From positions 22,084,597-22,148,596 of the forward strand of contig CM046347.1 of assembly GCA_025403435.1 (NCBI GenBank): a stretch of DNA of 64,000 nucleotides, given 5' to 3'. Positions 1-64,000 of this stretch are shown piece after piece. A model generated the notes under the pieces. The model was given only the letters and a program-made list of their open reading frames with translations, was not told where the DNA came from and searched no databases. Source of the DNA: Artocarpus heterophyllus (Eukaryota > Streptophyta > Magnoliopsida > Rosales > Moraceae). The translations under genes were made by a program, and so were the position numbers. Each line of letters begins with the position of its first letter. Positions within the stretch are counted from its first letter, which is position 1.

Positions 1-897
1 AAGCTTCAATAAGCTAACCGTCTATGACATATCATAATGTGTTATATCCTCATAGGATATTCATAACAGGCTTAAGGATATATTCCATTTTACCTTCCGG
101 ATTATTTTTATCTTACATTCTATTATCACAACATTGGAATACTTATTATCCATAGATAGTATACCATTCAGTTACACCTATGTATTCAAATGTTTGAGCG
201 CTCTAGTCTTTCAATTACAGGATAATGTATATAAGAGAATATCATTAACTCTACAAAAAGAGCTATAGATTCTATATCTATCAATAATGAGTCTACATCA
301 ATTAAGAGTTATGTCTCCAACATACCAGTACGCGTACTATCATAAAATCAAAATGTCACCTTTTGATACAACAAAAGACATAAGTCAAGAATACGGGCCT
401 ATTAGTCATTTCAAGATTAAGACACAACACATATGATTGTCTAAAGTGAATTGATTTGCACAAAAGGAATTATTAACCAAATTAATTTAACTTTTATGTC
501 CCGATCCAATATATTATCACCTATGACAATGCACTAATATTTCTACTCGTGGAGTCCCACTTTGATGATAAAGACAAGCTATCTCCCGTTAGGGATATAG
601 ACAACATAACAATCTTAACATGAATAAAGCACCCAACTTTATTCCCTTGATTATGGATCTTATGATTTAAACCATTACCTTTAAGATTTATGTCGTCCGC
701 ATAATTTTCCATCATATGCACGATTCTTAAACGTTTAGACCGATAGTCTCAGACTTTTGTTTGTTTATCATATATTTAACAGAAATGAACATAAAGAGGA
801 CAACATTCGATATATTAATAATAAATAAACTTTCATTGATAATATATCTCCAAAAACATATTACAATATTTTACTCCTTAGGACACTATATCTAACA
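1..897 (-). mobile_element. Ty1/copia LTR, partial, reverse orientation
   Basis: Read on the minus strand, the element starts at 897 with TGTTAGATATAG and matches, over its whole visible length, the start of the copia LTRs at 33522, 38233, 57438 and 62299 (shared blocks around the 'AAGGAGTAAA', 'GGGAGATAGCTTGTC' and 'GGTGACGAT' type segments). The left window edge cuts it, so its other end and the rest of the element are unseen. Sequence just beyond its start (898-1000) does not resemble the copia polypurine tract, so this is probably a 5' LTR or a solo LTR. Confidence 0.75.
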
Positions 898-1004
898 TAA
901 ACCGCAGTGTATCTTCTAAACATAATTTCATCTAAGTTTATTCCAAAGACACCTTTTAGAGTTATAGAGTGGTTGTAAACCTCGTATACAACATACCCAT
1001 AAAT

Positions 1005-1412
1005 AGGGGTGTCCAGTTATGGGACTGAGCCCTTATGGCTAATTGAATTTGACATTGCATCGACCAAAATGGCAATAGCATCTGACAAGACGAGAGACTC
1101 ACGTTAAGTTGATTTGGAATAACTAGATGATAAGAGAATGCAAATCCATAAGAAAATTCAAAACAATCAAAAAAGGTAGCTCAAGCTACAACAAGGTAGT
1201 AAAATATAAAAGTTTCCAAAAAGAGGACTTGGTACTGAAAGCAGCAAACCATGTAATCAAAAAATTACACGCTGTAAAATTCATAGCACATTGGTAAAGT
1301 CCCTGTCAAGTAGCTAAGATAAGGTCTAGTGGCTATTTCATACTTAAAAACTTGGATACAGGTAAGTGCCTATGTAAAACCCATGGTTTTAATTGAAAAA
1401 GATTTCAAAATT
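1005..1412 (+). pseudogene. Ty3/gypsy integrase C-terminal fragment
   Basis: Translation with frame changes gives the end of a Ty3/gypsy polyprotein. It has a YGTEP..IEFDIAS segment (the usual 'VYGTEAVLPIE' block), an LDDKRMQ block, then LVLKAANHVIKKL, SSGYFILKNLDTGK and a final THGFN. This order is that of the integrase tail just before the pol stop in Ty3 elements, nearest to Tat-type integrases by impression. Several stops (for example TAA after FIAHW) show it is dead. No RT or integrase core lies upstream because the reverse copia LTR occupies that side. Confidence 0.65.
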
Positions 1413-2314
1413 TTTGGGCCATTTTGGAATTTTTGATAACTTTGGGGGTAGAAACTTACTTAAGGAACTTATTCTAGAAATTTTTTTTTTTTAAAAAAAG
1501 CTAATCATAAAAATTAGCTCCCTTCCCACGTGAATGCCCCCTGATCACTTTCTTCCTTTCTCTTTTCTTTTTCTTTTATTTTCTTCTTTTCTTCCTTTTT
1601 TTCCTTCTCCGTGTGTCTCTGTCACTTCTATCCACCCAACTCTAGTCACCGCTGGCCTGCACGCGTTAGGGGAAAAGAAGCGTTGCCACTCGCAACCTCC
1701 GTAGCTGGACCGCCAACCCACCACTTGCCACTGACTGCCGTGGAGAGCTATCGGAAGTTTGAAGTTTCAAACTTCTCCACATGATTCTAGCACTGTCTGG
1801 CCTTGTTTTGTTGGCCGGTTTGCACTGTTGGACCTCTCGTCGAGGAGAACAAGACCTAGCTCTTTTTTGGTCGAATCATCGTTGGAACATCCAGACCCTG
1901 CCGCCCTTCCTTGTCATATTTTCTCCCTTTTTTAGCGACCTAAGCTCCGTTTTTGAAAACCAACTTTGGAATAATGATCCTTGCGTTAGAGCTTCATTTT
2001 GGTACCACTCTCTACCACTGCCTCACCGGTCAACCTTGGTCAACAGCAGTCAACGGCAGTAAACAGGTGACCCTGACCGCCAAATCAGAGAAGATGTCAT
2101 TTTGGCCTATTTTTGACGTTTCAGACACGTTTGTGGTGTCAGATTTACAAGATGAAATTTTGAAAGCAAAGTTGGCAATTCAAAGTTTCAGCAATGACTG
2201 TATTTTAGATCTTTTCGTTGCCAATTTCGTTAGATAAGTAGGTAGGGACTCTATAACTCATTTTCGTGGTATTTTTATTTAATTAGTCAATAAAAATACC
2301 ACGAAGTTTGTCGT
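1413..2314 (+). repeat. LTR-like remnant, unclassified
   Basis: No gene is supported here. The stretch has a T-rich pyrimidine run (about 1545-1610), a relatively GC-rich block (1610-2060) and, near 2235-2254, the motif TAAGTAGGTAGGGACTCTAT. That motif recurs at 2361-2380 and, in changed form, inside the LTR at about 4140. This suggests a truncated LTR related to the Tekay-like family. The open frames at 1781 and 1953 overlap each other and have no recognisable domain. Confidence 0.35.
2263..2305. repeat. Perfect 17-bp inverted repeat
   Basis: The arm TTCGTGGTATTTTTATT at 2263-2279 is the exact reverse complement of 2289-2305, with a 9-nt spacer. It lies just before two alternative LTR-like starts (TGTAACACCC at 2315 and 2386). 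Confidence 0.9.
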
Positions 2315-2385
2315 TGTAACACCCCTATTTTAATGGGTATTTTTATTTAATTTTGTTAGGTAAGTAGGTAGGGACTCTATGCCGT

Positions 2386-5137
2386 TGTAACACCCGTATT
2401 TTAACGGGTATGATTTTTGTAAAATTTAATGAATAAAATATGACAATTTAAAATTTTGTAGCATTTAAAATTACCAAGTTTGTCTATGTTGTATCAATTA
2501 TTAAAAAAAAATGCCACTTTAGTATTTTCTTACCAAGTCTCAGTAGGAAACATTCAAAACGTACTAATACCCACTTCTACCAATCTTGTCCTCTTAAATT
2601 AATGCTCAATTATGTAGCCTTCTCCTCATTTTGCTAAAAGTCTCCGTAGGAGACATGAAATCAATTCACCCCAACTACTAAGAGACATGAAATCAATTCC
2701 CAACCACTAGGAGACATGATGATATTTTCTTTTAATGCTCCTTTGTTTTTTCTTACAACTTTCCCCGTAAACTTCCCTTTCTTCCTAATTATTTTGACAT
2801 CTTTTTATTTAGCCATCACCACCTTCTTCTCTAGTTTCTCATTCTCTCCCTTTCTCACTTCAATTTCTAACTAAAGACACAGAGCATAAAGCTCTTTTTG
2901 CAACCAAGGCAGCTATAATTCCAAGCCATGTTTGAAGCCATTTAAAAGTCAATTCAAGGTTGATTTTTTTTAACCCAAACTTTGGTGCTTTTCAAAGGAG
3001 TTTTGAGATAGGTTATCTTTAATCTAAAGTTGGTTTGTAGTATGTGTTTTCTTCATGCTTAATGCATAATTTTTGTGTTCAAAATTCATGCAAATTTCTA
3101 GTTATGTTAGCATGCATCTTTGAGTAATTATAAACAAAAACTTGAGTCTTGAGTTGAAACCGATAACCAACCTTTATTTTGGTTTGATAACAATATTACA
3201 AACATGGTAGGAATGTTTAAAACTAGTTTCCATAACTTTAAAATTGATGTTCTACTGTTTTGAGCTTAAAGAGCAAACTTAAGCATGTTTTCCTCATTAA
3301 TTGCAAGAAAGGCTAGAGATATGGTTTGATGATGATTTTAGTATAAAACTCATGAGAATATGTTTATTGTGATTATATAATGTATGTTGTATATTTTGGA
3401 ATGATTTTGAGATTTTTGCACAAGGATAATATGCTTTGGGTTAAAGAAAAACTTGACATTCCATGAACTTTGTAATACTTCTATGAGCAGTGGCTCTTTC
3501 TTAAAATTCTGGGGTTAAATGAAAATGAATTTTGTAAATTGGTTTGCATATTTAAAAAGTAGACATCCTAAGCTTTCCAACGAACTATCATGAGCCTAAA
3601 TCGGAATTATGTTTTATTTTCTATGAATTTTTCAATTTTCAGATTGGAAACTAGTAAACTTGCCAGTGGCAGTAAACCATCCGTCTACCTTAAGTAAACC
3701 ACCTGTTAACCCGTATGTTGATTGTAGATAGTGAACCCACCTTTTTACAAAAGTATACAACCAGTTTGTCATGGTATACCAATTGTTAACTTGAACCAAG
3801 AACCCAACTTTTCTCACTTTCTAATCCCTTAATATCTTGCAACCTTTCCAACACTATCCTAAGTGATTTATAAATCTTATTAGAGACTAAAACATATAGA
3901 TTACTTGTATGTATTTTATATTGTGTTTAAGATAAAAATTGTTTACTTTGGTATTTAAGGAAAAATTGCATAAAAACTTTAATGGTACACTAGTGAGATG
4001 GGCTTACACATAATTCATTTATGGATGTGGTTATATGTTGTGCTTTAGTTTTAATTGTCCTTATGCATGCCTTAGGATCAAGGATGTGTAGAGCTAATGT
4101 CAATTAATTTCGAGATTAAAAGGTTTTTGATAAGCTTGGAAGGTAGGGATTCTATCACTCATCTTTTGTGAGGTTTTGGTAAATTAAAATTTGGTTGTTT
4201 TATGTTGTAAAATATGTATATTGTACTGCGAGAAACATAATAATTTGACATATGTTATAAATTGAGAAGCATGGTTAGAAAAATTGACTCTATAAATAAA
4301 AATTGAATATAAAGGAATGGTAAGATGTGAAGAGGGTGGCGGTTACGTCCTTGGGCACGAATACCCTAAAAGGTAAAATAGGGGGAAGGTGATGACGCTT
4401 CCTTGGGTCAAAAGTCCCAAAACACACTATACAGGAATCGACTTGGTGAGGAGTCAGGGCTTGATGTCCCCTCACCAAAACACCCTTGGAATGTTTAGAG
4501 GATGGCCAAGCGCGCCCATTTGGGTTTCGATGAGTTGAGTGATACTCTATTTAACATGGATACCTAGGAACAATGATAAATAGTGATATTTGTATAAATG
4601 TATAATTATGAAACTTGGTAATGATTAACTATGGTATCTACAAGATGTGATCATAATAAACCTCATAATTTGGAATATGTTGTAACTTAATTAACCATGC
4701 AGTTTTAATGTGGTAATGGATAAACCATAAGGGGAGTCATGATTTTCCCTACTGGGTATGTCGATGCTTATCCCTATTATATCTTCATCTCTCAAGTGGA
4801 ACCTAGTGCAACATATCTGACGAGGAATAAGCAACAACAACCCTGCTGTTTTCGTATTAGAAGATCTTGTTTATTTGTAACTTGTCTAGAAGATGTAAGA
4901 TTTGTATTATTTTTTTCTTATGATGGCTGTGTTGAATTATTTAGGAATTGTACTATGGTGATGATGATTGTACTATATATATTTGGTGCTACACTAAAAA
5001 CTATGATTTGTAATTAAACTTTTATTTTTATTTTTGTTTAAAGACCCATGGGCATTGTTTAATTGGTTTAAATAATATTGAATTTAAAATTATTTGTATT
5101 TATTTAATATTGTTAACCCCCATATGGGAGCATTATA
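2386..5137 (+). mobile_element. Ty3/gypsy LTR (Tekay/Del-like), 5' LTR
   Basis: It begins TGTAACACCCGTATTTTAACG and ends AGCATTATA, followed by a Met-tRNA-type primer-binding site. Internal blocks match the LTRs at 12075 and 19300: the 'GTAATACTTCTATGAGCAGTGG' area near 3470, 'GGTAGGGATTCTATCACTC' near 4145, the 'GGTTACGTCCTTGGGC' area near 4340, and 'TACCTAGGAACAATG' near 4562. It is an older, diverged member of that family. Small open frames inside are not genes. Confidence 0.75.
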
Positions 5138-5144
5138 GAATTTT

Positions 5145-5157
5145 TAGTATCAGAGCC
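5145..5157 (+). other. Primer-binding site (initiator Met tRNA type)
   Basis: TAGTATCAGAGCC, seven bases after the LTR end, matches the expected TGGTATCAGAGCC of plant elements primed by initiator tRNA-Met, with one change (G to A). Confidence 0.7.
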
Positions 5158-5292
5158 TAGGTTTGGTTAACCTAGAGGGTATAGCACAACCTTAAAAAAA
5201 AAATTAATCTTTTGAAATGGTTTTAAAGTTAAGTGTTAATGTGATCATCATTTAGTACTATCCTGGTTAAATTCGCACAGCCAGTAGAAACT

Positions 5293-5761
5293 ATGACGCC
5301 AAGACGTCAAATGCAATCATCTGAGCAGTCACAAGAGGTCGAACATGCTCAAGAAGTTGAGCAACTTGAACTGATGGAACAAGCTCAAGAAGATGAGCAA
5401 CTACGACAGGCAACACAATCCCCGCCAGCTGCACCAGAAGTGAATAATTTAGGACAAATTCTTCAAGCCTTGTAAAATGTGCAAAGACCTGCCGAGGTTC
5501 ATGATCCAGAGCAACGACATCTAACTCTGTTGAAGAAGTTTATGAAGCAGAAACTCCCCACATTTAGTGGAGAACCTAACGCTATCATAGCATAACAATG
5601 GCTAAAGGTGGTAAAAAAGAAGTTGGATACCTTGAGGATTCCACGGGAGTTCAACATACATATTTGAGGGCAATGCTAAAGAATGGTGGGATCATCAAAA
5701 AGATGACTACGACATGCCGAATCTCACATGGGAGCAGTTCGAAACCTTATATACTATATCT
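5293..5761 (+). pseudogene. Ty3/gypsy gag fragment (Tekay/Del-like)
   Basis: An ATG opens a Gln/Glu-rich N-terminus (about 60 residues). After an in-frame stop the same protein continues with PEQRHLTLLKKFMKQKLPTF-SGEP, then WLKVVKKKLDTL and, after a frame change, AKEWWDHQKDDYDMP and WEQFETLY. This is the typical start of a chromovirus-type gag (structural protein packaging the element RNA). Stops at the end of the Glu-rich part and before WLKVV show it is dead. It is cut at 5761 by insertion of a reverse solo LTR, and I cannot recognise its continuation after 8438. Confidence 0.7.
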
Positions 5762-8438
5762 TGTAATATTCTAACTAACAAGCATCAATCATAACATTTA
5801 TATCCATATCATTCGCTCGTACAAGTATCATACTTACTTATCATATTCATAAACATATCATACATATACATATCATTCATATCATACTTTCTCATTTCAT
5901 GCTTTCACATTTTACTCATACTCATGTCGTTCATTTCATACTTTCACATTTCATGCATTCACATATTACTCATACCCATGTCGTTCATATCATACTTTCA
6001 CATTTCATGCTTTCACATATTACTCATTCTCATGTCGTTTATTTCATACATACACTTGTCGTTCATACTTTCATATCGTAAAGTTGCTATACATTTTTTT
6101 TCTTTGGATAGCAACTATTTCATGTTATATTCATATAATACTTTAAGTCATGACACATTTATAATGCACACACCAATCATAGTTCATAACATTCATGCAT
6201 ATCAATATGCAAATAGGCTTTAAACATAACGGTTGCAAATTCATTGCAAATTTTATTTTGTACTTTAGAACTTTTTTTTTTGCATAATAAATGCAAATAT
6301 AATTTAAAGATAACTTGCATAACCATCGCAAACTCATTTACAATTGCATATGTAAGCATTTAAAAACTATTTACTTTATGCTGTAGGTGAAGTCTGAACT
6401 TACCCAGACTATGCCCTAGTGTTCTCTATTTCGTTCCTTTTTCCTTGCATTAGTCCGCCTCTTCATCTTGCTCAAACGACAACCGACTTATTAGTTAACT
6501 TCCTTTATTATCAATCCACTCGATTGATAATAAAACGTAAACATTAACTATTCTTTCCTTTTAACTTGACTAGTATACTTTCGTTTACTGTTGTCTTTAC
6601 TTAACCTTATAAGCCATCGATTTACCTTTCCTTCACTTAGCTTTGTAACCTATCGGCGTTACTTTTTCTTTTAACCTCATAACCCATTGGTTTACCTCTC
6701 GTTTACTTAAAAATCCCTGATTAAATCTCCCGTCTTACTGGCAATTTCATTACTTAACGTATTACAGAACATTTTCCATATAAGAACGCTATGCTAAATC
6801 AGAGTGTTCGACTCCGTTCTAGCCGTTTCCTTGATAATAATGATTTTACCCTTAACAGGTTTTTTGTCAACCTTGTAACGTTATAAAACTCATTCTCACA
6901 TAAAATAGTGTAACAATCACTGATCATGCATTTTATAAATTTTCATGAAAGCATCTAAAACACTTTATTTTAAAACGGTTCATACTATAGACGAGATTCC
7001 TACTTACTTGGACTCCAAGCTAAGCAGGTCTAGTTGTACCTTGTTGTATGTACAGTATATGAAGCATCCTCTGCAATGCTCCTCGAGCGACCATGAATGG
7101 CTAGGAATGCTTCTTGGAGATCATACATTATAAGAACTATCATTCTAGACTCTGTTACTACTGTTTCAATTGCCTCAATTTGCGTGCAATTGGTACTAGA
7201 TGATTTTCATCGGAGTGGAATTAGCTTGAACAGAGGTCACCATAGCGTTTAGAGCATCGAAACGAGTTAGGAGGCTGTCTTAGATCGTCGATCGGAGGTC
7301 CACATCAAAAAATCCCAAAGTCACCGTTGACCGGCCATTGACCGACGTTTACCAGCCGTTGACCGACTTTGACCGCAATTGATCGGCGTCAATCGGGGTC
7401 TGTTGGTAGCTGGGCTCGGGCCTACCCCCCCTAAATCAACCCTTCTGAGTCCAACAACGATGTCAATTTTGCTTAATTCTGCTTCTAACATAGCAGGTCA
7501 GAGCTCGACATTGATGGCAAAAATGGAAACTTCGATCATGGATTTTCGACGATGGAAACCCAAAATTGGCTGAGGGCTTTTGCTACCCATCCTCCTATTA
7601 GCATTTCCCCTCATCTAATTTGAAGCAACGTGGCTAGGAAAGGCAAGGACGGAGGCTCTCGCGACCGTTGATGGTGATGTTGGCCGTTCTCCGACGAAAC
7701 AAGCTCCTTCAGTGCAATTGATCAAGGGGTTTTATTCCCCTTGATCCTCTAAATCCATTGGGAGGGGTGGTGTCGGCCACCTCCTCCGGCAAGGCTAAGT
7801 TCCACCGTGGTGTGGCAACGCATGGTGGCGGTAGACGGGCGGAGCAATCCGGCCATTGTTGAGCTGCCACTAAGGGTGGGTTTTGTTCCTCTCATCACGG
7901 TGGTCGTGTAGGAACAAGAATCACGTCGATCGGACGTCGGACGGCGGAGAAATCATGTCGGAAAAAATGGGTTTCACCACCACTTTGGGCGGCGAGTGTG
8001 GCCTCCTCCGGTGGCGTTTTGGGCGGCACGACACCTCGTTGGACTCAGCTCAACGAGAGCTTTCCATTGGTGCGGGAGGTGTCAAAAACGGACTCTGAAA
8101 TCTTAGACTGATTTTTGAGGAGAGAGAGAAAAAATCTAGAGAGAGAAAGTAAAGAGAGAAAGAGCTAAATTTTGTGAGATTTTTGCCTTTTTTCTCTTTT
8201 TTTTTTCTTTTTTGCACGTTTATAAAAAAAATTGTGGTCCACACAGTCCAATTCTTATACTGCTTTACTCTTACAATGTAATAACTTTATCAGTGTACTT
8301 TCTTACACTGCGTTATTCTAATATTATATAATTTTCTGTATTATTATTATATAGTATTTTTCTATAAACTGTGTTTTTCATCTTAATATAATCTAACTTA
8401 ATGCATTTTTAATGCATTAAAAATTCTCGGGTGCTACA
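5762..8438 (-). mobile_element. Solo LTR, Ty3-type, reverse orientation
   Basis: On the minus strand it starts TGTAGCACCCGAG (8438) and ends GAATATTACA (5762), giving TG..CA termini. It is flanked by TATCT (5757-5761) and TATTT (8439-8443), a likely 5-bp target duplication with one change. A rough counterpart of the TAAGTAGG.. block of the Tekay-like LTRs is present on the minus strand near 7000. It lies within the gag fragment of the older element. Open frames inside (for example 7379, 7883) show no domain. Confidence 0.6.
5880..6055. repeat. Tandem repeat, 54-bp unit, about 3 copies
   Basis: Units such as CATACTTTCACATTTCATGC followed by TTCACATATTACTCATAC and CATGTCGTT repeat about three times. 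They produce a spurious His-rich reading frame with an 18-residue period. The array is inside the reverse solo LTR. Confidence 0.8.
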
Positions 8439-8684
8439 TATTTTTAGGCTAAAAATGAGTAGGATGGCAATTTAAGAATATTTTGGGATTTTTTCAATAA
8501 TTTTTGCCGCTTATCACTATGTAGAATTAGATTTTTTTTATTTTTTACCTTTTTTATTTTTTTCTTTTCTTCTCTGCGAGAAACTGCTATTGAGAATCTG
8601 AGAATTACTGTTCGATTCAATGCGATGCAGCACACGGAATGAAGCAACGGACACAACTAGCATCGTTGGATACAAATCTAAAAT

Positions 8685-9172
8685 AAAATAAACAAACTAG
8701 AATTAATTATTTTACAAATATTATTTTTTACAATAATTAAAAATATTTATTGTACAATTAAACACACAAAACACACTATAAATAAATAAAAACTTTAAAA
8801 TTAACGAACTTTAACAGATATTTTATTTAAGACTCAGGAATATTTTTAAAAATTACTAGAAATATAATAGAACATATTTACATACTCAAAACTTATTTAC
8901 AAACAATTTGAGACTCAAAATAAAATCACATAACATTATATTTACGGTTTTAATTATTTACAAACTAATTAATTATAAAATACATAGAGATTATTCAAAA
9001 AAAATATTAAAATATTATTAAACATAAAAATACACTAAAAACATATTTTCACACAAACACACAAAAATATTCATTATCACACAAATGTTGTAATTAAAGG
9101 GTTTAATAAAAAATATTAATGCAAAGTGATTGATTTTAGCTTTAAAATATATGCATTTTCACAGTCTCATTA
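8685..9172 (-). mobile_element. Athila-like LTR fragment, reverse orientation
   Basis: Its reverse complement aligns block by block with the first ~500 bp of the LTR at 40062: the start (TNATGAGACTGT), GTGTGAAAATATGTTT, AAAACCGTAAA, TTATTTTGAGT, AGTAATTTTTAAAAATATT and TAGATTTG. It is more diverged than the two LTRs of the complete element. The match is lost beyond 8685. What lies at 8439-8684 is not identified. Confidence 0.7.
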
Positions 9173-12069
9173 ATGAGGTTGCAATCCCATCTTGACCAGT
9201 GGTTGTGATTCCTTTCGTCATGACGCTTGTCATGGAGGCTTATGACTCCTCCTCCTATGCTGATTGCAAGACTCTCCTCCTCCTATCATCAAAGTTATCT
9301 ACCTTTTTTGAATTTTTTAAAGATCTTTTTTTAAAAAAAATTTTGGTGTGTTTTTCCATTTCTTTTTCTGTCATTATTAGATAGAAAATGTCCTAGACCT
9401 TGCCTACAATTTTATCGACTTCCCATCTCTTGGGAATAGGATGAAGAAAGGTAAGAAGGGTTTGATTAGCAGGTTTTAGCGATGAGTTTCCTTGGCAGGT
9501 GTTCGTTAACATTTTCACTTCACACTCCAAATTCAAGGAATATTATTAGCCCCTTTTAATTCTTTAAATCCATCATAAGCAAAAAAGGAGCAAAAGATGT
9601 GGAGCAGAAGATGAACAACAAAATCACATGTTGTATGAACAGTAAAATAGATAAGCGATAATGATAAAAAGAAAATTTCGTTTTGGCTCATGGTAAAATC
9701 ACATGCAGCGCAACTCAAATGTTAACAAAAAAATACATAGGCCCACTACTAATCTAAGTATTTTACACCTTTGGATTGTCTCTTATAGATAAGAACTTTT
9801 AAAAGGTTTTATTGTAAAAATTCCTTAAAAATTAATTAAAAAATAACAAATTGTACAGTTATAACAAGAGTGGAGATACCATTTCTCACGTACGTGATAT
9901 GTATGAGCCATTAGAAACAAAAATTGAGAGTTCCTCAAAAAAAAAAGATTTTGTTATCTTTTGTGTTGAGCACATAATAGTTTTAGAAAAGTATGAGATT
10001 AATTTATTTATTACTGATGCTCATTTCTAGTTCTATTGGTATAGAGGTTTGGCTTGAAAGATTATAAAATCAAAGAGAAAAGCTATGGTACATTTATATG
10101 TTTCAAAAAATTTAGATCAAATTATCCTATGTTTTCAATGTTGAATTAAAATTACATATTCTTTTAAAAAAATTTTGTTTGTCAACCGATTCATTTTTCT
10201 CCCTGCGTTTTTTATTAAAATTCCAACAGATCGGACGGGTTAAAGCATCTAAGACAACAAAATAGCAATATAAAAGTCTGGGAGATAAGCAATGGGAGTT
10301 TAGTTTCCAAACGTTTGTTAAAAACAATTGAATAGGACAAAATGCAACGACTTTGCCTGGGTCCACTCCTCGAGGTCTTCCATGACAATGAAATCTTAAA
10401 TTATTAACTTTATAGCTTTCGAGCTTTTCTTATAATAATGCAACCAGTATTGGTACAAGTCTTGCTTTCCTAAAAATAATAACTGAAAAATCAACCTCTG
10501 AGGGGTCACCCGTCGATACCTACTAGCTAGTAGTAGAAGGGTTGCTCTATTTTATTAAAGTCGCATGAGTATCCCATGTGCTCGTCTGCAAGTTTGTTGG
10601 GTAGACAGGTTGCAGACCCAGTGATCAATGTCATTGTTATGTCTACTTTTGGTACTACTTTGTCTTTGTTATCCTCCTAGAGGAAAATCATCCCGTCCTC
10701 GCTGCACATGGAAGAGGCGTCCGCCAAGAGACATGATAGGATGAATTTATGGGTTATCTCAACTTATGTATTCGATTAGTTTTTGAGTGAATTGTTAGTT
10801 TTTTTTTATGTTTATTTTAGTTTTAATAAAAGTTAGTTAATTATGTCATTTTTGTTATATTCTATTTTATGTTACTTTATTTTATTTTTATTTGCTTGGT
10901 TTTGTTATTAGTATTTAGTATTATTTTATTTTAATTGTTTTGGTAGCTTAAAGAGGCATTTTAGAACCTTTGATCAGCTCAAATTCAAACCCTAACATAG
11001 TGGAAGGCTTGTGGCCACACATAGGCGCAGTATGCATGCACTGCCGTGCCATCAAAGCTTGCAACCACACGAGTTTAGCATTAGCTTTTGTTGAAAACAG
11101 AAGCACACGGTTGCATGGTGCGGCCACGTGTGTAGCATCCACCTAATATGGCAATAAAATAGCCTAGTCATATTAAGTTGTGCTACTTTTAACCCTTACT
11201 TTATATCATTCTTAATAAGTCATCTGACAATGATAAAAATGAGAGAAATTTTAAACTTTTGAAAACTAACTCAAGGATAAAGTTACCACGTGTCTTACAA
11301 AACCTATCTAACTGGCCAAATGTATACAATATAACACATATCTTAAAATGGACACAACCAAGAACTAAACATTGCCACTATAGGCTCTCAAAATATACAA
11401 TTATCAAGGCCTCAAAATGACAGGTCAGCTAGTTCATATACACAAGTCCACAAGCGTTAGGAGTATGCTAGCTAACCATCTAGCCCTTAGCTAATATTGG
11501 GAGGTGCCCTAATCTGCATCACTTATAATCGAGTGAGCTAAAAACTAGTAAGTAAAATAATGCATAAAAATGCAATTATGAAAATATGCATGAGCTCATG
11601 ACTGGAAATCTTCATTTGTTAACATTTATTAAAATTTTCATTCTCACTCTTATCTTATGCATGCAATTAGGGTTTCTTGAACGAAATGGTATACCAAATA
11701 CCTCATCGGACCTTGTGGCTACATTAGTAATCATTTATATCAAATGTCATTGTGTGGGGCGATAGTACATTAAAAATCTCCTCTTCTCCCTTGTAATCAT
11801 TAAGGGAGTATCTCATACCACAATTCTCTATTAAGATAGTCTTCATAAAGACATAAAGGTCCAGACTTTTCTCATCATTACTTATCACTAAAACACTAAC
11901 AAATTAGCAAAAGATCTTTTAAAGATAATTTCATTCTCATTTACTTCATAAAAATGTATTTTGTGTACGTCTTTCATCATGTTGTGCATGAATGCTTATA
12001 CTCACAATAAATGGCATGTAAATCATATGCACAGTTATCACATTAATTGATATCTGTAACATATGCATG
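9173..12069. other. No gene recognised
   Basis: AT-rich sequence without a supportable coding region. The frames at 9199, 9533, 10127 and 10948 are short and have no recognisable domain. Around 10950-11150 there is a CG-richer block with repeated 'CACAC/GTGCGGCCACGTGTG' character that resembles LTR DNA, but I cannot place it. The flank up to 12069 continues beyond the inserted element at 21669. Confidence 0.5.
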
Positions 12070-12074
12070 CCTTT
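12070..12074. repeat. Target-site duplication, left copy (CCTTT)
   Basis: CCTTT directly precedes the LTR start TGTGACACCC and recurs at 21664-21668 directly after the 3' LTR end GCGTTACA. This defines the element as one insertion. Confidence 0.9.
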
Positions 12075-14430
12075 TGTGACACCCGTTATTCTCCTAACGG
12101 GTATTGAGGTAATAAATTAATTTTTAGTGTATAAAAAAAATTGCTTCATTTAAATTTATTTTATAATATTTATTTTTATCTATTTTTAAATTTTCTAAAA
12201 TTCTCCTATATTTATTTAGTATGATTACTAAAAAGTCTTAGAACTTCTAATAAATCTCAAAAATGTCATATTGGCATTATGTGTGTTAAAGTCTTTAGAT
12301 GAGACATAAGGATATCTTTTCCAACTACTCTTGACCCTCATTTTCTTTATTTCCTCCGTGACATGCTTCAACATGTCTCCTCTATAATTGTTTCTATCAC
12401 TTCTCTTCAAAGACTTCATCTTTTCTTCCTTTCTCTTCCACGGTTCCCACACTCTTCTTCTCATTTCTTTGCTGAAGCAAAATACTTAGAGAACTTCTTC
12501 AAGGCAGCCATAAAAATCAGCCACCATCACCTCCATTTGAGCAAGAATTTCAGTCATACCGAAGTAAAGGAACCTGTTTTGAAGCCATTTCAAGCTTCCA
12601 ACTAACCATAATCCGAGGTTAGAATCTTATGAACAAATTTAGTCTTTCATTTATAAATTTTCTTTTATACTAAAGGATTATTCAAATTTGCGTTCTTAAA
12701 CCTAAGTATATGTTTGTTGCTATTTTGGAGCATATGTATGAAGTCTAAGTGTATATGCCCTAGACAGAAAATTTATATTGTTAAACTTTGTAATACCTCT
12801 ATGGGCAGTGGTTATTTCTTGAAATTCTAAGATTAAATTAAAATGAATTTTATGAATTGGTTTGCATATTTGAAAAGTAGCATCCTAGGCTTTCTAACGA
12901 GCTATCATAAACCTAAATCGGAGTTGTATTTTATTTTCTAAGAATTATTCAATTTTTGTATTGGAAACTAGTAAATCTGCCAGTTTGTTATGGTATACCA
13001 GCTGCTAACCTGAACCAAGAACCCATCTTTGCTCACCACCTAATTCTTTAATGTCTTGCAACCTTTCCAATATTATCCTAAGTGATTGATGAATCTTATT
13101 AGGGACTAAAACATATAGATTACTTGTTCACATTTTATATTGTGTTAAGACAAAAATTGTTTACTGTGGTATTCAAAAGAGATTTATATAAAAGCTTTAA
13201 TGGCATACTAGTAAGATAGGTTTACACATGATTTATTTATGAATGTAGTTGTATGTTGTGCTTTAGTTTTAATTGTCCTTATGCACGCCTTAGGATCAAG
13301 GGAGTATGGAGCTAACGTTAATTGATTCCAAGATTAAAAGATTGTTGATAAGCTTGAAAGGTAGGGATTCTATTACTCATCTTTTGTGAGGTTTTTATAG
13401 AATTAGAATTGATTGTTTTGCCGCAATATATATATCTATGTTGAACTAATATTATATGAGTATCACATATGAAACTATGACATGGAATCGTCTTGTATTG
13501 TACGGTGAGGAACATAATGAATTGACACATGTTATAAATTGAGAAGCATGGTTAGGAAAACTAACTCTATTAATAATGATTCAATATAGAGAAATTGTGA
13601 GACATGAAGAGGGCGACGGTTACGTCCTTGGGCATGAATACCCTAAAAGGTAAAATAGGGGGAAGGCGATGACGCTTCCTTGGGTTGAAAGTCCCAGAAC
13701 ACACTGTACAGGAATCGACTTGGTGAGGACTCGGGGCTTGATGTCCCCTCACCGGAACACCCTTGGAATGTTTATAGGGTGATCAAGTGCGCCCATTTGG
13801 GTTTCGATGAGTTGAGTGATACTCAATTTAACATGGATACCTAGGAACAATGATGATTGGTAATATTTGTATAAATGTGTAATTATGACACTTGGTAACG
13901 ATTAACTACGGTATCCATAAGATGTGATCATAATAAATCTCATAATCTGGAATATGATGTAACTTACTAACCATGCAGGTTTTAATGTGGTAATGATAAA
14001 AACCTAAAGGTGAGTAATGGCTTTCTCTACTGAGCATAGTGTCGCTCATTCCCTTATATTTTTATCTTTTCAGGACTCACTAAGTGTGAGGTGGCTACGA
14101 GAAATATAGTTGAGGAAGTGATGTAGCTATATTACATTGGGACTGCTTCAATTGTTGAGAATGTTCTTCATGATAATGTAAGCATCAATTGTTACTTTCT
14201 GTGACTGTATAACAATGTGTTGAGGGTTAAAATGATGATGACAACAGTTTATTTTATTAAATTTAATGTGCTACATTAAACTGTGGTTTATTTATCGTTT
14301 ATATTTTTATTTTTGAGTTGAGAGTTTTCATTTAAGTCCCGGGCAAATTTTATTTTTAAGGTTTTACTTTTATTATTTATTTTTATTTTATCTCATTAAA
14401 AACTGTTAACCCCCATATAGTGGCGTTACA
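12075..14430 (+). mobile_element. 5' LTR of the cargo element
   Basis: 2356 bp, from TGTGACACCC to GGCGTTACA. Bases 12081-12088 (ACCCGTTA) pair perfectly with 12095-12102, a hairpin at the extreme LTR end. It is nearly identical to 19300-21663. The opposed small open frames at 12228/12363 are repeated in each LTR copy and are not considered genes. Confidence 0.9.
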
Positions 14431-14437
14431 GAATTTT

Positions 14438-14450
14438 TGGTATCAGAGCC
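14438..14450 (+). other. Primer-binding site, initiator Met tRNA
   Basis: TGGTATCAGAGCC lies seven bases after the 5' LTR. It is the standard complement of the 3' end of plant initiator tRNA-Met used to prime minus-strand DNA synthesis. Confidence 0.85.
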
Positions 14451-16011
14451 TAGGTTCGGTTAACCTAGGGAGTGTAGCACCACTTTAAAAAAAATATATT
14501 TTTGAGATGGTTTTGAAGCTGAATTTTCATTGTCATCATCAAAATGAACCTTCACATTGATTTATACAGTCTAGAAGGATGTAACATGGAAAGGCCATAG
14601 AATGAAAATATTAATAATTATATAAGTACAATAATTATATAGAAGGAAAGTATTAATAGTTATGAGGGAATGATAATTATATGGAATGAGTTTATAAGTA
14701 GATTGCTTATGAGAGATTCGTATAATATTTGGATCTATAAGCATATCTAATTCGTATAAACGATGAGAAATTCGTATAGATACGAGGATTTAAAAGCCTT
14801 TTGTCTCGTGAAAAACAATAAGAAATATAAGGCTTGATTTATTGATTTTAAAGTTTGACATAGATATGCCAAATTTTTCGTAATTGATTCAAACCTAAGT
14901 AATGATTATGTGTGGATTCGATGGAGCACATAAGTGTCAATATCTTTTCTTAAAAGTTCTATTTAGTTGAGGAATATGAGATAAGTTGGGAACCTATGGT
15001 ATTGAATCTTGAGAGAGATAAATGTTAGACTTTTGGTCTGTTGAGGCTGTGTAAAGTCTAGAATGCATGAATCTCAAAATTGGAATATTTTGTTACGTAC
15101 ATTGTATTTAAGTGTATCAGTGAATCTTTATATATAGATGCAATAGAAAAATGATCAATAGGAGTTTCCTTAAGTAAATCATAATACTTAAGGCACTTAT
15201 AATAATTTTGAATAATTACGATAAAATGTTTAAGTTTTAGATGTTTAGATGTGAATCTTTTGGTTACCTAAGGTTTTGTTATATGAGGAAATTATATATT
15301 GTATGAGTAGAATTGTGGGGATTGTAGATGTTCTTAAGTAGTAACATCTAGTGTCTTTGTTCATTGATATGGTCTACGTTGAAAGACGTAAATCGTATTG
15401 ATTTCAAGGTTAGTCGCATTCTAAACCCTTGGTAGTAATGATGATGAATCCATTGATAGATGTTAAGTATTATGAATAACATATGGGTGTATGTATTGTT
15501 CAATAAGGTTTTGATTAAAACAAAATTATTTGAGTTGCTGGAAGATCCTTGTTGTCGTTAAATTAGATTTGTTGTTCATAGTTAACTTTATCTATAGTGG
15601 GCTTTAAATTGGGTTTAAGATTTATACAAATTGGTTTTCAATTTTATGTTTGTTATTTAACTCGTTCTAAATGTGTTAAGGCCCGAAACAACCTGACCAT
15701 TTTCAACTAAGAACATTTGGGCCTAGTTCAAATCTTAAATCAGTTTGATTCACACTGTCTCTCCCACGTGGTCTCTATACGTGTCATATACAGTGGTTTA
15801 ATCATTGTTTACATATACGTTTACTGTGCATAGGAGCTTATTTCTCCGAGTTCACTTTTTCTCTCTTAATTTGTTATTTTCTCTCTAAATCGTAAATCCT
15901 CTTCTTTTTCATTAGAAATTCTTCTTTTCCTCTAAAAGAAGAAGGAATTCTAGGATTCTGCAATTTACTATCTTAATTTTTCCTTTCTATTTACTCTTCT
16001 TTCATCTCATC
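14451..16011 (+). other. Gag-less leader and putative cargo promoter region
   Basis: About 1.5 kb with no gag-like frame. The last part changes character: a G-box-like CCACGTGG near 15766, TATA-like CTATAC near 15775, then a pyrimidine-rich leader (about 15840-16010) ending at the ATG of the Cys-rich ORF. This resembles the promoter and 5' UTR of a plant gene more than a retroelement leader. That reading is an inference from composition. Confidence 0.4.
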
Positions 16012-16533
16012 ATGGACCCAAAGTATCAACACTTGAGAAAGTATTTCCCATCACTCTTCCAAAAGATTCTCAGAAAGAAATACAAGGCTAGAATTACTCG
16101 GTTGTGGATTCTTATGCGTTTTGGTATCCCTTGTGATGTGAGAATGTTAATAGAGGGGAAGATCCGTCCGAGTGACTTTAGTCAAGATGTCGGTTTACCA
16201 GGAACAGGTACCAGTCGAAGTGCAATGAAAAGAAGAGCTCGTGCCATCGTGGTCACTTGTAACAAATGTGGAAGACAAAATTGTAACGGTAAATGTACTT
16301 CACCTGGTTATATGTCTACGAATAGAGAGGATAAAATAAGGTTTTGTAGGAATGGACTTTCAAAGGAGAACTTGGATAGCATCCATCCTCCTCTCCACGG
16401 TCACCCTAGTGGATATGTTCAAGGAGCTATTTTTAAACTCTGGCCTAAATTTTATACAGAAAGACAACGCCTCAGGAATATGGTATTTCTAGATCCTGTT
16501 TGCCAAGCCATAAGAAAACTGGATGGGGAATAA
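16012..16533 (+). CDS. Basic cysteine-rich protein, cargo ORF 1 (intact copy)
   Basis: 173 codons, ATG to TAA, no internal stop. The N-terminal half starts MDPKY and is Lys/Arg-rich with KYKARITRLW (residues ~23-32). The middle has a basic run MKRRARAIVV (about 72-81) followed at once by C-x2-C-x4-C-x3-C (CNKCGRQNCNGKC), a likely zinc site. The C-terminal half contains SGYVQGAIFKLWP. A homologue with the same start, basic run, Cys block and C-terminal block lies at 46315 in an unrelated element. The arrangement of an Arg-rich run leading directly into a Cys cluster recalls cysteine-rich nucleic-acid-binding proteins of plant RNA viruses (carlavirus type, often silencing suppressors). That is a motif impression only. 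I do not recognise the N- and C-terminal parts. Other readings are a domesticated host gene or a retroelement accessory protein. Confidence 0.75.
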   Translation: MDPKYQHLRKYFPSLFQKILRKKYKARITRLWILMRFGIPCDVRMLIEGKIRPSDFSQDVGLPGTGTSRSAMKRRARAIVVTCNKCGRQNCNGKCTSPGYMSTNREDKIRFCRNGLSKENLDSIHPPLHGHPSGYVQGAIFKLWPKFYTERQRLRNMVFLDPVCQAIRKLDGE

Positions 16534-17176
16534 GTCATCGCTCTATAAAGGTTATTTAGTCTTTACTTATTTGAAGCAGTTTTAGCTGATGTTCAACAGT
16601 TTGTGTTTTTCTTTTACTCAGAATATTTGCTTTTGTGTTTGAAATAATTGTGATTATTAGATTGATACAGTAAGTGTTAATATCTTATTTAATTTATGAT
16701 TTTCTTAAATATATATATAATAAAATATATTATCTTATCAGACACGTTACATACGGTACAGTAATATGTTTGAATTTTGAAAAGCTTATCCAGATATTTC
16801 AAGATTTGTGTCTCAAATTTCAAAAGTTCTATAGTATTTGTCGTTTATATTAAATTTCTAGACTTGGTGTATATTTGTCAAAAAGTCTACAGTTGTGTCA
16901 TGAGGGTCTTCTGTCAAATTGTTCTCAATTGTCAAAAGTTATACAATTAGAGTCTAATCTTTTTCAAAAAATGAATCAGATTTTCTGTAAACTATCAATC
17001 ACCTTATCTTACTTTCTTATCCGCACAAGATTTTGTTTAAATCTTTGGATTACCTTTTCATTACCTACTCGTCTATCTCTTTAGCCCTTTTTGTATATTT
17101 CTCATCTTTAAAATCTCATGTAGAACCCGAAGTCTAAGTGGAGCAGACATTAAGCAACCACTTCTATAAACCAAAT
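16534..17176 (+). other. Spacer between cargo ORFs with TTGTCAAAA motifs
   Basis: Non-coding. It contains TTGTCAAAAAGTCTACAG at 16875 and TTGTCAAAAGTTATACAA at 16929. The same motif occurs twice (47232, 47261) in the corresponding spacer of the Athila element, so it is a shared part of the cassette. The small frame at 16875 spans these motifs and has no counterpart in the other copy. Confidence 0.5.
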
Positions 17177-17827
17177 ATGTCTACCTCCCAGTCCACGAAG
17201 AAAATAAAGAATGTCTGTGTCTTTTGTGGTTCCAGCCTTGGAAAAGATAAACCTTATTTAGAAGCTGCAAATCACTTAGGGCAAGTCCTAGCACACAAGT
17301 AGATTTACATAATCTATGGGGGTGGTAGTATAAAAATGATGGAAAATATGGGACTAGCAGCTAGGTCTAGCGACGCTACAGTTGTAAGAATTTGGCCTCA
17401 TATTCCAGTTGAAGGAAACCTTTATAAGGAAGCCATAGGTAAGGGAGAAGGAGTCAGGAGTATCCCTAAAAATTTTAAAGACATAATCTATAATTCTGAT
17501 GCTTTTATAGCATTACCTGGTGGTCTAGGTACTCTTGAGGAAATATTCGTAGTTGCTTGTGGGCAATTGTTGGGCTTTTATTCCAAACCTTTGGGACTGC
17601 TGAATGTAAATGGTTTTTATGACGGTCTTTTGAAATTTCTAGATTACGCTGTGGAAGAAAACATCACTACAGAATCGGAGAGACAAATCTTTGTTACTGC
17701 TTCAACAGCTGAGGAATTGATAGATAAAATGCAAATCATACATCCAGAATCCGACACTGCAACATCCAAGCTTGAATGGGAAAGGGAAAGCCGGGAGCGG
17801 CCAATTGATTTGAATCTCCATCTGTAA
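17177..17827 (+). pseudogene. LOG-like (cytokinin phosphoribohydrolase family) ORF, one in-frame stop
   Basis: 216 codons from ATG 17177 to TAA 17825, about the normal LOG length, intronless, interrupted only by TAG at codon 42 (17300-17302). Motifs in order are NVCVFCGSS (residues ~12-20), IYGGGS (nucleotide-binding Gly loop), DAFIALPGGLGTLEE (PGG.GT..E at 114-122), then SKPLGLLNVNG and FLDYAVEE. LOG enzymes release free cytokinin from its riboside 5'-monophosphate in the cytosol. Here the segment before SDAF, normally with a catalytic Arg-Lys (QRK..M), reads IPKNFKDIIYN, so the pair appears absent and activity is doubtful. Host LOG genes have introns, so capture through RNA is likely. Because only one stop is present, it may be a recent pseudogene or belong to an element with intact sisters. 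Confidence 0.8.
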
Positions 17828-17962
17828 TCTTTTTGTTTTATCTTTGGCATGTAGGCATGTGTGTCCGTATTTCGTGTGTTACGAATAACCGTTTGCCTTG
17901 TATTCTGTGTTTCTTGTGGTACGTCGTTGTTAAATCTTTTAGATTCATTGAGCCTAATGCCG

Positions 17963-18005
17963 GGATGGCTGGATACAGAGTACTTGATGCTCTCGAAACG
18001 CATCC
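17963..18005 (+). other. Conserved hairpin 1a, downstream of LOG-like ORF
   Basis: Outer stem GGATG (17963-17967) with CATCC (18001-18005). Inside are GCTGGATA, an inner AGAG...CTCT stem, and CGAAACG before the 3' arm. It shares internal consensus with four other hairpins in the two cargo elements, while its outer stem sequence differs. Confidence 0.7.
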
Positions 18006-18057
18006 TTCTTAAGGTCCGATCTTTTGTTTATCGATGTTTTTGTATCCTATAAGCATG

Positions 18058-18117
18058 CATGATATGGATAGCTGGTATACGGAGTGCCTTGTACTCTCGA
18101 AACGTATCCGTATCATG
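18058..18117 (+). other. Conserved hairpin 1b, downstream of LOG-like ORF
   Basis: Outer stem CATGATATGGATA (18058-18070) pairs with TATCCGTATCATG (18105-18117), 13 pairs including one G-U. Inside are GCTGGTATAC, inner stem GGAGT/ACTCT, then CGAAACG. It is the longest stem of the family. Confidence 0.8.
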
Positions 18118-18540
18118 TTTGTAATGTGTAATATTCTGTTAATATTATGTGGAAGTACTAGAGTCAGTTATGGGGATATTCCATATGAAATATGAGTATA
18201 TTATTTGGGTTGAATGTTTGTGTCATGAGGATAGCTGTTTAATGAAAAATATGTCGGGTATGTTTGCAACTCTGAGATTCCGTTTAATATCTCTATGAAT
18301 AAGTTTAATGTATGGTTTTGAATAGAAGTGTTTGTGATATATGTTTTATGATTATGTTCTAGTTTATTAGTTGAGGGATTTAGGAGTAAGATTTATTATG
18401 CAAGTAAATAAGTGGAGATACGATGACTTAAATTTGGAGGACAAACAACATTAACGGTTTAGACTCGGAATTGGAATCATAATGGAATTAAAATTTTTAC
18501 TAGTATTGCTAGAATTGAAATTTCGAGGACGAAATTTCTT
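18118..18540 (+). other. 3' internal region of cargo element
   Basis: AT-rich, no coding frame. It ends AATTTCGAGGACGAAATTTC just before the polypurine tract, a sequence commonly seen at this position in plant Ty3 chromovirus-type elements (from memory of the family). Confidence 0.5.
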
Positions 18541-18555
18541 TAAGGGGGGTAGAGC
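18541..18555 (+). other. Polypurine tract of cargo element
   Basis: TAAGGGGGGTAGAGC directly precedes the LTR start TGTGACACCC. This is the typical plus-strand primer of Ty3/gypsy elements. Confidence 0.85.
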
Positions 18556-19299
18556 TGTGACACCCGTTATTCTCCTAACGGGTATTGAGGTAATTAAATT
18601 AATTTTTAGTGTATAAAAAAAATTGCTTCATTTAAATTTATTTTACAATATTTATTTTTATCTATTTTTTTAAAATTTTCTAAAATTCTCCTATATTTAT
18701 TTAGTATGTTTACTAAAAAGTCTTAGAACTTCTAATAAATCTCAAAAATGTCATATTGGCATTATGTGTGTTAAAGTCTTTAGATGAGACATAAGGATAT
18801 CTTTTCCAACTACTCTTGACCCTCATTTTCTTTATTTCCTCCGCGACATGCTTCAACATGTCTCCTCTATAATTGTTTCTATCACTTCTCTTCAAAGACT
18901 TCATCTTTTCTTCCTTTCTCTTCCACGGTTCCCACACTCTTCTTCTCATTTCTTTGCTGAAGCAAAATACTTAGAGAACTTCTTCAAGGCAGCCATAAAA
19001 ATCAGCCACCATCACCTCCATTTGAGCAAGAATTTCAGTCATACCGAAGTAAAGGAACCTGTTTTGAAGCCATTTCAAGCTTCCAACTAACCATAATCCG
19101 AGGTTAGAATCTTATGAACAAATTTAGTCTTTCATTTATAAATTTTCTTTTATACTAAAGGATTGTTCAAATTTGCGTTCTTAAACCTAAGTATATGTTT
19201 GTTGCTATTTTGGAGCATATGTATGAAGTCTAAGTGTATATGCCCTAGACAGAAAATTTATATTGTTAAACTTTGTAATACCTCTATGGGCAGTTGTTA
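18556..19299 (+). mobile_element. Partial LTR copy (first 744 bp) preceding the full 3' LTR
   Basis: It matches the first 744 bp of the LTR almost base for base and stops at GGGCAGTTGTTA, where the full LTR restarts (TGTGACACCC at 19300). There is no target duplication around the restart and the remainder of the interrupted LTR does not follow. This is therefore not a nested insertion. It fits template switching or unequal recombination. Confidence 0.85.
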
Positions 19300-21663
19300 T
19301 GTGACACCCGTTATTCTCCTAACGGGTATTGAGGTAATTAAATTAATTTTTAGTGTATAAAAAAAAAATTGCTTCATTTAAATTTATTTTACAATATTTA
19401 TTTTTATCTATTTTTTTAAAATTTTCTAAAATTCTCCTATATTTATTTAGTATGTTTACTAAAAAGTCTTAGAACTTCTAATAAATCTCAAAAATGTCAT
19501 ATTGGCATTATGTGTGTTAAAGTCTTTAGATGAGACATAAGGATATCTTTTCCAACTACTCTTGACCCTCATTTTCTTTATTTCCTCCGCGACATGCTTC
19601 AACATGTCTCCTCTATAATTGTTTCTATCACTTCTCTTCAAAGACTTCATCTTTTCTTCCTTTCTCTTCCACGGTTCCCACACTCTTCTTCTCATTTCTT
19701 TGCTGAAGCAAAATACTTAGAGAACTTCTTCAAGGCAGCCATAAAAATCAGCCACCATCACCTCCATTTGAGCAAGAATTTCAGTCATACCGAAGTAAAG
19801 GAACCTGTTTTGAAGCCATTTCAAGCTTCCAACTAACCATAATCCGAGGTTAGAATCTTATGAACAAATTTAGTCTTTCATTTATAAATTTTCTTTTATA
19901 CTAAAGGATTATTCAAATTTGCGTTCTTAAACCTAAGTATATGTTTGTTGCTATTTTGGAGCATATGTATGAAGTCTAAGTATATATGCCCTAGACAGAA
20001 AATTTATATTGTTAAACTTTGTAATACCTCTATGGGCAGTGGTTATTTCTTGAAATTCTAAGATTAAATTAAACTGAATTTTATGAATTGGTTTGCATAT
20101 TTGAAAAGTAGCATCCTAGGCTTTCTAACGAGCTATCATAAACCTAAATCGGAGTTGTATTTTATTTTCTAAGAATTATTCAATTTTTGTATTGGAAACT
20201 AGTAAATCTGCCAGTTTGTTATGGTATACCAGCTGCTAACCTGAACCAAGAACCCATCTTTGCTCACCACCTAATTCTTTAATGTCTTGCAACCTTTCCA
20301 ATATTATCCTAAGTGATTGATGAATCTTATTAGGGACTAAAACATATCGATTACTTGTTCACATTTTATATTGTGTTAAGACAAAAATTGTTTACTGTGG
20401 TATTCAAAAGAGATTTATATAAAAGCTTTAATGGCATACTAGTAAGATAGGTTTACACATGATTTATTTATGAATGTAGTTGTATGTTGTGCTTTAGTTT
20501 TAATTGTCCTTATGCACGCCTTAGGATCAAGGGAGTATGGAGCTAACGTTAATTGATTCCAGGATTAAAAGATTGTTGATAAGCTTGAAAGGTAGGGATT
20601 CTATTACTCATCTTTTGTGAGGTTTTTATAGAATTAAAATTGATTGTTTTGCCGCAATATATATATATCTATGTTGAACTGATATTATATGAGTATCACA
20701 TATGAAACTATGACATGGACTCGTCTTGTATTGTACGGCGAGGAACATAATGAATTGACACATGTTATAAATTGAGAAGCATGGTTAGGAAAACTAACTC
20801 TATTAATAATGATTCAATATAGAGAAATTGTGAGACATGAAGAGGGCGACGGTTACGTCCTTGGGCATGAATACCCCAAAAGGTAAAATAGGGGGAAGGC
20901 GATGATGCTTCCTTGGGTTGAAAGTCCCAGAACACACTGTACAGGAATCGACTTGGTGAGGACTCGGGGCTTGATGTCCCCTCACCGGAACACCCTTGGA
21001 ATGTTTATAGGGTGATCAAGTGCGCCCATTTGGGTTTCGATGAGTTGAGTGATACTCAATTTAACATGGATACCTAGGAACAATGATGATTGGTAATATT
21101 TGTATAAATGTGTAATTATGACACTTGGTAATGAATAACTACGGTATCCATAAGATGTGATCATAATAAACCTCATAATCTGAAATATGATGTAACTTAC
21201 TAACCATGCAGGTTTTAATGTGGTAATGATAAAAACCTAAAGGTGAGTAATGGCTTTCTCTACTGAGCATAGTGTCGCTCATTCCCTTATATTTTTATCT
21301 TTTCAGGACTCACTAAGTGTGAGGTGGCTACGAGAAATATAGTTGAGGAAGTGATGTAGCTATATTACATTGGGACTGCTTCAATTGTTGAGAATGTTCT
21401 TCATGATAATGTAAGCATCAATTGTTACTTTCTGTGACTGTATTACAATGTGTTGAGGGTTAAAATGATGATGACAACAGTTTATTTTATTAAATTTAAG
21501 GTGCTACATTAAACTGTGGTTTATTTGTCGTTTATATTTTTATTTTTGAGTTGAGAGTTTTCATTTAAGTCCCGGGCAAATTTTATTTTTAAGGTTTTAC
21601 TTTTATTATTTATTTTTATTTTATCTCTTTAAAAACTGTTAACCCCCATATAGGGGCGTTACA
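19300..21663 (+). mobile_element. 3' LTR of the cargo element
   Basis: 2364 bp, from TGTGACACCC to GGCGTTACA, nearly identical to the 5' LTR with a few substitutions and small indels. It is followed by the target duplication CCTTT at 21664-21668. Confidence 0.9.
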
Positions 21664-21668
21664 CCTTT

Positions 21669-22261
21669 ATAGTGATACAAGTAAAATTCTACTTACATCG
21701 CTCTTTCCTAATGTGTACTAAGTTGTTGGGCTTCTTCTTAAGGGATCTAGTGCTCCTTATCTCTACATTGTCGAGAATTTTAATCGCATTATTGCTAATT
21801 GATCCACAATTAATACCAACATGCTAAAGAACTCAATCTCTTGCAATACATCCTATTCAAAGCTTATTTCCAGTAAACATCTTCTTATTACATTTCAATC
21901 TATAAAGTAACTAAAGAAAAAAAACATACTGCGATTTGGATCAAGAACACTAAAATGTGCGCCAAAAGTCTCAAAATTGGACCATTTTAGAATTTTATTA
22001 TTTTTTAACTATTTCCCCAAAAATTTGGCAGCACTTCCACCTAAATTTTAGGCTTCTCAAAAGTTTATGAACCTGCCAATTCCCTAAAAAAAAATTTAAT
22101 ATCCAAATCTTAACTTTTAAATCACAAAATCATCACAAAAATGTCAAATTCTTAATCTTTATACTTCCTAGAATCCTTCCTGATATTAGGGCCATAATTC
22201 CAAACCATAAACAATTTTCAAAAACATTTTTAGGAGTATTTAGTCAACATATATAGTGAGT
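21669..22261. other. Flank of insertion, no gene
   Basis: The stretch continues the sequence interrupted at 12069. It contains GGCAGCACTTCC near 22028 and other LTR-like wording, but no coding frame. It is possibly an old reverse LTR. I cannot assign it. Confidence 0.35.
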
Positions 22262-23690
22262 TACTCTTATTAGGATATATACCTTTAAAGCATATGATGT
22301 TTTGTAAAGAACATATTTATAAACAAAATACAGTGAATTTAGTCATCAAATTTGTGTGTATGTATTTTGCATACTTTATAAATATCATTGAAATACCATA
22401 ATTATCTATGTTACTTTAAATATTATATGTAAGTGTTATATATAAGAGGATAATATTTAAGGATGATAATTAAAATGGTGAGTAGTATATAATTAGTTAT
22501 TGCAATTAATTATTCAATTAAAGTGTAGAATCTTAATTGAACGTTACTAGTACAAGTCATTTCCATCAAGAATTGAATGACGAACCGCTAATCTAGTGAG
22601 TTATTAAATAAGTGCACTACACATAACGAGATTATATAGGACTTGGATGATGTGATATGAACAGTTAACAATTCTAGTTCTAATCACATTGATCGATGGT
22701 CATATATGAGATTATCTTAATCCTAAGTTTTTAACAGACTTCTATTTATGGATTTATGTCTTTTCATTTACTCAATACGGATTTAAGAATCTAATCTTAT
22801 TCTTTGTATCTTAGAGACATAATGAAGTAAGTAGCCAGAATGTTAATATTATAAGATGGAATCCATTCCTTCTTTGACAAGAAGTAGATAAATAATTCCC
22901 TTGAGCATTGATTCAGGGCTTAAATAATAAGAGCACTTAACTCATGATTAAGTTCATGAATTTATTATTATTAAAAAATCAATGATATTTAAGGATAAAA
23001 AAGTAATTAGAGAGGTTAAAGTTTTTACCTAGATCGAACTATGAATTATTTATAAAGGATTGACTTTATATAATGGCAATAACAAATAGACGACTTTAAG
23101 AAATAAGTAATTAATTATCTATAATTTTCAAAAGTGCAATTCTAAGTACTTAGTAGAGTTACATTGGAATTAATAAAAGAGTAATATATCAATTAAAGAG
23201 CTTAATTAATATATTGGTTTTATTGGGTTTGAAATTATAGATCTATTAGACCCCTCTATCTTTGTAAATACTATTTAGACAAGTGAAATTATTAGTTTAA
23301 ATAATTAATTTAGATTTATGAAATTGTAAACTAAATATCACTCAAAATAAATTAATTATGAATTAGTTTATATTTATTAAATAATTAGATTTTTTAATAA
23401 ATAAAATGAAATAATTATTTTAGAAAGGCACACAACAACCACTATGTGTGCAATACTTATAACACAAAAAGGAAAGTCCCTTGCGCACATCAATGCTTAT
23501 TTGCAAAATTTTCATATTCAGAATTTTCAATATTGAACAAATGTGATTTAATTCGAATATGAAAAATTGAATGTAGAGACAAATAAGATTATGTAATAAG
23601 TAGATTTTCTCTCTCTTTCTCTCTGAATTGGCATCACACATAGATATAGTATCTGTGTGTATAGCACCTATCATACTGTAGGAAAGGAAA
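22262..23690 (+). repeat. Degenerate copia-like LTR
   Basis: The order of weakly conserved blocks follows the copia LTRs at 33522 and 57438: GGTCATATATGAGATTATCTTAATCCTAAG near 22690 (written in parts), TTATTTATAAAGGATTGAC near 23045, and a 'TTAGTAGAGTTACATTGGA' block near 23150. These are followed by 'GGGTTTGAAATTATAGATC' and a 'TATTAGACCCC' block near 23226. The same degenerate type lies at 32650-33521. No coding frame is present. It is not the same subfamily as elements A and B. Confidence 0.45.
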
Positions 23691-23916
23691 ACATGTGTCT
23701 TTTACTTTAATTAAAATATGAGATATTAAATTAGCACAATATATGTGTTTATCGGCAAAAAAAAAAAAAAAGACACGAATTACCCTAAACTGAGAACAAT
23801 GTTGTAAAAAAAATCTTGTCAGAGTACCAACCACTAAAAAAAAATATGCAATACAAAAAGAAAAAATGTTCACTGCTGCTACCCTATGTTTTGTTTCTAA
23901 AGCTTTCCACAAGGTA
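23691..23916. other. No gene recognised
   Basis: AT-rich with an A-run at about 23758-23771. The reverse open frame here has no recognisable domain. Confidence 0.4.
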
Positions 23917-24440
23917 CTTTTGGAGAAAATACACAAAATAACATATTTTAGAAATAGTAATAATCTTTACCAAATAAAGGTAAAGATTATTAGGCTTAAT
24001 AAGACATATAGCATAATTATGATTGTAAATTAGAATATGGCTGTAATTTTTAAATATTTTATATATGCCTCAAAATAATATCACTAACAAATGTGATGTC
24101 ATTATGTATTAAGGTTATTTTTTATATATTCACATAATAAGACATACTTATTTATGATTGTAGAATTATTTTTCCCCAAAATTGTGGAATTATTTTCGTT
24201 GATATCTTCTTTTTCCCACAATAGCGCAATTTGAGAAAAATACACAAAATGACATATTCTAAACATACTAACGATCTTTTTCAAATAAAGGTAAGATTTT
24301 TAGGCTTAATAAGACATATAGCATAATTATGATAGTAGAATTAGAATATGACCATAATTTTTATATATTCTATATATGCATCAAAATGATATTATTAATA
24401 AATGTATTATCATTATGTATTTAAGGTTATTTTTAATATA
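23917..24440. repeat. Imperfect direct duplication, about 312-bp period
   Basis: The block from GAGAAAATACACAAAAT (about 23923) through TAGGCTTAATAAGACATATAG to AAGGTTATTTTT recurs from 24232 with scattered differences. The period is about 310 bp. Content is non-coding and AT-rich, possibly a non-autonomous transposon family. Confidence 0.8.
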
Positions 24441-25006
24441 TTTTGAAAGTAAACTAAAAATTTTACTTTCACCGCAATAATTGTCTAGACAACTGGCTTG
24501 TAATATTAAATATTCAGATTTCTTCTCTACTTTATAACTTGAAATTTAGTATTTTATACCCTATTGTCGTCTAAATTTGTTCGACTTTATGCCTTCAATA
24601 AAAAAAGAAATTTTCATAAACGTTATCTTTTAAAATTCATCTTTTTATAAATGACATATATATTAACTTGTAGTACAATTTAACATATAATATAAATAAT
24701 AATGTGACATAAATTTTTTTTAAATATGATATAAATAAATTTAAATTTTAAAAGTGTGAATGGCATTACATAATTTTCTCTAAAAAAAAATTGCAAGACA
24801 TTATTGCCTGCATCACAAAACATCCCTTTTAGAGGCTTTGCCCATTTGGTTGAGGCCCCCAAAACGTCGAAGGAACGCAGAAGTGCACTTTTTTATAGTT
24901 TTAAAAGCCAAAATCAGCGCAAGTGGTCATCAGTCATATTTCTAAAAGCGTGTGGAATGTGTCCGTTTCGAACTCGAATCTTGAAAATTAAAAAATCACA
25001 CATTTA
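24441..25006. other. No gene recognised
   Basis: Very AT-rich up to 24790, then a mixed-composition stretch (24795-25000). The short open frame at 24804 has no domain I recognise. Confidence 0.4.
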
Positions 25007-25034
25007 AAATAATAATAATAATAATAATAATAAT
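25007..25034. repeat. AAT microsatellite
   Basis: About nine AAT units in a row, non-coding, a candidate length polymorphism. Confidence 0.9.
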
Positions 25035-25524
25035 ATGAGATTTTTTTATTCTTGGGTAAAAATTAATAGACTGGTGTTGAAACGCGTTAGTCGTCGTTCA
25101 CACGCTCTCGATTACCAGGGAATCGCCACACGCACGTCGTTTTCTTAATTTTGAAAGCCCATTTGCGCCATTGAAGATGAAAAATTTGACTCTCCTTCGA
25201 AGCGCGTTTCTTTGACGCTCTAATTATATTCTCAGGATTTGAGTTGTGATCATGATGTTGTGTGGGCGTCCTTACAAAACTACGGTGGACTTTACTTTCT
25301 ATATATTTTTTTTGGGGGTTGTTGTTGGAAAATGCAGCTTTTTGTCCAGAAGATCCTCAATGAGATGATAACAAACTTTGTTATTAACCAAAATAACAAA
25401 AGAAATAATTGGCCAGCTTTGGAACCAAAACCATGTCATTAGACAGGAAAAAAAAAAATCTCAACTAATTGTAGCTCATTTGAAAATATCTCAGTTTCAA
25501 CCAAATTTTTTTATTAATATAATG
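25035..25524. other. No gene recognised; locally less AT-rich
   Basis: 25080-25240 has CpG-bearing sequence (AACGCGTTAGTCGTCGTTC) unlike its surroundings and could be a 5' gene remnant. The frame at 25239 (67 codons) has no recognisable domain. Confidence 0.35.
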
Positions 25525-25546
25525 TAAATCTCTTTATACTACATTG

Positions 25547-25636
25547 TCAAGAAAAACTAAAACTATAGCGTAAATATCTCATACACTATAATATTTTTAA
25601 CTAAAATGAGTTCAAACCATACTTTCTAAACACTCT
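25547..25636 (+). mobile_element. Truncated MITE copy
   Basis: It matches the right half of the MITE at 25791-25952 (AACTAAAACTATAG, then ACTATAATATTTTTAACTAA, ending TAAACACTCT). The left terminal repeat is missing. Confidence 0.6.
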
Positions 25637-25790
25637 ATTGAAAATAATTTAGTTATACTTGGACTAAAATTTTACAATGACATACCGTTTATTCATTATG
25701 TTGTTATGGTTAAAAGATTGCTTCTTTTAAGAAAACAACAAATCATAATTGTTGAGTAGAATTCACTTATGATATCCATAAAGGAACAAC

Positions 25791-25952
25791 TAGGGTGTTT
25801 GGCATTATCATTTTTAACTAAAACTATTAGTTGCTTAGCTTATTACTCTCACATGTCATAATGTCAAAAAACCTAAACTATAGTATAAATCTCTCACATA
25901 CTATAATATTTTTAACTAAAATTACTTTGAACCAATGTTCTCAAACACCCTA
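25791..25952 (+). mobile_element. MITE, 162 bp, with 3-bp target duplication
   Basis: Terminal inverted repeats TAGGGTGTTTG and CAAACACCCTA (11 bp, perfect) are flanked by AAC on both sides (25788-25790 and 25953-25955). It has no coding capacity. A 3-bp duplication and GGGTGTTTG-type ends point to a PIF/Harbinger-like origin, but I am not sure of the superfamily. Confidence 0.75.
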
Positions 25953-26690
25953 AACATTTTTATTTTTATCTTTTGGAGAGGAAAGAAAATCATTTAATTA
26001 AAAAGTCCTAACTCTTTTCTACATAAAACATAATGTTAATCGGCATGAAAATGTGAGAATGTCGCATGTTCAATTACCATGTCATGATATTTAGTCCACA
26101 GGTCAAGATGCACTTTATTATATTTGATTATAATAATTATGGTTAGTGATGATTATAAAAGAAAGAAAAGCTGGTAAAGCCTAGAACACTTAATTTTATC
26201 ACAAAATGTCGAGTATAATTTTTTCTTTTCAAATTCAAAAAATATGTATATCCAATTATTATTGTCAATTAAATTGCGTTTTATGCACTCATTACATATA
26301 CACAAAAATAATTTTGTTTAGGATAGGGCGAAAAATTCAAATTCAAGACGCCAACTTCATAATTATCGTTAGGTCAAAATAGCAGTTACTCAACTCAAAT
26401 GGTTTTCTTATTTTTTGTATCTTTTAACTCAGAAGGGAAGTTTTTTTAAATATATATTATATATATACATATATAAAGTAACAAAAACACAAACAAAGAA
26501 AGTAACGTACCAAATTGACTAGTGGAGTTTCTAACAAAGCATGCCCACGCTCGTATGCTAACACAGTCTACTTCTCACTTCAAAGAAAGAAAAATCATTG
26601 TCAAACAGCCAAGCAAATGCGTGATGCGCGTTAGGTTGTCATCTGTCAATCAACTCACGAATTAAAACACGGGGGGGACACAAACACCCC
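25953..26690. other. Upstream region of the Nudix gene, no other gene
   Basis: AT-rich intergenic DNA with a TA-rich run near 26450-26475. It has no coding frame. Confidence 0.5.
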
Positions 26691-26696
26691 ACTTTC

Positions 26697-26708
26697 ATTA
26701 TATATACA
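26697..26708 (+). promoter_or_regulatory. Putative TATA box of the Nudix gene
   Basis: ATTATATATACA lies about 235 bp before the start codon. A transcription start near 26735 would give a leader of about 200 nt containing a CT-rich stretch (about 26785-26812), common in plant 5' UTRs. Position-based inference. Confidence 0.5.
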
Positions 26709-26941
26709 CAACGAGTAAAGTCATTTCCTTATCCTCCCTCAGGTCCCAAAAATTCTCAAATCACACATTTAGTGAGAAACCCCTATTTCTCTCTCTTTCT
26801 CTCTTGATCCTATTTCTTCTCAGAGGGCGTTTGTTTTCCCACGAATTTGTTCACTGCCCATTTTTAGAGTTTGCTGATATAAATTCGGGATTTCCAACTT
26901 GGGTTCTCGCAAAATTCCTGTTTTGATAGGGGAAGAAGGAC

Positions 26942-28046
26942 ATGGGCCTAATTATGTCTAAAAATATTGCAAATTTCGTTGTGTCCTCTTTCTTCCACGA
27001 GAAACTCTTTTCGAAACTAATTCCCGTTCAAATTGAGAGCATGGTCTCCATGGTTTCTCGCTCGGGAAGGCAGTTGCAGCGCTATGATGAGGGTTGTCGC
27101 CAAGTCGTAGGGTGTGTTTCTCTCTCTGTAAACTTTTTTTCTTGGTGACAATTTAAAGATTTCTGGGTTTAAATCTTCAGGGTTTTGAAAGTTTTCAATT
27201 GGGCATCTGTTAGATTATTATCTAATTTCAAATATTGTTGACTTTTCCAACATGATCGGTAGAATAATTATTGATATATTTTCTTTTTCGTTTTTCATTT
27301 GTAGACATATTGTTAATTGTGTAACTTGGAATTATGCAGATGCATACCTTACAGATACACCAAAACCGATGAATTTTCGTCGGTGGAGGAATTAGAAGTC
27401 CTTATTATAAGTTCGCAAAAGGGTCAAGGAATGATGTTCCCAAAGGGAGGTTGGGAACTTGATGAATCCATGGAAGATGCTGCTCTAAGAGAGACACTCG
27501 AAGAGGCTGGTGTAAGAGGCATAGTTGAGGTTAGTTATAACCATTTTCTTCTACTTTTGAATTGAGGGAGAAAAAAGAAAGTCAAAAATTTTGCACCCAA
27601 ATATTCTGAGGCTATTTTCTGAGTCGTTTGTTGTCTTGTCTTTTCTACTATGCAGCGTAGGTTGGGCAAATGGCGTTATAAGAGCAAAAGAGGTGGCATA
27701 CTTCATGAAGGTTACATGTTCCCTATGCTTGTTCAGGAGCAATTAGACTTGTGGCCTGAAATGGACTCAAGAAAACGGAGATGGGTATGTGTAATTTGGA
27801 AAATTTCTTTTCAATTTTGGCTGCAAACATATTTACCACGTTATTTTAAAGCCTTTTTATTTTTTTTGGGTGTTTGTCTTAATATGTTTGGTTTTGGTAT
27901 TTCCTATTTTGCAGGTGTCAGTTGCTCAAGCTAGGGAAGTATGTCAACGATTGTGGATGAAGGAAGCTTTAGATGAATTAGTTCGTAGACAAACTCAGCT
28001 TAAACAAAATGACGAGAAGGGTGAAACAATAAAAACATGTACATAG
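26942..28046 (+). CDS. Nudix hydrolase, four exons (plant NUDT17/18-like)
   Basis: Coding exons are 26942-27111, 27340-27529, 27656-27784 and 27915-28046. They total 621 nt (206 residues plus stop), with GT..AG introns and lengths that keep frame exactly. Exon 1 encodes an N-terminus ending SRSGRQLQRYDEGCRQVVG, which joins CIPYRY in exon 2. The Nudix box GGWELDESMEDAAL-RETLEEAGV fits G-x5-E-x7-RE-U-x-EE-x-GU, with metal-binding glutamates intact. Exon 3 gives RRLGKWRYKSKR and MFPMLVQEQLDLWPEM; exon 4 gives VSVAQAREVCQRLWMKEALDE. This layout fits plant Nudix proteins such as Arabidopsis NUDT4/17/18/21, which hydrolyse nucleoside-diphosphate-linked compounds; some are mitochondrial. The extra N-terminal 30-odd residues could be a targeting peptide, but a start at Met-5 or Met-34 is also possible. 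This is the only intact host gene seen. Confidence 0.9.
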
Positions 28047-28539
28047 AAACCCTGCTGAAGGAAAAAAAAAGCTTTCTTTTTTTTTTTTTTTTCTCCGTCA
28101 GGGGGTCGACGGATTTGCGCAAGTAAATCGGAGGTCTTCCCGAGCACTTTAAAGATTAGTGCCGGGAAGTTGAAAAGATGATAGGGTTTTTGATGCCTTC
28201 CACACATGTTGGTGTTAGTGACTCCCATCTTTGGTTGTTGAGTTTTAGGTGTTGACACAATCAACAAACCTTGATTGGTGAACACAATGTAGTTTGAGGA
28301 CTTGGAAGCAGAAACGTCCTGCTGATGTACAAATTTTGATTCATTCTTTTTATTCTATTGATTGATTGCGATTCTTTTCTATGAACTTCTTTATTTGTAG
28401 TCTCTTTCCAACTTCAAGCACAATTGCCTTCAGGAAGTTTGCTTACACAAATGCAGTTCCCAGGCAAGAAAAACAAGAGATCATGGTAATAATTAAGCAT
28501 TAAACAGAAAATGAATTAATTCAATTGCAAACATCGACT
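28047..28539 (+). other. 3' flank / probable 3' UTR of the Nudix gene
   Basis: No further coding exon is recognised. A T-run lies at about 28077-28091. Where the transcript ends is not visible. Confidence 0.4.
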
Positions 28540-28629
28540 GAGAATCTTACGGGTGCTTTTTATATGTCATTTTTTTAGACGGTGATTGAGAATCTTACGG
28601 GTGCTTTTTATATGTCATTTTTTTAGAGG
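28540..28629. repeat. 48-bp tandem duplication
   Basis: GAGAATCTTACGGGTGCTTT (28540) and the following bases through TTTTTTAGA recur from 28588 with a 48-bp period, two copies, nearly identical. Confidence 0.9.
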
Positions 28630-29400
28630 GTGGATCGAAACGTATTACGTAGAAAAAAAACTTTTTTGAAAAAATGCTACAAGTTATTTTTTTTAATGAT
28701 TTTACTTATACATCAATTTTTGTGCATGACATATAATGTAAAAAATTTATAATTTTTTGTAAATGGCAAAGGTAAATTTACTGTTAATAATGTGACAACA
28801 GGCATAGATATCTTGAATCTTACCGCTCAATTTGACGGCTTTTAAAGCGTCTATCAAATTGCTCCAGCTTTCCATTACCAAAGTTCATGTTCGATCTAAT
28901 TCAAATCACGTAAAACTAAACTTGTTTTGCTAACAAAACCTTATGCAGATCTTACAGTTTTGGACAAGACTTATGTAGCATATGATAAAGTTCTCACAAT
29001 AAGATACAGTTTCTTCTACTTTTTCGTCCATTAATGAGTGAGGCAATAAGATATTTACCAAAAAGTTGGGGACAAATAATCGTATAAAACACAATCTTCT
29101 CATAGATTATTCCTACCAATTTATAGTAGTTAAATGGATGGAAAAGACTAATTTCATATGTGCAATTGCAGCTCTGTAAAGTTTAGTTGTAATGTGAATT
29201 AAAACGCAAGAACAATTGTTATTGCGACGTCACTTCAGATGGCCAAATTGATTACTTGAAATGGAAAACCTAATCAGTCTTGCATTTAGAACATGACTGC
29301 GGAACGATATTGGAGAAGTTAGGTCCAGCAACTATAGGAGATATCACGCATAAACAGAAAATGATAGTGAAGGTGGGCGAGTTGTCTGGCCTGGCCCTTT
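28630..29400. other. No gene recognised
   Basis: Intergenic DNA between the Nudix gene and the LINE, without coding frames of note. The exact 3' end of the LINE inside 29340-29480 is not clear. Confidence 0.4.
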
Positions 29401-29557
29401 TTGGCTTTGGTTTTGTTTGTCCTTTTGGGTTTTTTTATTTTTAATTTTTTGTTAATAAGTGGTTTCATTACTGAATCCAAAGCCAAAAAAAAAAAAAAAA
29501 CAAGAACAACAACAACACAACCAGAAAACGACGACTAAGAGAGCCTAGCGAAGCAAA

Positions 29558-29921
29558 CTAGTTTGGCAACCACGCAGTGAGGTTCGAAATTACATAACCA
29601 GGAATAACATCAACAGAAACATCCCCTAAACAACAAGAATGAAGACAGCACTTAAGCATGTTATGAGCCAAGAAGTTGATAGTTCTTGGGATCCATTGGA
29701 TGATTGGGTCGTTTAGCATCTCTATGCAAGACCTGATAGACTCGACAATGGTATCCACCTTCAAATTGCCACAAGACTTTGACAAGCACTCAGCCATCGC
29801 TTTGCAGTCGGTTTCAATCACGAAAGGTACTGAGGTCCGCATTGCAGCCAACCGAAGAGCCTCCCTAAGAGCAAGGAATTCCAGCACTTCAGCCTCTGCA
29901 GGAGGAAAGCTGGTAGTCTAG
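29558..29921 (-). pseudogene. LINE RNase H domain
   Basis: The translation reads EFLALREALRLA, VIETDCKAMAECL and IQWIPRTINFLAHNM, matching the plant RNase H-like (RVT_3) pattern of acidic residues in E-A-x-A-LREAL, ETD and the final N-x-x-A-H. It ends at a stop at 29558. It lies downstream of the RT in the same dead element. Confidence 0.75.
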
Positions 29922-29975
29922 ATCCAAACAATGTCCAAGGCAGAGTTCCTTGCCATAGACGCGACCAATGCCCGA

Positions 29976-30935
29976 TCAAGTCTTATGGCAACATCTATAT
30001 TGAATCTTTAACCAGCCTGGAGTGGGGGATCCCATCTGGTCAGAGTAGCTGGGGCAGGTCTGGCCAGAGAGCACTGAGGCAATGTAGTTTCCAATAAGCC
30101 TAACATCCGGTTGAAGCCCTTCATGAACAAGCTTGTTGCTAGCCATCCATATAAAAATCAATAAGAACCAATGCATACAGAAGGAACTCTTCGTGGGAGA
30201 CATTGAGAGGAATCCAAAACTGTTTCTAGCATAATTCTATGAAGAAATCTACCATGGAATGGATCTGCAATCTCTCCATATTCAGCCCCCAGCTAAAAGA
30301 AAACCAAAGTTGAGCAAAAAGGCAAAGAAGGAACAAGTGCAACACAATCTCCTCCTCACCACCGCAAATCGAACAAGTAGTATCAATATCAGAAAATCTC
30401 TTGACAACGGTTCCCACAGGCAGGACATTCCAAAGGATCTGCCACCAAATGATTTTGTGGTGCTGCTGAATACGATCTGTCTAGGGGAATTTCCACTCAC
30501 TGGAAGAAACTGAAGAAGAACACCAGTTAGTAGACTGCTAAGCAATATAAGCTGACTTAAGGGAGAAATTCTCTGATTTTTCTCTTGCCTAAATCCACCC
30601 ATGATCTCCCAAGCCCGGAAGGGGGATGGAAAGAATAGCTTTTGCAGAAAGATTATCAAAGGTTGCTTTCTCCAAATATTCAATATCCCAGGCGAAGACT
30701 TGTAAGAGGCGCTACCACTCGGTTGGTCGTGGAAGGACGAAATCCAAGGGTCATGCCAGATATGAACACCATCACCTCTTCCTATGCGTTCACCAGCACT
30801 CTTAGACAAAGAAGGAATCACATTCAAGATCATTTTCCAGAAGGGCGAATCAGAAGGTTTTGCAATAAAGCTTAAAAATTCCCGACCCCTGCCATTCCCT
30901 CTAAGGACCATCGGCAAAAGTTGATCCTTTTCCAC
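29976..30935 (-). pseudogene. LINE RT C-terminal and zinc-finger-like region
   Basis: Fragments in several frames are WKMILNVIPSLSKSAGERIGRGDGVHIWHDPWIS (given here as its recognisable blocks RIGRGDGVHIWHDPW and SFHDQPSG), then CSICGGEEEIVLHLFLLC. The latter is the Cys-His block typical of plant LINEs just before RNase H. Frameshifts at about 30480 and 30400 break the reading frame. Confidence 0.65.
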
Positions 30936-31246
30936 AAGCAGATGTCACCTCCACTTTGGAGCCAAAGTTCTGCTGAAAGCCATAGTCTTCCTGAGACCAA
31001 GACGTCTCGGTAGTATTGGGCTGCAAATTTTGACCAGGCAATCCAGCATACTCCTCTTTTGTTCGGATCATAACCCCGACAAAAATTTATAAGCGAGCTA
31101 TCAATAGCATCTCAAACCTTCTTTGGGATAGGTCTCACTGTCATTTGGTAGATAGGGATGGTTTGATCCACAGATTGAATCAAGGTAAGCCTTCCCGCTT
31201 TCGACAATACTATAGCCTTCCACCCTGAAATTTTCGCATTGACTCT

Positions 31247-31996
31247 TTATAAAATGTCTTTCCAATTTTCCAACTTGGCCTTAGAGTTGAACATGGAAAT
31301 ACCCAAATAGCAGGCTTTACGATCCAGAGCCACCATCTGGGCAATACTTACACGGGTCTCCTTAAAAATCACCAGTGATGTTTTGGCTAGAGTGGATATG
31401 CGACTTTGAGCGATTAAGTTTCTGCCCGGACCAAGAGCAGTACTTTTCAACGACTTGCACAATGGCGGGCAGGATTTTTTTTTTTTTTTCGTTGCTCTTC
31501 CAAAAACAACAAGATCATTGGTGAAGAGGAGGTAAGAGTGCACCGAGACTCTTCTTCCCCAATTTTGTGCTGTTGAGTCTATGTTCCCTAGCCTCTCTCT
31601 CAATGAGTTGAGAGAATATTTTGCTGCAGAGAGAAAGAATCCGAGAGAGAAAGTCCCAAGAGACTCAGTCATAACCCTTCTCCATGTCTGCTTTAATCAG
31701 AAGGAAACCGCCAAACCCTTTTTATGCTTTATTGAGTGCAGAACTTCATTAAGAATGATACTATTCTTGGCAATCTGCCGACCAGCTACGAAAGCTGCTT
31801 GCAAGTGAGAGATTAGCTTTAGCAATAGGGGTTTAATCCTATTAGCCAATATTTTGAAAATAACTTTATATACGACATTGCATAGACTAATCGGTCTAAA
31901 ATGGTTAAGGTTCGAAGGGAGCTCACATTTCAGGATTAGGGCAAGATTAGTCTTGTTAAAGTTGTCAGCAAGTTCACCCGTATGGAAAAAATGCAA
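31247..31996 (-). pseudogene. LINE reverse transcriptase domain
   Basis: Recognisable blocks are NKTNLALILKCE, FRPISLCNVVYKVIFKILANR, LISHLQAAFVAGRQI, then the catalytic box as LLFTNDLVVF (usually F-A-D-D) and KACYLGISMF. The first Asp of the FADD box is replaced by Asn. Stops and a frame change separate the two halves, and the internal 'palm' section is largely deleted. It is inactive. Confidence 0.75.
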
Positions 31997-32405
31997 AACA
32001 GAGTTGGAAAATCGCTGCCATCACATCTGGAATAGCACATTTAAAATAGTACACTTCTTATGTCCTCTGTAGTCGGCAAGGCTGCAAGCAGGGAAAGCTC
32101 CTCGCTAGACAGGCAAGGCTACACAATATCCTCACGATCTTTTGGGAAGTTGACTGGTTCAGCGATGAAAATGTTCTGGAAGTGCTGGACGGAAGCGCTC
32201 TCAATGTATGTCCTGTTGGCAAGTTTTCCAAATTTTCCAAAGAGCCTTGAACAACTCTAATCCTCTCTAACACCCTGTCTCCAACTCATTCCTCGCCGCC
32301 GTAATCTTCGACTGGATAAGTTTTTCTTCCAAAGGCGCAGAGCTTTCTGCATGGCCCCCGTTCTCTGTGCTGTTGAGGCAATAAATGGCTAATTGAATGT
32401 CATGC

Positions 32406-32650
32406 CTATCTAACCACCCATTTTCTTAGAACATCCTTTGTTTGCATGCCTTCAAAGCGGAAAGGCCGGTAAAGATTATGCGCAATCCCCGTGATATCCA
32501 ACAAGAGCAGGGAGTGATCAGACGTAGAGGTCGATAACACACAGACATTAGCATTAAGAAAGAGGGTTCTCCACTGCGCGCAAGCTAAGGCTCTGTCAAA
32601 GGCGCAGGGCTTTCTGTCAGGGTTGATGCCCATGATATTGTATACGTTAT
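32406..32650 (-). pseudogene. LINE endonuclease C-terminal fragment
   Basis: DRALACAQWRTLF and STSDHSLLLLDI match the end of an apurinic-type LINE endonuclease, whose conserved SDH motif is present. The rest of the endonuclease and ORF1 are absent. Confidence 0.7.
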
Positions 32651-33521
32651 TAATAAATAAATAAAATAACATTTGTAATTATTATGACTGTTTACGTGTA
32701 TTTTGAATATTTTTATAAACATAAAAAATTCTATGATTATTAATGTGGTTATAAATTTAGCATATAATTATTATATATTTAAGAATAAAATTTATAGATA
32801 ATATTTTAAATAATCAGTAACAATTAATTAAAGTATGAGATATTTAATCATATATTACAGGTGCGATCCAATCTTAATTAGAATTAAATAGTCTTATTTA
32901 GACTATTAATATAGAGAGATTAGATTGAAGATACTTTATATAGTTAGATTATACAGAACTGGACTAGAAAAATTATGAATCTCTAACAATCGTCTGTTGT
33001 AAATAGAGCATTCAAATTTATCACTATGATGATCATATATATGATAGTCTTAATCCTGAGTATTTATTATACTCTTATTTATGACATTATGCTTTTTAAC
33101 TTACATGTTAAGATTTGTTTAAAAATATTCATAACTTAGCATCTTGAAAACATAATAGAATAAATGTCTGAGAATAATATTATATAGATACGAAATCCTT
33201 TCCTTCCTTATGGAAGTTAAAAAAATAGTTCTCTTGAGTTATGGTTTAAGGTTTAAAAAATAGAGCGTCAGTTCATAATCTATAATAAGAATATGAATTA
33301 ATTGTTCCTAAGAGAATTATTGAGACTCAAGAATAAAGATATAATAAGAGTGGTGAATGAAAATTAAACCTAGCTCTTATTATAAACTATTTATGGAAGA
33401 CTGACTTATATGTAATGATTAAATCAATAGACTACTTGCTAATTTTTTTTGAGTAATTTTTTCTATAATTTCAAGAGTTCAGTTTCAGGTTTTTAGTGGA
33501 GTAACACTGAAACTAATAAAT
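32651..33521 (+). repeat. Degenerate copia-like LTR interrupted by element A
   Basis: It resembles 22262-23250 in the order of weak blocks: 'GATCATATATATGATAGTCTTAATCCTGAG' near 33030, 'GAAATCCTTTCCTTCCTTATGG' near 33190, 'CTATTTATGGAAGACTGAC' near 33385 and 'GTGGAGTAACACTGAAACTAAT' near 33496. It ends where the LTR of element A begins, so A inserted into it. Its continuation after A is not found because the right end of A is truncated. Confidence 0.45.
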
Positions 33522-35591
33522 TGTTAGACATATATGCCATAAGGAGTAAAAATGTAATATGTTTTTGAAGATATTTTTATCAATGAAGAATTTATTTATT
33601 ATTTATATACTAAATCTTGTCCTCTTTACATTCATATTTGTTGAATGTGTGATAAGCAAACCAAAGTCTAAACCTTTAAGAATTGGGCATATGATTGAGA
33701 TATTATATGGAAGACACGATTCTTAAAGTGAAGGTCTAAATCATAAGATCCGTAATCGAGAGAATAAAGTTAGGCGCTTTATTCATATAAAGATTGTTAT
33801 GTTGTCTATATCTATAACGGGAGATGTTTTGTCTTGGCCATCAGAAGTGGACTCCGTAAATAGAAACATTGGCACAGTGTTATAGGTGACGATGTGTTAG
33901 ATCGAGACATCAAGTGAATTGATTTAGATTAATAATTTTGTCTCGGCAAATCGATTCACTTTAGACAATCATTTGTATTATATCTTAATCCTAAGATAAA
34001 TAGTGAGCCCGTTGTCTTAACTTATGTCTTTTGATGTACCAAAGGGTGACATCCATATTTTATGTTGGTACGCAAGCTGGTGTATTGGAGGCATGACTCT
34101 TGATAGCGTAGACCTATTATTCACAGATATAGAATCCATAGCTCCTCTTTAGGAGTAGTTGATATCCTCTTATATGCGTTATCCTATAATTGAAAAACTA
34201 GAGCGCTCAACCATTTAGATATATAGGTGTAACCGAATGGTTATCCAAATGGTATACCGTCTATGGATGGTGAGTTTTTCGATGGTGAGATAATAGAATA
34301 TAAGATAAAAAAAATCAGGAAGGTAAGACAGAATTTATCTTTAAGCCGATTATGGATAATCCTATTAGGATACAATACATTATGATATGTCATGGAGACT
34401 TAGTTATATGGGCTTCGTAATTCTATATAGTTTGAGAGTGCAACTTTGAGTTTTTAGTGGAGTAGTGTTGGTGTTGATAATTATGAAATGTATATCTGGG
34501 ATATTGGGTTTCATAATTATCTGGAGCTTGAACTATATAGGTCCATTAGGTCCCCTTTATTAGCTCATAAAAAATCTTGTAACGATATGGTGTGCTTTTG
34601 CAATAATTGGTGACTTGTATCAAATTATCAGTTTGGTTGAAAATTTGATAGGATCAGATAATTTATTTCTGTTTATTGGTTGAATTAATTTTGTGCAAAT
34701 TAATTCAAGATAAACTTGTTGAATTATTGGGATCAGATAACTCATGTCTGTTTATCAAGTGGATTAATTTTGAATTAATTCAAGATAAACTTGTTGAATT
34801 ATCAAGAATATTTATTTTCTTAGAGATTATATAGATATGACTGTTTTAATTGAATAACTTCTCTATTGGATTCTTTGAATTAAAATTGAGGCTCTATCCT
34901 AAGAATCTCGGGTGAGAAATAAAGATTTGCAAGGATAATTTATTGTAAGTTCGACAGGCCAGTCTTTAAGTTCTACCTATCGATCGAGTAAGTTCGGTAG
35001 GCCAATCTGCTAGTTCAGCTTGCCAACCTAGCGATAAATAGATCACGCGTTTTCACATAGATTTTATCAGATATTGATCCTGATTCAAAATTTTGAGGCC
35101 TTATCTGATAAGGACGGACTCCTGGGCCTAACTTCTACAAATAGGGGAGTGAGACTCGTTGTTATATGGATGGACTCCTGGGCCTAACTTCTGCAAAAAG
35201 GGCAGTGAGACTCGTTGTTATTTAGATTAGTTGAGAAATCTAGAGTGAGACTCTGCTGGTAAGACTCTGAAACTCCTTAGAAAGCTGTTATTCACAAATC
35301 ACGAACTATAGCTTTGGGTATTTCTCAGTTGGTTAGAAGGAGAGTTACCTGGTGGAAGAGCTGTATGAGTGTGCCCACACACACACACCGGTCGTAGATA
35401 AAGAATAGCAAAGAAGGCTAGTTGGTTGAAGCTCTTCTAGAACGTTACTTCTCTTCACGAATTGCAGAGCTTTTCGACAAATAAGGTTAGTAATATCTGG
35501 TTAAGTTATGCATATAGTGTGTCAAACTTGTTTTTTGAAAAATACTCTTATATAAAAATTTTAAATTCCGTTGCGTACTATTTTTCAAACA
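33522..35591 (+). mobile_element. 5' LTR of copia element A
   Basis: 2070 bp, starts TGTTAGACATATATGCC, ends TTTTTCAAACA, followed two bases later by the primer site. It contains (AC)n near 35380 and the 'GGCAGGCC'-like short repeats near 34950. Confidence 0.85.
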
Positions 35592-35593
35592 AT

Positions 35594-35605
35594 TGGTATC
35601 AAAGC
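35594..35605 (+). other. Primer-binding site of element A (Met tRNA)
   Basis: TGGTATCAAAGC, two bases after the LTR, is one change from the standard TGGTATCAGAGC. Confidence 0.85.
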
Positions 35606-37267
35606 TATGGTTTTTACATCAATTTGTAAGTTTATGATCATGCTATGCGTATAAATTATGTGATCTTGATTTTTTCTATTCTCGAATTTAATTTTTAGAG
35701 AGTTGGCACTCTAGGGGTTTCTATATATTTATGTGTTGTCATGGATTATATGGTAAATGTTTATTAATTAATTATGGTTGATTAAATTATTATTTATTTA
35801 ATAATTAATTAATTAATTTATGCCGGTTATGGTTCCTTAAAAGTTAGAATATGTATCTAGGTTTTTTATGTAATTAGATGGCGGACTATCATCTCCGTCT
35901 AGGAATTATTATTTAATTTTAAATTTGTAAGAATTTTGTAATTAAATAATCATTTAAAGAAGACAGATCTAAATGACAGATCTAGAAGATGGATGATAGC
36001 ATCCCACAGGTGTTTCCTGAGTTTCTAAAATTTTATGTTTTTGAATTGTTGAAAATCAAATTGAAAAACTATGTAAAACTATATTTTTTGGAAAAACGTG
36101 ATTTCTGCTTGGTCGGCATGTCGAACCCTCCAGTTCAATAGGCCAATGGTCGCAGATTGGCATGCCGAAGATGAGGTATCTGCCAGGCAAAAATTTGGTG
36201 GCTTTGGCGACAGGCCGAACCTTTCAGTTTGGTAGCCGAACCTGAAAAGATCGACAGGCCAGAGGATAACGACCGGCAAGCCTATCACACAAATCGACAT
36301 GCCTGTAAAGCTGTGATTTTTCAAGAAAAGGTGCATTTTTGGTGCAATTTTGATTTTGTTTTTAGGACAATTCTAAGAAACATTAAATTTGGATATGACC
36401 GTAAATATGGAGTATTCGATCTATGCGGGATAGAAGACTTGAAGGTGAAAGTTACATGAAAATGGATACAATTTGAAGATTCAATGATGAAGAATTGATA
36501 ATATGTTTCGATTATTCTCTTGTAATCTTTTTCTTTTCTTTTCTCTAGGATGGAACCATAATTTTATGATTATTTATTGTTTTGCTAGTGGCTTTGCATG
36601 ATTGTTTTGCTTGTCTGCATTATAATATGATGTGCCATGTATATTAATAACATGTCATATAGAATAGGGAGTGCCGCTCATTAAATATTGTTCATACATG
36701 TTTATAAAATAAAACTTGATTTGAAAAGAATGAGTGGGAGAAGGTTTTCGAAGAGAGGACCTACGGCCTCCATCGTTGGTTTATAGGTAGGACATGGTGG
36801 TTTCGACCTCTAGGAAGGGACTTCATCATATACCAGGTTGGATTTCCGAGAGGATAAGATATTTTAGCATGATTTATGGTTGCACACCCCTAACTGGTGA
36901 CTATAAATCATGGATAAAATATTGAAACGATGGTTATACACTCATGTTAATTTATTATTAACCTCCCTTAGGAGCTCTGTTAATAATATTAATGGCCAAA
37001 GGAACGATTATTAATATATGCTGAATCATACGGGTCCCAGATGACATATATTAATCAGGAGGGGATCCATGTTCCTAATTGAATTTGGCAAGACTCCCTT
37101 AGGAGCTTGTTGAATTCTGAGTTGGGAATTATTGTTGTAAGGTTGTGATTTTTTTAAGGTTTTGACACATAAACACATTTGTATATTTTATATGATTGTG
37201 TTATCTTACTAAACTATTATTGTAAGTTTACTTCTATTTGGTATATGATTCTTTATTGTAGATTAAA
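35606..37267 (+). other. Long untranslated leader of element A
   Basis: About 1.7 kb without gag. 36100-36310 is a CG-richer block with recurrent 'GACAGGCC/GGCAGGCCGAAC' motifs. It corresponds to the hairpin-forming block 52620-52850 of element B. Confidence 0.6.
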
Positions 37268-38232
37268 AATGTCTAAAAATGCTTTATCATCGATACGTGA
37301 CAAAAACCAATTAACCGAAAAGAATTATAATGATCGAAAACGGAACCTAAACATCATCTTATCCTTTGATAAACTAAAATTTGTGCTGACAACTCCGTGT
37401 CCTCCCGAGCCTACGGGAGTTTCCACTAATGAGCAAATCCAAGTACATGATTGCTGAAAAGATGCTAATAATCAGGCCGGCTGCTATGTTATGGCCAGCA
37501 TGAATAACGTGTTGTAGGCTCAACATGAGGATTTTGAGACTGCTAGGTAGATCTTGGATAATCTAAAAGACATGTTTGGAGTCCAGGCCTTAACAAAGCA
37601 GCAAAGGGTGCTTCGAAAACTCTTGAACTACAAGCAGAGACCAGGGACGTTTGTAAAGGAGCATATGATGTTAGTCATGGGTTACCTTGCTGAGGCTCAA
37701 ACCAATGGAGCTAACTTTGATGTTGAAACTTAGATGAATATAGTCTTTGAGACTCTGTCTAAGGAATTTATTCCATTTAGAGCTACTTTTAATTTAAGTA
37801 ATAGACGAGATATGACCTTTACAAAGTTGATGAAATAGTTACAGGAGTTTAAACTGTTGATTAGAGAGTCTCCTACTGGTGGCGAGGCCAACTTGGCGGC
37901 TGCCTCTAGTTATAATCCTAACCCAGGGAATGGAAAGAAGCAACGGGCTAAGAATGGGAAGTCTTTTATTATTGCAAATGGCAAGAATAAGAAGAAAAAT
38001 AAGAAGAACTCGAAAAAGCTAAAGTGCTTCTTCTGCGGGAAGGTCAGGCACATAAAGAAGAATTGCAAGGACTTCCTTTCCCAAGAAGGTAGGTGTGATC
38101 TTTTGCATTTAGAAACTTGTTTGGCTGAGGAATCCAGTGACACCTGGGTCATAGATTTTGGAGCAACTAATCATGTTTGTGTTTCTCTACAAGAGTTCAA
38201 AGAAACGAGAAGTCTGCTTCGTGAAGAGTTCA
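37268..38232 (+). pseudogene. Element A gag and start of protease
   Basis: Ty1/copia gag beginning MSKNALSSIRDKNQLT, then DMFGVQALTKQQRVLRKLLN and LMK*LQEFKLLIRESPT. A Lys-rich stretch precedes a complete zinc knuckle CFFCGKVRHIKKNC (C-x2-C-x4-H-x4-C, around 38028-38069). The protease site follows as DFGATNHVC (about 38155), where the usual second residue Ser is Phe. In-frame stops occur at several places. The protein is interrupted by element B at 38232. Confidence 0.8.
38228..38232. repeat. Target duplication of element B, left copy
   Basis: GTTCA before the LTR start at 38233 and CTTCA at 59453-59457 after the 3' LTR end form a 5-bp duplication with one mismatch. Confidence 0.65.
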
Positions 38233-40061
38233 TGTTAGATATGTATGCCCTAAGGAGTAAAAATGTAATATGTTTTTGAAGACATTTTATCAATAAAGAA
38301 TTTTTTTATTATTTATATACAAATCTTGTCCTCTTTACGTTCATATTTGTTGAATGTATGTTAAGCAAACAAAAGTCTTAGACTGTTAGTCTAAACTTTT
38401 AAGAATTGGGCATATGATGGACAGATTATGCGAAAGACACGATTCTTAAGATAATGGTCTAAATCATAAGATCCCCAATCGAAGGAATAAAGTTAGGCGC
38501 TTTATTCAATATCCCTACCGGGAGATGGTTTGTCTTGACCATCGTAGGTGGACTCCGTGAATAGAAACATTGGCACATTATCATAAGTGACATAAAGCAA
38601 ATTAATTTGGATTAATAATTCTGTCTTGGCAAATTGATTCACTTTAGACAATCATATGTATTGTATCTTAATCCTGAGATGAATAATAGGCTCGTTGTCT
38701 TGACTTATGTCTTTTGATGTACCAAAGGGTGACATCCATATTTTAATAGTGGTACGCATGCTGGTACATTAGAGGCATGAATCTTGATAGCGTAAACATG
38801 TTATTCATAGATATGGAATCCATAGGTCCTCTTGAGGAGTAGTTGATATCCTCTTATATGCGTTATCCCGTAATTGGAAAACAGAAGCGCTCAACCATTT
38901 GGATACATAGGTGTAACCGAATGGTATACCATCTATGGATGGTAAGTTTTCCGATGGTGACATAATGAAATGTAAGTGAAAAATTATCGGAAAGGTAAGA
39001 CAGAACTTGTCCTTAAGTCGATTATAAAAAATCCTATAAGGATACGATATATTATGATATGTTATGGAGACTTAGCTATACGGGCTTCATAATTCTATAT
39101 AGTTTGAGAGTACAACTCTGAGCTTTTAGTGGAGTAGCATTGGAGTTGATAATTATGAAATGTATTTCTCGGATATTTGGTTTCATAATTATCAGGAGCT
39201 TGAACTATATAGGTCCATCAGTTTTCCTTTGCTAGCTCATAATTGGTAACTTGTGTCAAATTATCAGATGGGTTGAAAATTCGATAGGATTAGATAATTT
39301 ATGTCTGTTTATTGGTTGAATTAATTTTGTGAATAAATTAATTCATGATAAACTTGTTGAATTATCGGGATTGGATAATTCATGTTTGTTTACTAGTTGG
39401 ATTAATTTGAATAAATTAATTCAAAATAAACTTGTTGAATTATCAAGAATATTTGTTTTCCTAGAGATTATCTAGATATGACTGTTTTAATTAGATAACT
39501 TCTTATTGGGTCTTTGAATTAAAACTGAGGCTCTATCCCAAGAATCTCGGGTGAGAAATAAAGATTCGTGGGGATCATTTATCAAAGGTTTGGTAGGTCG
39601 ATCTTTAAGTTTGGCCTACAGATGAAGACAGTTTGGCAGATCGATCTACCAGTTCAGCCTATCGACTGAGCGATAAATAGATTACGTGTTTTCACGTGGA
39701 TTTTATCATATATTGATTTCGATTTTATTTTGATTTGAATTTTCGAGGCCTTATTTGATAAGGACTGACTCCTGGGCCTATCCTCTATATAAAGGGGAGT
39801 GAGACTCATTGTAATTTAGATCAGTTGAGAAATTTAAAGTGAGACTCTGCCAGCAAGACTTTGTAACTCCTCGGAGAGTTGTTGTTTACAAATTACGAAT
39901 TATAGCTTTGGGTATTTCTTGATTGGTTGGAAGGAGAGTCACCTAGTGGAAGAGCTATACGAGTGTACCCACACACACACCGGTCGTGGATAGAGAATAA
40001 CAAAGAAAACTAGTTGGTTGAGGCTCTTTTGGAACATTACTTCTCTTCACAAATTGCGAAG
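38233..40061 (+). mobile_element. 5' LTR of element B, left part
   Basis: It starts TGTTAGATATGTATGCCC and aligns with the LTRs of A throughout. It breaks at 40061 within ...AAATTGCGAAG, where the Athila LTR starts. The remainder resumes at 52007 as CTTTTCAGCAAATAAGG. Confidence 0.85.
40057..40061. repeat. Target duplication of Athila element (CGAAG), left copy
   Basis: CGAAG precedes TGATGAGACT and recurs at 52002-52006 after the 3' LTR end GCGAGACCA. Confidence 0.9.
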
Positions 40062-42178
40062 TGATGAGACTGTAAAAGTGTACATTTTCTAAGGCTTAAA
40101 TCATTTGTTTACTCTTTTATTTCTCATTAAATCCTCTAATTAATAGCATTTTGTGTTAATAAGTATTTTTGTGTCTTGGTGTGAAAATATGTTTAAAAAT
40201 ACGTTTTTAGTGTGTTTATATGTTTTTAGTAATTTTTAGAGCCATTTTGGTGTGTTAAATAAGTGTATAGTCTGTAAATAGTCAAAACCGTAAAAGTAAT
40301 GCGGTTATTTTATTTTGAGTTTTAGTGTGTTCGATAGTGTGTTTTAAATTTATAAATATGTCTTGTTATATTTTTCGTAATTTTTAAAAATATTTCCAAG
40401 TCATAAAAATTATATTTGTGCTAAACTGCAAGAGACTAGAAATTTTAGGAGTTTTTATTTAATTTTGTGTGTTTTAATGTAAAATAAATATTTTTTAAAT
40501 ATTATGTTTGTAAAATAAATAATATTAGTGTGATTGTGATTTTAGATTTGAAATATGGAGGAAAACGGAGCAAAACGACACCAAAACGGATAAAATCAGA
40601 CATCAAATGCATCAAAAAGATAAAGAAAATTTGAATTTAAATTAAATGGGACACGTGGCGTAACAAGGACGGTCGGATTCACTGTCGAATTAATCTCAGC
40701 AGTTTGAGGAAGTGATGCATGTCAATGCTTCATTCTATACGTCAGCAGAATCTCACAGTACGATCCACGTGTCGAGATATGATTGGAGAGTGCATCACAC
40801 GCGCCGACAAAGCTGCAGCGTGTCTCAAAGGGTGCAACAAGCATGTCCGATCTTGTGTGATCGTGTCCACGTGCATCCGTTCTTTGAACCGTCAGATCTG
40901 AATACTTTGACTCATCCATCGGCCTTAAATCTTGTTCCCACCTGGCCCATCTTGCCCGCGTCTAACAGCCATTGGATCTCGTTTTGAATGGTTCAGATCG
41001 TGCCTATTCCGTGCTGATCTGGTCTATGTCACACTGGATTACAAACTCAAATTCGTATACTCACCAACGCGGATCAGCGTGAAAGAAGAAGGAAATAATT
41101 CAAATCGTCAACTTTCAACAGGAAAGAGCATTAATTATAAGTGGATGTTTGTAAAATCGATTCCCTATAAATACCTTGGCATTTGCCTCAGTTAAGGAGA
41201 GCCCCGCTCGCAGAATGAAAATGTTGTTGTAATAATTATAGTCTAGTTTTTATTTTAGTTTTTAGTCTAGTTTCTTATAAAATATTTTCTATTTTATGTT
41301 GTAAAAATTATGCTCAATAATATCAGTAGTATTTTATTAATTATGTCTTTCTAAATTTCTTTTTAGCTGAGGGGAGAGGGGGAAATTCTGACAAAATTGT
41401 CTTAAACATTTTTTTTTTTTTTTAGTTTTCTAAGCTGTTGTAATGTCAAAATATTTTCTTAGAAACTTAGAATTTCAATATTCTCTTAGCTGAAACTCTG
41501 CCAAAATTACAGTTTTGATTTATCGACGACATAGACTGGTACGGATAATGCTTGAGAGGATCTTGATTACTCGTAGATAGAGAATGGCTCGGTAAATGCG
41601 TAACTTACTATCTTGGTTGTTATTTTAGTTAAGTTATGTTGAAATGCTGCTTATTTATTAAGTTGTGTTTTTGTTACATTATAGACATGGAATGACACAG
41701 TAAATGTTTGGTAAATCTTGATTTATTGTCGACATAGGATGACATAGTGTATACTTAAATCAACTAATAAATAAAAAGAGAAACTAAAATTATATTAAAG
41801 ATAATTGTCAGAATAGAACCTTTGAACCTTAACCCTGTTATTATTGTTGTTTTACTTCTTTAAATTGTCGTTATTATTGTTGTCACTCTGCTTAAATTAT
41901 TATTTGTATTTCTTGTTATTAAGGTTCCAAATTATCAAAATTTAAAAAATAAAAAATGTTGTAAAAATGTGTAAATATTGTAAATACATTCTGTGAATAA
42001 TAAATATTAATCCTCAAATTTTTCAGCTTAAATAAAAAGAAAAAGTTAATATAATACATGTATTAGAACTGAATAAATCCTTCCCTGTGGATTCGACCTC
42101 GGATTCACCGAGAAAATATTACTTGAGACAACCTTATACTTGAGGTTAGTTTAAAATGCGTAAATAGACGCGAGACCA
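40062..42178 (+). mobile_element. 5' LTR of the Athila-like element
   Basis: 2117 bp, TGATGAGACTGT...GCGAGACCA. It contains a GC-richer block at about 40690-41000 and TATA-like CTATAAATACC near 41165. The open frames at 40712-41195 are repeated in the 3' LTR and have no domain. Confidence 0.9.
41165..41174 (+). promoter_or_regulatory. Putative LTR TATA box
   Basis: CTATAAATAC in the 5' LTR, conserved at about 50988 in the 3' LTR. Probable core promoter of the element RNA. Inference from position. Confidence 0.5.
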
Positions 42179-42184
42179 AGTTTT

Positions 42185-42197
42185 TGGCGCCGTTGCC
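42185..42197 (+). other. Primer-binding site, Asp tRNA type
   Basis: TGGCGCCGTTGCC, six bases after the LTR, is the primer site characteristic of Athila-type Ty3 elements. It differs from the Met-tRNA site of the 12-kb cargo element. Confidence 0.85.
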
Positions 42198-42920
42198 AGG
42201 GAAGGTATTGTTTTTAGTGCAGTATAATATTGTGTAATTTATTTTCTCTTTCTCTTTATTTTTCTTTTATATATTATTAACTTTTCTTTTCTTTTGTTTT
42301 ATTTCTTTTCTTTTGTTAATATCTTATGTTTTGCATGTATTAAGTACTGTTCACGTATAAATCTGCATGTATTTTCTGTAAGTTACTATTTGTAGTAGTT
42401 ACTATTCACGTCACTTTTTAAAAAAAAATTACAAATATATATATATATATAAAATAAAAAAATAAAAAATCATTAAAAAAGAATTTATTTTCTCTCATTT
42501 CTTTTGTAAAATATTTATTTTGCTAGTTTTAGGTTTTTGCCTTAGAAATAAAACTTCATAAAATTTTAGATTAGGTTTTCCATAATACTTAATAAATAAA
42601 TTGTGTTTTTGTGAAAAGTATTTTTTGAGAAAGTTTTGTTTGGGGACTGGTACTAGTTTGGAATTCTTTCCCATAACCGGTTCACTTTTAGACATTCTCC
42701 CAACACCAGTCATTCTTGGAATGTTGTTCTGTCGAGGAAATTGGTTCTTAAGGAGCCTTAGCACCACCAATCTTTCCTGGGGACATTCTTGAAAAAATAT
42801 AATTCACAAAATTCACAAAATCAATAAGGCAGATACTTTTCATTCACTACTTTACTCTCCCTAAGTGAAGAAAAGCTTAGTATTTGTCTATATAATTTTC
42901 TAAATATTTAAATAATTTGT
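42198..42920 (+). other. Athila leader
   Basis: AT-rich leader between primer site and gag. It has no supported gene; short frames at 42495/42601 are opposed and domainless. Confidence 0.5.
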
Positions 42921-45652
42921 ATGCCAGTTTGGTTTCGTGAGTCTAATAGTTGTAGATTAGTTAGGAAAAGTTTAGAACCACTTTTTGTCTCTGTTGTGTC
43001 TTCAAATTCACCAAAAATAGCTGATGATGAAAGTGTTCATAATGAAAATATTTTGAATCAACAAATCATCAATCCTGTTGTTCGCTCAATGAGAGATTAT
43101 TTGCAACCACCCTGTGAATCCACTCCATCATGTTTGGTTTTTCCTCTCAATGCTCATCACTTTAGGTTTAAACCTGAAATGATCAACTTGCTTCCCAATT
43201 TTCATGGCTTAGAATCTGAAAATCCATATCTGCACCTTAGAGAGTTTGAAGATGTTTGTGCTACCTTCACTGACCAGGAAGTTTCAAATGAAATTGTTAA
43301 GCTTAAGCTTTTTCCTTTTTCTTTAAAAGACAAAGCTAAAACTTGGCTTACTTCTTTAAAACCTAGGTCAATAGGTACATGGCAAGAAATGCAAACTGAG
43401 TTTCTGAAAAAATTCTTTCCAACACATAAGACCAATGCTTTGAAAAAACAAATTCAAAATTTTTCCCAAAATGCAAAAGAAGTTTATTTCCAAAGCTGGG
43501 AACGATTTAAAGATTTGTTGAATTCTTGCCCACATCATGGTTTTGAAAAATGACGTTACATTAGTTTTTTTTATTAAGGCTTAACTCTTGAAACCTGTCA
43601 ATTTGTTGAAACAATGTGTAATGGAGAATTCCTTGATAAAGAACCTGATGAAGCGTTAGATTTCCTTGATAATTTGGCTGACAACTCTCAATACTGGCAA
43701 CATAGTAATTCTAAAGGCTCAATTAGATCTAATCTTGCTAATACTCAAAGAGGTGTCCATCAACTTAGTCAAGAAAATGATCTAAGTGTTAGAATTGCAT
43801 GTTTGACTAAACAGATTGAAACCATGGAACGAAGGAATGTCCAAGAACCCAAAATTGAAATTTTATGTAGTGTTTGCCAAACTCTATGACACTCAACTTA
43901 TGAATACCCAATTTTTAAGGAAGAGTCCCATGAACAGGTGAATTACACAAATCAATTGAACCCACCTAGAAAGCCATTTCTATCCCCACATTCTAACACA
44001 TACAATTCACAATGGAAAAACCATCCCAATTTCAGCTGGAGAAATGATCAACCACAACAACAATATCAACCACCACTACCATTTCCACCACAAAACTCTC
44101 AAGGCCGTCCACCATTTCCATCAAATTCTCAAAATTTTCAAAGGCCTCCATAAAATTTTTCTGAAAATCTCCAATCTCGAGTCAAAACTCTTGAAGACAC
44201 TTTGCAAACTTTCATTCAGGCTCAAAAATCATTCATTCAAAAACAAGAAGTTCATAACACTCACACTTCTCAAGACATTCATGAAATTAAAGAATCTATT
44301 TCTAAACTCACTTCTTCCCTTCGCATTCAAGAAAAAGGCAAATTTCCTGCTCAACCTGTACATTATCTATCTGCAAATGAATTGCCTCTTCTAGTTCATA
44401 GTCACAACAAGAAACTGTTAATTTTGTTACAACTCTTCGAAGTGGAAAAACTGTTAATAAAACTAATCTTTTAAAAGATCAGAAAGTTAATTCAACTTTA
44501 AAAAGTGGTGATAAAATTAATAGTGATGAGGAAAATTCTGAAAAAGAAAAGAGTGTTTCAAGAGAGAAATTTGTTCCAAAGGTTCCGTTTCCTCAAGCTT
44601 TGCTTTCAAAAGAAAAGTCTGACAAAAATGCTAAAACTTTTAAACTGCTCAAACAAGTCAAAATTAACATTCCACTTTTAGATGCAATCAAGCAAGTCCC
44701 ATCTTATGGTAAATTTTTAAAAGATTGTTGTACAATTAAAAGAAAGCATAATGTGACTAAAACTGCATTTTTAGCTGAGAATGTTAGTTCTATCATTCAA
44801 CATGATTCATCATTGAAATACAAAGATCCTGGTTGTCCCATAATTTCTTGCATCATCAGAAATACTCTAATTGAACATGCTTTGTTAGACCTTGGTGCTA
44901 GTGTCAACCTCTTACCTTATTCTGTTTAACAGCAATTAGGTCTAGGTGAACTAAAGCCAACTTCTGCCACACTTCAACTAGCTGATCGATTTGTAAAAAT
45001 TCCAAGAGGTGTTGTCGAGGATGTGTTAGTCCAAATTGATAAATTTTACTACCCAGTGGATTTCATTGTTTTGGATACACAACCTGTCACAAATTCAAAT
45101 GTTCAAATTCTTGTCATTTTGGGTCGTCCATTTCTTACAACTTCTAATGCTTTGATTAATTGTAGAAATAGAATACTAAAATTGTCTTTTGGGAATATGA
45201 CTTCAAAATTCAACGTTTTTAACAAGGCACAATCACCCTTTGGAAAGTGTAAAGTGAATTTTGTTGAGAGCAGTACTTCAGGAACGTTTGTTGATCCTTT
45301 GGCTGATTTGGCTAATTCTTTTGATTCGAATGTTCCACCCAAAGTTGATAACCATCATGTGAATGTTTCTGACCAATCTCTTGAAGCAAACAATTCAAGT
45401 TTTGAAGCTGAATGTGAAAATGAAGTTTTTGAAGAAGAACCTAAGGATGAGGTGATGGGTGACACTATGGATGACCTCATGTATGATCTCATGGATGAAG
45501 AAAAATTTTAGCAAAGATTCTTTGCAGCTGCTGGCAACTTAACTTTTTGGGAGTGCTATCTTTTGAGAAGGTTTAGAGCAACTCTTCCAACAGTCATCAA
45601 CATTGATGATTCTGACTCCGATCCTGAAACTGAAATCATAGTTATAGATTAA
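42921..45652 (+). pseudogene. Athila gag-protease polyprotein, degenerate
   Basis: It opens MPVWFRESNSCRL. The gag core has MRDYLQPPCESTPSCLVFPL, INLLPNFHGLESENPYLHLR-EFEDVCATF (in two blocks), DKAKTWLTSLKP and WQEMQTEFLKKFFP, the Athila/Ty3 gag signature. A partial knuckle CSVCQTL.HSTYEYP (about 43865-43910) has lost its last Cys. A proline/Gln-rich linker follows. The aspartic protease motif LLDLGASVNLLP is at about 44882-44917, followed by ILVILGRPFLTTSNALI. The last part is acidic and ends ETEIIVID. Stops at 43551, 43887, 44151 and 44927 and frame changes make it inactive as read. Confidence 0.8.
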
Positions 45653-46042
45653 TGTTTATATCGTATTTATGTTTTTGTATTTGTTTATTGTATCTTTATT
45701 TTCTTTGTTTTTCCTAAAAATCAGAAAAATAATTTCAAAAATTCATTAAAATGGTAGAAATTATGGAGGTTATAATCAGCACGATTAGTTAGTATTTTTG
45801 TATCAACGGCCTCTAGAAATGCATTTTAATGAAATGATTTTCAATGAATTTTTCTAAATTTTAGATCTTTGTAAAAAAAAAAAATTTTAAAAAAATGAAA
45901 AACTAAAAAAAAAAAACACAAAAATATTTCATTTCTGAGTAATCTGTTAGGTTACCTTTCTTTAGTCCATTTTAGTTCAGCCCATTATTCCCGCATGCAT
46001 CTGAATTGTCTTCCCTGTGTCTGAACAGAAGTCTACCCCTTG
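45653..46042 (+). other. Junction between gag-protease and cargo
   Basis: Non-coding, A-rich. No pol sequence is recognised. The cargo cassette seems to begin between here and the TATA box at 46043. Confidence 0.5.
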
Positions 46043-46052
46043 TCTATAAAAT
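46043..46052 (+). promoter_or_regulatory. Putative TATA box of cargo ORF 1
   Basis: TCTATAAAAT in the context GTCTATAAAATC, 272 bp before the ATG, followed by a long pyrimidine-rich leader (46080-46310). The same 12-mer recurs at 47380 before the LOG-like ORF. Confidence 0.5.
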
Positions 46053-46314
46053 CTGTTACTGTGCATCAAGCTCAAAAATCTGTGTTCTTTCCCTTTCTAA
46101 ATTTCTTGTTCTCTCTCTCGAATTCTCTCTGTCTTCTCCCTAAAATTCTAAGAAATTCTTCAAAACTTGTTCAAAGTTCTTCAATCTTTCAAATACTTTT
46201 TCTAGAAAATCTTCAATCTCCTTTTCTTCTACTTCCACAAAAATCTTCACAATTCTCTCTCAAACTCTCACTTAAAGCTTTCAATTCACTCTTAAGAATC
46301 TCAATTCCTCAATC

Positions 46315-46866
46315 ATGGATCCGAAATATGAGCACTTAAAGAAATATTTCCCTTCACTTTCTCAAAGAGAAATAAAAAAGAAGTACAAAACTAGAGTCAC
46401 TCATCTTTGGGTACTTTCACTTTTTAAGCTTCCTACTGATATTAAGATGTACATAGAAGGTCTTGTTCATTCAAGTGATGTAAATAATGTAGGTTTGCTT
46501 AGTATGGGTACAAGTCTGTGTGCTAGAAAAAGAAGAGCTCGTCGTATGGAGTCAAAATGTCATAAATGTTCTCGTCAAACTTGTTCTAGAAAATATCCCT
46601 CACCTGGTTTCATATCTAGAAATAGGGAAGATAAAATTCAGTTATGTAAAAATGGTCTTAGGAATGAAAACTTAGAAGATCTCTGAGTTTCTCTTGAGTC
46701 CCATCTAAGTGGATACGTTTGGGGGGCTATGAAACAACTCTGGCCTCAATTTCATGAAGAATAGGAACGTCTTGGGAATCTGATGCTAAAAGACCCAACT
46801 ATTCAGTTTGCGAGAATATTAGATGGAAAACAGACTCAAGATCCTTCTACTTCAGAACAAGGTTAG
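46315..46866 (+). pseudogene. Basic cysteine-rich protein, cargo ORF 1 (Athila copy)
   Basis: 183 codons in one frame from ATG to TAG 46864, broken by TGA at 46684 and TAG at 46762. It is homologous along its length to 16012-16533: start MDPKYEHLKKYFPSL, then KKKYKTRVTHLW, basic run KRRARRMESKC, Cys block CHKCSRQTCSRKY (the fourth Cys is Tyr), NREDKI and SGYVWGAMKQLWPQF. About half the residues agree by eye, so the split from the other copy is old. The upstream pyrimidine-rich leader is likewise shared in style. Its role is unknown. The loss of a Cys and two stops suggest that this copy is dead. Confidence 0.75.
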
Positions 46867-47379
46867 TAAAATATTTTTCTTTGTTTCTTTATGTGTTTGT
46901 CCCAAAAAAAAAATTTGAAAATTTATTCGAGATATGATCATGGTTTTAAGGAAAAATCATTAAAACGACTGAGTAACAGAATTTCTGGAAACGCATTTTG
47001 ATGAACAAAAGTTTTCTTGAACTCATTCTCGAATAAAATTTCATCAACAAAAAGATTTTTATTTTTGTGTGATCTATACAGTTGTTGTTTAATAATTGTG
47101 ATTGTACCGTTTATCTTATAATAATAATATCTTGACTTTTCTTCTTTTGTCAGATGCATAATTTTATTCGGTAGGTGTCTTGTGTGTCGTGTAAGATAAG
47201 CTTTGCTTCGAATTTTAAAATTTAGTCCCATTTGTCAAAAGTTGTACAGTAAAGTCTAGTTTGTCAAAAAGTTAATAGTGTTGTCAGGTACAAGTTGTTT
47301 GCAGGTGTGTCACATTTATCTGTTCTTGTCTGTCATCATAGCTGTCTTTATTTAATTTTACCCAACGTTCTCTTTAGGT
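46867..47379 (+). other. Spacer between cargo ORFs with TTGTCAAAA motifs
   Basis: It contains TTGTCAAAAGTTGTACAG at 47232 and TTGTCAAAAAGTTAATAG at 47261, matching the paired motifs of the other cassette. The reverse frame at 46938 is not supported. Confidence 0.5.
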
Positions 47380-47380
47380 G

Positions 47381-47390
47381 TCTATAAAAT
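47381..47390 (+). promoter_or_regulatory. Putative TATA box of the LOG-like ORF
   Basis: TCTATAAAAT, 100 bp before the ATG at 47481, in the same 12-base context as the one at 46042. It suggests that each cargo ORF has its own promoter (inference). Confidence 0.5.
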
Positions 47391-47480
47391 CCTTTCAGTT
47401 TTTAAGTTTTTCTTAGAGCGAATTTATAAGATAGAGTCAGTCAAAAAAAAAAAAGAAGAGTCTTAGTCTTAGTAACTATC

Positions 47481-48120
47481 ATGGATTCCTCGTCCCAGTC
47501 ATCTTTAAAGTTCAACAATATCTGTGTGTTTTGTGGTTCTAAATCAGAAAAAGGCATTGATTACATAAAAAATGCATTTCATTTAGGCTATGTCTTGGCT
47601 AAGAAAAAGATAAACCTTGTCTATGGAGGAGGTAGTCTAGGTTTAATGGGTACTGTCTCTGCTGGAAGACGTTCTGGAGGTACTGGAGCTTTAGGTATTA
47701 TTCTAGGTGTCCTTGCTCAAAGTCATTTATGTGGTCCTACCATTGGTGTTGAAAAAATAGTTACAGGTATGCCTGAGTGAATAAGAGACATGGAGTTTGC
47801 TTCTGATGCTTTCATTGCCTTACCTAGAGGTTTAGGAACTCTAGAGGAACTTTTTGCCATTGCTAGTTGAAAATTGTTAGGACTACACTCTAAACCTGTT
47901 GGTTTGTTAAATATAAATGGTTACTTTGACAGTTTACTTAGTTTTTTAGATTATGCTGTGGAACAAAAGTTTCTTGAGGAGTCAGGAAGAAAGATTTTTA
48001 TCTCTGCCACTACTGTAGAGGAATTGCTCGAAAAAAATGCAAGTCATTGATCCTGAAACGAACACTGCAACATCAAAGTTCTGCGAAAAATGCAAACGAG
48101 ATTGGGATCTTTCTCTCTAA
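47481..48120 (+). pseudogene. LOG-like ORF (Athila copy), two stops and one frameshift
   Basis: It starts MDSSSQSSLKFNNICVFCGS, then NLVYGGGSLGLMG (the Gly loop, better preserved than in the other copy), SDAFIALPRGLGTLEEL (the second residue of PGG is Arg), SKPVGLLNINGYFD and FLDYAVEQ, ending TATSK and a short tail. Two Trp codons seem to have become TGA (47778-47780 and within AIAS-stop-KLLG near 47868). An extra A in the run at about 48031 shifts the frame near the end. As in the copy at 17177, the residues before SDAF (RDMEFA) do not give the usual QRK..M. It is intronless like the other copy. Closest relationship is to that copy, with shared GLGTLEE and TATSK features. Confidence 0.8.
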
Positions 48121-48404
48121 ACTCTACCTCTTTTAGTTTTACTTACAACATTATTGTTTTTGTCTTTGTTTATGCTTTTGTCTTTGAATAACTGCTCTGG
48201 TAAGTATATGTTGTTACTCTTCTTACTTAATCTTGTTAAACTTTGGAACAGTGTTCAATTTTGGTTGGGGGGAGAAGGTTGTGTCTATTTTTTTTTCTTT
48301 TGTGATTGAATCTGGGACTAGTTTTAAAAACCAAGCGAAAAAATAACTAAAATAAAAAAGAGAGTGTGCTGTTTGTAAGACTTTAAGATTCATGTGTTCA
48401 TAGG

Positions 48405-48447
48405 TCGAGATGGCTGAGTGAAGGTTTTGTCCTAAAACACGTCTTGA
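48405..48447 (+). other. Conserved hairpin 2a
   Basis: Stem TCGAGATG (48405-48412) with CGTCTTGA (48440-48447), eight pairs including two G-U. Inside are GCTGAGTGAAGG, TCCT and AAAACA. It is the most diverged member of the family. Confidence 0.55.
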
Positions 48448-48522
48448 TAATGGTCCAAAAATGAAGTCCTTTGTGTTTGTAAAATTCTCATCTCTGCATT
48501 TTTCTTTTGTAGCATAAAAGTT

Positions 48523-48572
48523 TGAAGATGACTGAGGTAAGGAGTATTTATTATTCTCGAAACGCATCTTCA
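48523..48572 (+). other. Conserved hairpin 2b
   Basis: Stem TGAAGATG (48523-48530) with CATCTTCA (48565-48572), eight Watson-Crick pairs. Inside are ACTGAGGTAAGGAGT, ATTCTCGAAACG. Confidence 0.75.
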
Positions 48573-48577
48573 CCTTG

Positions 48578-48629
48578 GTAGAAATAGTTGAGTAATGGAG
48601 TGACTAGCATTCTTAAAACGTGTTTCTAC
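48578..48629 (+). other. Conserved hairpin 2c
   Basis: Stem GTAGAAATA (48578-48586) with TGTTTCTAC (48621-48629), nine pairs including one G-U. Inside are GTTGAGTAATGGAGTG and CATTCTTAAAACG. It lies six bases after hairpin 2b. Confidence 0.75.
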
Positions 48630-49876
48630 ATGATTGTAAAAACTATGTGTTTGCATTGCATTTATTATTAAAAAAAAAACAAAACAAAACCAAAAAAAAA
48701 ACAACTCAAAAAAAATAAAAAAAAAATAAAAAAATAAAAATCTAAAAATATTTTGGTGATTTGCCTCCTGTCCAATGACGATATCAAGATTATATCATTT
48801 CCATGACTTTAGGTAAAATTTAAATACTATTTGAGTTTATGTTAGTTTCTTTAGTTTGCCATATGTTTAGGATGAAATTTTCCCAAAGTTTGAACACTTA
48901 ATCTTGCACTATGATTTGTTATATTAATTTAGAGGTTGTTTATGTTAGTATAATTTGGTTTATTTTTATAAAATCTTATAATTTGTTTAAATCCCTCTTG
49001 AGGCGAAATCCTAGATAACACTAAGTTATAGATATAATTTAGGCCATCTTTGGATCGTTTGAGCCTTTGAAACTAACCTGTTTACATTCTATATCCCTAG
49101 TTACCTCGTTGTGCTTAATGTTCTATTTTTTTTGTTACCCATATATTTAGCCTAGCCTTTTTAATAAATTCATAATCCTTTTCTTGTACCTTTCACTCAT
49201 AAGGCATCTGTTTTTTCAAGTGAATTCAGGTTTATGAGGTTAGGATGAGTTAGGAATATCTACTACCTCTGTAAAATATGTACGTTTATTGTAATTCTTC
49301 AGTTATGTTGTAAAAAAAAAAAAGCGTAAAAAAAAAGAAAGTTAAATAAAAAGTGGTTGACAAAGGAAATTTCATTTCGAGTTCGGGATTGTAAACTTTA
49401 TGAATTGGATTGTACATTTTAAAGGTTCGGGATTTTTATAAGTGTCTTATGGGTGAACTGAGCCTCAAATATATCTTCCATCATACCTTTAACCCAAGCC
49501 TTACATTACAAGCCGAATAAAGTCTGAAAAGTCTTTAACAAGGTGTTATTCTACATTAGTGGAGAGAGGGATGAAAAACAAATTCATAAGAATTTATTTA
49601 AATAAATTAAGATATATTAATATAAATTTATCTGGTTAATATACATTGATTAGTAATAGAAATTCACACACACATAGGGGAAAATTCATCTTAAATATCT
49701 GACGAACTCTAGAAATGAATCATAACTTAATTAATGTTTACATCTTTACTTTGAGGCATGAATATGGGATAAACCCTGAGGAAAATCAGTGAGGAATCAC
49801 AAGTTAAAAAAAAAAAATCTTTTGTTTGTTTTAAGTTTTATCGCTTTAGTTGCTAGAGACTAGCAATACGCTGGTT
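48630..49876 (+). other. 3' internal non-coding region of the Athila element
   Basis: A-runs (48669-48735) and AT-rich DNA. 49440-49570 has TGAACTGAGCCTCAAATA and TACATTACAAGCCGAATAAA, wording typical of the untranslated region before the polypurine tract in Athila-type elements (family knowledge). No gene. Confidence 0.5.
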
Positions 49877-49884
49877 GGGGGGTG
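49877..49884 (+). other. Polypurine tract of the Athila element
   Basis: GGGGGGTG directly before the 3' LTR start TGATGAGACT. Confidence 0.8.
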
Positions 49885-52001
49885 TGATGAGACTGTAAAA
49901 GTGTACATTTTTTAAGGCTTAAATCATTTGTTTACGCTTTTATTTCTCATTAAATCCTCTAATTAATAGCATTTTGTGTTAATAAGTATTTTTGTGTCTT
50001 GGTGTGAAAATATGTTTAAAAATGCATTTTTAGTGTGTTTTTATGTTTTTAGTAATTTTTAGAGTCATTTTGGTGTGTTAATAAGTGTCTAGTCTGTAAA
50101 TAGTCAAAACCGTTAAAGTAATACGGTTCTTTTATTTTGAGTTTTAGTGTGTTTGATAGTGTGTTTTAAATTTATAAATATGTCTTGTTATATTTTTAGT
50201 AATTTTTAAAAATATTTCCAAGTCATAAAAATTATATCTGTGCTAAACCGCAAGAGACCAGAAATTTTAGGAGTTTTTATTTAATTTTGTGTGTTTTAAT
50301 CTAAAATAAATATTTTTTAAATATTATGTTTGTAAAATAATTAATATTAGTGTGATTGTGATTTTAGATTTGAAATTTGGAGGAAAAGCGGAGCAAAACG
50401 ACACAAAAATAGATAAAATCAGACATCAAATGCATCAAAAAGATAAAGAGAATTTGAATTTAAATTAAATGAGACACGTGGCATAACAAGGACGGTTGGA
50501 TTCATTGCCAAATTAATCTCAGCCGTCTAAGGAAGAGACGCGTGTCAACGCGTCATTCGGTGCGTCAGCGAAATCTCACAGTGCTGTCCACGTGTCGAGA
50601 TATGATTGGAGAGTGCAACACACACGCCGACAAAGCTGCAGCGTGTCTCAGAGGGTGCAGCAGGCGTGTCCGATCGTGTGCGCTCGTGTCCACGTGCATC
50701 CGTTCTTTGAACCGTCAGATCTGAATAGTTTGGCTCATCCATCGGCCTTAAATCTTGGTCCCACCTGGCCCATCTTGCCCGCGTCTGACAACCATTGGAT
50801 CTCATTTTGAACAGTTCAGATTGTGCCTGTTTCGTGCTAATCTGGTCTGTGTCACACTGGATTACAAACTCAAATTCGCATACTCACCAACACGGATCAG
50901 CGTGAAAGAAGAAGGAAATAATTCAAATTGTCAACTTTCAATAGGAAAGAGCATTAATTATAAGTGGACGTTTGTAAAATCGATTCCCTATAAATACCGA
51001 GGCATTTGCCTCAGTTAAGGAGAGCCCCTCTCGCAGCATGAAAATGCTATTGTAATAATTATAGTCTAGTTTTTATTTTAGTTTTTAGTCTAGTTTCTTG
51101 TAAAATATTTTCTAATTTATGTTGTAAAAATTATGCTCAATAATATCAGTAGTACTTTATTAATTATGTCTTTGTCAATTTCTTTTTAGTTGAGGGGAGA
51201 GGGGGAAATTCTGGCAAAATTGTCTTAAACATTTTTGGTTTTTCTTAGTTTTCTAAGCTGTTGTAATGCCAAAATATTTCCTTAGAAAACTTAGAATTTC
51301 AATATTCTCTTAGCTGGAGCTCTGCCAAAATTACGGTTTTGATTTATCGACGACATAGACTGGCACGTATAATGCTTGGGAGGATCTTGATTACTCGTAG
51401 ACAGAGAATGGCTCGGTAAATGCTTAACTTACTATCTTGGTTGTTATTTTAGTTAAGTTATGTTGAAATGCTACTTATTTATTAAGTTGTGTTTTTGCTA
51501 CATTATAGACATGGAATGGCACAATAAATGCTTGATAAATGTTGATTTATTGTCGACATAGGATGACATAGTGTATACTTAAATCAACTAATAAATAAAA
51601 AGAGAAACTAAAATATATTGAAGATAATTGTCAGAATAGAACCTTTGAACCTCAGCCTTGTTATTATTGTTGTTTTACTTCTTTAAATTGTCGTTATTAT
51701 TGTTATCACTCTGCTTAAATTATTATTTGTATTTCTTGTTATTAAAGTTCTAAATTATCAAAATTAAAAAAATGAAAAATCTTGTAAAAATGTGTAAATA
51801 TTGTAAATACATTCTGTGAATAATAAATATTAATCCTCAAATTTTTCAGCTTAAATAAAAAGAAAAAGTTAATATAATATATATACTGGAACTGAATAAA
51901 TCCTTCCCTATGGGTTCGACCTCGGATTTACCGAGAAAATATTACTTGAGACAACCTTATACTTGAGGTTAGTTTAAAATGCGTAAATAGACGCGAGACC
52001 A
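49885..52001 (+). mobile_element. 3' LTR of the Athila-like element
   Basis: 2117 bp, same length as the 5' LTR, with scattered substitutions and balanced small indels. It is followed by CGAAG (52002-52006). Confidence 0.9.
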
Positions 52002-52006
52002 CGAAG

Positions 52007-52131
52007 CTTTTCAGCAAATAAGGTTAGTAAGATTTGGTTAATTTATACATATAATGTGTCAAACTTGTGTTTTAAAAAATACTCTGATATAAAAAAATTT
52101 TAAAATTCTGCTACGTACTGTTTTTCTAACA
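52007..52131 (+). mobile_element. 5' LTR of element B, right part
   Basis: It resumes as CTTTTCAGCAAATAAGG and ends TTTTTCTAACA, matching the end of the LTR of A (35467-35591). The primer site TGGTACCAGAGC follows at 52134. Confidence 0.8.
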
Positions 52132-52133
52132 AT

Positions 52134-52145
52134 TGGTACCAGAGC
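52134..52145 (+). other. Primer-binding site of element B (Met tRNA)
   Basis: TGGTACCAGAGC, one change from the standard TGGTATCAGAGC. Confidence 0.8.
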
Positions 52146-53821
52146 TATGGTTTTTACATAAATTTACAAATTTGTGATCATGCTAGTAAATTAAGTGATC
52201 TTTATCTCTCCTATACTTGGATTTAATTTTTTAAAAAGTTGGTACTCTAGGGTTTCTATATATTTATTTGTTGTCATGGATTATATGATAAATGTTTATT
52301 AATTAGTTATGGTCGATTAAATTACTATTTAATTAATTATTAATTAATTAATTTATGCTGTTATGGTTCCTTAGAGGTTAGAATGCGTATCTAGGTTTTT
52401 CATGTAATTAGATGATAGATTATCATCTCCGTTTAGGAATTATTATTTAATTTTAAATTTGTAAGAATTTTGTAATTAAACAATCATTTAGAGAAGACAG
52501 ATCTATAAGATGGATGATAGCGCTCCTAGGTATTTCCTGAATCTCTAGTTTTATGTTTTTGAATTGTTGAAAATTAAATTAATAAATTGCATTAAAAGAT
52601 GTATTTTTTGGATGTTATGACTTCTGCACAGTCGGCATGCTGTACCCTTAGGTCTAGTAGGCCGATGGTCATAGATCGGGAGGCTAGACTTCAAGTTTGA
52701 TAGGCCGGACTTCAAGTTTGGCAGGTCATCAGCATGGCAGAAATTTGATGGCTCTAGTGGCAGGCCAAACTTTCCAGTTCGGCAGGCCGAACTGTCATGA
52801 TCGACAGGCTGATGGATCATGACCAGCAGGCCGATCATAGATTAGCATGCCCGCATAAAGCTTTAATTTTTCAAAAAAGGTGCATTTTTTGATGCAATTT
52901 TGATTTTATTTTTGGGACAATTTTGAGAAACATTAAAATTTGGATATAACCGAAAATATAGAGTATTCAATCTATGCGGGATTGAAGACTTGAGAATGGA
53001 AGTTACATGAAGAAAGATACAATTTGAAGATTCAAGGATGAATAATTTATAATATGTTTTGATTATTCTCTTGTAATCTTTGTTTTCTTTTCTCTAGGGT
53101 GGAACCATAATATTACGGTTATTTATTATTATTTTGCTTGTAGTTTTGCATGATTGCTTTGCTTGTCTGCATTATAATAGGATTTGCTATGTATATTGAT
53201 AACATGTCATATAGAATAGAGAATGCCGCTCATTAAAAGTTGTTCATGCATGTTGATAAAATAAAACCTTGATTTGAAAAGAATGAGTGGGTGAAGGTTT
53301 TCAAAGAGATGACCTATAGCCTCTATCGTTGGTTCATGGTAGCACATGGTGGTTCCGACACCTAGGATGGGACTTCATCATGTACCAAGTTGGATTTCTG
53401 AGAGGATAATGTATTTTAGCATAATTTATGGTTGCACACCCATAGGTGGTGATTATAAATCATGGATAAAATATTAAAACGATGGTTATACACTCATGTT
53501 AATTTTTTCATTAACCTCACCTAGGAGCTCTGTTAATAAAATTGATGGCCAAAGAAACGATTATTAATATATGCTGGATCATATGGGTCCTGGATGGCAT
53601 ATATTAATCAGGAGGGGATCCGTGTTCCTGATTGAATTTGGCAAGACTCCCCTAGGAGCTTGTTGAATTATGAGTTGGGAATTATCATTGTAAGGTTGTG
53701 ATATTTTTAAGATTTTGACACATAAACACATTTATATGTTTTACATAATTGTGTTATCTTACTAAATTATTATGATATGTTTGCTTATGTTTCGTATATG
53801 ATTTTTTATTGTAGATTAAAA
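52146..53821 (+). other. Leader of element B with two adjacent hairpins
   Basis: Non-coding leader. CAGTTCGG (52775-52782) pairs with CCGAACTG (52787-52794) around a CAGG loop. The next stem, GTCATGATC (52794-52802), pairs with GATCATGAC (52815-52823). The block also carries repeated GGCAGGCC motifs. Leader RNA structure for packaging or dimerisation is a possible role (inference). Confidence 0.65.
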
Positions 53822-54730
53822 ATGTCTGAAAATGCTTTATCTTTGATACTTGATAAAAAATAATTAACCGGTGGGAATTTTAATGATTGGGAAAAAACCT
53901 AAACATCGTTCTATCCTTTTAAAAACTAAAATTTGTGCAGACGATACCTTGTCCTCCCGAGCCTACGAGAGATTCCACCAACGATCAAAACCAAGCATAT
54001 GATCGTTGGAAAGATGCTAATGATCAGGCATGCTGTCATGTTATGGCTCACATGAATAATGTGCTGCACACTCAACATGAGGATTATGAGACTGCTAGGT
54101 AGATCGTGGATAATCTAGAAGACATGTTTGAAGGCCAGGCCTCAACAAAGCGGCAAAGGGCACTTTGGAAACTCTTAAACTATATTTAGAGATTGGGGAC
54201 GTCTATGAAAGAGCAAATGATGTTGGTCATGGGTTATCTTGTTGAGGTTCAAGCCTATGGAGCTAATATCGATGCCAAGTCACAGATGACTATGTTTTTT
54301 GGACTCTATCAAAGGAGTTCATCCCGTTTAGAGCTTATTGAGCAATAGACAGTGTGTGACCTTAATGGAGTTGATAAAGTAGTTACAAGAGTTTGAAAAT
54401 TTGATCAAGGAAACTCCTGCTAGTGGAGATGCTAACTTGGCAGCTGCATCCAGTTCCAATCCTAATCCAAGGAATGGAAGGAAGCAAAAAGCTGAGAATG
54501 GAAAGGTTGGGCACATAAAGACGAATTCCAAGAACTTCCTTTCCAAAGGAGGTAGGTGTAATCTTTTGGAAACTTGTTTAGTTGAAGAATCAGGTGACAC
54601 ATGGGTCCTAGATTCTAGAGTAACTAATCATGATTGTATTTCTCTCGAGGGATTCTGGGAAACGAGAAGTTTACTTCATGAAAACTTCACGTTCGGATGG
54701 GCGATGGATCCTTGGAGTTGGTTGAAGTAG
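53822..54730 (+). pseudogene. Element B gag and protease start, with deleted half zinc knuckle
   Basis: It begins MSENALSLILDKK and is frame-shifted early. From about 54360 a continuous frame runs LQEFENLIKETPASGDANLA, then AENGKVGHIKTNSKNF. Compared with A, a Lys-rich stretch and the first half of the zinc knuckle (CFFCGK) are missing, and the remaining Cys is Ser. The protease site reads DSRVTNHDC where DSGATNH is usual, so it is inactive. Confidence 0.75.
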
Positions 54731-55754
54731 TGGGATATGTCAATTTTTATTTTGATAATTATAGGAGTTTAGTTTTGTAAGATTATTTTTATGTTCCTAA
54801 ACTTAAAAAGGAATTTAATATCTGTAGCTTGTTTATTTAAAGATTCATATTCGGTTTCTTTTAATAACAAAGTGGTGATTCAAAAAAAAAATCTTTTATC
54901 TGTGATGGATAGATGTAAAATAACATATATTTTATCAAACCTAAGATGGACTCATTGCTGAACAATAAGGTTAATGATAATAACTCTAAAAAACTTAAAA
55001 CTTTCACTCTAATAAGACTTATCTTTAGCATTTGTGACTTGGTCATATTAACCTGAATAGCATTCAAAGGTTGGTAAGGGATGGACCTTTAAGTCACTTA
55101 AAGGTGGAATCTATACCACAATATGAATCTTGTTTGGAGGGTCAAAAGACCAAAAGACCATTCAAGTCTAAGGGCAATAGCGCTGAAGGAGTTCTAGAAC
55201 TTTTGCATAGTAATGTTTGCGAACCGATGAACATCCAGGCACGAGGAGGCGTAGCGAAGAGAAGAAATAGGACTTTGTTGGACATCGTCAAGTCCATGAT
55301 GAGTTATTCATCATTGCCTTTGTCCTTTTAGGGATATGCACTACAAACCGCATGCATCTTTTGAGTAAAGTGCCTTCAAAATCGGTTCCTAAAACTCCTC
55401 ACGAGTTGTGGGTGAGTAAGAAGACATCCTTAAACCATATTCGCATATAGGGATGTTTAGCTCATGTCCTGTTTAGGGATGCGAATAAGTTGTAAGCACG
55501 TTCTAAAGTTTGTATGTTTGTAAGATACTCAAAAGGGAATAAAGAGGGAGGGGGGGGGGGGGGGTATTTCTATAACCCAAAGGAAAATAAAACCGTGGTT
55601 TCAACTAATGTAACTTTCCTTGAAGAGAGTTACATGGACAACTTAAGCCTCAAAGCAAAGTGATGCTCAAAGAGTTAAGGAGTGATTCAATCACTTTGGG
55701 GGTTCCGGTAGAAACCACTTCAATAAGTGTAGAAAAATCAAACGAACCTGAACA
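54731..55754 (+). pseudogene. Element B pre-integrase and integrase, core deleted
   Basis: Blocks HLKVESIPQYESCLEGQ and TKRPFKSKGN (end of the pre-integrase zinc region) are followed by EPMNIQARGGVAKRRNRT. Relative to A this joins the region before the catalytic core directly to its far end, so both catalytic Asp residues are lost, and the third acidic position is Lys. A run of 15 G (55550-55564) lies in what is AAAAGGGG in A. Stops are frequent. Up to 55754 the frame resembles copia integrase C-terminus. Confidence 0.7.
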
Positions 55755-57423
55755 ATAATCTAAGGGGTTTCAGTGCAGTGGGAGGATCGGGCATTAACCC
55801 GAGCAGTATATGTTCAATGGTGAGGCCTTCTTGGCTGAACCAGATGAACATGATAGGGATCCTTACACTTACGCAGAGGCTATGAAGGATATTGATTCGA
55901 AACTCTAGATAGGGGCCATGAACATTGAGATAAAGTTTATGGAGACTAATTGAGTCTAAGAGCGTATGGATAACCCATAGGACGTAAGTGGATCTACGAG
56001 AGGAAGAGAAGAGTGGATGGAAAGGTCAAAACCTTTAAGGCCAGACTAGTAGCTAAGGGATATACGGAAAAGGAAGGAATCGATTATGAGGAAACCTTTT
56101 CGCCTGTAGCCATGCTTAAATCCATCCATATTCTCCTGTTCATAGTTGACGCCATCGACTATGAGATTTGGCAGATGGATGTCAAGATAGCTTTTCTAAA
56201 TGGCTATCTTGATGAGACCATTTATATAGAACAACCAGATGGGTTCAAGGTCAAAGATTGGGAGGGTAAGGTTTATAAGTTGCTAAAGTCAATATATGGA
56301 CTTAAGTAGGCTTTCCGTTCTTGCAATGTAAGATTTGATTAAGTGATCAAGACTTATGGGTTTGCACAAAATGTGGACGAACCATGTGTGTACAAACATA
56401 TTGAGCATAGAAAGGTTGTTTTTTTTACTATTCTATGTAGATGACATTCTGCTACTTGGCAATGACATTGGGGCTTTGTCATCGGTCAAATTATGGTTGA
56501 CTAAGCAGTTTGACATGAAGGACTTGGGTGAGGCTAATTTTATTCTCAGTTTCTAGATCTTTTGGGATAGGAAGAACAAAATTATAACTTTATCCCTAGT
56601 AGGCTACAAGGATAAGACTCTCACGAGGTTTGAAATGTAGGATTCCAAGGAAGGTGAGCAACCATCTAGGTCTAGAATTACTCTTTCTAAGAAAGACTCT
56701 CTAAAGTATGAGGAAGAAAGAGAATACATGAAGAAGGTGCTTTATGCTTCGGTTGTGGGCAGTCTCTTATAAACGATGCTTTGCACGCAATTGGATACTT
56801 GTTATGCAGTTAGGATTATAAGTCGATTTTAGACGAATCTGGGACCAAACCATTAAGTTGCGGTCAAGCATATTTTCAAGCACCTGAGAAGGACTCGATG
56901 GTATATACTTGTGTATTTGGGTGAGGACTTAACTCCTCCAGGATACACTAATTTAGATTTCCAATCTTGTTTGGATTCTAGGAGATCGACTTCGGGTTTT
57001 ATGTTTACTCTAGGTAGCGTTGCTATCAGTTGGAGAAGTGTGAAGCAAGATTGCACTTCGGATTCAACGATGGAGGCCAAGTATGTGGCGGCTAGTGATG
57101 CTTCAAAAGAAGCAGTGTGGCTATGCAAGTTCCTTGGAGATCTTGAGGTAGTTCTTAGAATGGATATAATGGTATCACTATATTGTGATAATAGTACGGC
57201 AGTAGCTAATGCTAAGGAACCAAGATTTCATAAAAAGAGTAAGCATATTGATCGAAACTATCATGTGATAAAGGACTTCATAAAAGGCAGGCATGTTAAT
57301 GTATGCAAAATCGCATTAGAGGACAATTTAGCTGATCCATTCACGAAGACACTTACAAGGAGAGTCTTCGAGAGGCATGTGGAAGCTATTGGGATGCAAA
57401 ATTTGTCATATTTACTCACTTAG
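55755..57423 (+). pseudogene. Element B reverse transcriptase and RNase H
   Basis: RT blocks are [28 protein letters not shown] (two blocks), DYEIWQMDVKIAFLNGYLDE, IYIEQPDGF, then FYVDDILLLGND (catalytic YVDD intact, about 56438), WLTKQFDMKDLGEANFIL. RNase H blocks are TSGFMFTLGSVAISWRS, STMEAKYVAASDASKEAVWL, LYCDNSTAVANAKEP and HIDRNYHVIKDFI. RNase H from 56911 is an unbroken 170-codon frame. Stops near 56308, 56557 and 56637 break the RT. Confidence 0.85.
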
Positions 57424-57425
57424 TG

Positions 57426-57437
57426 CAAGTGGGAGAT
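57426..57437 (+). other. Polypurine tract of element B
   Basis: CAAGTGGGAGAT directly before the 3' LTR, the standard copia form (GTGGGAGATT). Confidence 0.8.
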
Positions 57438-59452
57438 TGATAGACATGTATGCCCTAAAGAATAAAAATGTAATATGTTTTGGAGACATTTTTATCAATA
57501 AAGAATTTATTTATTATTTATATGCCAAATCTTGTCCTGTTTACGTTCATATTTGTTGAATGGATGTTAAGCAAAGAAAAGTCTAAGACTGTCAGTCTAA
57601 ACCTTTAAGAATTAGACATATAATGGACAGATAATGCGAAAGATACAATTCTTAAGGTGACAGTTTAAATCATAAGATCTGCAATCAAAAAAATAAAGTT
57701 GGGTGCTAATTCATGCAAAGATTATTATGTTGTCCATATCCCTAATAGGAGATGGTTTGTCTTGACCATCAGAGGTGGACTCCATAAATAGAAACCTTGG
57801 CACATTGTCATAGGTGACGATGTATTGGATCGGGACATTAAGTGAATTGATTTAGATTAATAATTCTATCTTGGCAAATCAATTCACTTAACATAATCAT
57901 ATGTATTGTATCTTAATCTTGAGATGAATAATGGGCCCGTTGTCTTGACTTATGTCTTTTGATGTACCAAAAGATGACATCCACATTTAAAAGTGGTACA
58001 CATGCCAGTAAGTTGGAGGCATAATTCTTGATAGCGTAGACCTGTTATTCATAGATATGGAGTCCATACTCGTCATTAGGAGTAGTTGATATTCTCTTAT
58101 ATGCATTATCCTGTAATTGAAAAACTAGAGCGCTCAATCATTTGGATACATAGGTGTAATCAAATGGTATACCGTCTATGGATGGTAAGTTTTTCGATGG
58201 TGAAATAATGGAACGTAATTGAAAAAGAATCGAGAAGGTAAGATAGAACTTGTCCTTAAGCCGATTATGGATAATCCTATGGGGATACGATACATTATGA
58301 TATGTCATCAAGACTTAGCTATATGGGCTTCGTAATTCTATATAGTTCGAGAGTGCAGCTTTAAGCTTTTAGTGGAGTAGCGTTGGAGTTGATAATTATG
58401 AAATGTATATCTAGGATATTGGGTTTCATAATTATCGAGAGCTTGAACTATATAGGTTAATTAGGTCCCCTTTGCTAGCTCATAAAATTCCTGTAACTAT
58501 ATGGCATACTTTTCCAATAATTGGTGGCTAGTGTCAAATTACAGATTAAATGAAAATTCAATAGGATCAAATAATTCATGTTTGTAGTTGAATTAATTTT
58601 ATGAAAATTAATTCAAGATAAACATGTTGAATTATCAGGATCAGATAATTCATGTTTGTTTATCGGTTGGATTAACTTGAATAAATTAATTCAAAATAAA
58701 TTTGTTGGATTATCAAGAATATTTATTTTCCTAGAGATTTCTAGATATGACTATTTTAATCAGATAACTTCTCTATTAGGTTATTTGAATTAAAACTGAG
58801 GCTCTATCTCAAGAATCTCAGTGGAAATAAAGATTTACAGGGATCATTTATCGAAAGTTTGGTAGACCAATCTTTAAGTTTGGCCTGCCGATGGAGACAG
58901 TTCGACAGGCCGATCTGCTAGTTCAACTTGTCGACCGAGCGATAAATAGATCACGTATTTTCATGCGGATTTTATCATATATTGATCCAGATTTGATTTT
59001 GATTTGAATTTTCAAGGCCTTATCTGATAAGGACTGACTCTTGGGTCCAAACTCTATATAAAGGGCAATGAGGCTCATTGTAATTTACATCAGTTGAGAA
59101 ATCTAGAGTGAGACTCTACCTGTGAGACTTTGTAACTCCCTAGAGCGCTGTTGTTCATAAATTACGAACTATAGCTTTGGGTGTTTCTCGATTGATTGGA
59201 AGGAGAGTCACTTGGTAGAGGAGCTATATGAGTGTGCCCACACACACATCGGTCGTGGATAGAGAATAGCAAAAAAAAATCAATTGGTTGAGACTCTTCT
59301 GGAACGTTACTTTTTTGACAGATTACAGAGATTTTAGAAACAAAGTTAGTAAGATCTAGTTAATTCATGCATATAGTGTGTCAAACTTGTGTTTTGAAAA
59401 ATACTCTGATACAAAAAATTTTAAAATTCCGCTACATACTATTTTTCCAACA
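57438..59452 (+). mobile_element. 3' LTR of element B
   Basis: 2015 bp, TGATAGACATGTATGCC (second TT changed) to TTTTTCCAACA, followed by CTTCA target duplication and the continuation of element A. Confidence 0.85.
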
Positions 59453-60950
59453 CTTCACGCTTCAAATGGGTGATAAACCCTTGGTCTTAGCTAAAGAAGT
59501 GGAAGACGTCCATCTGTATTTTGATAATTTTAGGAATTTAATTTTGTAAGATTACTTTTATGTTCCTAAATTTAAAAGGAATTTAATTTCTGTAGCTTAT
59601 TTATTTAAAGACTCCTATTTGGTTTCTTTTAATATTAGAGTGGTGATTCATAAAAACAAATCTTTTATCTATTCTATATGGATGTAAAATAATTTATATT
59701 TTATCAAACCTAAGATGGACTTACTGCTTAATACTGAGATGAATAATAACAACTCTAAAAGACTTAAAACTTCTCACTCTAATAGGACTTATCTTTGACA
59801 TTTGTGACTTAGTCATATTAACCTAAATAGGATTCAAAGATTGTAAGGGATGGACCTTTAAGTCACTTAAAGGTGGAATATATACCACAATGTGAATCTT
59901 GTTTAGAGGGTAAACTGACCAAAAGACCATTTGGGTTTAAGGGCAATAGGATCGAAGGTCTGAAACTTGTGCATAGAGATGTTTGCAGACCAATGAACAT
60001 TGAGGCACGGAAAGGGTATAAGTACTTTATCACTTTTATTAATGATTACTCAAGGTATGGCTATATGTACCTAATGCACCACAAAAGCAAAACTTATGAC
60101 AAATTCAAGGAGTTTCAGGCTGAAGTGGAAAAGCAATTGGGTAGACCCATAAAGGCACTTTGATCCGATCGAGGTAGAGAATACCTTTTGAATGAGTTCT
60201 TGGGACACTTATCAGAGAATTAGATTTTATCCCATTTGACTATGCTGGGCACTCTGCAGTAGAATGGCATGGCTAAGAAAAGAAAGAGGACTTTGTTGGA
60301 CATGGTTAGGTCCATGATGAGTTATTCACCGTTGCCTTTGTTCTTTTGGGGATATGCACTACAAACCGCATATTATCTTTTGAACAGTGTGCCTTCAAAA
60401 TCAGTTTCTAAAACTCCTCATGAGTTGTGGATGGGTAAGAAGACATCCTTAAACCATATTTTTATATTAGGATGTTCGACTCATGTCCTATTTAGGGGTG
60501 TGAATAAATTAGAAGTACGTTTAGAAGTTTGTGTGTTTGTAGGATATATAAAAGGAACTAAAAGGGGTTATTTTTATAACCCAAAGGAAAATAAAGTCGT
60601 GGTTTCGCCTAATGTAACTTTCCGTGAAGAAAGTTACATTGACGACTTTAAGCCTCGAAGCAAAGTAGTGCTTGAGGAGTTGGCAAGTGATTCGATCACT
60701 CTACGGGTTCCGAATGAAACCGTTCCGATCAATGTAGAAAAATAAAATGAACCTAAACAACAACCAAAGGAGCTTCTTCATAGTGGGGGGATTAGGTGTC
60801 AACTTGAGAGGTATATGTTCAATGGTGAGGCCTTTTTGGCTGAACCGGATGAACATGATAAGGATCCTTACACTTATGAAGAGACTATCGAGGATGTTGA
60901 TTTGAAACTCTGGACAGAGGCCATAAACACAGAGAAAAATTCTATGAAGA
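59453..60950 (+). pseudogene. Element A protease end, pre-integrase and integrase
   Basis: After the nested insertion A resumes with LHASNG.., then pre-integrase HLKVEYIPQCESCLEGK, and integrase KYFITFINDYSRYGYMYLMH, SDRGREYLL (both Asp present). The third catalytic Glu in G-V-x-E-R-R-N-R-T is Lys ([19 protein letters not shown]). Further blocks are [25 protein letters not shown] and [20 protein letters not shown]. It has several stops and is inactive. Confidence 0.8.
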
Positions 60951-62282
60951 CTGATCAAGTTTGAGAGCTTGTGGATCTTCCTGAAGGGGTAAAACCCATA
61001 GGGTGTAAATGGATCTACAAGAAGAAAAAAGGAGTTGATAGAAAGGTCAAAACCTTTAAGGCTAGACCAGTAGCTAAGGGTTACACACAAAAGGAAGGAA
61101 TTGATTATGAGGAAACCTTTTTGCCTGTAGCCATACTTAAATCCATCTGTATTCTATTGTCCATAGTAGTTGCTCTCGACTACGAAATTTGACAGATGGA
61201 TGTCAAGACGGCCTTTCTAAATGGCTATCTTGATAAGTCCATTTATATGGAACAACTAGATGCATTCAAGGTCAAAGGTTAGGAGGGTAACGTTTGTAAG
61301 CTGCTTAAGTCAATATATGGATGGACTTAAGCAGGCTTCCCATCCTTGGAACATAAGATTTGATCAAGACTTATGGGTTCGTACAAAATTTGGACAAACT
61401 ATGTAGATGAACCATGTGTGTACAAACACATTAAGGATGGGAAGGTGGTTTTTCTACTGTTCTATGTAGATGACATTTTGCTAATTTACAATGACATTGG
61501 GGTGTTTTCATCTGTCAAATTATGGTTGACGAAGTAGTTTGATATGAAAGACTTGGGTGAGGCTAATTTTGTTCTAGGTATCTAGATCTCTCGGGATAGG
61601 AAAAACAAAATGATAGCTTTGTCCCAGGCTGGGTACATGGATAAGATTCTCAGGAGGTTTGCAATGCAAGATTCCAAGAAAGGTGGGCAACCATCTAGGT
61701 TTGGAATTACTCTTTCTAAGAAATACCCTCCAAAGTCTGATGAAGAAAGAGAATACATGAAGAAAGTGCCTTGTACTTCGGCAGTGGGTAGTCTCATGTA
61801 TGCCATGCTTCGCACGCTACCAAACATTTGTTATGCATTTAGGATTGTAAGTTGATTTCAAGTGGATCCAGGACTGAACTATTGGGTTTTGGTTAAACAT
61901 ATTTTTAGTACTTGAGAAGGACTTAAGGGTATATGCTTGTGTGTTCGGGTAAGGACTTAACTCCCCTACGAGACACTGACTCGGATTTCCAATCCTTGGG
62001 CATCTTGAGGTAGTTTTTGGTATGGATAAAGCAGTATTACTGTACTATGATAATAGCGCAGTGGTAGCTAATGCTAAGGAACCAAGATTTCATAAGAAGA
62101 GTAAGCATATTGATCGGAAGTATCATGTGATAAAGGACTTCGTAGAAGGTGGGCATGTCGTTGTGTGTAAATCACATCAGAGGACAATTTAGCTGATCCA
62201 TTTACGAAGACACTTACTCGAAGAGTCTTCGAGAGGCTTGTGGAAGCTATAGGGATGCGAAATTTGTCATATTTACTCACTT
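60951..62282 (+). pseudogene. Element A reverse transcriptase and RNase H, degenerate
   Basis: RT blocks are [57 protein letters not shown], then FYVDDIL (YVDD at about 61465) and FDMKDLGEANFVLG. RNase H is partly deleted: the TSGFMF..SMEAEYVA section is missing and the frame resumes near 61985 up to the 'VMLRNQDFIRR'-type remnant. Many stops. A is dead. Confidence 0.75.
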
Positions 62283-62288
62283 AGTAGA

Positions 62289-62298
62289 AGTGGGAGAT
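62289..62298 (+). other. Polypurine tract of element A
   Basis: AGTGGGAGAT precedes the 3' LTR start at 62299. Confidence 0.8.
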
Positions 62299-63172
62299 TG
62301 TTGGACATGTATGCCCTAATGAGCAAAAATGTAATATGTTTTTAGAGATATTTTTATCAATAAAGAGTTTATTTATTATTTATATACCAAACTTGTCCTC
62401 TTTATGTTCATATTTATTGAATGTATGATAAGCAAACAAAAGTCTAAGACTATAGGTCTAAACCTTCAAGAAGTGGGCATATGATGGACAGATTATGTGG
62501 AGCACATGATTATTAAGGTGTGGTCTAAATCATAAGATCTACAATCGAGGGAATAAAGTTGGATGCTTTATTCATGCAAAGATTGTTATGTTGTCTATAT
62601 CCCTGACGAAAGATGGTTTGTCTTGGCCATCAGAGGTGGACTCCACGAACAGAAACATTGGCACATTGTCATAGGTGACGATATGTTAGATCTGGACATA
62701 AAGTGAATTGATTTGGAGTAATAATTTTGTCTCGGCAAATTTATTCACTTTAGACAATCATTTGTATTATATCTCAATCCTGAGATGAATAGTGGGCCCG
62801 TTGTCTTAACTTATGTCTTTTGATGTACCAAAGGGTGACATCCACGTTTTATGTTGGTATGTATGCCGGTACGTTGGAGGCAAGACTCTTGATAGCGTAG
62901 AATTGTTATTCATAGATATGGAATCCACAACTCCTCTTTAGAAGTAGTTGATATCCTCTTATATGCATTTTCCTGTAATTGAAAAATTAGAGCACTCAAC
63001 CATTTGATACATAGGTGTAACCGAATGGTATACCGTTTATGGATGGTAAGTTCTTCGATAGTGAGATAATGGAACGTAAGATAAAAATAATCGAGAAGGT
63101 AAGACAGAATTTATCCTCAAGCCAATTATGGATAATACGATGGGGATACGATACATTATGATATGTCATGGA
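62299..63172 (+). mobile_element. 3' LTR of element A, truncated
   Basis: It starts TGTTGGACATGTATGCCC and follows the LTR for about 870 bp up to ATGATATGTCATGGA, where it changes abruptly into unrelated sequence. The remaining ~1.2 kb of LTR is missing. Confidence 0.8.
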
Positions 63173-64000
63173 TACGATGTAGTGGAGAACGACACACAAC
63201 TATGGGTTCTTTAAGAGCTTAGCCATAAACACCACTGGCATTTTGGTTGGCCTCGGTCACTACAGTCCATGGAGGAGTAGTGCCATGACGCGCCGTGCGT
63301 TTGTCTATCCAGAGCTGTGAAGCTCCTTATTCACCGACAGTGTTCAATCTACAACGACTAAAAGTTGCAGTCAACAGGCTAGAGTAGTAGTGGCCATCGG
63401 TGTGCTGGGAGTTTCGTAGGGGCAACCTAGTTCTGCTCAAAGAAGAAGCTGAACATTGAAGAAGTAGTCCTTTGGGTTACCTTCAATAACCCAATGGACT
63501 GTTGGGCCTATTTAGCACTTGGGCTATCCATTTTTTAAAGGTAACCCAACAATTTTTCCGTTGCAACCCACTTGGTGAAAGTCTACAATAATGGAGCTAG
63601 GAATTATGTAATTACAAGAAGACCTTTATAATTTTTTTATCACAATTTTTTATGAGTTGTAATTTAATTATCTAAAAGGACCCAGTCAAAAATCTATTAT
63701 TTATTTTCATGTTATTATTTTATTTGATGAATGTGATAACATGTTCATGTATTATAACATGCCATCTAGGAAAGTCGACATATAGTTATTGCAACATGAC
63801 ATGCATACACTTACATATTATTTTATTTTTTATAAAGTTGTTTATAAAATGATTTAATATATGATGGAATTAATTTAATGAGATTAAATTAATTGGGCTG
63901 ATTGTATAAAATTTTATTTTAACTTTTTTATTAATAAACCAAACAATGTGATTTTAATTTTTATAGTTAAAACTTGGAAAAATTCACATTAATTCTAAGT
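63173..64000. other. No gene recognised
   Basis: 63173-63580 is less AT-rich, with wording such as TTGGGTTACC.. and AACCCAATGGACTGTTGGGCC that looks repetitive. 63580-64000 is AT-rich. No domain-bearing reading frame was found on either strand. Confidence 0.4.

Follow-up and report, generated by a model that had tools for sequence, protein, structure and literature searches.

Two LTR retrotransposons, EL1 and EL2, lie in the 64,000-nucleotide stretch of Artocarpus heterophyllus DNA analysed here (the window), and both carry a homologous cassette in which a spacer separates a basic Cys-rich ORF from a LOG-like gene, with hairpins on the 3' side. The features are listed below.

12075..14430, plus strand: EL1 5' LTR, 98.7% identity to 19302-21663; target-site duplication (TSD) CCTTT at 12070-12074 and 21664-21668
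14438..14450, plus: EL1 primer binding site, Met type, TGGTATCAGAGCC
16012..16533, plus: EL1 NABP-like (Cys-rich) ORF, 173 aa, open; Viral_NABP E 0.0084 and Carla_C4 E 0.14, both sub-threshold, the family relation running via relatives
16875..16937, plus: two TTGTCAAAA motifs in the EL1 spacer (16875, 16929), motif search
17177..17827, plus: EL1 LOG-like gene, one in-frame stop; C-terminal IDLNLHL, which holds LNLHL, kept
17958..18010, plus: EL1 hairpin 1 (covariation, model)
18061..18114, plus: EL1 hairpin 2 (covariation, model)
18542..18553, plus: EL1 polypurine tract, by inspection
18556..19301, plus: EL1 extra LTR copy, partial (BLASTN)
19302..21663, plus: EL1 3' LTR, pairs with 12075-14430
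40062..42178, plus: EL2 5' LTR, 94.1% identity to 49885-52001; TSD CGAAG at 40057-40061 and 52002-52006; empty site
42185..42197, plus: EL2 primer binding site, Asp type, TGGCGCCGTTGCC
42921..43553, plus: EL2 gag ORF, Retrotrans_gag E 2.6e-19
44402..45511, plus: EL2 protease-region remnants (DLGASVNLLP), split by a stop; by inspection
45744..45831, plus: EL2 candidate hairpin downstream of the gag-protease remnant, model R2 E 0.0043; weaker, not independent
46315..46863, plus: EL2 NABP-like gene, open at 46315-46686, homology across stops to 46863; Viral_NABP E 1.9e-4
46958..47003, plus: EL2 hairpin after the NABP gene, recovered blind
47232..47269, plus: two TTGTCAAAA motifs in the EL2 spacer (47232, 47261), motif search
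47481..48120, plus: EL2 LOG-like gene, two stops and a frameshift; its end, ...KCKRDWDLSL, in another frame
48403..48449, plus: EL2 hairpin 1 (covariation, model)
48521..48574, plus: EL2 hairpin 2 (covariation, model)
48577..48630, plus: EL2 hairpin 3 (covariation, model)
49885..52001, plus: EL2 3' LTR, pairs with 40062-42178

Both elements have the hallmarks of LTR retrotransposons, namely paired LTRs, TSDs, primer binding sites and polypurine tracts, and the perfect 5-bp target duplications that an earlier note on this DNA had claimed are present as CCTTT in EL1 and CGAAG in EL2. EL1 also contains a partial third LTR (18556-19301), placed head-to-tail ahead of the full 3' LTR. The same note described the two elements as unrelated in LTR sequence, primer and gag. 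The EL1 and EL2 LTRs indeed gave no BLASTN match at E ≤ 1e-10, and the primer sites differ, TGGTATCAGAGCC being of what we take to be the Met type and TGGCGCCGTTGCC presumably of the Asp type. A difference in gag is not borne out because no gag was recognised in the scanned pieces of EL1 (five of its seven pieces of at least 45 residues); EL2 retains gag. The claim that both lack pol agrees with our results: none was recognised in the same EL1 pieces, and EL2 has gag and apparent protease remnants, a call that rests on inspection because RVP_2 reaches only E 0.08. Lacking a complete gag and pol set, both elements are non-autonomous. Assembly error, which the note had raised, is unlikely for EL2, the element that the check covers, because two paralogous repeats (35173-35770 and 59029-59452) run unbroken across its insertion point as an empty site.

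We take the Asp-type primer site and gag of EL2 to fit the Athila lineage, which includes non-autonomous families; EL1, with its Met-type primer, is unlike that lineage. Recombination among distantly related Athila elements is documented in the available portion of one report (PMC2410132), and the accessible text of another states that the Met-type primer is not used by non-chromoviruses (PMC6317226). Exchange of the cassette between EL1 and EL2 would therefore span a wider gap than the documented Athila recombination.

The proposal of a homologous yet diverged two-gene cassette holds. Between the Cys-rich ORFs at 16012-16533 (173 aa) and 46315-46686 (123 aa), 68 of 123 aligned residues are identical, as are 89 of 181 between the LOG-like frames starting at 17177 and 47481. 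Each spacer has TTGTCAAAA twice, as had been described. All four occurrences in the 64 kb fall within the two spacers, a count that alone is not significant (22 of 100 shuffles reach 4), and one motif per spacer lies 248 nt (EL1) or 249 nt (EL2) upstream of the LOG ATG. The description of the second gene as an intronless LOG-like ORF stands as to homology and the absence of an intron in the frame, but both copies are broken by stops or a frameshift. The EL2 Cys-rich gene has two stops, and the window cassettes are thus partly decayed. Gene trees join EL1 with EL2 for both the NABP gene (100/99) and the LOG gene (94/89, with a long-branch warning). Comparison of the two copies gave pN/pS of 0.36 (0.27-0.46) for NABP and 0.49 (0.38-0.63) for LOG, indicating purifying selection, although these estimates are rough because synonymous divergence is near saturation. 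The trees and the selection bear out the idea of an old, conserved cassette on unrelated elements. Chance capture, the alternative given in the earlier note, is very unlikely because of this selection and the many relatives of both proteins.

A third copy of the NABP gene within a retroelement was observed on an independent contig, L002, where it lies 192 bases behind an integrase (rve, E 2.3e-16). This is the only contig among the NABP loci examined that retains an integrase. No LOG gene occurs within the 983 bases after this NABP gene, so the NABP-LOG pair is not obligate. Co-occurrence of the two genes judged from equal contig sizes (e.g. 874, 905) was dropped as a line of evidence, since by a rough estimate a few size coincidences are expected among about 100 x 100 NABP and LOG hits.

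Sequence comparison assigns the Cys-rich protein to the flexivirus-type nucleic-acid-binding (NABP/CRP) family. Its own family comprises 747 proteins (E ≤ 0.01), and at E ≤ 1e-3 Viral_NABP (PF05515) matched 64 and Carla_C4 (PF01623) 67 of 88 rows, with best values of 1.1e-8 and 3.7e-8. A precomputed Carla_C4 annotation was present for 124 of the 125 fetched relatives. Both window copies match Viral_NABP, though below the curated cut-offs of Viral_NABP and Carla_C4, and the L002 protein exceeds the Viral_NABP cut-off (E 3.5e-8; 34.1 bits versus 23) and scores 20.4 bits versus 20.9 for Carla_C4. As in the flexivirus proteins, a basic stretch (101 of 125 fetched members) is followed by a Cys finger, CxxCx4Cx3C (102 of 125). 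The EL1 protein keeps both, and the EL2 protein is without the last Cys. The family studied here differs from the viral one in that members were seen in LTR retrotransposons, in the length of most fetched members (about 182 aa) and in an extra conserved C-terminal region with KDPVCQFIRKLDGK; both N- and C-terminal regions beyond the part covered by the viral profile are conserved. The predicted fold may also be similar. For a model of the relative P0009 (pLDDT 83, pTM 0.71), 24 of the 31 best viral fold matches are named as flexivirus NABPs, RNA-binding proteins or silencing suppressors, headed by the 15-kDa protein of Cherry mottle leaf virus, at a best E of 1.3e-3 with none reaching 0.001. 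For the EL1 protein the model has low quality (pTM 0.35), and its best viral fold match has E 0.51. Carlavirus CRPs are described as silencing suppressors, one of which acts as a transcription factor, in the accessible part of PMC12172455, and the viral suppressor P19 raises eccDNA from Ty3/gypsy elements according to the excerpted text of PMC12786186.

The window LOG copies are, judging from their sequences, relatives of LOG rather than established enzymes. EL1 LOG matches Lysine_decarbox (E 8.8e-23) and a piece of EL2 LOG matches LDcluster4 (E 3.3e-7); P0016, a relative of EL1 LOG with 95% identity, is open over 216 aa. These proteins resemble plant LOG cytokinin-activating enzymes (PF03641) in the family profile and the PGGxGTLEE motif, and the best PDB relative is 2a33 (At2g37210; E 1.6e-67 for P0031). 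They differ in lying in retroelements without an intron in the frame, in a basic tail with LxLxL and, in the EL1 lineage, in missing parts of the active site. The EAR-type tail is terminal in 107 of 120 LOG relatives versus 2.1% in shuffles, and alignments to two Arabidopsis LOG structures stop short of it. Within the window, LNLHL is kept in EL1, and EL2 has only DLSL, frame-shifted. In the tree the LOG relatives form one group apart from the two Arabidopsis LOGs, with the tail mostly common to them. A PGGxGT-type motif occurs in 111 of 120 relatives and the motif Arg in 93 of 102, residues that we take to be catalytic. The EL1 lineage, including P0016, keeps PGGLGTLEE and has lost both GLMG and the M-x-E-R Arg, and because of these losses catalysis in this lineage is doubtful; in EL2 LOG, PGG has become PRG. 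The LxLxL form of the EAR motif is linked to TPL binding in the available text of PMC13252061.

The hairpins reported 3' of the genes in both elements do form a covarying family, and the case for it rests on covariation and blind recovery. Across the five modelled hairpins 95.8% of cells are paired and covariation is 0.600, versus at most 0.187 when slid, with two of five measures weak against shuffles (23/500 and 84/500 reach them). A model of these five recovered the sixth copy, at 46958-47003, blind (E 7.6e-5; hairpin model E-values are rough, with a short calibration). Taken singly, three of the five hairpins fold with ordinary energies (z -0.2, -0.9, -1.3), and the remaining two have lower values (-2.7, -2.2). 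A hand-made descriptor, written after the copies were seen, returns five hits in the window, all of them plus-strand, compared with a mean of 0.75 and a maximum of 4 over both strands in 40 shuffles. In 12000-22000 and 48100-48900, the regions scanned against Rfam, none of the hairpins matched a family at E up to 1. A weaker member lies inside the NABP coding sequence of L002, with E 0.0018 for model R1 and 0.036 in the pooled search; only 8 of 2000 synonymous shuffles are as stable as this hairpin, and other windows of the coding sequence also reach z -2.8 and -2.7. The hairpin model search (E ≤ 10) listed no coding hairpin for EL1 or EL2.

The expectation of a cassette with no recognisable function or family is not supported by these results, since the Cys-rich protein is of the flexivirus NABP type and LOG in LTR elements was already known. 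YgdH/LOG domains in Citrus and Populus LTR elements appear in the accessible part of PMC9289625, citing Steinbauerova 2011. Additional ORFs are known from plant LTR elements (YgdH/LOG, PMD, Transposase_28 and orchid AlkB), and the present cassette likewise consists of accessory genes; it differs from them in adding NABP, the EAR-type tail and hairpins, and in recurring as a set in two lineages. In the open-access literature we found no report of any of these four features in plant LTR elements. Plant LTR elements are not known to carry an established suppressor gene of this type.

Small-RNA machinery restrains transposons, and viruses fight the same machinery with dedicated suppressors. We propose, with a probability of roughly 60%, that the cassette is an accessory counter-silencing or counter-defence module of plant LTR retrotransposons that has been exchanged between lineages. 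Most database relatives of the NABP and LOG proteins probably also sit in retroelements, a location seen for three NABPs, those of EL1, EL2 and L002. By analogy with its viral relatives, NABP may suppress RNA silencing, serve as a nuclear transcription factor, or both, and would thereby protect element RNA. The LOG-like protein could raise cytokinin levels in proliferating tissue, from which fresh insertions can be inherited, and/or recruit TOPLESS-type corepressors through its EAR-type tail. The hairpin would label element RNA so that an RNA-binding protein, in the simplest case NABP itself, recognises it. Elements that lack pol could keep and exchange the module, given that its proteins would work in trans.

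A role for NABP in retrotransposition itself, with silencing irrelevant, is possible but improbable: the basic zinc-finger protein would replace or supplement nucleocapsid and package element RNA via the hairpins. The basic stretch and Cys finger of most fetched members, the association of hairpins with NABP and the position behind integrase in L002 are consistent with such a role, but both profile and fold place NABP closest to viral proteins annotated for nucleic-acid binding and silencing suppression. We regard as somewhat less probable still that the two genes are independent passengers, NABP being an element gene and LOG a host gene acquired as a spliced transcript and retained through drift, the two sharing no task. 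NABP without a nearby LOG in L002, the broken LOG genes of the window and the Citrus and Populus elements, for which the accessible text of PMC9289625 mentions YgdH/LOG and leaves NABP unmentioned, would fit this explanation. It accords poorly with gene trees that both join EL1 and EL2, with the spacer and hairpins common to the two elements, and with LOG relatives that group apart from the Arabidopsis LOGs and mostly share a tail. That the NABP gene is a fragment of an endogenous virus, acquired in a single chance event and since replicated passively along with the elements, is very improbable. Non-retroviral virus fragments do exist in plant genomes, as the available part of PMC3136472 describes, and the relatives are viral, but 747 relatives, purifying selection between the EL1 and EL2 copies, conservation beyond the viral profile at both termini and a NABP gene behind an integrase all argue against it.

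On the counter-defence reading, viruses and jumping genes would have a tool in common. Three LTR elements here carry members of a plant protein family akin to viral suppressors, and the hairpin offers a candidate site for RNA recognition; whether retrotransposons actively counter silencing thereby becomes directly testable. Retroelement NABPs also bear on the origin of viral suppressors, and the cassette may explain why hormone-related genes travel in retroelements.

A bolder version, which we hold only tentatively and consider unlikely, is that flexiviruses and plant LTR retrotransposons draw on one pool of silencing suppressors, with transfer in either direction. The hairpin would be an RNA tag recognised by NABP, initially part of the NABP coding sequence and copied from there to the 3' regions of neighbouring genes, serving unrelated non-autonomous elements in trans, and a LOG turned TOPLESS-recruiting factor would complete the module.

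Two LTR retrotransposons of the window, EL1 and EL2, carry the same cassette in the same order: a Cys-rich gene, a spacer of ~0.6 kb, a LOG-like gene (of the cytokinin-activating-enzyme family) and hairpins.

12075-21663: EL1, LTRs with TG...CA ends and a perfect 5-bp target duplication
40062-52001: EL2, LTRs with TG...CA ends and a perfect 5-bp target duplication

An earlier note had described this shared cargo, and the LTRs, target duplications, both genes and hairpins were all recovered. It had also stated that the elements differ in LTR and primer, in agreement with the absence of any BLASTN match between their LTRs at E<=1e-10 and with differing primer sites, by tRNA ends of the Met type in EL1 and the Asp type in EL2. 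Its statement that both lack pol stands to the extent covered: no pol was found in either element, with EL1 represented by five of its seven stop-to-stop pieces of at least 45 residues (five before the cassette, two after), in which no gag or pol domain was detected. EL2 has kept gag and a split protease region. LTR divergence (K2P) is 0.009 in EL1 and 0.060 in EL2, and EL1 is therefore the younger. Two paralogs of the host repeat elsewhere in the window continue unbroken across the insertion point of EL2; this repeat is present in at least three copies (34328-36442, 39000-40057, 52005-52993, 58245-59452). The window has a GC content of 33% and, judging by its elements, is probably plant DNA; tblastn with the fetched relatives of both proteins found no cassette in it outside EL1 and EL2. 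Other LTR-like sequence includes a partial LTR lying head-to-tail immediately before the full 3' LTR of EL1 (18556-19301), as if duplicated by template switch or unequal exchange; a stretch at 3466-5250 that resembles the EL1 LTR in pieces (81-88% similarity) and has a similar primer-site region; and a minus-strand stretch at 8732-9170 with 72-74% similarity to the EL2 LTR.

At the family level, the identity of the Cys-rich gene as a flexivirus-type nucleic-acid-binding protein (NABP) is settled. Taken alone, the window copies match Viral_NABP below the curated cut-off (E 0.0084 for EL1, 1.9e-4 for EL2). A protein search gave 15 relatives; a 17-row profile found 747 (E<=0.01), the best 120 of which were listed. 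Carla_C4 is precomputed on 124 of 125 fetched relatives; a direct Pfam scan at E<=1e-3 found Carla_C4 in 67 of 88 rows and Viral_NABP in 64, with neither in the EL1 copy. Most relatives carry no host name; those that do come from the eudicots Hibiscus, Xanthoceras, Populus, Acer, Rhamnella and Orobanche. The predicted model of the EL1 protein is poor, and its top viral fold matches fall short of significance: a Cherry mottle leaf virus 15-kDa protein at E 0.51 and, at E 1.4, a suppressor from Helleborus mosaic virus. The model of the relative P0009 is better (pLDDT 83, pTM 0.71). None of the 50 viral fold matches shown for it, the best of 67, reaches E 0.001, and the Cherry mottle leaf virus protein ranks first. 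Of rows 1-31, 24 bear the name of a nucleic-acid-binding protein, RNA-binding protein or silencing suppressor of a flexivirus, four are unnamed, one is a betaflexivirus protein labelled simply HP, and one is Citrus tristeza p23; the matches in rows 32-50 are seemingly unrelated.

The LOG-like protein has 2050 relatives at E<=1e-5. Among the best 120, 22 are named Reevesia pubescens loci and seven are from Populus, which fits repeated copies. An LxLxL motif lies within the last 16 residues in 107 of these 120, compared to 2.1% of shuffled proteins, and two or more basic residues immediately precede it in every case. When aligned by HMMER to our host comparison, the structures of two Arabidopsis LOGs, the match ends ahead of this tail, which may be lacking in host LOGs. 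A tree with 30 of the 120 fetched relatives sets them apart, with support of 99/93, from two proteins of Arabidopsis and two of bacteria. Because the active site is partly lost in the EL1 lineage, the LOG of this lineage may act without catalysis.

Aligned as DNA, both cassette genes are 65-71% identical between EL1 and EL2, and the alignment also picks up a hairpin piece (E 0.026) and, in the spacer, a 54-bp stretch around TTGTCAAAA at 78%. TTGTCAAAA lies 248 nt upstream of the LOG ATG in EL1 and 249 nt in EL2. pN/pS between the elements is 0.36 for NABP (bootstrap 0.27-0.46, 123 codons) and 0.49 for LOG (0.38-0.63, 181 codons), with synonymous sites near saturation in both. In a tree with 52 of the 125 fetched NABP relatives, EL1, EL2 and three database rows form one group at 100/99 against 49 others; in the LOG tree, EL1 and EL2 group with the EL1 relative P0016 at 94/89, with a long-branch warning. 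Since both trees join EL1 with EL2, we infer a single ancestral cassette that moved between lineages. Recombination between distantly related Athila elements is documented (PMC2410132). Chance capture, the alternative named in the earlier note, is very unlikely.

Beyond the window, a retroelement location of NABP was observed on one contig, DAIEQH010000041.1 (L002, positions 1-3330, 32% GC), the single hit of a prokaryote-contig scan intended as a negative control. L002 is filed under a Nomurabacteria MAG, probably through a binning or contamination error; it resembles a plant retrotransposon and would be stray plant DNA. An open 186-aa NABP begins 192 bases past the stop of an integrase (rve, E 2.3e-16), directly behind pol, which is the place of env in some retroelements. 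No LOG occurs in the 983 bases present after NABP, so LOG is optional. GTTGGGGGG at 2600, 3' of NABP, is alignable with EL2 48264 beyond LOG (MAFFT on chosen pieces; no BLAST match), and L002 3026-3069 matches EL2 49041-49084 at 77% (E 0.001). On the plus strand of the window, GTTGGGGGG occurs only at 49874, the EL2 3' polypurine tract, and at 48264, which looks like a second, internal tract. TCTATAAAAT has two sites in the whole window, both strands considered, at 46043 and 47381. Its position before both EL2 cassette genes and nowhere else suggests possible internal promoters; EL1 lacks this arrangement.

Viral Cys-rich proteins/NABPs are silencing suppressors; the one from chrysanthemum virus B doubles as a transcription factor and causes hyperplasia (PMC12172455). 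A viral suppressor introduced into plants increased eccDNA from Ty3/gypsy elements (PMC12786186). By analogy, the retrotransposon NABP would, on the simplest view, suppress silencing for its own element, with the hairpin as a plausible target. Its LOG partner might promote growth, or recruit a corepressor through the tail, LxLxL being an EAR-type motif (PMC13252061). YgdH/LOG domains are already known from LTR elements of Citrus and Populus, and an AlkB domain common to flexiviruses and orchid Ty3/gypsy elements parallels the NABP case (PMC9289625). A search of an open-access library turned up no paper that describes Carla_C4 or Viral_NABP proteins from plant genomes or retroelements, a limited negative.

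The five hairpins (two in EL1, three in EL2) have a common architecture of stem, conserved asymmetric internal loop (CUGAGUA-like/GAAACG-like), inner stem and loop; the hairpins scanned have no Rfam match. In their alignment 68 of 71 cells are paired, with changes on both sides in nine. Covariation is 0.600, and sliding lowers it to 0.107-0.187; two further measures do less well, with 23/500 and 84/500 shuffles reaching them. A five-copy model, applied to the two strands of the window, recovered a sixth hairpin downstream of the EL2 NABP gene at E 7.6e-5, and the next-best match stands at E 0.095. On L002 the five-copy model matched within the NABP coding sequence (E 0.0018; 0.036 pooled with the window), at a conserved portion of the family encoding KDGLSRES...TLETHP. 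This stretch, picked for its match, folds at -20.8 kcal/mol, equalled by 8 of 2000 synonymous shuffles, and a folding slide along the gene has its minimum there (z -4.2), with two other windows at -2.8 and -2.7. A second model from all seven copies gave a weaker and not independent candidate after the EL2 gag-protease remnant (E 0.0043); with this and the sixth copy, a hairpin or candidate lies behind each of the three EL2 coding blocks.
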